Virus record (IMG/VR): IMGVR_UViG_3300020053_000679
Location: 1-23,660 of that record
Source of the DNA: a virus
Reading direction: 5' to 3' (one strand)
Length of the DNA: 23,660 bases
The translations under genes were made by a program, and so were the position numbers. The notes beneath the pieces are model-generated. The model saw only the letters and a list, made by a program, of their open reading frames with translations. It made no database searches and was not told the origin of the DNA. Numbering within the stretch: position 1 is the stretch's first letter; each line of letters starts with the position of its first letter. This document shows, piece after piece, positions 1 through 23,660 of this stretch.

Positions 1-152
1 CTGTTGTCATCATAAGCGTGTGTCCAAGAATAAAGACCGTTTTTGTGTTCTAGGTCCTTAACCCACAATTCGTGAGTATAACCGTTCCTGTATACCAACC
101 GTATCTTTTCTAATTCCTCGGTGTGGGGGAATTTAATTTTAAAATGAAGCAT
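1..152 (-). CDS. Partial gene, N-terminal 50 residues, unknown function
   Basis: This is an open frame that starts at an ATG (152-150) and runs off the left edge of the window, so only the first 50 residues are seen. It begins MLHFKIKFPHTEELEKIRLV and is rich in charged and aromatic residues, with no signal peptide. A good ribosome binding site (GAGAGG) lies just upstream, and a TATAAATA late-promoter-like box lies 16 bases before the ATG. The gene follows the TauD-like gene by 14 bases. I do not recognise the family. In T4 the gene after gp44 is the small clamp-loader subunit gp62, but nothing in this fragment lets me claim that. Confidence 0.7.
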   Translation of the reverse strand, partial: MLHFKIKFPHTEELEKIRLVYRNGYTHELWVKDLEHKNGLYSWTHAYDDN

Positions 153-166
153 ATAACCTCTCTGCT

Positions 167-925
167 TTATTTATAATCAAATGCAATACGATGTAGCACT
201 CGGTTTTCCATTCCTTCAAAATCCCATCGCTTGTGTATACTTAACCATTGCTCACTGATAACAACATCACCATCTTGCCAATCATGATGATATGCAAACT
301 CAGGTTGAAGTACGTGCTCTTTCAGTCTTGACATTATACTATTAAATTCGTCCTGTGTCTTGCCTACCATGCCAAATATTTGCAAAAACGGGAAATACAA
401 TCCAGTGATACCGGCATCATTTGTATGCACCAACTTGAACGGCTTGTCTGTTGCATGATGCTCAACAAAGAAACTACTATCGCTATAAGAACCTTTCTTG
501 TAGCCTAGTGTTATCTCAATGTCTTGTATCTCTTCTTTCAAATCGTCAGGCAGTTCTCTGTATGCGTGTGCCATATCAATCCAGCTGGTTCTACTTCCTT
601 CTGAACCTTTCACTGAGTACAGCCAAATGAGAGGGCTCCTATCAGGGTTAGATGCTTGGTTGGCATGCCAATCCAATGAAGAAGTATGTCCGAACAAGCC
701 TTCTTCGCCGTGTTCATTCTTTTCGCCCGTAACTCTAAGGATGTGATCACCTATAGCAATGTGCTTTGTTCTTTCATGCTTCAGATACTGGCACTTTCCT
801 ATCGACTGACAAAACTCTATCTCTTCTTCCTGGGTCAAATTCTGATTGCGAATTACGACTACAAGATCGTTAAGAAGAGCGTCCTTGATACCTTGAACAT
901 CAGTTAAATCGTGAAACTCTTTCAT
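167..925 (-). CDS. TauD/TfdA-like 2OG-Fe(II) dioxygenase family protein
   Basis: The 252-aa protein has the general layout of the TauD/TfdA clavaminate-synthase-like family, cytosolic enzymes that use Fe(II) and 2-oxoglutarate to oxidise small substrates. The region LDWHANQ (85-90) sits where TauD has its WHTD iron-binding motif. Residues 220-246 end with SIHKR (His231) and NRVLHR (Arg242), the expected distal iron ligand and 2-oxoglutarate-binding arginine. The HxD aspartate appears to be Asn89, so iron binding may be altered. Its ATG shares one base with the gp44 stop (TAATG), which implies translational coupling. The substrate cannot be inferred. The fold assignment is fairly sure; catalytic activity is not. 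Confidence 0.75.
   Translation of the reverse strand: MKEFHDLTDVQGIKDALLNDLVVVIRNQNLTQEEEIEFCQSIGKCQYLKHERTKHIAIGDHILRVTGEKNEHGEEGLFGHTSSLDWHANQASNPDRSPLIWLYSVKGSEGSRTSWIDMAHAYRELPDDLKEEIQDIEITLGYKKGSYSDSSFFVEHHATDKPFKLVHTNDAGITGLYFPFLQIFGMVGKTQDEFNSIMSRLKEHVLQPEFAYHHDWQDGDVVISEQWLSIHKRWDFEGMENRVLHRIAFDYK
168..175 (-). promoter_or_regulatory. Candidate T4-type late promoter box TATAAATA before the edge gene
   Basis: TATAAATA on the minus strand lies 16 bases before ATG 152, but it also encodes the end of the TauD-like protein (Tyr-Lys-stop). Chance is a fair alternative. Confidence 0.3.
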
Positions 926-1869
926 TATTTAAATTCTACATTTGCCATGATTTCTGTTAAGCAGGCTGTGAGATTAATCTCTTGGTCTGCTACAAACGCC
1001 GCCTTGTACTGATAGTCTGCAATGAGCAAAACCATTTGAGGAACGGATTTAATCTCAGGAAGTAATGAGTCAAAGATGTAACGGAAAATTCCTTGTGGAT
1101 CTGTGTCCACATTGTTAGCAACCCACTGTCGCATCTTCTTCCAATCTTTGCCACGTAAAGAGTTAATCAACTCCTTAGTGTTTACTTCTGCAATGTTGCT
1201 GAGGATACCTTCGTCGATTATACCTGCCACAGAGTATCGCTGTAGTTCATTAATAACACGGCGATAGTCTGGGAAGTATTTAATTAGAAGTTCTGCTAAG
1301 ACGTTTTCCTTAAACTCTACACCCTCATTGTTTAGGATAACTTTCATACGATCCATGAACTTTGCTGCTAGCTTTGGTTTGTTACCATTGCCAGTTTTAA
1401 ATTCAATAACCGTTGTCCTAGAATGTAAGGGAGAGATAATTCGGTTCTTGTAGTTACAAGTAAAAATGAACCTACAATTCTCAGAGAATGTTTCAATAAA
1501 AGCACGTAAGGCAGGCTGTACTGAATCTTTATTCAAGTAGTCTGCTTCGTCAATTATTACTACCTTAGTCTTACCCTCGAAACTAACTGCACTCGCGAAC
1601 TGTTTAATTTTAGTCCTAAGTGTATCAATCTGACGACCCTCGTCCGAACCATTAATAATAATGTAGTCCGCACCAAGTTCTTCACACAGGGCTCTAGCTA
1701 CTGTAGTCTTACCTGTACCTGCTGTTCCGCATAGTAACAGGTTAGGAACTTCTCCTTGTTTTAAGAACTGCGAAAAAGTATTTTTTGTGTCCTCGGGGAG
1801 AACACATTCTTCAATTGTTCTCGGACGATACTTTTCCACCCATAAGAATTTTTCTTGCACATTTTCCAT
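925..1869 (-). CDS. 44: Sliding-clamp loader large subunit, gp44-like AAA+ ATPase
   Basis: The 314-aa AAA+ protein loads the gp45 clamp onto primer-template DNA using ATP. The start WVEKYRPRTIEE is the classic clamp-loader N terminus. Walker A is GTAGTGKTT (48-56) and Walker B is VVIIDEAD (103-110). The arginine-finger motif is LHSRT (149-152), a variant of the usual SRC. Length agrees with T4 gp44 (about 319 aa). The start ATG at 1869 is preceded by AAGGTGA. It lies in a replication block with gp45 upstream, but a peroxiredoxin gene and a 58-aa gene separate the two. The small subunit gp62, next to gene 44 in T4, is not seen; a TauD-like gene takes that position. Confidence 0.95.
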   Translation of the reverse strand: MENVQEKFLWVEKYRPRTIEECVLPEDTKNTFSQFLKQGEVPNLLLCGTAGTGKTTVARALCEELGADYIIINGSDEGRQIDTLRTKIKQFASAVSFEGKTKVVIIDEADYLNKDSVQPALRAFIETFSENCRFIFTCNYKNRIISPLHSRTTVIEFKTGNGNKPKLAAKFMDRMKVILNNEGVEFKENVLAELLIKYFPDYRRVINELQRYSVAGIIDEGILSNIAEVNTKELINSLRGKDWKKMRQWVANNVDTDPQGIFRYIFDSLLPEIKSVPQMVLLIADYQYKAAFVADQEINLTACLTEIMANVEFK

Positions 1870-1900
1870 AACTCACCTTAACCATAATATAATAAATAAT

Positions 1901-2506
1901 TTAAGAACCGAAACGTTCTTTAATATCGGCGCTGTCATCTAAGACTAGATCGATATGTTTTCCCTCAGGCTCTACTGTGGCTTCGTCGTCGCCTGTGATA
2001 AAGTCATCGCCTCTGAGGAAGGCCAACACATTTTCAGGGGTAGAGATTTCATAAGGATCGTCGGCTGTATTGTGTCCGAATCCTTTCTCAATAAACCCTT
2101 GTTCAATCTCGCCATCGTTTACAACCATAGCGTATCTCCAAGAGCGTAGTCCAAATGTTACATGATCCTTTGCTACAGACATACCTAGACGATTAGTAAA
2201 AGCTACAGAACCATCTGGAATTGCCTTAACATTTTTAATGTCTAGACTTTCGAACCATGCGTTCATTACGAACGAATCATTTACAGATAAGCAATAAACT
2301 TCATCAATGCCATTCTCAATGAACTCGTTATAACGAAGATCAAACCCTGGGAGTTGGAAGTTAGAACACGTAGGAGTAAAGGCACCTGGCAATGCGAATA
2401 AAACTACTCGCTTGCCTGAAAATACATCTTCACTCCTCAGAGTTTGCCATTCATTGTCAACTCTAGTTTGCCATTCAACGGTAGGAACTGCGGATGAGAA
2501 AAACAT
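1901..2506 (-). CDS. Peroxiredoxin, Prx5/AhpC-TSA family
   Basis: The 201-aa thiol peroxidase would reduce hydrogen peroxide and alkyl hydroperoxides in the infected cell. The peroxidatic motif is PGAFTPTCS (40-48) with Cys47. The typical Prx5 segments VYCLSVNDSFVMNAW and GLRSWRYAMVVNDG follow, the latter holding the conserved Arg. The cysteine of VYCLSVND is the only other obvious one and matches a Cys common in bacterial Prx5. There is no glutaredoxin fusion, although some bacterial Prx5 proteins have one; a separate glutaredoxin is encoded at 12845-13084. The ATG overlaps the 58-aa gene's stop by one base. About 40 residues follow the core domain as an acidic tail. It sits inside the replication block, which is an odd place for an antioxidant gene. 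Confidence 0.9.
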   Translation of the reverse strand: MFFSSAVPTVEWQTRVDNEWQTLRSEDVFSGKRVVLFALPGAFTPTCSNFQLPGFDLRYNEFIENGIDEVYCLSVNDSFVMNAWFESLDIKNVKAIPDGSVAFTNRLGMSVAKDHVTFGLRSWRYAMVVNDGEIEQGFIEKGFGHNTADDPYEISTPENVLAFLRGDDFITGDDEATVEPEGKHIDLVLDDSADIKERFGS

Positions 2507-2682
2507 TATTCGTCACCTTCTTCAAATGGATCTAATTCGCCTTTAAGGATTTTCCTCATCATAGATAATGCGGCGCCGTCTCTGTTAAAAATGTATTCAA
2601 CATTCTCGCCATTTTTATCTACTTCAAGAATCCACCCGTTTGAGGCCTGCCTTAAAACAAAAGTCATTTTGTCGTTTTCCAT
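2506..2682 (-). CDS. Small acidic protein of 58 residues, unknown function
   Basis: A short gene fills the gap between gp45 and the peroxiredoxin. It starts at ATG 2682 with a strong ribosome binding site (AGGAG, 8 bases upstream) and stops in TAATG shared with the next start. The product begins MENDKMTFVLRQASNGWILE and ends LDPFEEGDE, so it is acidic at the C terminus and has no membrane segment. Tight coupling on both sides and a perfect initiation region identical to that of gp45 make it a real gene. The family is not recognised; at 58 residues it is far too short to be gp62 (about 187 aa in T4). An accessory factor linked to replication is possible but is only inferred from position. Confidence 0.8.
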   Translation of the reverse strand: MENDKMTFVLRQASNGWILEVDKNGENVEYIFNRDGAALSMMRKILKGELDPFEEGDE

Positions 2683-2696
2683 AATATACTCCTATA

Positions 2697-3353
2697 TTAG
2701 ATCTCTGAAGAACGTTCCAAAGCCAACCAGTATTTTAAATCGCTACTAGTGGATTGAAGGAACATGAATTTCTTCTGAGATAATGTTACTTTATAGGCTC
2801 CAGGGACAACTTTCAAGTTCTCAATCTGTAGTCTACAATCAAATTCGACACCAGCGTCTCCAATAACTTGCTTGAAGCTATTCGATTTAGGAGTGCTAGG
2901 GTCGCCTACAGTAAGTGTTACCTTACCATCTTTCGCTACAACCGAGAGCATAGGCGCTCCAGTAATTGCGGCTGCTTTCATAATCATACCCAAGTCATCT
3001 GCAGACAAGTCGAAACTGTAGAAGTCGTCTACTTCAATTTGTTTATCAGGGGCGGATACAATAATGTTAGGGTCTGCATAAAAGTATTCAAACTTTGAGC
3101 TACCCTTAGATACTGTAATGGATTCGTCTCCAAAAGATACTTCTTGATCTTCCATGAGAGTTAAGAGAGCCAACAATCCATTTAGATCATAGATTGCAAA
3201 CTCTTTGTCAAAAGTTTCTGATACTTCTGCCCGAGCAAAGATGTTCTTTCCAGTACTGATAGTAGAAAGAACATTTCCTTGTCGAACTAAAATATTAGAA
3301 TTGACGGTTGCGAAATTCTTGAGAACGTCAAGAGTTGATTTCGATATTTTCAT
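2697..3353 (-). CDS. 45: DNA polymerase sliding clamp, gp45-like
   Basis: The product is the trimeric processivity clamp that tethers the phage polymerase and, in T4, also activates late transcription through gp55 and gp33. The start MKISKSTLDVLKNFATVNSN closely matches T4 gp45. The total of 218 aa agrees with the T4 protein (228 aa). I chose ATG 3353 over the upstream TTG at 3365 because GGAG lies at the right distance before it and the protein then aligns with gp45. It is the first gene after a strong promoter (3383-3411) that overlaps a perfect palindrome. Downstream are the 58-aa gene, peroxiredoxin and gp44. Confidence 0.95.
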   Translation of the reverse strand: MKISKSTLDVLKNFATVNSNILVRQGNVLSTISTGKNIFARAEVSETFDKEFAIYDLNGLLALLTLMEDQEVSFGDESITVSKGSSKFEYFYADPNIIVSAPDKQIEVDDFYSFDLSADDLGMIMKAAAITGAPMLSVVAKDGKVTLTVGDPSTPKSNSFKQVIGDAGVEFDCRLQIENLKVVPGAYKVTLSQKKFMFLQSTSSDLKYWLALERSSEI

Positions 3354-3374
3354 AATATACTCCAATTGTTTTAT

Positions 3375-3393
3375 GTCCGTGTATTATACGGAC
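3375..3393. repeat. Perfect palindrome over the gp45 promoter -10 box
   Basis: GTCCGT (3375-3380) and ACGGAC (3388-3393) form a 6-bp perfect inverted repeat separated by 7 bases that overlap the TATAAT box. Transcription should start near 3376, so one arm would not be in the RNA. This favours a protein-binding operator in DNA over an RNA hairpin. Function is inferred. Confidence 0.55.
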
Positions 3394-3411
3394 TTTCATG
3401 ATAAATGTCAA
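3383..3411 (-). promoter_or_regulatory. Sigma70-like promoter for the gp45 operon
   Basis: On the minus strand a perfect TTGACA (3411-3406) is followed after 17 bases by a perfect TATAAT (3388-3383). The start site would lie near 3376, about 23 bases before the gp45 ATG. It belongs to a set of six near-identical minus-strand promoters in the window. Host RNA polymerase should read it, so it is probably an early promoter. Confidence 0.85.
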
Positions 3412-3432
3412 GTACGAGTTGTACCGTTTTAA

Positions 3433-3756
3433 TTAGGGTGTGTGCTCTACACCGTTCACAAAAATTTCAATAGTGACACCGTCAGATTCGCCACGCTGTT
3501 TAATGTCTTGTAAAATTTCTTTACCGCCATTTGCCTCAATAGCAGCCAGGTATGTTTGAAAAGTTTCCTGATTTTCTGCGGTGAGGACTGCTTCTGCAAC
3601 GGTTCCGTCTACATTCACATTGTAAGTTAGATCAATTCCGTGCGTTGTCATTAGGGAGCGTCTTTCGATATCCCAATCCGCTTGTTCAGCCGTAGCGGTT
3701 GGAAAGTCAACCAATACAGTAGGGCGGGTATATTTGTAGGTTACTACATGAGCCAT
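3433..3756 (-). CDS. Hypothetical phage protein, 107 residues
   Basis: The product begins MAHVVTYKYTRPTVLVDFPT and is soluble, acidic and Thr/Glu-rich, with no signal peptide or membrane segment. The ATG is preceded by GGAG at 7 bases. A TATAAATA box lies 40 bases upstream inside the preceding gene, so it may be expressed late. Alternating short hydrophobic stretches such as VTIEIFVNGV suggest beta strands, as in small virion or decoration proteins, but I do not recognise the family. It is the last gene before the gp45 promoter. Confidence 0.75.
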   Translation of the reverse strand: MAHVVTYKYTRPTVLVDFPTATAEQADWDIERRSLMTTHGIDLTYNVNVDGTVAEAVLTAENQETFQTYLAAIEANGGKEILQDIKQRGESDGVTIEIFVNGVEHTP

Positions 3757-3781
3757 TTTTAATCTCCGATTAGGTTATAAA

Positions 3782-4087
3782 TTACTTAATACCACTATTT
3801 ATAAGATTTTTCTTATTGACTTCATGAACATGGAGTGCAATTATACCGTAGTGGATAACCTTCAACAAGTCCTTTCGCCAATCTGCTTCGGTTCCTTTAT
3901 TGCCGTACCGTTGGGCATACTTTAAGACATTTCCAATACAAAAACCCTCACCGTGTCCGCCATCAATGATGAACTCGGTTGCTTGATATTTGTTTTGTGA
4001 ATAATGCTGACTATAAGTCGCATCAATATAGTCTTTGATTTCTTTAAGGGCTTCTCCCTCGTTGTATTTATACTGCGGCTGCTTCAT
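3782..4087 (-). CDS. DUF3310-like protein
   Basis: The 101-aa protein carries GFCIGNVLKYAQRYGNKG (48-65) followed by WRKDLLKVIHYGIIALH. This matches the pattern of DUF3310 proteins (FxxGNxxKYxxRxGxKG, DLxKAxxYL), which are common in phages and of unknown biochemical function, though sometimes labelled nucleotide kinase. The ATG at 4087 has GAGG 7 bases upstream and overlaps the previous gene by 20 bases. The last codons contain a TATAAATA box that may drive the next gene. Family call is fairly good; the function is unknown. Confidence 0.65.
   Translation of the reverse strand: MKQPQYKYNEGEALKEIKDYIDATYSQHYSQNKYQATEFIIDGGHGEGFCIGNVLKYAQRYGNKGTEADWRKDLLKVIHYGIIALHVHEVNKKNLINSGIK
3796..3803 (-). 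promoter_or_regulatory. Candidate T4-type late promoter box TATAAATA
   Basis: The minus strand reads TATAAATA within the end of the DUF3310-like gene, 40 bases before the ATG of the 107-aa gene. T4 late promoters consist of just this -10 box, recognised by gp55, and gp55 is encoded in the window. An 8-base AT-rich word can occur by chance. Confidence 0.4.
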
Positions 4088-4601
4088 CTTTTAACCTCAA
4101 ATAAGTCATTAATATGTATTGGTCCTCGTCCGCGGGGGCAATACTGTATTCATAAAGCCAAGCGTAAGGGAATACCGTTAGATACCCCTGTACCTGCTGT
4201 GTCTCTATGCCTGCGTGTTCAAATTTTATATTACCACCTGAGACAGTGTTTAGATGATACATCATTGCTAAGCGTCTCTTAGGGGTTCCATAATTATCAA
4301 AGAATACTTTAGCACCCTCTCCCTTTGGTATTTTAGTTACCACCACGTGCTCAATCTCAGAACTTTTAAGCCTAAGAGAATTGACTACATACTGTGGTAC
4401 TAGTGCCGAATAGGACCCAACAGAGGAGAGTATAGGGGCGCTAAGATTTGTCCTAAATTCACTATCCACATCTGAGAACAATAAGCACCCATTATGTGAA
4501 TGATGATTTTGAGGATTCTCTTCCATTAACTTAATGGTCTCCCGGCACAAATCGTCCGGGAGACCTTCGTCAAAGTATTTGATGTAATTAGAAAGTAACA
4601 T
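4068..4601 (-). CDS. Prolyl-4-hydroxylase-like 2OG-oxygenase fold, iron ligands not seen
   Basis: The 177-aa protein resembles the P4H-like 2OG-Fe(II) oxygenases common in marine phages. RRLAMMYHLNTVSGGNIKFEH (109-129) matches the core strand R-x-L-x-x-x-x-Y-L-N-x-x-x-x-G-G and GYLTVFPY (139-146) matches the later strand. The HxD motif would fall at Phe100-Phe101-Asp102 and the distal His near 150, but neither His is present. It may therefore be a non-catalytic relative, or my by-eye alignment is off. I chose ATG 4601, which gives a typical start MLLSNYIKYFDEG and overlaps the CobS-like stop by 14 bases; ATG 4613 is an alternative. Confidence 0.55.
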   Translation of the reverse strand: MLLSNYIKYFDEGLPDDLCRETIKLMEENPQNHHSHNGCLLFSDVDSEFRTNLSAPILSSVGSYSALVPQYVVNSLRLKSSEIEHVVVTKIPKGEGAKVFFDNYGTPKRRLAMMYHLNTVSGGNIKFEHAGIETQQVQGYLTVFPYAWLYEYSIAPADEDQYILMTYLRLKDEAAAV

Positions 4602-5784
4602 CTTCACCTGCATCAACTACTTCTTCCGTCGCTACTTCTTCAGTAACTTCGGGTTGTGCCGAAGGGTCGACCTTTGAGTACAAGTCAACAAACGCTGCCT
4701 TTGTATCTTCATCGAACCTGTTGACACATAACTGTACAGCCTTGAGCTTATCACCGAACATCGCGAATGCGTTAACAATGTGTTCAAGCCTACGTGTGCT
4801 AACCAACTCGTCAATGGCGCCTTCGAAGTAAGTCTTACGAATGACCTCGGACCATGTTACTAGGTGAGTAGCAAACTCTTCGTCTGTACAATTTGCTTTA
4901 GCCATTTTGTTGAGAACAATCTTTTTCTCAGTGGCTGCTGTAGGGTATTCCTGCTCTACGGTAATTGCGAATCTCTCCAGGAACGCCTCGTCCAAAAGTT
5001 GGGCGCTGATGAACTTTCCGTCATCTGAGCCTTTGCCTTTTGTATTAGCCGTTGCCACAACCGTGAACCCGGGAGCAGGAATAACAGTCTCGCCGTTCTT
5101 CTTGTTAAAGTAAGATTTGCCTTCAAGTATGGCCTGGAGGCACATGAGCTTGTTGGATCCTCTGTCTACTTCATCAAGGATAAGTACCGCGCCACGTTTC
5201 ATGGCGGTGAGGACCGGTCCTTCTCTATAAACGACGTTACCGTCAACTAGTGTATTTCCACCGATCAAATCGTCTTCGTCGGTTTCAATACTAATATTTA
5301 CACGAATCGCCTCACGGTTTAGATTCGCACATACTTGTTCAACCATCGTAGTCTTACCATTACCTGATAATCCTGAGATGAATATTGGATAGAACATTGG
5401 AGACTGAAGAACTTTCTTCAAATCTCGATAGAAACCAAAGGGCACAAACGTGCTGTCTTTGGCTGGGATTAAATTTTCTATATCCACGTTTAACTTTGCC
5501 TGTGTTAGGACCTTGGCTTCAGGAGTCTCGACTACCATCACTGGAGTCTTTGGAACTACCTGCATCTGAGTCTTTTGGATTGGCGCCATGCTTCCTTGAA
5601 ACATATTTGCCAAATTGTAAAGTCCTCGAGACACTTTCCAATCGTCTTTGTTAACAATCCAGGACGGAAAGGGTTGTCCTAGTTCTTCGGCAGTCTTTAG
5701 GATATCAATCCTTTTGAACTGTCCGTTTTGAGTATCCTTTTCTTTCAATGCCGATACCAACTGCTCTCGTTCTAATGTCATCAT
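4588..5784 (-). CDS. CobS/MoxR-like AAA+ ATPase
   Basis: The 398-aa AAA+ protein resembles the CobS subunit of aerobic cobaltochelatase and MoxR ATPases. Walker A is GLSGNGKTT (138-146) and Walker B is AVLILDEVDRGS (199-210). Such ATPases normally act with a VWA partner, and a CobT-like VWA protein is encoded two genes upstream. I chose ATG 5784 because GAGG lies 8 bases upstream and the more upstream in-frame TTG (5829) and ATG (5820) lie at or next to the predicted transcription start. It has its own promoter, a near copy of the one before the CobT-like gene. The C terminus is acidic. CobN, the large chelatase subunit, is absent from the window, so a role in B12 synthesis is not supported; a remodelling ATPase is more cautious. 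Confidence 0.85.
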   Translation of the reverse strand: MMTLEREQLVSALKEKDTQNGQFKRIDILKTAEELGQPFPSWIVNKDDWKVSRGLYNLANMFQGSMAPIQKTQMQVVPKTPVMVVETPEAKVLTQAKLNVDIENLIPAKDSTFVPFGFYRDLKKVLQSPMFYPIFISGLSGNGKTTMVEQVCANLNREAIRVNISIETDEDDLIGGNTLVDGNVVYREGPVLTAMKRGAVLILDEVDRGSNKLMCLQAILEGKSYFNKKNGETVIPAPGFTVVATANTKGKGSDDGKFISAQLLDEAFLERFAITVEQEYPTAATEKKIVLNKMAKANCTDEEFATHLVTWSEVIRKTYFEGAIDELVSTRRLEHIVNAFAMFGDKLKAVQLCVNRFDEDTKAAFVDLYSKVDPSAQPEVTEEVATEEVVDAGEDVTF

Positions 5785-5831
5785 AATATAGTCCTCACTA
5801 TTTTTAAGTTGTTTTTTCATTTTATACAAGT

Positions 5832-5860
5832 ATTATACAGCCTATTTTTCTAAAAGTCAA
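5832..5860 (-). promoter_or_regulatory. Sigma70-like promoter for the CobS-like gene
   Basis: On the minus strand TTGACT (5860-5855), a 17-base spacer and a perfect TATAAT (5837-5832) are followed by TTGTATAAA. The start site would be near 5825, leaving a leader of about 41 bases that includes AGTGAGGACT, a word also in the CobT-like leader. Its upstream half is inside the 27-bp repeat. Confidence 0.85.
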
Positions 5861-5880
5861 GCAAAAAACGCACTTTTTTT
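5854..5880. repeat. 27-bp direct repeat, copy 1 (CobS-like promoter)
   Basis: These 27 bases are identical to 8891-8917. They cover the -35 box, the GC before it, an A/T-rich tract and a run of seven T on the plus strand. The copies sit at the same place relative to two promoters, so they likely act as a shared upstream element or binding site. They could also be the trace of a duplication. Confidence 0.85.
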
Positions 5881-5911
5881 CACTTTTTTTCAACTCTTTT
5901 GCCGTATAATA

Positions 5912-6595
5912 TCAATAACTTAGGCCCTTACCTAACATTCCACCCGTTTTATCTTCCGGATATTCTGTCGCAAAATCTAATTGCTCTACCAAACGTTCGT
6001 ATACCTTAATCTCAGGACGCAAGTAACGGAACAAATCTAGTCTATAATTAGGGTATTCTAGAGCCTCTTCAACTGCTGCTAGAACTTTAGGATCACTTGC
6101 GTTTATTGTTTCAACTTGTGAATAACCCAGCTGGGTTAATAGTGTGTTCATTTGTTTTAAGTGAACTATCTTACAATTCTCAGGAACTACAAACCTATCT
6201 AGCCAGTTTGCGGTATGTACATCTCGCAATCCCCAATTATTAGAATTATTATGATTGACCTGATTCCTAATGTAATGATCCCAAAAGGAAGGGTCTCTTA
6301 AGATCGGCATGGTGACGAGTTGGTTATGCAACTCTAGGTTACGGAACTTCTTTTTTTCCTGTGGGCCCAACATTAACCTCGAGACAGAGTATGTCCTATT
6401 TGATATTAAGCCACTAACATACCTTTCATAAGGGTGTCGGATAAGCATCCACTTCTGTTTCTTACCAGACTCTAAATCTAAGTAAGAACCAGATTTTAAA
6501 CCCTTGATAGATCTTAAGGTTGATGTCCCTACTTTTGGAGCAGAGATTATGACATTATTTTTATCGTTAAAAATATCCATCGGTTTTGGAATCAT
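5912..6595 (-). CDS. Sulfotransferase family protein
   Basis: The 227-aa protein shows the two PAPS-binding signatures of sulfotransferases. The 5'-phosphosulfate loop is SAPKVGTSTLRS (18-29) and the 3'-phosphate segment is LIRHPYERYVSGL (51-63). Such enzymes move sulfate from PAPS to hydroxyl or amino groups of sugars, lipids or peptides. The acceptor is unknown; a cell-surface or virion glycan is possible. Its ATG overlaps the CobT-like stop (ATGA), so the two are co-translated, and it separates the CobT-like from the CobS-like gene. No signal peptide or membrane anchor is seen, unlike eukaryotic Golgi enzymes. The gene ends just before the CobS-like promoter. Confidence 0.8.
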   Translation of the reverse strand: MIPKPMDIFNDKNNVIISAPKVGTSTLRSIKGLKSGSYLDLESGKKQKWMLIRHPYERYVSGLISNRTYSVSRLMLGPQEKKKFRNLELHNQLVTMPILRDPSFWDHYIRNQVNHNNSNNWGLRDVHTANWLDRFVVPENCKIVHLKQMNTLLTQLGYSQVETINASDPKVLAAVEEALEYPNYRLDLFRYLRPEIKVYERLVEQLDFATEYPEDKTGGMLGKGLSY

Positions 6596-8835
6596 GCTAC
6601 CATATCCATAAACTTGCTTAGGAACACTCGCTTCTGAACCTTACCTGAGTTGAACTTCTTAAAGCCTCGGAGTAGGTCGCCCTTCTTGCTAGAGTTAACT
6701 TCTAGGACATCTTCATCAATACCTAACTTCTTACCGTTAACTAGGAAACGAGCATCGTAGCCTACCTGATCTTGAATCATCAAGACACCATCTCGTCTAA
6801 AGGTTTTCATGTATTGTCCATCTTCAAAGGAGCACCAGCTAAAATCGCTATTGTATTGTTGGGTTGATTCAAACTCGTAGTTTACATTTCGAGTTGAGCT
6901 ACCTTGCATTAAGTAGTAATTGATCGCTGAGGATCCTGTAGTCAACTTGAACATTTCAACTAGGAGAAGAGTGTTATAATTTCTATCTCTGCCTCGAATG
7001 TTTTTGCCGCCACCAACAATCAATTGCTTGTGTCGTAATACGGCTTTCTCATTGTGGAGTAAACCTTTACTCCAAATGCGCTCATCGTCAAACGTTGATT
7101 GCTCCCAAATCTCCACGTTATCTGTGGCTCCACCATCAGTTAGGAACAGTGTATTCATTATCTCTACATTGTTAGCCTTGCGGAAGTCTTTCACAATCTG
7201 CATTGCCATTATCAAAGTATGGTTGAGATTAGTTCCACCTAGTTGATAGTTTCTGTTCTCAACCTGCCACCATTCGTTTTCATAACGGTTTCTTGATGAA
7301 CGTATGTTAAAGTATTCTGCATAACATAACAAGTGCTTCATCGCAGATTCAGTCTGAGTCTTATTCCATGAACCTGAGAACAAATGACGGAGCATCATGT
7401 CTTCTTTTTGTAGGGCAACTTGTCCTGGAATCCTTTGAGATTCTACGGCGCCATATTCGTTGCCAGTTGTAAAGCCATAAACCTCAAACGGAATATTGAC
7501 TTTCTTACAAAACAACACCTGAGTCAACAGCTGTTCAATTGTGCCTGCCATGTTACCAGACATACTGCCTGACATATCAATAAACATACACATACCGTGG
7601 TTTTTACCGTTGGGCACAACCGTTGTCTGTTTGAAGAGATCTTCTGTTATCTTGTAAGCCCAAAGCTTGTCCTCGTTCAACTTACCTGTTTTAGAAATCT
7701 TTGCCTTAGACATCTGTGTTGCTTTACGCTTCATCTCGAATTGCTGAACCATATGATTAACAACCGAGTTATTTTTTGCCTTGAATGTTGAGAGTAGTTC
7801 AGTTGCTACCAGCTCTGTATCTTTAGCAGTGTCTGCATAATAGTCTGGCATAATCTTGAAACTCTTGTTCAAGCCTGTGTACATCACGCTCGCTGGGACT
7901 ACATACTTTTTCCAGTCCTTAACCTCAGGGATGTCTATGTAAACCGGTGTCAAGCTATCTATATCTATCAACTTCTTTTCGTTTTTTCGGAAAGCTTGAT
8001 CTGTGATTGACATCTCGCCGTCGCTTTCCATAAACTCGTCTAACAAGTCCTGGGCAGTTGACTCGCCTTCTTCGGGTTCTTCTTCTTCATCTGAGTCTGA
8101 GTCTGAAGGGGTGTTGCCTGATTGATTTGTTTCTTCGGATTCTTCTTCGTCGTCCTCCTGTTCATCATCTGAGCTAGGAGGAGGGGGAGGGGGAGGAGTA
8201 TCCATTTCATCGTCGTCTTCGAAGTCCTCGTCTGAGTCTTGAGGAACATACTTTTGCTGTTCCTTCATTTCTTCGGCTTCTTTTTGAGAGTTACCATACA
8301 ACTCTTGAGCTAACTGCTCAACGTCTGCCCATGTCTCAGTTTTTGCTACACGGTCTACGAATACTTGTTCTTCGTCTGTAAAATTGATGCCTAGGAGAGA
8401 ACCTACTTTAAAGTGAAGATTGATTCTGTCAATTAGTGGAAGTTCGTTAACGTCTAAATCCTTAACACCGAAAAAGTCTCGGGCAAAAAGTTCTCGGTAA
8501 CCACCGTAGAAACTTTTAACTAGTCCAGGATAACGTTCTTTTACTTTACGCTCGATACGAGCATCTTCTACAATGTTGAGGAAGCCTTTGAGCTTGGGGT
8601 CTTTAGAAACTGAATCGTGCCAGCCTTCCTCAGGAGTCTCTAAACCGTGTCCGACTTCGTGTCCTACTAAGAGGTCATAAAGATCAGGGGAGATGTCTTT
8701 CCATTGGGGGAGGAGGATCTTTCGATTCTTAAGGTCAAATGCTGCTGTCGGAATGTTGGCGTGTTCTACCTGAACATTCTCCGTCGCTAGCAGTTTTGCT
8801 AGTATCGACTTTTGGTTGTTTATTTGTATCGTCAT
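6592..8835 (-). CDS. CobT-like protein: metallopeptidase-like domain, acidic linker and VWA domain
   Basis: The 747-aa protein has three parts. An N-terminal zinc-metallopeptidase-like domain contains HEVGH (59-63) and NIVEDARIER (87-96), which could supply a third metal ligand. A strongly acidic linker (about 200-260) includes seven prolines (214-220). A von Willebrand A domain follows, with a complete MIDAS motif DMSGS (420-424) and a later LTDGG. This matches the CobT subunit of cobaltochelatase and the VWA partners of MoxR ATPases. The CobS-like ATPase encoded downstream is the probable partner, bound through the MIDAS. The ATG (8835) has GAGG upstream. No CobN is present, so the target of this pair is unknown. 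Confidence 0.85.
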   Translation of the reverse strand: MTIQINNQKSILAKLLATENVQVEHANIPTAAFDLKNRKILLPQWKDISPDLYDLLVGHEVGHGLETPEEGWHDSVSKDPKLKGFLNIVEDARIERKVKERYPGLVKSFYGGYRELFARDFFGVKDLDVNELPLIDRINLHFKVGSLLGINFTDEEQVFVDRVAKTETWADVEQLAQELYGNSQKEAEEMKEQQKYVPQDSDEDFEDDDEMDTPPPPPPPSSDDEQEDDEEESEETNQSGNTPSDSDSDEEEEPEEGESTAQDLLDEFMESDGEMSITDQAFRKNEKKLIDIDSLTPVYIDIPEVKDWKKYVVPASVMYTGLNKSFKIMPDYYADTAKDTELVATELLSTFKAKNNSVVNHMVQQFEMKRKATQMSKAKISKTGKLNEDKLWAYKITEDLFKQTTVVPNGKNHGMCMFIDMSGSMSGNMAGTIEQLLTQVLFCKKVNIPFEVYGFTTGNEYGAVESQRIPGQVALQKEDMMLRHLFSGSWNKTQTESAMKHLLCYAEYFNIRSSRNRYENEWWQVENRNYQLGGTNLNHTLIMAMQIVKDFRKANNVEIMNTLFLTDGGATDNVEIWEQSTFDDERIWSKGLLHNEKAVLRHKQLIVGGGKNIRGRDRNYNTLLLVEMFKLTTGSSAINYYLMQGSSTRNVNYEFESTQQYNSDFSWCSFEDGQYMKTFRRDGVLMIQDQVGYDARFLVNGKKLGIDEDVLEVNSSKKGDLLRGFKKFNSGKVQKRVFLSKFMDMVA

Positions 8836-8868
8836 TAAAAGTCCTCACTTTTATTAATTTATACAAGC

Positions 8869-8897
8869 ATTATAAACTCTTTATCTGCAGAAGTCAA
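8869..8897 (-). promoter_or_regulatory. Sigma70-like promoter for the CobT-like gene
   Basis: TTGACT (8897-8892) and a perfect TATAAT (8874-8869) on the minus strand are separated by 17 bases. The start site would lie near 8862, 27 bases before the ATG. Sequence on both sides closely resembles the CobS-like promoter, including TTGTATAAA just after the -10 box. Confidence 0.85.
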
Positions 8898-8917
8898 GCA
8901 AAAAACGCACTTTTTTT
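8891..8917. repeat. 27-bp direct repeat, copy 2 (CobT-like promoter)
   Basis: Identical over 27 bases to 5854-5880 and in the same position relative to the -35 box. Beyond base 8917 the two loci diverge, though both stay T-rich on the plus strand. Confidence 0.85.
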
Positions 8918-8938
8918 GAATTCTTTTTCCTTATTAAA

Positions 8939-10435
8939 TCAGTAGTTTAGGGATAAAGTCAACAAATATTCACGTCCGCCGGCAGTATATTGGGGTAAAA
9001 TCTCGAATTCTCTATCAAAAACGTCCCTAATTTGGAACATTACATTGTAGGTTCCAAAGTCTTTTCCTATATGTAACTGTGCTGATTTTACATCCTCGAG
9101 CGGTGTTTTGTCAACGTCTCGTCGTCCGTTTTGGTATGCTAGTTTGAACCCGTAGGTATAACCCTTGTAGTCGTCCTCAAGCATGATTGCTGTACGAAGT
9201 TTAGGGATCCTTGGAAGATCTGAATGTGTGACTGCTATAACTGTCTTGAATTTTTTGTAGTATGCTAGTACCTTAATACCCTTGGTACTGTAGGAGCCTG
9301 TGTTCACATACTGGTTATTGACATAGTCGTAATCTATACCCTCGTCAAATTCGTAGGCGAAAGCTGAAAAAATTTTATATCGTACGTCGACACCTTGCCC
9401 CTCCTCTGCGTTGAGAAACCGATTTGGTGATACCCAACCGTCGCCGTTCGTTTCATATAGAGTCGGTCGCCTATAACTGTTCCCTACACTAATTGAAAAG
9501 TCTGAGGTTCTAACACCTACTTTATATACGAATACATCATCGTTCTCATATCTTAGTCCTGCATTAAACAAATCATAGGTAAGAAAAGAGTAGACTGATC
9601 CAACTGTTAACTTTTCGGCGCCATTATCCTCTCTTTCTACGTTTGCTCCAAGTAGTACATAATCGTTGACATGCTTACGAGTATCTAAATAGTATCTTTG
9701 ATTTTTAGAAGAGTAGCTCTCTTCACCGTTTCTCAAAAATGTTTGTTCGTTTTCTACGAAACCAAATGTTGCATTTTCGCCTTGTATTGATAACTCGTGC
9801 TTCCTACCCTTTTGTTCACAATCGTCAGACTCCCAGCATGAATCATAATCGTATTGGTAATCTGTTAAAGCATAATTTAATACACCCGTTTGAAGTCTTA
9901 AAACATTGCTATGGTAGTCGTCTTCTTCCTCATTGGTGTTCATTACGCTACCATTCGATGCTTGCTTAGATGCTATAGAAAAGTATTCGTCGCCAATTGA
10001 AACATATTTTGAATCACTGCCTGCTTGAGCTATGAAGTGTTTTCTAAGTTTGTCTGTTATAAAAACAGTGCCTGCTAAACTACCCGAGCCTGTGAGTACA
10101 CTATTGGGTCCATGAGCAATCATGATCTCTTGGTATTGTTGAGGTAGATCGTTTGCCCAGTCATACCAACCAGTAGAAGGATCGTTAACGGGTACGCCGT
10201 TCCTAAAGACTCTGGTATGTGTAGAACTCTGTCCGCGATCTCTAAAAGAAGAAAATCCACCAATACCACCTGGGGTAAAAACCATTGATGGTAAGATGGA
10301 TTCAATTGTTGAAGTGTTAAGTGCAGGGTCTACTTCTACTTTGTTAATAGGTTGCCCTACAACAATAACTTCTTCTATTGTCTGTCCGTGTGCAATTGTG
10401 CTCATAAGAGCGAAACATAATATAAGGTGTTTCAT
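8939..10435 (-). CDS. TonB-dependent outer-membrane receptor, BtuB-like
   Basis: The 498-aa protein has a signal peptide (about 1-17, hydrophobic LILCFALMSTIAHG), then a TonB-box-like EEVIVVG (21-27). A plug domain covers about 30-130, with FRDRGQSSTHTRVFRNGVPV (64-83), DWANDLP and GPNSVLTGSGSLAGTVFI (109-126). The rest (about 365 residues) is a likely beta barrel ending in an aromatic residue (LLTLSLNY), the usual outer-membrane assembly signal. This matches TonB-dependent transporters for cobalamin, siderophores or similar ligands. It is shorter than E. coli BtuB (614 aa), mainly in the barrel. It is last in an envelope module with a His-rich secreted protein and an M15 peptidase. A receptor gene is unusual in a phage; substrate unknown. 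It implies a Gram-negative host. Confidence 0.9.
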   Translation of the reverse strand: MKHLILCFALMSTIAHGQTIEEVIVVGQPINKVEVDPALNTSTIESILPSMVFTPGGIGGFSSFRDRGQSSTHTRVFRNGVPVNDPSTGWYDWANDLPQQYQEIMIAHGPNSVLTGSGSLAGTVFITDKLRKHFIAQAGSDSKYVSIGDEYFSIASKQASNGSVMNTNEEEDDYHSNVLRLQTGVLNYALTDYQYDYDSCWESDDCEQKGRKHELSIQGENATFGFVENEQTFLRNGEESYSSKNQRYYLDTRKHVNDYVLLGANVEREDNGAEKLTVGSVYSFLTYDLFNAGLRYENDDVFVYKVGVRTSDFSISVGNSYRRPTLYETNGDGWVSPNRFLNAEEGQGVDVRYKIFSAFAYEFDEGIDYDYVNNQYVNTGSYSTKGIKVLAYYKKFKTVIAVTHSDLPRIPKLRTAIMLEDDYKGYTYGFKLAYQNGRRDVDKTPLEDVKSAQLHIGKDFGTYNVMFQIRDVFDREFEILPQYTAGGREYLLTLSLNY

Positions 10436-10438
10436 ATT

Positions 10439-10795
10439 TTATTTGACGATGACGCGCTCAATAATTTCTACACAGGTTCCATACCCAGATTTTTGATTGC
10501 TGCAAGGGAAGTGTTTGTTATAGGCATCATAATGATCTCGTGTCCTATAACGTCTGCGAGTTTGTGTTCGGTTAGGATCAATGATTGTATAAACCTCACC
10601 GTTGGGTCCGTATACTGTAATAGGCTGTGGGTGATAATGCCCGTGTCCATGCCCGTGATTACTTTTCTTGTTAATAATTTCTCCAAGAATAAAACCACCT
10701 ACGACACCGCCGATAACGTCCTTTGTATCAGCAGCCGCAACGGGTGCTGTGTGCATGGTGCCTGCGATTAATAATAGTCCAATTAAATATTTCAT
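10439..10795 (-). CDS. Secreted His-rich protein with glycine-zipper segment
   Basis: The 118-aa protein has a clear signal peptide ending near APVAAA (17-22). A Gly-rich hydrophobic segment follows (IGGVVGGFILGEII, 28-41), like the glycine-zipper segments of outer-membrane proteins. A histidine cluster HGHGHGHYH (47-55) could bind Zn, Cu, Ni or Co. The C-terminal part is basic and has Cys98 and Cys108, which could form a disulfide in the periplasm. The start ATG has AGGAG 6 bases upstream, and the stop is 3 bases before the TonB receptor gene. A metal-binding helper of the receptor is an attractive but unproven guess. Confidence 0.75.
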   Translation of the reverse strand: MKYLIGLLLIAGTMHTAPVAAADTKDVIGGVVGGFILGEIINKKSNHGHGHGHYHPQPITVYGPNGEVYTIIDPNRTQTRRRYRTRDHYDAYNKHFPCSNQKSGYGTCVEIIERVIVK

Positions 10796-10804
10796 AAGTT
10801 TCTC

Positions 10805-11266
10805 CTATGCGGTCAGTCCTAAAGAGTACTGAGTTTTGCCATCAACTCGTGATGCTGTTAATGATTTGCCTCTGTTTCCTTCTGTGTTATACGACACATG
10901 AACCCAACCTGAGTCTGGGATACCTGACGTATAGAACTCTAAGATTACTTGATCAAAGTCTGTATTTTCCTCAATCCATTTTGCTAAATGATAATTGGGT
11001 ACGCCGGCTACTTCAATATCTGCTGCTTGTCCTTTGCAATGCTGGGACTTAGAGCTACCACCTACTGCTTTATTAAGTTCGTCGCCTCGATAACCACTGT
11101 TAATGTTAACAGGGCCAAAGTGGTCTCTAACTTTCTGCAGAACATTCTCACATAATGCGATTGCATTGTCCAAATGTTCTTTGGGCATAGAATTGTCTAA
11201 GCCTCGTCTTGTAGCAGTTTGCGACTTTTCAAATTCAGCTAGAGAAAAGTTTTTAGATAGTTTCAT
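10805..11266 (-). CDS. M15-family peptidoglycan peptidase, probable endolysin
   Basis: The 153-aa protein matches peptidase M15 DD- or LD-carboxypeptidase-like enzymes that cut peptidoglycan peptides. The zinc-binding motif is SQHCKGQAADIE (74-85) with His76 and Asp83, and the third ligand is His123 in WVHVSY. The segment VNINSGYRG (53-61) is also typical. There is no signal peptide, as expected of a phage endolysin that needs a holin, though no holin was recognised nearby. The gene has both a strong early-type promoter (11310-11338) and a late TATAAATA box. A role in lysis is likely; a virion-associated role is possible. Confidence 0.88.
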   Translation of the reverse strand: MKLSKNFSLAEFEKSQTATRRGLDNSMPKEHLDNAIALCENVLQKVRDHFGPVNINSGYRGDELNKAVGGSSKSQHCKGQAADIEVAGVPNYHLAKWIEENTDFDQVILEFYTSGIPDSGWVHVSYNTEGNRGKSLTASRVDGKTQYSLGLTA

Positions 11267-11296
11267 AGTCTTGCTCCAAAATGTTACTATATCTCT

Positions 11297-11304
11297 TATT
11301 TATA
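11297..11304 (-). promoter_or_regulatory. Candidate T4-type late promoter box TATAAATA for the endolysin
   Basis: TATAAATA on the minus strand lies 31 bases before the endolysin ATG, in noncoding DNA. The gene's product fits late expression, which makes this the best late-promoter candidate in the window. Confidence 0.6.
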
Positions 11305-11309
11305 AAACT

Positions 11310-11338
11310 ATTATAATACCGTTATGTTATAATGTCAA
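11310..11338 (-). promoter_or_regulatory. Sigma70-like promoter for the envelope module
   Basis: Perfect TTGACA (11338-11333) and perfect TATAAT (11315-11310) on the minus strand, 17 bases apart, precede the M15 peptidase. The -35 box overlaps the end of the ClpP-like gene. The start site would be near 11303, inside the late-type box. Confidence 0.85.
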
Positions 11339-11958
11339 GATGCTTTAGCTTGTTTTGGTACTCTAGGTTTGCGGGGTGCTTTTGTTTTGGGGGCTGGATT
11401 TTCTCTAATATCATTACGCTTAGAAAGACGTTTAATCACTTCCTTAGAGTCCATCCAATAGTCCTTACCCTCAATAACAGATTCAATCTCTTGGGGAGTC
11501 ATAAAGTCTGAATAGATATCAGTGAGCAAACGCTTTGCCCAAGTATGTTCTGCTAGAGCTCTAGAGATCAGTTCATTGCCTTTACCCCAATTACCTGAGG
11601 AATAATTGTGTACTAAGAACTGGGTATGATCCGAAACCTCACAAATGTCTGCACTTAGAAAAAGGAATGTTGCGGCACTCATACAAGCACCTTCAATTGA
11701 TGCAATGATCCTTCCTTTACATTCAGACATAGAACGTAGAAGTTGGATCGTTGTCATGATATCGCCACCGTAACAATTGATGTGCAATATCACAACATCG
11801 TTCTCGGCACAATTTCTAAAACATTGATTCCAATTTACATATTCTGATGGCCCTTCAATCGTATCATTTAGATACAAATCAATTACTCTACCAGCAATCC
11901 TCTCATAAATGTTTTGATTGCTGTTATTAATAATGTCGTCAATTTTAAAGTCGTTCAT
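11335..11958 (-). CDS. ClpP-like serine protease
   Basis: The 207-aa protein resembles the ClpP/crotonase-fold peptidase family S14. The oxyanion and substrate strand is INCYGGDIMTTIQLL (60-74). The likely triad is Ser94 in GACMSAATFLFL, His117 in LVHNYSSG and Asp166 in GKDYWMD. The tail after 185 is basic and Pro/Lys-rich. Phage ClpP homologues can act in prohead maturation or alter host proteolysis; no Clp ATPase partner or capsid gene is in the window, so I cannot choose. Its start lies inside the end of the 125-aa gene (14-base overlap). The gene ends where the endolysin promoter begins. Confidence 0.85.
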   Translation of the reverse strand: MNDFKIDDIINNSNQNIYERIAGRVIDLYLNDTIEGPSEYVNWNQCFRNCAENDVVILHINCYGGDIMTTIQLLRSMSECKGRIIASIEGACMSAATFLFLSADICEVSDHTQFLVHNYSSGNWGKGNELISRALAEHTWAKRLLTDIYSDFMTPQEIESVIEGKDYWMDSKEVIKRLSKRNDIRENPAPKTKAPRKPRVPKQAKAS

Positions 11959-12322
11959 AGTATCTAGTTACCGCCTTAATTTTCTCAATCTGTTTGTCAA
12001 TGATAGCCGTTCTATTAGGCCAATGGATATATTCTTTATCTGGATTCTTTTGTAAATTAAATAACAACGGTAAAATTAGATCTTCTAACTGTTTTAGTTT
12101 GTTAGCCACATCTTGTTCTACAAGTGTTCTGTGTTCATTCACCATATCAGAGGAATCTGCATTTAAGATTCTTCCTTCGATGTCTAAAAGTTTTGCCATG
12201 ACTTCATCTCTAAAGTCTTTGGTTACGTTCGTTACAGTTTCTGTAACTGATGATTGAGGTACGCTATCGTAATTTGGTTCTTCGACGGCTGTAAACCCAA
12301 AGTCAAAATTGTCATCTGACAT
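11945..12322 (-). CDS. Hypothetical phage protein, 125 residues, helical
   Basis: The product begins MSDDNFDFGFTAVEEPNYDS, with an acidic, disordered-looking N terminus. It continues with helical, coiled-coil-like segments (about 35-95) and ends in DKEYIHWPNRTAIIDKQIEK. I believe similar proteins occur in marine T4-like phages, but from memory only and without a function. The ATG at 12322 has AGGAG at a good distance and overlaps the deformylase gene by 11 bases; its end overlaps the ClpP-like gene by 14. An FxF-type N-terminal motif could be a protein-binding peptide. Confidence 0.75.
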   Translation of the reverse strand: MSDDNFDFGFTAVEEPNYDSVPQSSVTETVTNVTKDFRDEVMAKLLDIEGRILNADSSDMVNEHRTLVEQDVANKLKQLEDLILPLLFNLQKNPDKEYIHWPNRTAIIDKQIEKIKAVTRYYERL

Positions 12323-12848
12323 TTCTTACTCCTTTTACATTACGCTTAAACCTTTTTACTTTCTTGTCTAAGCCTTTGATTGCTCTGTCTAATTTAAACT
12401 TAGACGCTCTCATTGTAAAGTTTTTTCCTAGCATGTGATCGTATTCGTGTAGTGCAATACGAGCAGCTACGCTAGTGTAGGTTTCAATTACTTCCTTACC
12501 TTCTACATCAGTATATTGGAAGGTTGCCTCTGAGGGTCTGCTTAGTGATAACCATAACCCTGGGAAGGATAAACAACCTTCTTTTTCAATACAAGTTTCT
12601 TCGCTAACGGAAACTAGAAGAGGATTAAAAAGTGTTCTTTTAAACTCCTCGCCATATACCATTGTAAACACTTGCATATCTAAACCAACTTGGTTTGCAG
12701 ACAATCCAGCACCATTTAACATATTACATTTTTCGTGTAAAAGTTTAGACACTAGTTCTGCATCGTCTTTTTCGTAGTCGAATCGTGCAGGAGCCTCGTT
12801 CAGCCTTTTATCTCCGAATGGGATAAGTTCTAAATCACCTAAGTTCAT
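12312..12848 (-). CDS. def: Peptide deformylase
   Basis: The 178-aa enzyme removes the N-formyl group from new proteins. All three family motifs are intact: GLSANQVG (48-55), EGCLSFPG (90-97, metal ligand Cys92) and HEYDH (134-138, ligands His134 and His138 with catalytic Glu135). A basic, Lys/Arg-rich C-terminal tail (about 145-178) extends beyond the catalytic core and could bind the ribosome or RNA. The start overlaps the glutaredoxin stop in ATGA. Deformylases are known auxiliary genes of marine phages, where they may support synthesis of quickly turned-over host proteins. Confidence 0.95.
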   Translation of the reverse strand: MNLGDLELIPFGDKRLNEAPARFDYEKDDAELVSKLLHEKCNMLNGAGLSANQVGLDMQVFTMVYGEEFKRTLFNPLLVSVSEETCIEKEGCLSFPGLWLSLSRPSEATFQYTDVEGKEVIETYTSVAARIALHEYDHMLGKNFTMRASKFKLDRAIKGLDKKVKRFKRNVKGVRNVR

Positions 12849-13084
12849 AGATTACTCGGATCTAAAAAGTCTTGGAATTCTCTAAAGCCACCGATTGTCT
12901 TCTGATCTTCACCAATGACTATCTGTGGAAAAGTCCTAGCTCCTGGGAATGACTCTTGGAATGTTTCAAAGGTGTAGTCTGCATCTAACAAAAGGTATTC
13001 ATAATCAAATCCTTTTTGTTCACATAAGGCTTTTGCCGCATCGCAATAGCTACATCTTGTTTTTCCATAAATTGTTACTTTCAT
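12845..13084 (-). CDS. Glutaredoxin
   Basis: The 79-aa thiol-disulfide oxidoreductase carries the dithiol active site CSYC (11-14), the cis-proline motif TFPQIVI and IGGF, all typical of glutaredoxins. Length is right for a minimal glutaredoxin. Possible partners are a phage ribonucleotide reductase (not in this window) or the peroxiredoxin at 1901-2506. A TATAAATA box lies 13 bases upstream of the start, overlapping the end of gp46. The downstream deformylase gene is translationally coupled. Confidence 0.93.
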   Translation of the reverse strand: MKVTIYGKTRCSYCDAAKALCEQKGFDYEYLLLDADYTFETFQESFPGARTFPQIVIGEDQKTIGGFREFQDFLDPSNL

Positions 13085-13096
13085 ATTTCTATCCTA

Positions 13097-13104
13097 TATT
13101 TATA
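13097..13104 (-). promoter_or_regulatory. Candidate T4-type late promoter box TATAAATA before glutaredoxin
   Basis: TATAAATA on the minus strand overlaps the gp46 stop codon and lies 13 bases before the glutaredoxin ATG. The leader would be very short, so it might drive genes further down. Confidence 0.35.
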
Positions 13105-14770
13105 CCATCACCGAGTAATTTTGTTTTTTCTCAAACCTAACTACACTTCTAAACTTGTCAAACAGTTGATCTCCTTTATGACTTATGACAAATACATTAG
13201 TATCGTTTCCTATTGTATTTAGTAGAGTCATAACGTAGTCTGTTCCGTTATTATCTAGCGAACTATCAAACACTTCATCTAATAGAAGAAGGTTTGTGCT
13301 AGCACTGTTCTTCATTTTAGCAATCGTTCGCCAAGTGAAGATAAGAGCTAAATCAATTCTTTGTTTTTCCCCTTCGCTAAAACTTGCATAACTAAACTTA
13401 TCTCTGTGTCTAGACTTAATTGTTTCTTTGAATGTTTCATCTAAATCAAACTGTACAAAGAAGTCCATCGCTGCTAAGTATTTATTAACCAACTTGTTTA
13501 TAACAGGCAAATATTGGCGGATTATCTTAGTTTTAATACCAGAGTCCTTCAATAGTGCAGAGGCTACATCAAAGTATGTGTTTTCTTCACTCAACGTTGA
13601 ACGCTCTAAATTTTTACTTATAACATCTTTTGCTAAGGCTTTTAGTGTTGTTTTCTCAGCATCAATGTCCGCAACTTTATTTTTAGTGTCGTTAATTTCT
13701 AAATATAATCTTTGTAACACTCTTTGTTCTGTGATGATGTCATTATTAATTCTCATGACTTCTTCATTTAACTCTAAATATTTTTCGTATGCCTCATCAA
13801 CTTCTTTGTATGCCGAGTCTAATTCATTAAGGGCTTGTTCTAACTTATCAACACTATCTGTTTTTTCAGTAGTTATTCGTTCTTTAAATTCGTGTGGGAT
13901 TCCTTGTTTACAGGTTGGGCAGTCTTCGTTGTCGTGGTAGAACTCAAGCTCGGATCTGGATTCTCTGATTCTTCGCTCAATTCCTTTTCTGTACTCAACA
14001 AGCTTTTTCCGCTTAGTCTCGACATCCCCCATTGAATCCTTCTTCTCGATTGTTGTTGTCGCAAGCTTTTCATTCTCTTGAATCGTCTGTTCGAGCTCAT
14101 TTATCTCCTCCTTAATTTTTTCGATTTTGTTAGCTTTGTCTGCCTCGAGAGTTTCAATATACTTTTTCTGCATTGTTGCCCGCTCTTTAGCTAAGTCAAC
14201 ATCAATCTGCAATACTCGTATTTTATCCTTAAGTGCGTTTACTTTGTCCTTCAACACCTTGTTCATTGTAGTGAAGATTTGAATGTCTAGTATGTCCTCA
14301 ATAATTTCTCTACGGGCACCTAAGTGCAACTGCATAAAGGGTGTAAAAGAGGCACTGCCCAAGACACTAATTTGTGTGAAAGATTTGTAATTAAGTTTAA
14401 GGACATTTTCTTCTAAATGTTTTTGATAGTCTCTAACATTAGCATCCTGATTAATTACTTCGCCATCTAGTTCTATTTGGAATACATTAGGAGAAGCGCC
14501 TCGCCTTACCAAGTAATGTTTTTTACCAATGTCAAACTCAACTTCTACTAACAACTTCTTGCCATTAATAGAGTTAATTAATTGTGGTTTGGATATGTTT
14601 CTAAATGGCTTGTTGAACAAAGCATATGTCAATGCGTCTAATATAGTAGACTTGCCACTTCCGTTTTCACCTAACACCAATGTGCTAGGACTTCTATCTA
14701 AGGATACTTCTGTAAAAGCATTGCCCGTCGATAGAAAGTTTTTCCATCTTATAGTTCTAAAGTAAATCAA
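13100..14770 (-). CDS. 46: Recombination nuclease subunit gp46, Rad50-like
   Basis: The 556-aa SMC-like ATPase forms a complex with gp47 that resects DNA ends for recombination-dependent replication. Walker A is GENGSGKST (34-42). Two coiled-coil arms (about 170-280 and 295-400) flank a zinc hook CPTC (284-287). The ABC signature is SFSEGEKQRIDLAL (463-476) and Walker B is LLLLDEVFD (494-502). Length agrees with T4 gp46 (560 aa). The start ATG overlaps the gp47 stop in ATGA. All required motifs appear intact. Confidence 0.95.
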   Translation of the reverse strand: MIYFRTIRWKNFLSTGNAFTEVSLDRSPSTLVLGENGSGKSTILDALTYALFNKPFRNISKPQLINSINGKKLLVEVEFDIGKKHYLVRRGASPNVFQIELDGEVINQDANVRDYQKHLEENVLKLNYKSFTQISVLGSASFTPFMQLHLGARREIIEDILDIQIFTTMNKVLKDKVNALKDKIRVLQIDVDLAKERATMQKKYIETLEADKANKIEKIKEEINELEQTIQENEKLATTTIEKKDSMGDVETKRKKLVEYRKGIERRIRESRSELEFYHDNEDCPTCKQGIPHEFKERITTEKTDSVDKLEQALNELDSAYKEVDEAYEKYLELNEEVMRINNDIITEQRVLQRLYLEINDTKNKVADIDAEKTTLKALAKDVISKNLERSTLSEENTYFDVASALLKDSGIKTKIIRQYLPVINKLVNKYLAAMDFFVQFDLDETFKETIKSRHRDKFSYASFSEGEKQRIDLALIFTWRTIAKMKNSASTNLLLLDEVFDSSLDNNGTDYVMTLLNTIGNDTNVFVISHKGDQLFDKFRSVVRFEKKQNYSVMV

Positions 14771-15822
14771 CCTAAATCCTGTGCTTCAACGTATAGTGAT
14801 TGTAATAAGTTTTTCAATACTTCTTTATCTAATTCGGTTTGTACGCCGTCTACATATTCTTTTAGAAGTGTCATAGTATCATCTAAGTCAACCTCTTCGC
14901 CTATTGCCTCGTCTTCAAACTCAGATAAGTCTTCTAGTATTTTTAATTCTGTTAAGTCTTGTTGATAAAGAGCATCTACAAAACCGTCAAACTTTACATA
15001 ATCTGTTTTCTTAGAAACAATTAACTTGACACAACCATTCCTAATAGAACTAAAGTCAAAATTATCAGCGATGCAACTATCACCTGTGTCGTCGTAATAG
15101 AGTTTATGAAACATTTTAAACGGGTTGTTAATGTATTCCAACTGTTGAGTACCGCTGTCGAATATTGCGAATCCTCTAGGGTCGTCATAGTCGCTCCATG
15201 TAATTTCGTAAGGGTTGCCCATATATGTGATATTGCCCCTAGAATGCCTGTGATGAAAATGACCACTAACCACGAGATCAAAATCACGAAAGCCAGAAGG
15301 ATCCATGCCATGAGGGTTAGCCATGCCTCGATACATATCATAGCCTGAGAATTCAAAATGCCCGAAACAAACTTTTGCGTCCGTTTCTTTGACTCGTTCC
15401 ATAGTGCTGTGATAGTTCTCACCGCAGAGCCAAGGTAAGAAGAGTATTTTTGTACCATCTAAGTCTATCTCCGTAGGTTCTTCACAAACAATTACGTTTT
15501 CATATTCAGACAACAACAACTCAGGAGAGTTGACATTGTTTGTGTTTTTATAATATGTATCATGGTTGCCGGGTATCATTTGTATATCAATACCCAACTC
15601 CCGAGCCTTGTCAAAAAAGTATTCTTTGCAAGACTTAAGCGTATTATAGTTTATATATTTACGCCTATCGAATGTATCTCCTAAGTCAAAGATGGTTTTA
15701 ATGCCATGCTCTTCTAGATAAGGAAAGAAACATTCTGTATAAAATTTTCTAAAGAAGTTATCAAATTGCTGAGAATCACTTCTAGCACCAAAGTGCAAGT
15801 CTGTAATAAGGGCTACTTTCAA
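14767..15822 (-). CDS. 47: Recombination nuclease subunit gp47, Mre11-like
   Basis: The product is the metallophosphoesterase partner of gp46. Manganese-binding motifs are in order: ITDLHFG (6-12), DLGDTFDRR, PGNHDTY, FGHFEFSG and SGHFHHRHS. I chose the TTG start at 15822, giving 351 aa and the typical beginning MKVALITDLHFGARSD, because GAGAGG lies just upstream. A GTG start at 15864 would give 365 aa and extend into queD by 38 bases. Gene pairing with gp46 is as in T4. The C-terminal region after about 270 is acidic. Confidence 0.95.
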   Translation of the reverse strand: MKVALITDLHFGARSDSQQFDNFFRKFYTECFFPYLEEHGIKTIFDLGDTFDRRKYINYNTLKSCKEYFFDKARELGIDIQMIPGNHDTYYKNTNNVNSPELLLSEYENVIVCEEPTEIDLDGTKILFLPWLCGENYHSTMERVKETDAKVCFGHFEFSGYDMYRGMANPHGMDPSGFRDFDLVVSGHFHHRHSRGNITYMGNPYEITWSDYDDPRGFAIFDSGTQQLEYINNPFKMFHKLYYDDTGDSCIADNFDFSSIRNGCVKLIVSKKTDYVKFDGFVDALYQQDLTELKILEDLSEFEDEAIGEEVDLDDTMTLLKEYVDGVQTELDKEVLKNLLQSLYVEAQDLG

Positions 15823-15826
15823 GGGT

Positions 15827-16270
15827 CTACCTCTCGTAGATCGCTGAGTTGGCTCCGTGTTCACTTACTTCACAACTAACAGCAAAGCATCTACCATCTG
15901 TCATTTCTTTTACCAAAGCGTCTGCCTTATGGAATGCGTGTTCCGCAAATTTTTCACAACCAACGCCTGGCATAACAACAACCTTGGCAAGGCCTTTTGC
16001 TTCCAGTTCTAGTAAGTCTTTCATAAAAGGATCATCTCTATCCACAACCAATGTATGGTCAAAGCTAGACTTTAGCCATTCTTTTAGAATTTTTAACCCA
16101 CCAAAGTCTACCACCCAGTTTTTATCATCGAGAACTTCTGCTCCGAATTTAAAACTGAAAGCTAAAGAGTATCCATGTAGTAAACTGCAATGGCTATGGA
16201 AAGCATTTGGTTGTCGGAAAACACAAGATAGTCCTTCGTTGTGTCCATATGTTTTAGTAGAATAGTTCAT
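15827..16270 (-). CDS. queD: 6-carboxytetrahydropterin synthase, QueD family
   Basis: The 147-aa T-fold enzyme should convert 7,8-dihydroneopterin triphosphate to 6-carboxy-5,6,7,8-tetrahydropterin, step two of 7-deazaguanine synthesis. The features are STKTYGHNEGLSC (4-16), HSHCSLLHGY (25-34, metal and catalytic region), WVVDFGGLK, FDHTLV, GCEKFAEHAF and VSEHGANSAIY. The pattern matches a bacterial QueD-like subfamily with LHGY instead of HGH, so one zinc ligand is non-standard. It is separated from FolE and QueE by about 4 kb and lies just before gp47. The call is good at family level; 6-pyruvoyl-tetrahydropterin activity is the main alternative. Confidence 0.88.
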   Translation of the reverse strand: MNYSTKTYGHNEGLSCVFRQPNAFHSHCSLLHGYSLAFSFKFGAEVLDDKNWVVDFGGLKILKEWLKSSFDHTLVVDRDDPFMKDLLELEAKGLAKVVVMPGVGCEKFAEHAFHKADALVKEMTDGRCFAVSCEVSEHGANSAIYER

Positions 16271-16273
16271 AAT

Positions 16274-17344
16274 TTATTGACCTCTCATGTTATTATATAT
16301 GTTAGTACCTGAGAAGAAATCTGTATTGAGGTACTCTAGATTGTTTTTAATGTGTGGTAAGAATTTATTAAAGCAAGTCATGTAATTTTCAATCTTAGAA
16401 ATTAGTTCTGACTTGTGCAAGATATAACCCTTCATACTAGATGTCCATTGACTAGGATACCTAAATACATCATCATACATTTCAGTATAACTCAACCTAT
16501 CAGGTACCATAGGAATGCCACCGTTAGCTAATATCTCATAGCAACTAATACCTAAAGTTTCTTGCAAGTTAGCACTAAAGACTATCTTAGCCTGTGCTAA
16601 CAACTTGTAATATTCTGCCTTTGTTAGTTCTTGTTCCTGACAAACTACCCACTCGTATTGTGGCATAGATTTTGCCAAGTCTTTAAAGATGTCTAATTGT
16701 TTTTCTGGTGCAAGTCTGTGAGGGAATAGTATTAAGTCTTTTTTCTCCTCAAGTTGCTTTGGCTCAGAGAAGATATACTCCATAGGCCAACCTGCTCGTG
16801 TAATTTTACCTGAAGGCATATAATGCATCTTTGCTAATCTAGTTTCTTCTACTAGCAAGTTTTCCATAAACATTTCAATATGAAAGTTTGTAGCAAAGTA
16901 ATTGTAATCAATTGCGTGAAAGAATGCCTTCTCTGTATGTCTAACCCACTTTGCTTTACCTATAAGTCTACCTAAGAAGTCTTGTGGATCATAACTGCCG
17001 GCGTGCCAAAGTGCGTGTATTTTTACTTTGATACCTAACAGTTCTGACATATATTTAAGATTGATAATACCTGGGTGCCATGCATCTGCAAATAAGAAGT
17101 GGTCGCCTTCTTTTACTTTGTTGTCTGTAAATAGTTCTGCAACTTTTCTTACTTGTTCTGCTTTGTAAACATTAGTACCTGAGAAGTTTAGAAATGCACC
17201 AGGTGTTGTACAGGCTGCAATGTCTTCGGGCCCGTCAATTACAACTACCTCTTGTGCGTGTTCAGCTAACATCATAGGGAAGTGATCCTTCCACTCAGAT
17301 GTATATCTAGTCTCTACACTTTCTAAATCAATTAAATAAATCAT
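16274..17344 (-). CDS. GT-B fold glycosyltransferase (GT4-like)
   Basis: The 356-aa protein has the C-terminal nucleotide-sugar domain of retaining GT-B enzymes: ILFPHRLAPEKQL (205-217) and an EX7E motif from Glu262 to Glu270 (ETLGISCYE), followed by NGGIPMVPDRLSYTEMY. The N-terminal half (about 1-180) would bind the acceptor. No membrane segment or signal is present, so it acts in the cytosol. It lies between queD and a T-fold gene, which raises the possibility that it glycosylates a modified base in phage DNA or tRNA. Lipid, protein or glycan acceptors are equally open. The start overlaps the T-fold gene by 17 bases. Confidence 0.85.
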   Translation of the reverse strand: MIYLIDLESVETRYTSEWKDHFPMMLAEHAQEVVVIDGPEDIAACTTPGAFLNFSGTNVYKAEQVRKVAELFTDNKVKEGDHFLFADAWHPGIINLKYMSELLGIKVKIHALWHAGSYDPQDFLGRLIGKAKWVRHTEKAFFHAIDYNYFATNFHIEMFMENLLVEETRLAKMHYMPSGKITRAGWPMEYIFSEPKQLEEKKDLILFPHRLAPEKQLDIFKDLAKSMPQYEWVVCQEQELTKAEYYKLLAQAKIVFSANLQETLGISCYEILANGGIPMVPDRLSYTEMYDDVFRYPSQWTSSMKGYILHKSELISKIENYMTCFNKFLPHIKNNLEYLNTDFFSGTNIYNNMRGQ

Positions 17345-17690
17345 TCTCTAATATACCACCATTTTCATCATCTTCATAAACTTCAACTCTAACACCACGC
17401 TTAGGATAATTAATCTCTAAATAGTCTAACAAGTCTTCTGCTAACATCTCACAAGATTTATAATCCAACTGTAGAGTTCCATTCTCAAACAAGTTTTCTA
17501 GTTCACGTTTAAATAAAATAAATTCTACGTCTCTGTCGTTATGTTCAACGGACAATGTAACGTAGAAGTGAAAGATGTGTCTGTGAGGATATTGTAAAAA
17601 CTCTACTCCTTTCAGATTCTTAGCGTCTGGGTATTTGTGAATGCCTTCTTTTTGAAAGCTTACTTTAATGTATCTATTAGCAACTGGCAT
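17328..17690 (-). CDS. Divergent T-fold protein, QueD-like
   Basis: The 120-aa protein appears distantly related to QueD/PTPS. PHRHIFHFYVTLSVEH (35-50) is placed like the metal-binding HGH strand, with His36, His38 and His41. EFILFKRELENLF (56-68) matches the DFAELK helix. CEMLAEDLLDYL (80-91) matches PTSExLAxxI, and VEVYEDDENGG (102-112) matches VxVxET. This is a by-eye match and not proven. I chose ATG 17690 because GGAGTGG precedes it; a longer frame from 17768 would overlap the upstream gene by 92 bases. It sits between a conserved phage gene and the glycosyltransferase, close to queD. Confidence 0.6.
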   Translation of the reverse strand: MPVANRYIKVSFQKEGIHKYPDAKNLKGVEFLQYPHRHIFHFYVTLSVEHNDRDVEFILFKRELENLFENGTLQLDYKSCEMLAEDLLDYLEINYPKRGVRVEVYEDDENGGILENDLFN

Positions 17691-18222
17691 TAAACCACTC
17701 CGGTGTTTGTCTGTTTGTCCACTTAGCAAAATGCTGTTTGTACATATTATAATAGTTACGATATGCATCTACAACATTGGGCATCTTAGCATCGTCTGGC
17801 ATTGCTTGTGGCATAGGTGTTAAAGGTCCTTTCGGAATATTAACGGGTTCGAGACATAGTATATACTCTAACTTCTGCTGTGTCAAGTGCAATTTGCCAT
17901 AACGTAGCGTATACTCTTTACAAAGAGCCTGCCACATAGCAAACAGATAATTATAATTTTCGTTGGAGGCTCTAGTCCATATGCCTGAAGGGTGATTGAC
18001 GTGGGAAGCTTTGTATACGACATCTTCCATATGTTGTTGCGGTAAAAACCAACGCTTGATGCGTCGATTGTTTGCTGTTTTATCAACATATAATTTGCCA
18101 TCAAGTACACGATGTGCTGTAGACATCAACTGTGCATACTCAATAATCATTTTAACCACGTGCTTGTCGCAATGCATCTCAGCAGCGACTTGTGGGTCTT
18201 CGTGTAAAGCAAATACGTTCAT
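17677..18222 (-). CDS. Conserved phage protein with CDKHVVKM motif, unknown function
   Basis: The 181-aa protein starts MNVFALHEDPQVAAEMHCDK and carries HCDKHVVKMIIEYAQLMSTAHR (17-38), then HPSGIWTRAS and RYGKLH. I recognise this as a family seen in many phages, usually without a function. Its conserved Cys, His, Asp and Lys near the N terminus suggest an enzyme or a metal site. I chose ATG 18222 because AAGGAG lies 7 bases upstream and the transcript from the promoter at 18245-18273 begins just before. It is the first gene of the long second operon. Confidence 0.7.
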   Translation of the reverse strand: MNVFALHEDPQVAAEMHCDKHVVKMIIEYAQLMSTAHRVLDGKLYVDKTANNRRIKRWFLPQQHMEDVVYKASHVNHPSGIWTRASNENYNYLFAMWQALCKEYTLRYGKLHLTQQKLEYILCLEPVNIPKGPLTPMPQAMPDDAKMPNVVDAYRNYYNMYKQHFAKWTNRQTPEWFNASC

Positions 18223-18244
18223 AGAGTTCTCCTTATTTTTGTAA

Positions 18245-18273
18245 ATTATACACTGACGTTTTATAAAAGTCAA
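18245..18273 (-). promoter_or_regulatory. Sigma70-like promoter for the gp46/47-queD operon
   Basis: TTGACT (18273-18268), 17 bases, and perfect TATAAT (18250-18245) on the minus strand. The start site would be near 18238, 16 bases before the ATG at 18222. It is preceded by GC like the other members of the set and starts just after the dsbA-like stop. Confidence 0.85.
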
Positions 18274-18280
18274 GCATTAT

Positions 18281-18511
18281 TTACCCCATAATGTTAGAGA
18301 ACAACTCCTCGAATTCACTGTTCAGACTGCTCTCTTCTTGGAAGTTTTGCTTGTGATATACACGAGCCATCTTGCGAAGTAGTCTTCGATCAATACCTTC
18401 TTCCTCATTAATCTTTTTAATAATTTCTCGTACCAACTCTTTCTCAGCATCTGAGCGTGTCATTGAGTTTGAGATTTCAACAATTGCGTTTTTAATTTTT
18501 TGTGCGTCCAT
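18281..18511 (-). CDS. dsbA: DsbA-like double-stranded DNA-binding protein
   Basis: The 76-aa helical, charged protein resembles T4 DsbA, a small DNA-binding protein linked to late transcription. The best match is EEEGIDRRLLRKMARVYHKQN (36-56), close to the T4 segment with GVDGKMFNRLLALYHKDN. The C terminus SEFEELFSNIM also resembles the T4 end. The start has AGGAG overlapping the previous stop, and the same TATATTATG initiation word as gp45 and QueE. It lies at the end of the deazaguanine operon. Confidence 0.65.
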   Translation of the reverse strand: MDAQKIKNAIVEISNSMTRSDAEKELVREIIKKINEEEGIDRRLLRKMARVYHKQNFQEESSLNSEFEELFSNIMG

Positions 18512-18520
18512 AATATACTC

Positions 18521-19786
18521 CTAAAATAAATCTTCAAGTGAAAGTGGTGCCTCGTCCTTGACTGGTGCAGATTTCATTCTACCACCTAAGTAAGGATTGT
18601 TAAACCACGAGTTAAAACCGTCTAAGTCTTTTACATCATATAGATTTCTATATTCTCCTTCTAGTTTTAATTTGTGTGCAAACTTTAATAGCTCTTCTGG
18701 AGAGTTTAAAATTTTCTCCACGTGCTTAGTAAAATTGTGAATAGACATTAAGATGAACGCTGTGCGTATCTTTATCCAGTTATTAAGGTTAGTGTTACTC
18801 TCTAACCATGTTGTGCTATTTGTGTTCATAATTCGATGGAATTCTTTAACATCTACGCCTAAATCAACCACTTTTTGAACATCTGTGTACATTTCTTGAT
18901 AGTAGTTACTAAACTGTCGGTTAAACTTAACTGTCTTTCCATTCATATAATACAGTCCAGTTTCAACAGCACGACTGTGAGTTGTACTATCATAAGATAT
19001 TTTTACATCTTTATACAAGCCATTCTGTAGGAATATAATGTAAGGTAACAAACGTCTAAGGGCACCAACACCTAGAATGTGAATGTGCAATGTGCCGTTC
19101 TCATTTCTAATAGGAACCTGTGATGCAATAAAGGCACGTTGAATATCTTCTAAGTTGCCTGTACCTAATGCCGCGGCACCCATTGCGATACCACCGAGCT
19201 TATTATGTTTTTCGGTTGGGATCTCTTCTAGGATATATTTTGCCCATTCCATATATGTTTCGTAGCAATTGCCTTGTAGAATAACAAAAGGTTTACAGTT
19301 GCTATTATGTTGATCAAAGACTTCAAATTGTCTTTTAATATTTCTGCCTGTAATCCTAGCGCAGTTCTCGTGTCCATCTCTGTCAAAGAACCTACCCTTA
19401 ACATCATTACGATCTGAACGATCGCCTACAAGCGTAACGGGTATCTCATCAAAGCACATACCAACATCAGCATACTTTGCCTGATTCTCGTAGACTTTAT
19501 CTTTTAGTTCTTCGGTAATTGTTTTACCTTGTGTAACAACCTGAAGACCGCCTGAGTCTGCATGGATAGAGTGAACATTGGGTGTATAAACTTTGAACCT
19601 GTCGCCAAAGCTAGACTCTGTGTGTGCATTGTAAAGCATTGAAAACTCGTGGGAGTTTACATTGTTCACAGTTTTGTTTAGCAAGTCGTTTACAATTGCC
19701 GAGTTTATTTCATCGCCTGCAATCTTTGGATTGCTTAGTCTCATGTATGAGGTGCCGGATACGACATATTCTAGTTTATGGTTCAT
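18521..19786 (-). CDS. dpdA: DpdA-like TGT-fold DNA transglycosylase
   Basis: The 421-aa protein resembles tRNA-guanine transglycosylases and their phage relative DpdA, which swaps guanine in DNA for a 7-deazaguanine base. HADSGGLQ (75-82) matches the substrate-binding DSGGFQ with Asp77. GGIAMGAAALG (198-208) and IHILGVGALRR (235-245) match the glycine-rich barrel segments. ISYDSTTHSR (263-272) is where TGT has its nucleophilic Asp, here Asp266. TGT's usual C-terminal zinc site (CxCxxC) is not seen, which favours DNA-type DpdA over bacterial TGT. It is co-transcribed with FolE and QueE. The final residues PLSLEDLF resemble clamp-binding tails. The start overlaps the exonuclease stop in ATGA. 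Confidence 0.82.
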   Translation of the reverse strand: MNHKLEYVVSGTSYMRLSNPKIAGDEINSAIVNDLLNKTVNNVNSHEFSMLYNAHTESSFGDRFKVYTPNVHSIHADSGGLQVVTQGKTITEELKDKVYENQAKYADVGMCFDEIPVTLVGDRSDRNDVKGRFFDRDGHENCARITGRNIKRQFEVFDQHNSNCKPFVILQGNCYETYMEWAKYILEEIPTEKHNKLGGIAMGAAALGTGNLEDIQRAFIASQVPIRNENGTLHIHILGVGALRRLLPYIIFLQNGLYKDVKISYDSTTHSRAVETGLYYMNGKTVKFNRQFSNYYQEMYTDVQKVVDLGVDVKEFHRIMNTNSTTWLESNTNLNNWIKIRTAFILMSIHNFTKHVEKILNSPEELLKFAHKLKLEGEYRNLYDVKDLDGFNSWFNNPYLGGRMKSAPVKDEAPLSLEDLF

Positions 19787-20322
19787 GATTTTAGTATTTC
19801 TAATATGAGTTTCGCCTCTGCTTGGGCGTCATGTAGAGCATTGTGATTAACACCTGTTTTTTCTAAACGCTTACCTAATACATTAGCAAGTGTTCTTAAA
19901 CAGTAGATATCCCAAAACTTCCATGGAAATTTATCTATTGCTGGTCTGCTTTCATTCCAGCCAGTAGCATTAAAGGCGTTCTCTAAAAGTACAACATCAA
20001 AGTTCGCACCGAAGCCCCAGATAGGAATGGATTTGTCGCCATAAAATAATGCGAACTTATCAAGTGCCTCGTCTAAAGGAACAGGATCTACTTGCCAAGC
20101 CTTACGTGCTTCTGGAGATTGTTCTTTCCACCAATTAATTGTATGTGGATCAATAGCTAGCCCATAACTTTTACAAGAGCTAGGATCAATGTTGATAAAG
20201 AATGTATCCAAGATACCTTCGTTGATTGAAAAAGCAACAGCGCCAATTGAAACAATGCAACCGTTTGATTTGGTGCTTAGTGTTTCTAAGTCAACGACTA
20301 TTTGTCTTTTAGAGGGATCCAT
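19783..20322 (-). CDS. DEDDh 3'-5' exonuclease
   Basis: The 179-aa protein belongs to the DnaQ/RNase T-like superfamily. The acidic catalytic residues are Asp11 and Glu13 in VDLETL, Asp109 in GANFDVVLLENAF, and His160 with Asp165 in HNALHDAQAEAK. It resembles the exonuclease-domain family that includes T4 DexA-like enzymes. It could process DNA ends or RNA, or degrade host DNA; the substrate cannot be read from sequence. It lies between FolE (14-base overlap) and the DpdA-like gene (ATGA overlap), so it is produced together with the base-modification enzymes and may do a linked repair step. Confidence 0.87.
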   Translation of the reverse strand: MDPSKRQIVVDLETLSTKSNGCIVSIGAVAFSINEGILDTFFINIDPSSCKSYGLAIDPHTINWWKEQSPEARKAWQVDPVPLDEALDKFALFYGDKSIPIWGFGANFDVVLLENAFNATGWNESRPAIDKFPWKFWDIYCLRTLANVLGKRLEKTGVNHNALHDAQAEAKLILEILKS

Positions 20323-20992
20323 TACCCAACTCCTGTAATTGTATGTTGTGCATAAATTCGTTTTTAAGTGCTGAGTCTGTTCTCAACAAACCTTTTAGCA
20401 CAGTGGTTTGTGTACTACTGTTAGAAGATCTAATGCCACGGTTTTCGCAACAACCATGTCTCGCTCTAATGTAAACACCGACTGCTTTAGATTTAGTCAA
20501 TTCCTCAATTTTCTTGGCAATCATTTCTGTTAGTTCTTCTTGTAAGTGTCCACGTGCTGACAAGTGCTGTGCAATTCTAGTGTATTTGCTTAAACCGATA
20601 ACTTCTTCGCCTGGCATACAAGCAATATAACATACACCTTGAACTGGTTGATGATGGTGTGAACACATGGATTTAATATCACTTCTAATAACAATCAACT
20701 GTTCATAGGCATCATCATTTGGAAAGGCAGTAACTTTAGGCTCTGGTTCGTAGCGACCACCCATGATTTCGTTGTAATACATCTTAGCTAAGCGCCTAGG
20801 TGTATCTTTACTGTTGGGGTCATTCTCTCTATCAATAAGTAGAGAGTCAATAACTGCCTCAAATTTTTCTGTTAATTCATCAATCAAGTCTTGATGTTCT
20901 TGTTCTGAGATATGCTGAGCGATGTTATCACTAGCAAAATAACGAACATTGTTCGTCTTTAGTCTCTCTATAATTGTTTTACTTACGCTCAT
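20309..20992 (-). CDS. folE: GTP cyclohydrolase I
   Basis: The 227-aa enzyme converts GTP to 7,8-dihydroneopterin triphosphate, the entry step of 7-deazaguanine (and folate) synthesis. Zinc ligands are Cys110 and His113 in SMCSHHHQPVQG and Cys181 in RHGCCENRG. GLSKYTRI (133-140), ARGHLQEELT (146-155) and the DTPRRLAKMY helix are all intact. I chose ATG 20992 because GGGAG lies 5 bases upstream and the ATG overlaps the phosphoribosyltransferase stop in ATGA; an in-frame TTG at 21019 is less likely. Its neighbours QueE and DpdA indicate use in DNA modification rather than folate supply. Confidence 0.95.
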   Translation of the reverse strand: MSVSKTIIERLKTNNVRYFASDNIAQHISEQEHQDLIDELTEKFEAVIDSLLIDRENDPNSKDTPRRLAKMYYNEIMGGRYEPEPKVTAFPNDDAYEQLIVIRSDIKSMCSHHHQPVQGVCYIACMPGEEVIGLSKYTRIAQHLSARGHLQEELTEMIAKKIEELTKSKAVGVYIRARHGCCENRGIRSSNSSTQTTVLKGLLRTDSALKNEFMHNIQLQELGNGSL

Positions 20993-21450
20993 TTTTTCTC
21001 CCATGGAAATTGTATCCAATTTTCTATATTATACACATTACATCCTACAATGTCAAGTGCTATTTCTTCTTTTTTGTTAAGTAGAGTACCAAATAATGCT
21101 TTAGAGTTGGTACAGTGATTGTTGACAATATCCATAATACCCATATAGGTGGTACCTGAATCTATTAAATCGTCAACGATAAGAGTGTTAGAATGGCTTC
21201 TAAAAGTTTGTATTAGTTTTATTTCATCCCTACGTTTGCCGTCCCGTGTCTGCCACTCTAGTGGGACAAAGGGCACACCCAATCTTTGAGATATTATCAC
21301 GCCTGGAATTAATCCTCCTCGTGCAACACCACAAACTTGTTCAATAGTGTAATCCTTTTCAACTATATCCAAAATCATATTGTCTATCAGTTCATCCACT
21401 TCAAACCATGATAGATCCAATATACCCATGTCGTCAATGTTGAAGTTCAA
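20989..21450 (-). CDS. Purine-type phosphoribosyltransferase
   Basis: The 153-aa protein has the PRPP-binding signature TLIVDDLIDSGTT (89-101) and VARGGLIPGVIIS (42-54), typical of type I purine PRTases such as xanthine-guanine PRTase. It would join a purine base to PRPP and release pyrophosphate. It lies between queE and folE: the queE stop is 1 base before it and its own stop overlaps folE. This suggests a role in the deazaguanine pathway, such as salvaging guanine released by the DpdA-like enzyme. The start is probably TTG 21450 (AGGA upstream); ATG 21429 is the alternative. Base specificity cannot be read here. Confidence 0.85.
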   Translation of the reverse strand: MNFNIDDMGILDLSWFEVDELIDNMILDIVEKDYTIEQVCGVARGGLIPGVIISQRLGVPFVPLEWQTRDGKRRDEIKLIQTFRSHSNTLIVDDLIDSGTTYMGIMDIVNNHCTNSKALFGTLLNKKEEIALDIVGCNVYNIENWIQFPWEKK

Positions 21451-21451
21451 T

Positions 21452-22351
21452 TTAGGTTCCTATTTGATTACCAAAGACGTAAGCGTGATTCCTAGTAGCT
21501 ACCTTGTAGCCTCGATTCATCGCTTCTATTGCTATATCTGCCGCTACCAATTCCTGTCCTTCAACTGTAGCGCCCACTGGCATTATCCAAATGTCAGGCT
21601 TTTTAATTTTGTCTGCAACATTTTTATAATAACTATTTAGCTCCGTAACAAAGTCTTCTATCTCTTTCCACGAATCTTCTGTACCATTACAGACAAACTT
21701 TAGAATGCCTGTGCTTTGAGGTACACCTTCTAAATAAGACATAATAATATCAAGGTTGACTTTACCAACTTCACCTGATGTTTGTAACAGCTTTGGACTC
21801 ATTGCCCAATGCCATTGTCCGCCCATATCGTGATAGTATGTATTAAGCCACTCAGCCAACTCTGGGTTCAACTTTTTAGTAGCGTTTGTTTCTACTGTAA
21901 CAAGTTTTGGAATATTGCCTCTGATAACAAACTCATTAACAATTGCCTTCATCTGCTTTTGTTGTAACATGGGCTCGCCACCTGTAAAGGCAAGCATATT
22001 TTCTTGTCCGGTTCTGGGGTGTGTGAATTTGCCGTGGGGTAATTTTGATTCTAGTAAATCTGCCGCACCTTGTGGGTCTGTGTCTTGTGCTAAGTGTTTA
22101 TACTTCTTGCTCCAACTGTAACTAGAATCACAACCATATTCCCATACAGGCAGGTCTTCTACTCTTTTTACATTAATAAGATCTAAGTCAAGAAATGGCA
22201 GTTTATATGTTGAGGGGTCTGTAGGATCTTTTTGTCCAAAACCATTACATTCTAAGTTACACCCAAAAAAGCGAATCCATGTCGTAGGAGTGCCTGCGTG
22301 TTCAGCCTCGCCTTGAAAGCTATAGAATATTTCCGAGAATCGTACTTTCAT
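21452..22351 (-). CDS. queE: 7-carboxy-7-deazaguanine synthase QueE, radical SAM, with split cluster motif
   Basis: The 299-aa radical SAM enzyme would convert 6-carboxytetrahydropterin to 7-carboxy-7-deazaguanine. EIFYSFQGEAEHAGTPTTWIR (7-27) is the typical QueE start, and FTGGEPMLQ (122-130) is the SAM-binding motif. The [4Fe-4S] cysteines appear to be Cys31, Cys35 and Cys74 (WEYGCDSSYSW). The usual CX3CX2C spacing is thus broken by a 38-residue stretch between the second and third cysteines, since residue 38 is Phe. E. coli QueE also has a non-standard spacing, so activity is plausible. It is first in the operon, with the TATATTATG start word and its own promoter. Confidence 0.9.
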   Translation of the reverse strand: MKVRFSEIFYSFQGEAEHAGTPTTWIRFFGCNLECNGFGQKDPTDPSTYKLPFLDLDLINVKRVEDLPVWEYGCDSSYSWSKKYKHLAQDTDPQGAADLLESKLPHGKFTHPRTGQENMLAFTGGEPMLQQKQMKAIVNEFVIRGNIPKLVTVETNATKKLNPELAEWLNTYYHDMGGQWHWAMSPKLLQTSGEVGKVNLDIIMSYLEGVPQSTGILKFVCNGTEDSWKEIEDFVTELNSYYKNVADKIKKPDIWIMPVGATVEGQELVAADIAIEAMNRGYKVATRNHAYVFGNQIGT

Positions 22352-22380
22352 AATATACCTTTATCTAAATTTATTTGTCT

Positions 22381-22409
22381 ATTATACGACTATTTAGACT
22401 GATTGTCAA
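22381..22409 (-). promoter_or_regulatory. Sigma70-like promoter for the deazaguanine operon
   Basis: Perfect TTGACA (22409-22404), 17 bases and perfect TATAAT (22386-22381) on the minus strand. The -35 box lies inside the last codons of gp55. The start site would be near 22374, 23 bases before the queE ATG. This places the modification genes under host polymerase, probably early. Confidence 0.87.
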
Positions 22410-22980
22410 GTGCTTTTTCTTCCTCATCCGACCGTTTCTTATCTAAATATTTTGGTCGTCTCTTAGGAATGTTCTTACTAGTTTGTGCCTCAATCTTAGC
22501 ATTGTCTTGTGCTGTTAGATCTAATTGTTGACGCATCCAATCTAAGAACTCATTGCTACCCTCACCACTTCCTTCAGCATCAGCAATTAGACCTTCCAGG
22601 TCAACGCTTTGTAGATACTTCATCTTAGTATCCATTTGTCGCTTCTCTTTCTGAATACGTCTAAGGAATGCGTAGTATGTAATTTGGGTAAAGTACGCAA
22701 AGGGGTTTGAGGATTTTGCGGGATCAAAGTTATCAATATATGTTAGACAGTTTTCAATACCATCTAAGATCATCTCATCGCGAAATGTATAATTGATAAA
22801 GTTTGACTTGTATGCTAAGTGGTTTGCTATCTTAATAAAGCACTCACCTAGGTAGCCTGTTACAGGAGGCTTATCGACTCCTTTTTCTTTTGCGGCAAGA
22901 ACAGTTAACCTGTACTCGCTTATTTGCTTTAAGAACTCCTTATTGTCAATGTAGTGAGCTCTTGTCTTCTTCTTTTCCAT
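22390..22980 (-). CDS. 55: Late-transcription sigma factor, gp55-like
   Basis: The 196-aa protein aligns by eye with T4 gp55 over most of its length. YIDNKEFLKQISEYR (10-24) matches the N terminus. RDEMILDGIENCLTYIDNFDP and NPFAYFTQITYYAFLRRIQKEKR match the core-binding and -10-recognition region. In T4 this factor directs host polymerase to TATAAATA late promoters with gp33 and the gp45 clamp. The C-terminal end here is highly charged and lacks the SLDFLY-type clamp-binding tail of T4. I chose ATG 22980 (GGAG 6 bases upstream) over ATG 22992 or TTG 23013. Confidence 0.92.
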   Translation of the reverse strand: MEKKKTRAHYIDNKEFLKQISEYRLTVLAAKEKGVDKPPVTGYLGECFIKIANHLAYKSNFINYTFRDEMILDGIENCLTYIDNFDPAKSSNPFAYFTQITYYAFLRRIQKEKRQMDTKMKYLQSVDLEGLIADAEGSGEGSNEFLDWMRQQLDLTAQDNAKIEAQTSKNIPKRRPKYLDKKRSDEEEKALDNQSK

Positions 22981-23006
22981 TTTGGTCTCCATTATAAAAA
23001 AATTGC

Positions 23007-23035
23007 TTGACAAATTGTTTTTGTATGTGTATACT
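23007..23035 (+). promoter_or_regulatory. Plus-strand sigma70-like promoter in the gap between gp55 and the 144-aa gene
   Basis: GCTTGACA with -35 at 23007-23012 and TATACT at 23030-23035, 17 bases apart, point rightward against all genes in the window. Transcription from about 23042 would be antisense to the 144-aa gene. No plus-strand gene follows. A palindrome covers the expected start. Confidence 0.6.
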
Positions 23036-23049
23036 TCGCTATGTAGCGA
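23036..23049. repeat. Perfect palindrome at the plus-strand promoter start site
   Basis: TCGCTA (23036-23041) and TAGCGA (23044-23049) are perfect inverted repeats separated by 2 bases. The loop is too short for a good RNA hairpin, so a protein-binding operator is more likely. It also lies in the leader of gp55 on the minus strand. Confidence 0.55.
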
Positions 23050-23076
23050 TTAAAGGAATAATAACTTTAATACAAC

Positions 23077-23511
23077 TTAGTGTACAGTCCGCTTACTACC
23101 CGTTACTTGTTCTAATACTCCATCTAAATATTCTTTCTCTTCTTCAGTTAAATCCTCGACATCTTTAGCCAACGGATCCTCGTCTACTTCATCTAAAAAG
23201 CTACCATCGTAGCTAACTTCCTGTTTGTAAACTGTTTCAACTAAATTATTATATGATTGGTGGAATGATTCTGACAAAGGAAAAGATGTCATAATATTAA
23301 AAGGATCAATTGAAACGTTGTCTACGTCTGTCATCATTAAATAAGGACGTATGTGGTTCATTTCGCCTACAGGCTGACCGTCCGGGGAAGGCATGGACTT
23401 AGTTATAATTTCTAGTGGGTATTGAACGTAGGTATTTCCATCGGCTTGCATATCCGTAATACCAACAATTGTCTGTCCATTAACTAGTTTTAAGATTTGT
23501 ATATTATCCAT
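23077..23511 (-). CDS. Hypothetical phage protein, 144 residues
   Basis: The N-terminal half begins MDNIQILKLVNGQTIVGITD and continues with YPLEIIT and YLMMTDVDNVSIDP. Its pattern of short strands with LVNGQTIVG recalls small Sm-like barrels (NGxxxxG), as in Hfq, but this is only a resemblance. The C-terminal half is acidic and probably disordered or helical (DEVDEDPLAKDVEDLTEEEK). Its start overlaps the end of the upstream gene by 8 bases. It lies upstream of gp55, separated by a 96-base gap with the antisense promoter. The family is not recognised. Confidence 0.75.
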   Translation of the reverse strand: MDNIQILKLVNGQTIVGITDMQADGNTYVQYPLEIITKSMPSPDGQPVGEMNHIRPYLMMTDVDNVSIDPFNIMTSFPLSESFHQSYNNLVETVYKQEVSYDGSFLDEVDEDPLAKDVEDLTEEEKEYLDGVLEQVTGSKRTVH

Positions 23512-23660
23512 CTACTTTTATCCTTACTAGTTTGTAATTAAATTTTTCTTCATTATATATCTTAATTCTTTCCACCATGTGTCCTAGTGTGTAGTTCTTT
23601 TTAGACTTCCACATTAGATCATCACCAACATCAAACAAGTTACAAGACGTTTTGTTGTCG
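23504..23660 (-). CDS. Partial gene, C-terminal 51 residues, unknown function
   Basis: An open frame enters from the right edge and stops at TAA 23506-23504, inside the first codons of the 144-aa gene. The visible end includes LFDVGDDLMWKSKKNYTLGH and finishes KLVRIKVDG. It is basic and soluble-looking. The 8-base overlap with the next start matches the coupling seen throughout the window, so it is likely real. Too little is present to name it. Confidence 0.6.
   Translation of the reverse strand, partial: DNKTSCNLFDVGDDLMWKSKKNYTLGHMVERIKIYNEEKFNYKLVRIKVDG

Follow-up and report, generated by a model that had tools for sequence, protein, structure and literature searches.

Introduction

Why do a CobT-like and a CobS-like gene of a T4-like phage carry the same 27-bp word upstream of each of them? 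The question arises in a stretch of viral DNA of 23,660 nucleotides (the window), where the original prediction had read the word as part of two promoters by which the partner proteins are co-regulated, had proposed either a binding site for a phage regulator or a recent promoter duplication behind it, and had suggested looking for it in the whole genome and in related phages. Matched promoters on CobT and CobS suggest that the expression of the two proteins has to be balanced. How transcription is controlled in T4-like phages whose marine hosts are not cyanobacteria is poorly known, and for pelagimyophages the methods aimed at middle and late promoters had unsatisfactory results, according to an excerpt of PMC7029224.

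The genes and their promoters

The features of the locus are collected in Table 1. The CobT-like and CobS-like pair is usually named after cobalamin genes, yet both proteins fall short of the cobaltochelatase definitions: the CobT-like one scores 15.9 bits against the cut-off of 759.05 for TIGR01651, and the CobS-like one 83.2 bits against the cut-off of 558.55 for TIGR01650, so that the latter counts as no more than a CobS homologue. Among the 95 records searched, the 227-aa gene between them occurs only in the window and at the loci of G002 and G003, which are contigs of the same species. It had been labelled a sulfotransferase, a label that we could not confirm, as its product has no match in Pfam or PHROG at E <= 0.001 and none in NCBIfam at E <= 0.1.

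Table 1. Genes and predicted promoter elements around the two copies of the 27-bp word (window coordinates)
Feature	Positions	Strand	Description
CobS-like AAA+ ATPase gene	4588..5784	-	AAA_5 (Pfam), phrog_249; CobS homologue below the equivalog cut-off
CobS leader	5785..5829	-	TTGTATAAAATGAAAAAAC...; likely Shine-Dalgarno in AGTGAGGACT (5799-5790); likely start ATG 5784
CobS core promoter	5832..5860	-	TTGACT, 17 nt, TATAAT; 11/12 consensus matches
27-bp word, CobS copy	5854..5880	-	A-tract, GTGCG, T-tract, GC, TTGACTT: UP-element-like tracts and -35
IHF-like box, CobS	5910..5922	-	TAAGTTATTGATA; reverse complement fits WATCAANNNNTTR exactly; start 62 bp upstream of -35
227-aa gene	5912..6595	-	Between the CobT-like and CobS-like genes; overlaps the CobT end by 4 nt
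CobT-like gene	6592..8835	-	Phage 'peptidase' family, phrog_459 (617.7 bits); HEVGH and DMSGS motifs by eye
CobT leader	8836..8866	-	TTGTATAAATT...; likely Shine-Dalgarno in AGTGAGGACT (8849-8840); start ATG 8835
CobT core promoter	8869..8897	-	TTGACT, 17 nt, TATAAT; 11/12 consensus matches
27-bp word, CobT copy	8891..8917	-	Letter for letter the same as the CobS copy
IHF-like box, CobT	8937..8949	-	TAAACTACTGATT, one mismatch; start 52 bp upstream of -35

As originally predicted, the two copies are identical over 27 bases, which is the longest exact repeat of the window, while in 100 order-2 Markov simulated windows the longest repeat ranges from 13 to 18. A search of the window for the word with up to 3 mismatches returns just these two sites (0 for the reversed control), and a wider likeness around them spans 79 nt at 80% identity (5812-5890 and 8849-8927). 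Read on the minus strand, the word consists of two A/T tracts and a TTGACT -35 box, with TATAAT following after 17 nt; the hexamer spacing lies within the 16-18 nt of sigma-70 promoters, and a gene with a ribosome site stands downstream of each, the distance from -10 to the start codon being 33 nt for CobT and 47 nt for CobS. Core promoters at both sites are established by sequence statistics, and the two sites look like strong T4-like phage promoters of the sigma-70 type, which agrees with the promoters claimed at both places. The further common words that had been reported after the -10 and in the leader are also present at both: TTGTATAAA at 5829-5821 and 8866-8858 on the minus strand, and, in the leaders, AGTGAGGACT, which contains the likely Shine-Dalgarno GTGAGG. 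Between the two promoters the 17-nt spacer has an identity of only 47%, and thus what they have in common is the -35, the tracts upstream of it and portions of the leader.

Several other roles for these sequences were considered and rejected. For a terminator hairpin formed by the A/T palindrome, the terminator scan gave no call there; among the 8 terminator-like sites called in 1-12000, 0 lie beside the CobT or CobS promoter. The frame of a leader peptide (MKKQLK...) is open in CobS and in G005, but a stop ends it at the G002 site. Of a T4 MotA box, TGCTT is present, yet the full -35 is retained and the spacing is different. As for a late promoter in the leader, the leaders carry TATAAAAT or TATAAATT, with TATAAA after the -10 in only 17 of 166 promoters; TATAAATA is enriched before long ORFs, with 13, 13 and 7 occurrences in G008, G016 and G005 where 1.1, 1.3 and 0.6 are expected.

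A wider promoter family with phased A/T tracts

Promoters of the form TTGAC(A/T)-17-TATAAT occur on the minus strand of the window also at 3411, 11338, 18273, 21056 and 22409, and in G002, G005 and G008. Besides the two window sites, two other promoters of the same species have the 27-mer, one before a ~128-aa gene (exact) and one before a 394-aa gene (one mismatch). The word is hence not exclusive to the pair. Co-regulation of CobT and CobS is plausible, because the likeness of their promoters persists within many phages, as described below. Compared with the promoter at 14790 of G005, the CobS promoter is 76% identical in the spacer, 92% in the tracts and 100% in the leader, the values against the CobT promoter of the window being 47%, 92% and 76%. 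The CobS promoter is by these values nearer to the G005 promoter than to its neighbour.

If the 27-mer were an operator, a phage regulator would bind the A6-GTGCG-T6 inverted repeat beside the -35, and the recurrence of this repeat at four promoters of the species would be consistent with that. However, in the relative G008, and elsewhere in the species of the window, promoters have forms such as AAAAAGTCAAAATAATGC or AAAAAAAGTCAAAAAAATGC at this place, where the tracts stay and the palindrome is lost. Both the CobT and the CobS promoter of G008 have a plain A-tract at the position of the T-tract of the window, so that the tract positions are conserved and the palindrome is not. The look into related phages hence speaks for the tracts and leaves the proposed binding site for a phage regulator unsupported; we consider an operator highly improbable.

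Runs of at least four A or four T peak at ~7, 17, 28 and 39 bp upstream of the -35 (R = 0.59, n = 70 tracts in 30 promoters), with a period of ~10.4 bp, and this phasing is established statistically from the sequences. The UP-element subsites lie near -42 and -52, and the first two tract centres of the 30 promoters with the box described below, ~7 and 17 bp upstream of the -35, would fall on them.

A phased IHF-like box

Further upstream, both promoters have a site that fits the IHF consensus WATCAANNNNTTR, as given in excerpts of PMC8942017 and PMC5963220, exactly for CobS and with one mismatch for CobT. The CobS box overlaps the stop of the 227-aa gene, and the CobT box overlaps the stop of the gene at 8939-10435.

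The box was counted over the 140 bp upstream of each of 166 promoters, a set to which 387 from 106 partly overlapping sources had been reduced by upstream likeness. The exact form YAANNNNTTGATW has 21 matches, 20 of which lie at 32, 33, 41, 42, 52, 53 or 62 bp from the -35, with dinucleotide shuffles giving a mean of 1.4 matches and a maximum of 7; the opposite orientation has 5 matches (at 18, 21, 21, 22 and 112). With at most one mismatch, 30/166 promoters have the box at phased distances (shuffles: mean 1.3, maximum 4), it being understood that the motif, period and phased distances were picked after inspection of the data and that the promoters are not phylogenetically independent. Outside CobT and CobS, as approximately labelled from start-of-protein patterns, the count is 9/128 (shuffles: mean 1.2, maximum 4). 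Two boxes with one mismatch are off phase, at 44 and 64. In the opposite orientation, 18 matches with one mismatch at 25-110 have a weak periodicity (Rayleigh p ~0.007 at period 10.5), and the main motif is also significant, less strongly, at period 9.

The box is present in 24/33 CobT upstream regions, at 32 (2), 34 (1), 41 (7), 42 (3) and 52 (11), and absent from 9/33 CobT and 28/39 CobS regions, where regions are distinct if not identical over 70 bp, so that close relatives are counted more than once. Among the CobT promoters of different phages the box thus shifts by whole helical turns. That its spacing from the -35 is phased is borne out by sequence statistics.

Which protein would bind the box is a separate issue. 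The N4 stretch favours GT (22 and 24 of 29), a preference absent from the IHF consensus, and so another protein could bind it, such as a phage or host activator touching polymerase alpha in class I fashion. Class I activators work near -61, -71, -81 and -91, and box distances of 32, 42, 52 and 62 place the box centres near these very positions; the GT preference together with the single orientation would also suit a sequence-specific activator. Genes of the HU/IHF family were found in 0 of 12 phage records, several of which are fragments; this is in line with another ligand, argues against a phage-encoded IHF or HU, and means that IHF would need to come from the host. On the other side, TAAGTNNTTGAT, the word as it was first spotted, matches the IHF consensus at all positions that both specify, and the arrangement is missing from 13 cyanophages (25 CobT/CobS upstream regions), although it is missing also from Mosig, one of two pelagiphages. 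Among cultured relatives, Pelagibacter phage HTVC008M has the box. Cyanobacteria have HU and are not known to have IHF. We regard a ligand other than IHF as doubtful, though a real contender. In the extended IHF consensus an A-tract lies on the WATCAA strand, about one turn from the WATCAA side (excerpt of PMC5869508); that side of the boxes is AT-rich, but by eye the WATCAA strand often has T-tracts there.

The hosts of this T4-like clade are probably not cyanobacteria. A himA search gave 0 in the 1 phage record searched, with the control above cut-off in only 1/14 genomes, and a contig scan for TonB receptors as a host clue confirmed no relative, 47 stretches having fitted a pattern. Judged by titles and abstract openings, no publication on IHF of Pelagibacter was found, nor, among the matches listed, one about marine T4-like phages and IHF sites at their promoters.

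Concerted change of the CobT and CobS promoters

Of 128 CobS loci found, 80 entered the analysis, and promoter pairs from 52 loci were reduced to 30 distinct ones and then to 27, 18 or 11 by CobS identity. The spacers of the two promoters are at least 76% identical in 17/30 distinct pairs and at most 65% in the other 13, with one pair at 18%. For 18 phages, one per 90% CobS cluster, spacer identity is 64% within a phage and 38% between phages, a value reached in 0 of 20,000 permutations; for 11 phages, one per 80% cluster, it is 51% and 36%, reached in 1 of 20,000. At CobS identities below 80%, the paralogous promoters are more alike than the orthologous ones in 337/339 phage pairs, which are non-independent (131/132 at 70-80%, 159/160 at 60-70% and 47/47 at 40-60%), while among close relatives this holds for only 7/30 pairs at 90-97% and 0/3 above 97%. 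Moreover, the CobT-CobS spacer pair ranks first among all promoter pairs in 5/7 contigs, 3rd of 15 in G017 and 19th of 105 in G022; in G017 a second copy of the CobS core (up to 3 mismatches) sits at a gene other than CobT. These statistics establish, at the level of sequence, that the two promoter units change in concert within phages. The proposed duplication is borne out insofar as the promoters were copied or homogenised; the pairing recurs in many related phages, which is not what a single recent event would leave.

It could be argued that copying occurred without regulation, i.e., a dispersed promoter cassette was spread and homogenised by phage recombination, the CobT/CobS likeness then being that of two neighbouring cassettes. 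Four places in one species hold the 27-mer or a one-mismatch copy, a near-copy of the CobS leader stands before a different, unrelated gene in L003 and L006-L009, and, by eye, the twin tracts end near the promoter edges (e.g., L012) and ORFs of the window resemble the recombination genes gp46/gp47, all of which would be expected from such a cassette. By copying alone, however, it stays unexplained that the whole-turn spacing of tracts and box is kept despite the changing sequence between them, and that CobT and CobS are the closest promoter pair in 5/7 contigs. We consider this explanation unlikely.

Model

Our preferred reading, to which we give a probability of roughly 0.57, is that the two sites are UP-element promoters for host RNA polymerase, aided by host IHF or a similar protein, and set as paired units on CobT and CobS. 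In this model, a strong sigma-70-type phage promoter would have the 27-mer as its upstream half: a pair of A/T tracts, separated by about one helical turn and lying near -42/-52, precedes the -35, after which come the 17-nt spacer, TATAAT and the GTGAGG leader. Host RNA polymerase would read this promoter in early or mid infection. A site fitting the IHF consensus stands a whole number of helical turns further upstream, where a host DNA-bending protein, most likely IHF, would bring the A-tract array into contact with the polymerase by bending the DNA. One such unit would stand before the CobS-like gene and another before the CobT-like gene, which is followed by the overlapping 227-aa gene, and the products would consequently be made together. 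The units may be kept alike in many relatives by mutual recombination, by selection for matched output, or by both.

More tentatively, and short of an even chance, the clade may use a so far undescribed architecture (an IHF site, one to four turns of phased A-tracts and a sigma-70 core) as a host-dependent switch, the CobT and CobS copies being matched by concerted evolution for a fixed ratio, while cyanobacterial relatives would have swapped the whole unit for another promoter type. A helically phased IHF-like promoter class would provide a testable rule by which early-type promoters could be found in metagenomic phages, and it might also hint at the host type.

Comparison with known systems

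Phage Mu Pe and lambda pL are likewise phage early promoters with IHF sites and UP elements, the site here being a predicted, IHF-like one. Unlike in these two, the predicted arrangement here is found at many T4-like promoters, with a site stepping by whole helical turns and phased A-tracts between.

Similar, too, are the sigma-70-like early promoters of marine T4-like cyanophages, in which unmodified host polymerase is presumed to transcribe the early genes, according to an excerpt of PMC2984593. By contrast, the 25 cyanophage CobT/CobS upstream regions (S-CAM9 contributing the CobS region only) lack both a phased box and a TTGAC-like -35 followed by a -10 at 16-18 nt; CTGTCC-like words and TATAAT-like boxes, often TGCTATAAT, occur in many of them.

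The PeSLs (promoter early stem-loops) of T4-type phages, mobile regulatory cassettes described in an excerpt of PMC4503421, are likewise early promoter units that occur in repeated, scattered copies in T4-like genomes and are tied to module shuffling. A PeSL joins a stem-loop terminator to an early promoter, whereas none of the eight terminator-like sites here is beside the promoters, and the parts that recur here are instead the box, the A-tracts, the promoter and the ribosome site.

Results

The repeat and its further copies

The identity of the 27 bases before the CobS-like and CobT-like genes, as claimed in the original prediction, is exact at both places (Table). No exact repeat in the window is longer than this word, and in 100 simulated windows none exceeded 18 bases. 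On the coding strand, which is the minus strand, TATAAT follows 17 nt after the −35 at both copies, and from these letters both places look like promoters, as was proposed. The words TTGTATAAA and AGTGAGGACT, also said to be shared, are present downstream of the promoter at both places, with AGTGAGGACT containing a likely ribosome site. It is noted that the window, 23,660 bases of a virus record, has a T4-type late sigma gene (phrog_234 match) and that other ORFs resemble, by eye, T4-like replication genes.

The repeat was further taken to mark the CobT/CobS pair. It is present at both genes but is not private to them. Since contigs G002 and G005 overlap the left part and the right end of the window at 98% and 98.4% identity, respectively, the three are treated as one phage species, in which the 18-base core GTGCGTTTTTTGCTTGAC is found at two additional places, each with a 17-nt spacer and TATAAT. 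A reversed-sequence control matched at these places too, which is uninformative because the core is near-identical when read backwards. In the window, the CobS promoter resembles the G005 promoter (spacer 76%, tracts 92%, leader 100% identical) more than it does the CobT promoter (47%, 92% and 76%). Moreover, related promoters that lack GTGCG-T6 yet keep A-tracts in this position precede further genes, both in the species and in G008, a 162-kb relative, and thus, judged by sequence, the palindrome in the word is a variant form while the tracts are the constant part.

Features located in the window and in related contigs and loci
Feature	Position	Strand	Remark
27-bp word, CobS copy	5854-5880	minus	A7-GTGCG-T6-GC-TTGACTT on coding strand
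27-bp word, CobT copy	8891-8917	minus	same letters as CobS copy
CobS box	5922-5910	minus	exact match, 62 bp upstream of −35
CobT box	8949-8937	minus	one mismatch, 52 bp upstream of −35
Third core copy	G005:14777-14794		before ~128-aa gene; full 27-mer exact
Fourth core copy	G002:10402-10419		before 394-aa gene; 27-mer with one mismatch, by eye
Apparent second-class promoters	window 3411 (minus); G005:18542, 76873; G008:5281, 10237, 60325, 71079; G016:117180, 157923		by eye
GC-rich hairpin-like repeats	L036, L046, L057, L058, L060, L061, L063, L066		upstream of CobS
BtuB-like plug gene	8939-10435	minus	directly upstream of CobT
TauD-family gene	167-925	minus	

A phased box and phased A/T tracts

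The word TAAGTNNTTGAT recurs 31-32, 41-42, 52-53 or 62 bp before TTGAC, and its reverse complement fits the IHF consensus WATCAANNNNTTR (PMC8942017; PMC5963220). The 140-bp upstream regions of 166 deduplicated promoters (from 387, in 106 partly overlapping sources) hold 21 exact matches to the form YAANNNNTTGATW, at 32 (4), 33 (2), 41 (2), 42 (4), 52 (6), 53 (1), 62 (1) and 122 bp (1) from the −35, as compared with a mean of 1.4 and a maximum of 7 in dinucleotide shuffles. Letter-permuted motifs give a mean of 1.25 and a 95th percentile of 4, their maximum of 21 being probably the original arrangement redrawn. The 20 exact matches at 25-110 bp give R = 0.94 at a period of 10.3, a period of 9 being significant too, though less so. 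In the opposite orientation there are 5 exact matches, none at 25-110 bp, and with one mismatch 18 in that range, weakly periodic (p ~0.007 at 10.5).

With at most one mismatch, the box lies at phased distances in 30 of the 166 promoters (shuffles 1.3, maximum 4) and, outside CobT/CobS, in 9 of 128 (shuffles 1.2, maximum 4); two further one-mismatch boxes are off phase, at 44 and 64. It is present in 24 of 33 CobT and 11 of 39 CobS upstream regions. Because its distance at CobT is 32, 34, 41, 42 or 52 bp between phages, the indels separating it from the −35 amount to whole helical turns.

In the 30 box promoters, A4+/T4+ runs peak ~7, 17, 28 and 39 bp upstream of the −35 (n = 70, R = 0.59), with 2.33 runs per promoter versus 1.38 in shuffles; in the remaining 136 promoters R = 0.26 (n = 208). 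The first two peaks coincide with the positions of UP-element subsites.

Two other kinds of element were seen by eye. An apparent second promoter class has a TTTTGGTA / AAACGGTA / TGGTCCTA box ~10-14 nt upstream of the −35, sometimes inverted, which from its letters is possibly the site of a second regulator; similar letters also occur within the spacer in G016-like phages. In three CobT promoters (L044, L070, L088), inverted repeats of ~11-12 bp, e.g., TCCTCACAACC ... GGTTGTGAGGA in L044, link the spacer with the ribosome-site region and would look like operators. In some phages, the space between CobT and CobS is occupied by GC-rich hairpin-like repeats (CCCCTCTAAGGGG and similar).

CobT and CobS promoters changing in concert

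We fetched 80 of the 128 CobS loci found and 7 CobT loci and took the best promoter upstream of each gene, giving 52 loci with both and 30 distinct pairs. The finder is biased to consensus hexamers, with the spacer letters playing no part. For 17 of the 30 pairs, spacer identity within the phage is 76-100%, with the common sequence varying between phages; in the other 13, the window pair among them, it is 18-65%. With 18 phages, one for each 90% CobS cluster, the spacers are 64% identical within a phage versus 38% between phages (0 of 20,000 permutations as high); with 11, one for each 80% cluster, the values are 51% versus 36% (1 of 20,000). Paralogue promoters are more alike than orthologue ones in 0/3 phage pairs at CobS identity ≥97%, 7/30 at 90-97%, 54/63 at 80-90%, 131/132 at 70-80%, 159/160 at 60-70% and 47/47 at 40-60%, these phage pairs not being independent.

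CobT and CobS of G008 share an identical 33-base core, which is different at the remaining seven matches of the same search. The core of the G016 pair, with up to 3 mismatches allowed, occurs nowhere else in that 170-kb contig. Of 13 records searched, 8 have exactly two core matches, although the second match in G017 precedes a gene other than CobT. The CobT-CobS pair is the closest of all promoter pairs in 5 of 7 contigs; in G017 it ranks third of 15 pairs and in G022 19th of 105.

Cyanophage and pelagiphage isolates

CobT/CobS upstream regions were read in 15 isolates, cyanophages and PELAGIPHAGES. The 25 regions of 13 cyanophages lack both a phased box and a TTGAC-like −35 followed by a −10 at 16-18 nt; in four of them a one-mismatch box lies at other positions. 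In the Pelagibacter phage HTVC008M an exact box precedes TTGACT by 51 bp at CobT, and at CobS a box with two mismatches, seen by eye, precedes it by 41 bp. Mosig (Pelagibacter) has no box upstream of either gene. This pattern, from a small set, agrees only loosely with a box that would depend on proteins of the host.

In many cyanophage regions (L176-L188) the place of a TTGAC promoter is taken by CTGTCC or a similar word, in some cases a terminator-like hairpin, and next a TATAAT-like box, which is often TGCTATAAT; this arrangement may be a middle promoter of cyanophages. In HTVC008M (KC465899.1; L174 3956) the annotated CobS GTG start falls between the −35 and −10 of the likely promoter; translation thus probably begins at a more downstream codon.

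The encoded proteins and neighbouring genes

Neither protein reaches the cobaltochelatase definition (CobT-like, TIGR01651, 15.9 versus 759 bits; CobS-like, TIGR01650, 83 versus 559 bits), and phage family annotations place them in peptidase and porphyrin biosynthesis families. The CobS-like protein is an AAA+ ATPase, among solved structures most like midasin, with CobS next.

Among 95 partly overlapping records, 32 have a match to the gene encoding a BtuB-like TonB plug domain: 7 belong to the window species, and the 25 others are mostly 33-38% identical and mostly upstream of CobT. There are 0 matches among 50,697 phage isolate records and none confirmed among the genome contigs scanned. Contigs G002 and G003, which are otherwise 98% identical to the window, lack the TauD-family gene (alignment gap 177-923), implying its recent gain or loss.

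Discussion

The best-supported reading is that the repeat would belong to a strong promoter read by the host polymerase and carrying A-tracts arrayed like an UP element, where a DNA-bending protein on the same helix face would assist the polymerase, the best candidate by sequence being IHF. The CobT-like gene, the 227-aa gene that overlaps it and the CobS-like gene would then be predicted to be expressed jointly. Here we infer promoter activity and its timing, the ligand, and the cause of the homogenisation of the promoter pair.

In the portions of the literature searched, we found neither these elements combined with helical stepping in T4-like phages nor concerted evolution of a CobT/CobS promoter pair. 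Singly, sigma-70 phage promoters, UP elements, IHF at phage early promoters and repeated promoter cassettes (PeSLs) are already known.

Follow-up and report, generated by a model that had tools for sequence, protein, structure and literature searches.

A phage-specific family of compact BtuB-type TonB-dependent receptors in marine T4-like phages

The stretch of DNA analysed here (the window) is a 23,660 nt record of an uncultured virus, IMG/VR IMGVR_UViG_3300020053_000679. Its gene set is that of a T4-like marine phage and includes a clamp loader, a sliding clamp, gp46/gp47-like recombination proteins and a late sigma factor. The closest isolates by clamp loader are the Pelagibacter phages Mosig EXVC030M (63.5%) and HTVC008M (59.3%) (Kyanoviridae), which have backbone gene types as in the window (clamp loader 59-64%). 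No isolated phage matched the window at the DNA level, and tblastn up to E 10 found no receptor gene in either of these two phages. Within this phage context lies an intact ORF for a TonB-dependent receptor (TBDR), flanked by genes of the phage (Table 1).

Table 1. Positions of the receptor gene, its features and its neighbours in the window
Feature	Coordinates	Strand	Basis or remark
CobS-like AAA ATPase of marine T4-like phages	4588..5829	-	Sequence searches
CobT-like metallopeptidase/vWA protein, phrog_459	6592..8835	-	Fixed downstream neighbour in receptor slot
Phage BtuB-type TBDR	8939..10435	-	498 aa, ATG start, closed frame
Predicted 22-stranded beta-barrel, residues 133-498	8942..10039	-	DSSP of AlphaFold model and superposition on BtuB 2guf
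C200-C206, invariant cysteine pair in loop L3	9818..9838	-	Phage alignment; absent from BtuB
Y197-D198 in loop L3, aligned with BtuB Y229-D230	9842..9847	-	Invariant in 43/43 phage sequences
E170-E171-D172, at the place of BtuB D193/D195	9920..9928	-	MAFFT and hhalign give an identical pairing
Plug domain PF07715, residues 39-123	10067..10321	-	Pfam E 2e-9
TonB-box-like EEVIVVG, residues 21-27	10355..10375	-	Aligned with BtuB Ton box
Putative signal peptide, about residues 1-17 (MKHLILCFALMSTIAHG)	10385..10435	-	Sequence read directly
Small exported glycine-/histidine-rich protein, 118 aa	10439..10795	-	3 nt upstream of receptor start
M15 peptidase / endolysin	10805..11266	-	First gene of the endolysin, 118-aa protein and receptor run

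The sequence-only reading had described the product as an outer-membrane receptor that is complete although short, and both parts of this description hold. The N-terminus (MKHLILCFALMSTIAHGQ) is signal-peptide-like by eye, as it is on the same by-eye reading in all aligned family members. A motif search for the Ton box was positive in 30 of 43 phage sequences, and E22 and V25 within it are invariant in all 43. The match to Pfam Plug exceeds the curated cut-off, the same domain was matched by 18 of 18 aligned members, and the protein ends on an aromatic residue (NY*). An AlphaFold model built from the family alignment (pLDDT 76, pTM 0.76; first 28 residues low) has, by DSSP, a plug and 22 barrel strands within residues 133-496. 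The barrel comprises only 366 residues. A missing barrel, which had been named as the weak point of the receptor assignment, is not what the model predicts, as the 22 modelled strands and a full-length superposition on BtuB point to a closed one.

VIA-align gave E. coli BtuB (2guf) as the top match, with Z 34.0 and an rmsd of 2.1 over 435 residues. E. coli BtuB fills the first 11 rows (Z 31.8-34.0), Bacteroides B12 transporters rank next, and the first transporter for anything other than B12 has Z 29.6. The Foldseek ranking agrees in placing other TBDRs below BtuB. One caveat is that few solved TBDRs are as small as BtuB, and small size may help it in a fold ranking. The sole TBDR among viral fold matches was a marine-phage SusC.

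Homologs of the 118-aa protein encoded just upstream of the receptor occur in many, but not all, related loci and adjoin the receptor in several contigs; one is also present in a contig that has no receptor (L136). The protein contains a glycine-zipper-like stretch and the histidine tract HGHGHGHYHP. Some 31 bases upstream of the M15 peptidase start, on the minus strand at 11297-11304, we found an exact TATAAATA, which resembles a T4 late promoter. The site is confined to the window and is not kept in relatives, and a conserved late promoter for the receptor family was rejected. Downstream, the CobT-like and CobS-like genes are each preceded by a copy of a leader of about 80 bases with TTGACT and TATAAT boxes (8849-8929 and 5812-5891; 82-83% identical), which resembles a repeated early promoter. 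An ORF between these two genes (5912-6595) is sulfotransferase-like by eye, has no Pfam match and is present only in the window's own group.

Single-protein pattern searches returned just two near-identical contigs. In these two IMG/VR contigs the receptor is colinear with that of the window, at 97% amino acid and 98% nucleotide identity. Because the receptor diverges too fast for pattern searches, we searched viral contigs via its slowly evolving neighbours, the CobT-like and CobS-like genes. This revealed an intact receptor ORF in about 27 more loci (E 1e-79 to 1e-100), some of which are overlapping or near-identical records. In these loci the receptor always either immediately precedes the CobT-like gene or is separated from it by one ORF, and many share the order ClpP, TBDR, CobT-like, CobS-like. 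A profile of 18 members then identified relatives in at least 102 viral contigs, of which 80 were retained, all with long open frames. In related contigs that do not have the receptor, the slot is filled by other ORFs or is nearly empty, and no receptor was found elsewhere in the eleven of them scanned whole. There is also a second setting, for example in contigs L305 and L325, where the receptor lies between the T4-type recombination genes uvsX/uvsY and uvsW, with a gp32 gene among them. We conclude that the receptor belongs to a whole phage-specific family and is not a one-off.

These results bear on whether the gene could be an assembly chimera, or a passenger bacterial gene that is functionless in the phage. 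The IMG/VR records are from uncultured viruses, and no genuine isolated phage in the collection that we searched has the gene. However, the same gene and gene order occur in near-identical contigs, the slot is conserved in more than 20 further loci and holds the gene in dozens of more distant phage contigs, and the second setting is among phage genes. Moreover, the phage sequences form one clade with open frames under purifying selection, as described below. A chimera or passenger is therefore hardly credible and is refuted for practical purposes, which removes a concern raised when the ORF was first noticed. PHROGs contained no family matching the receptor. Two matches in the phage collection, AGRM01000004.1 and AFYI01000005.1, are Salmonella chromosome contigs carrying btuB and 16S rRNA, and were rejected as misfiled bacterial contigs.

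We placed 43 phage sequences in a tree with 29 bacterial BtuB-like proteins and nine other bacterial TBDRs. All 43 fall on one side of one branch (SH-aLRT 100), with a stem of 1.4 changes per site. This topology is consistent with a single ancient acquisition and later evolution inside phages, with the caveat that the phage sequences were gathered with phage queries, so that a separate acquisition of a bacterial-type receptor would have escaped notice. In moderately diverged phage pairs dN/dS is 0.19-0.24, indicating purifying selection.

Both the profile search and the fold comparison single out BtuB as the closest of the solved TBDRs. Against solved chains, the family profile matched E. coli BtuB at E 1e-22; further B12 transporters followed from 2e-4, and none of the remaining TBDRs, siderophore and heme receptors included, fell below E 0.01. 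Comparison with gammaproteobacterial BtuB-like proteins by hhalign gave E 1e-62 over 507 columns. The NCBIfam BtuB equivalogs TIGR01779 and NF007926 were matched with 32-45 bits against cut-offs of 599.7 and 836, and at scores so far under the curated cut-offs the protein is not to be filed as BtuB proper.

The regulation of bacterial relatives provides a second line of evidence. In bacteria, btuB usually has such a switch upstream, although this does not strictly define the gene. Of the 40 nearest bacterial homologs, taken from loci retrieved by their match to the phage receptor, 34 are preceded by a cobalamin riboswitch, whereas among 13 other TBDRs from the same genomes only 2 are (Fisher p 1e-5). 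The two riboswitch-positive controls rank among the three best-scoring controls, and several of the genomes encode many Plug domains (44, 48 and 54). No cobalamin riboswitch was detected at receptor loci in ten phage sources, and riboswitch control of the phage gene was rejected.

A third line comes from the calcium cage of BtuB, whose aspartates we take to be at mature positions 179, 193, 195, 230 and 241. The positions corresponding to 193, 195 and 230 are E, D and D in all 43 phage sequences, and Y229 is also kept. Strict invariance is rare in the barrel, at 22 of 366 residues. The acidic pattern is absent from other TBDRs, and we estimate the probability of its arising by chance at about 1e-5. 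D179 and D241 are not kept in the phage family, nor in most bacterial homologs. In BtuB, occupancy of the cage of five aspartates raises the affinity for B12 1000-fold (PMC7360065).

The family has also diverged in ways that could indicate another ligand. The cobalamin-binding loops are much shorter than in BtuB and are remodelled. The invariant cysteine pair, which probably forms a disulfide, and the invariant tryptophan W90 have no counterpart in BtuB, and identity to bacterial relatives is just 30-40% or so, chiefly in the plug. Iron limits much of the ocean. A receptor merely descended from BtuB and serving a ferric siderophore, heme or another metal complex would suit these observations. 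We nevertheless consider it unlikely, given that BtuB is matched at 1e-22 and siderophore and heme receptors all stay above E 0.01, that the relatives are under riboswitch control, and that the calcium-cage acids are retained. Of the two substrates initially offered, cobalamin is thus favoured by the profile match, the riboswitches and the acids, and iron is disfavoured; the assignment to a phage-encoded TBDR itself stands.

In combination, we consider it fairly likely that the protein is a trimmed BtuB-type receptor through which cobalamin or another corrinoid is imported with the help of the host's TonB. The host's Sec and BAM machinery would export the receptor and place it in the outer membrane of the infected cell, where its Ton box would couple it to the host TonB-ExbBD. 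A phage-encoded TonB was considered and rejected, as none is present in the 17 phage records tested. Energized in this way, the receptor would carry cobalamin or a related corrinoid across the outer membrane. With no B12 riboswitch, the phage copy would stay on even where B12 is abundant, and may so evade the host's B12 feedback and sustain uptake. The vitamin might then feed methionine and SAM synthesis of the host, and perhaps B12-binding radical-SAM proteins of the phages themselves.

A change of the cell surface is the main rival explanation. Most extracellular loops in the model, where phages and colicins bind, are only 2-14 residues long; the one between strands 13 and 14 (about 20) is the exception. 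Many phages use TBDRs as their receptors, and FhuA is blocked by phage T5 through Llp. A loop-poor BtuB-like receptor could replace or titrate the host's receptor or TonB and so protect the infected cell against superinfecting phages or colicin-like toxins, with transport secondary or lost. The T5 precedent (FhuA-Llp, 8a60) is itself among the fold matches, and in the window the receptor follows the endolysin gene behind the exact TATAAATA, which would suit late expression. This site is not conserved in the family, however, and a mere decoy would not need a Ton box, a plug and calcium-cage acids under purifying selection, so that we think it improbable that surface remodelling is the main role. 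A reading that joins the two, in which a phage-only BtuB family imports B12 outside riboswitch control while its trimmed loops deny rival phages and colicin-like toxins a foothold, seems to us slightly more doubtful still. Put more broadly, the phage probably carries its compact BtuB version to maintain the supply of a scarce vitamin to infected cells, or to alter their surface, during its own multiplication.

A fourth and weak pointer to corrinoids comes from other genes of some receptor-bearing phages. Contigs L172 (5938-7386), L335 (316-1875, minus strand) and L155 (11498-13057) encode proteins in which a B12-binding-like domain precedes one of the radical-SAM type. L335 is the window's sister contig, and the gene in L172 is directly after the receptor. 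The B12-binding domain matches are around or below the Pfam cut-off, and the two of these proteins that were compared with PHROGs had no match there. Such genes were found in 6 of 13 receptor-bearing contigs versus 2 of 16 others, a weak association (p 0.09) that ignores kinship; among contigs of at least 70 kb the p value is 0.02, again with kinship ignored. A class II (B12-dependent) ribonucleotide reductase was considered as a user of the vitamin and rejected, as the enzyme of these phages belongs to class I, with NrdB, and so does not need B12, which counts against the corrinoid reading. In L305, a S-adenosylmethionine synthetase gene (7524-8624) lies two ORFs after the receptor; it matches phrog_1569, which is still listed as "unknown function". 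Across contigs, this gene shows no association with the receptor (2 of 13 receptor-bearing versus 1 of 16 others), and a link was rejected. The CobS-like and CobT-like genes that adjoin the receptor downstream in marine T4-like phages are named after cobaltochelatase subunits and are nominally B12-linked. However, the phage CobS-like protein matches CobS weakly, the CobT-like protein hardly matches CobT at all, and a cobalt role is putative. As these neighbors occur both with and without the receptor, they say little about B12.

The known system most similar to the phage receptor is BtuB of E. coli and other Gammaproteobacteria, with which it shares the Ton box, the plug, the predicted 22-strand barrel (Z 34), the acids at 193/195/230 and the best profile match. 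It differs from BtuB in that its barrel lacks about 90 residues and most of its loops are trimmed, in the extra L3 cysteine pair, in having no riboswitch, and in scoring far below the BtuB family cut-offs. A TBDR encoded by a marine phage is as such already reported: the megaphages Mar_Mega_1 and LR745206 encode a SusC-type TBDR that was proposed to raise nutrient uptake (PMC9723777), the single phage TBDR for which we came across a report. That protein is about 800 aa long, is 11% identical to the window receptor, belongs to other phages and is not BtuB-like. SusC-type identity was rejected for the window receptor, which has 498 aa, no CarboxypepD-like domain by Pfam and no recognised SusD-like neighbor. 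We found no report of a BtuB-type, phage-specific and widely conserved family in the papers searched, nor such a family in PHROGs or among isolated phages, a status that is provisional because the libraries are incomplete.

Phages normally use TBDRs as doors into the cell, and here a whole phage lineage brings its own. B12 is scarce in seawater and is required by much of the plankton. If B12 is what the receptor moves, infection by these viruses would have a direct effect on how this vitamin circulates, and the phage group would share a conserved auxiliary gene for vitamin uptake, as opposed to a stray acquisition. A compact natural TBDR with a 366-residue barrel could also reveal which loops are truly needed for B12 transport.

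When examining the remainder of the window we noted genes for QueD- (15827-16270), Tgt-like (18521-19786; a weak TIGR00430 match), FolE- (20309-21019) and QueE-like (21452-22351) proteins. Together they resemble a 7-deazaguanine set, which suggests that the DNA of this phage is modified.

Follow-up and report, generated by a model that had tools for sequence, protein, structure and literature searches.

The window, by which we mean the whole 23,660-base stretch taken from an IMG/VR virus record, originates from a T4-like phage, and it carries on its minus strand a gene for a putative DNA transglycosylase together with genes for a sliding clamp, a clamp loader subunit, and enzymes of the preQ0 pathway. 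The features on which the following discussion relies are listed here:

18521..19786, minus strand: dpdA2, encoding a putative 421-residue DNA transglycosylase of TGT fold and DpdA2 subfamily (basis: open reading frame, phrog_10773, a weak TIGR00430 Tgt match, and an AlphaFold2 model)
18524..18541, minus strand: SLEDLF, a predicted gp45-binding peptide (CIP/SCBM; no binding data), residues 416-421 at the very C-terminus (basis: conservation, likeness to gp43, a position weight matrix (PWM), and shuffles)
18542..18574, minus strand: variable linker, approximately residues 405-415, between the tail and the catalytic body (sequence and length vary; pLDDT drops)
2697..3353, minus strand: gp45 sliding clamp, the proposed partner, with a probable ATG at 3353 (Pfam DNA_PPF and gp45-slide_C, phrog_223; PDB match to T4 gp45 1czd, E 4e-23)
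925..1869, minus strand: gp44 clamp loader subunit (phrog_168, Pfam Gp44_lid)
15827..16270, minus strand: QueD-like protein of the preQ0 pathway (Pfam PTPS, TIGR03367)
20309..21019, minus strand: FolE, GTP cyclohydrolase I of the preQ0 pathway (Pfam GTP_cyclohydroI, E 2e-41)
21452..22351, minus strand: QueE-like radical SAM protein of the preQ0 pathway (NCBIfam QueE models, score below the cut-off)
22390-23013, minus strand: late sigma factor gp55

Since the first 4 bases of dpdA2 are also the last 4 of the upstream exonuclease gene and its stop falls 9 bases before the next gene, dpdA2 lies inside a gene run. That next gene, directly downstream, encodes a DsbA-like DNA-binding protein (18281-18511, minus strand) with the C-terminus SEFEELFSNIMG, in which the string FEELF stands five residues from the end and is also kept in the related genome G001. 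Of the preQ0 genes, FolE, QueD, and QueE are present in the window, and QueC is absent from the fragment and present in near relatives; other proteins of the window may, from their sequences, be gp46 and gp47.

A Pfam search of the 421-residue protein matched no family, its PHROG cluster (phrog_10773) is of unknown function, and the TIGR00430 Tgt model matched only weakly. The AlphaFold2 model, built from 24 sequences (its own and related ones), reached a pLDDT of 89 and a pTM of 0.88, and a Foldseek search of the PDB with this model returned tRNA-guanine transglycosylases at the top, the matches including murine and human TGT, archaeosine TGT 1j2b, and the DNA preQ0 insertase DpdA 7ui4 (probability 1.00, query TM-score 0.41-0.50), by which the criterion of a TGT fold is met. 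Asp77 in its DSGG-Q context (DSGGLQ) and Asp266 in YDST-H are invariant among 24 homologues, and we take them to be the catalytic aspartates of TGT. The window protein is homologous, at 29% identity, to the DpdA2 of phage nt-1, the founder of the DpdA2 subfamily, and the DNA of nt-1 carries dPreQ0, dG+, and dADG by mass spectrometry, dPreQ0 accounting for only about 0.11% of G (PMC6884629). The two share not only the protein family, but also the T4-like phage background and the gene company of FolE, QueD, QueE, and QueC; they differ in that nt-1 DpdA2 ends AEYPDFKS, without a clamp tail. By analogy, the window protein would thus be a DpdA2-type DNA transglycosylase, with the base exchange itself inferred from its nt-1 counterpart.

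Read from its open reading frame, the protein ends in KDEAPLSLEDLF, followed by the stop codon, and its last residues are PLSLEDLF, as the sequence-only reading had reported. That reading had proposed that the peptide resembles the tails of T4 proteins that bind the clamp gp45, and it would have given up the idea had close homologues lacked the peptide. Two scans of viral contigs yielded 83 relatives with a traceable dpdA frame, many of them near-copies, of which 80 reach their own stop; all 80 carry the tail or a close variant at the C-terminus, with zero or one residue after it. The consensus is [S/T/N]-L-[D/E]-x-L-F, realized as SLEDLF, SLEELF, TLEDLF, SLEEMF, SLEGLF, NLEELF, and SLDELF, with altered versions in a few loci (TLVDLF in L043, SLDEDLF in L048, and TLELF in L045 and L046). 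Isolate phages keep the tail in four of nine cases, at 30-44% identity: BUCT-ZZ01 (SLDSFFD), Xanthomonas phage X1 (SLEELFG), Stenotrophomonas phage Mendera (SLDDLFG), and Acidovorax phage ACP17 (TLDELFE). Across 47 aligned tails, the Leu at position 2 and the Phe at position 6 are invariant, with each of the six Leu codons in use and Ser drawn from both of its codon boxes, and the residue directly before the tail is free to vary, being represented by 11 different amino acids. Three homologues (L042, L044, and L047) carry an unrelated-looking extension of about 25 residues before the tail, yet end in SLDELFG again. Because Leu2 and Phe6 stay fixed despite codon change, the neighboring residue is free, and the tail is re-formed after an extension, the C-terminal peptide is, on comparative sequence evidence, under selection.

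The tail also satisfies the description of the clamp-interacting peptides of T4 gp43, gp55, and gp33, namely S/T-L-D/E-x-L-F/Y/L lying no more than about four residues from the C-terminus. The T4 tails cited in the sequence-only reading were correct for gp55 (SLDFLY, within SLDFLYEAND) and gp33 (TLDFLL); the gp43 tail given there, SLFDMF, belongs to RB69, whereas T4 gp43 ends in SLDFLFG, which is closer to SLEDLF. In a cryo-EM structure from 2025, residues 892-SLDFLF-897 of T4 gp43 occupy the inter-domain pocket of gp45, folded into a single turn of helix, and gp43 lacking its last six residues loses its association with the clamp (PMC12746103); the gp43, gp55, and gp33 tails are interchangeable (PMC2988020). 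Like these proteins, DpdA2 bears the peptide at or near its C-terminus, behind a linker that is probably flexible, and belongs to phages with a gp45 of their own; the differences are that here it sits on a base-exchanging DNA-modifying enzyme, that its binding is unmeasured, and that position 4 is acidic or small where T4 has Phe, the last of which counts against the clamp reading.

Within the phages themselves the tail has a counterpart in that of their own polymerase. The window lacks gp43, and the comparison rests on the genomes of relatives, in which gp43 ends in VATLEDLFS (G001 and G003), QATLEDLFR (G002), or QATLEDLFA (G004, G005, G007, and G013), and on the isolates, in which it ends in SSLEDLFG (Mendera), SSLESLFG (X1), PSLDDLFE (ACP17), or STLDDFFS (BUCT-ZZ01); the DpdA2 tail is nearly the same peptide, and the criterion of a match to the cognate polymerase is met. 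A clamp and its loader, the other requirement placed on phages with a tailed DpdA2, are likewise present, gp45 and gp44 being encoded in six of six genomes screened. A control screen of all 266 predicted T4 proteins with a regular expression of the tail returned only the known gp45 binders gp43, gp55, and gp33; applied to 2,834 ORFs of 11 T4-like genomes, the same expression returned only gp43, gp55, gp33, DpdA2, two glycosyltransferases, and one S-PM2 match, NLESLFKRS, a probable chance hit (the variant gp43 tails of RB69 and S-PM2 are missed by the expression). With a PWM built from gp43 tails alone, leaving out the genome under test, DpdA2 ranked within the top three C-termini of every tail-bearing genome ranked: 3rd of 212 in G001, 1st of 226 in G002, 2nd of 239 in Mendera, 2nd of 306 in X1, 3rd of 242 in BUCT-ZZ01, and 3rd of 217 in ACP17, where dpdA was taken from the annotation, as a longer antisense frame masks it in simple ORF picking. 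In the window it ranked 1st of 31 ORFs. Only 2 of 341,600 shuffled C-terminal 30-mers, and none of 29,997 internal 11-mers, reached the score of the BUCT-ZZ01 DpdA tail (SLDSFF).

Burial of the tail in the predicted fold was also named as a ground for refutation in the sequence-only reading, and by model confidence the tail is not confidently packed: against a mean pLDDT of 89, the AlphaFold2 values are 88 at residues 401-410, 73 at 411-420, and 68 at residue 421. The linker before the tail varies in sequence and length among homologues, and the tail, at this low-confidence end of the model, is probably flexible. A helical turn is predicted at residues 417-420 in the free protein, the only form modeled; together with the drop in pLDDT, it agrees with a free tail that would turn helical on binding, although binding itself has not been shown.

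We therefore propose that the DpdA2 of these T4-like phages carries a gp45-binding peptide, a reading to which we assign a probability of 0.87, with the physical binding itself inferred. On the mechanism envisaged, the phage's own preQ0 genes would supply a 7-deazaguanine, which DpdA2 would put in place of guanine in the phage DNA; SLEDLF, borne on a flexible linker and acting as a clamp-interacting peptide like those of gp43, gp55, and gp33, would fit into the hydrophobic pocket of a gp45 protomer and thereby tether the enzyme to DNA-loaded clamps, either at the polymerase or left on the new duplex, and modification would in this way follow replication. Granted clamp binding, we lean, only slightly, toward the view that the tail serves mainly for modifying nascent DNA at the fork or directly behind it, a timing that is inferred. 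The main rival within clamp binding concerns this step and not the binding itself, so that its standing overlaps with that of the proposal: the tail may bind gp45 in a role away from the fork, whether in scanning on parked clamps or in competing with the polymerase and the late RNA polymerase, and modification would then be independent of ongoing synthesis. We regard this as possible, if the less favored of the two, and two observations in T4 speak for it: a tail of the same kind lets gp45 tether the late RNA polymerase apart from the replicative polymerase (PMC7892883), and α-glucosyltransferase (α-GT) is pulled down with gp45 without the contact controlling the share of modification (PMC13216743). 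Nothing that we found separates parked clamps from fork coupling, both of which need the tail to bind gp45.

The readings that dispense with gp45 have, even jointly, only a small claim on the data. Dimers are known among TGT enzymes (PMC6884629), and the tail, with its predicted helical turn, might be a structural or dimerization element of DpdA2 whose polymerase likeness is coincidental; we consider this improbable, as model confidence is lower at the tail, in related phages both gp43 and unrelated glycosyltransferases terminate in this peptide, the peptide survives replacement of the region preceding it, and it is absent from a whole clade of DpdA2. Placed about as low is binding to the host β clamp (DnaN), whose bacterial consensus QL(S/D)LF shares Leu and Leu-Phe with the tail (PMC9690074): this motif is not met, the first-position Gln being replaced in every homologue by Ser, Thr, or Asn, and the tail matches the polymerase tail of phages that encode their own gp45 and gp44. 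That a tail of only six residues resembles the motif by chance, as NLESLFKRS of S-PM2 probably does, is the least credible of all and is ruled out by the shuffles, the internal 11-mers, and conservation at the codon level among proteins only about 30-35% identical.

The DpdA2 proteins of nt-1, KVP40, F86, and K566 (Vibrio phages) and of pf16 (Pseudomonas) lack the tail, although the gp43 of nt-1 and pf16 keep theirs as the sole strict matches in the two genomes (the last 7.5 kb of nt-1 lay outside the screen), and this is a point against the clamp reading. In a broader phage collection, 70 records from six host groups matched, and gp45 was present in every genome checked from these. The tail is not universal among gp45-encoding phages with DpdA2. 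When the last 30 residues are left out of the tree, the five proteins that lack the tail group together (support 98/94), equivalent to a single change, with long branches and an unsure deeper order; the tail is on this evidence a separable add-on that was gained or lost once. Because a tail-less clade exists, the reaction itself does not require the tail.

DpdA2 is not the only DNA-modifying candidate that bears the peptide. A GT-B-like glycosyltransferase of 447-454 residues ends in TTSLEDLF in G001, SLEDFFND in BUCT-ZZ01, SLEGLFE in L142, and SLEDLFT in L177; in BUCT-ZZ01 its gene immediately precedes dpdA. The genes of this family are:

L087:21-1385, minus strand: GT-B-like glycosyltransferase ending SLEDLF
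L002:1665-3008: GT-B-like glycosyltransferase ending SLEDFFND
L142:9815-11173: GT-B-like glycosyltransferase ending SLEGLFE
L177:2028-3380: GT-B-like glycosyltransferase ending SLEDLFT

A second, GT2-like family (298-304 residues, with a 340-residue frame in L131) ends in TLESLF, TLEELF, TLEGFF, or SLEDLF and in several cases shares a contig with a tailed dpdA:

L162:4089-4985: GT2-like gene near a tailed dpdA, ending NTLESLFA
L154:3023-3937: GT2-like gene near a tailed dpdA, ending NTLEELFT
L131:6782-7804: GT2-like gene near a tailed dpdA, ending SLEDLFS

Pfam and PHROG searches named glycosyltransferase families only weakly, a profile of the tail-bearing GT-B protein found no match among solved structures, and its structure model, built from a three-row alignment, was unusable at a pLDDT of 45. 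Because two glycosyltransferase families and DpdA2 carry the tail, a shared docking trick is suggested, in which the clamp serves as a docking site for DNA-modifying enzymes to which the polymerase tail has been added; glycosyltransferase activity on DNA is unproven. Baseplate hub proteins (phrog_150) also end in GLEDFFG or a similar string (L090:538-1299, L109:4546-5328, L115:7844-8554, and L127:8633-9394); as clamp clients they were set aside, being structural proteins with Gly as the first residue and with the segment following a Cys-x-x-Cys motif. This near-motif is nevertheless a counterpoint to the clamp reading and a caution for tail-based searches.

Clamp contact by a phage DNA-modifying enzyme is already known. 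The precedent is T4 α-GT (PMC13216743, PMC6024577), which binds gp45 (Sommer 2004; pull-down repeated in PMC13216743), whereas β-GT does not. Like the proposed DpdA2, α-GT is a phage enzyme that modifies DNA, makes contact with the sliding clamp, and is proposed to act with replication, but it is an unrelated enzyme and, because its C-terminus (FKEQFDIITK) lacks a clamp-interacting peptide, it must bind gp45 by other means. A caution comes from the same system, in that the share of modification by α-GT is set mainly by promoter strength and not by gp45 binding (PMC13216743). The DpdA of Enterobacteria phage 9g shares 7-deazaguanine insertion into phage DNA; it is a 318-residue protein of another subfamily, its gene adjoins one annotated as a bacterial-type clamp, and a search of its sequence for such a tail found none. 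In eukaryotes, the DNA methyltransferase DNMT1 binds PCNA, and the short motif by which it does so keeps it at replication; it resembles the present case as a DNA-modifying enzyme with a short clamp motif and differs in enzyme, motif, clamp, and purpose. The sequence-only reading knew of no description of clamp coupling for DpdA, and our literature search, with most subscription journals outside its scope, likewise found nothing that connects a clamp with DpdA or with the insertion of 7-deazaguanine, nor any report joining clamp-binding motifs to phage DNA methyltransferases.

If true, the proposal would explain fast and selective modification of the phage's own new strands and not of host DNA, and the six-residue tail would offer a clean experimental handle on modification. 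As the two glycosyltransferase families suggest, phage genomes could also be searched with the polymerase tail as a key to DNA-modifying enzymes not yet known, and the case bears on the purpose of the α-GT clamp contact if it is promoter strength that determines how much modification occurs.

Some further observations concern the window. Unlike the gp55 of T4 and RB69, the late sigma factor in the window, G001, and G002 showed no recognizable clamp-binding tail, and late transcription in such phages may be coupled to the clamp by another route. Genes for a TauD-type dioxygenase (167-925), a peroxiredoxin-like protein (1901-2506), a ClpP-like protease (11335-11958), and a peptide deformylase (12312-12848), all on the minus strand, lie amid the replication genes, and 8939-10435 on the same strand encodes an outer-membrane-like phage protein of 498 residues that has an apparent signal peptide and the plug domain of TonB-dependent receptors (Pfam Plug, E 2e-9).
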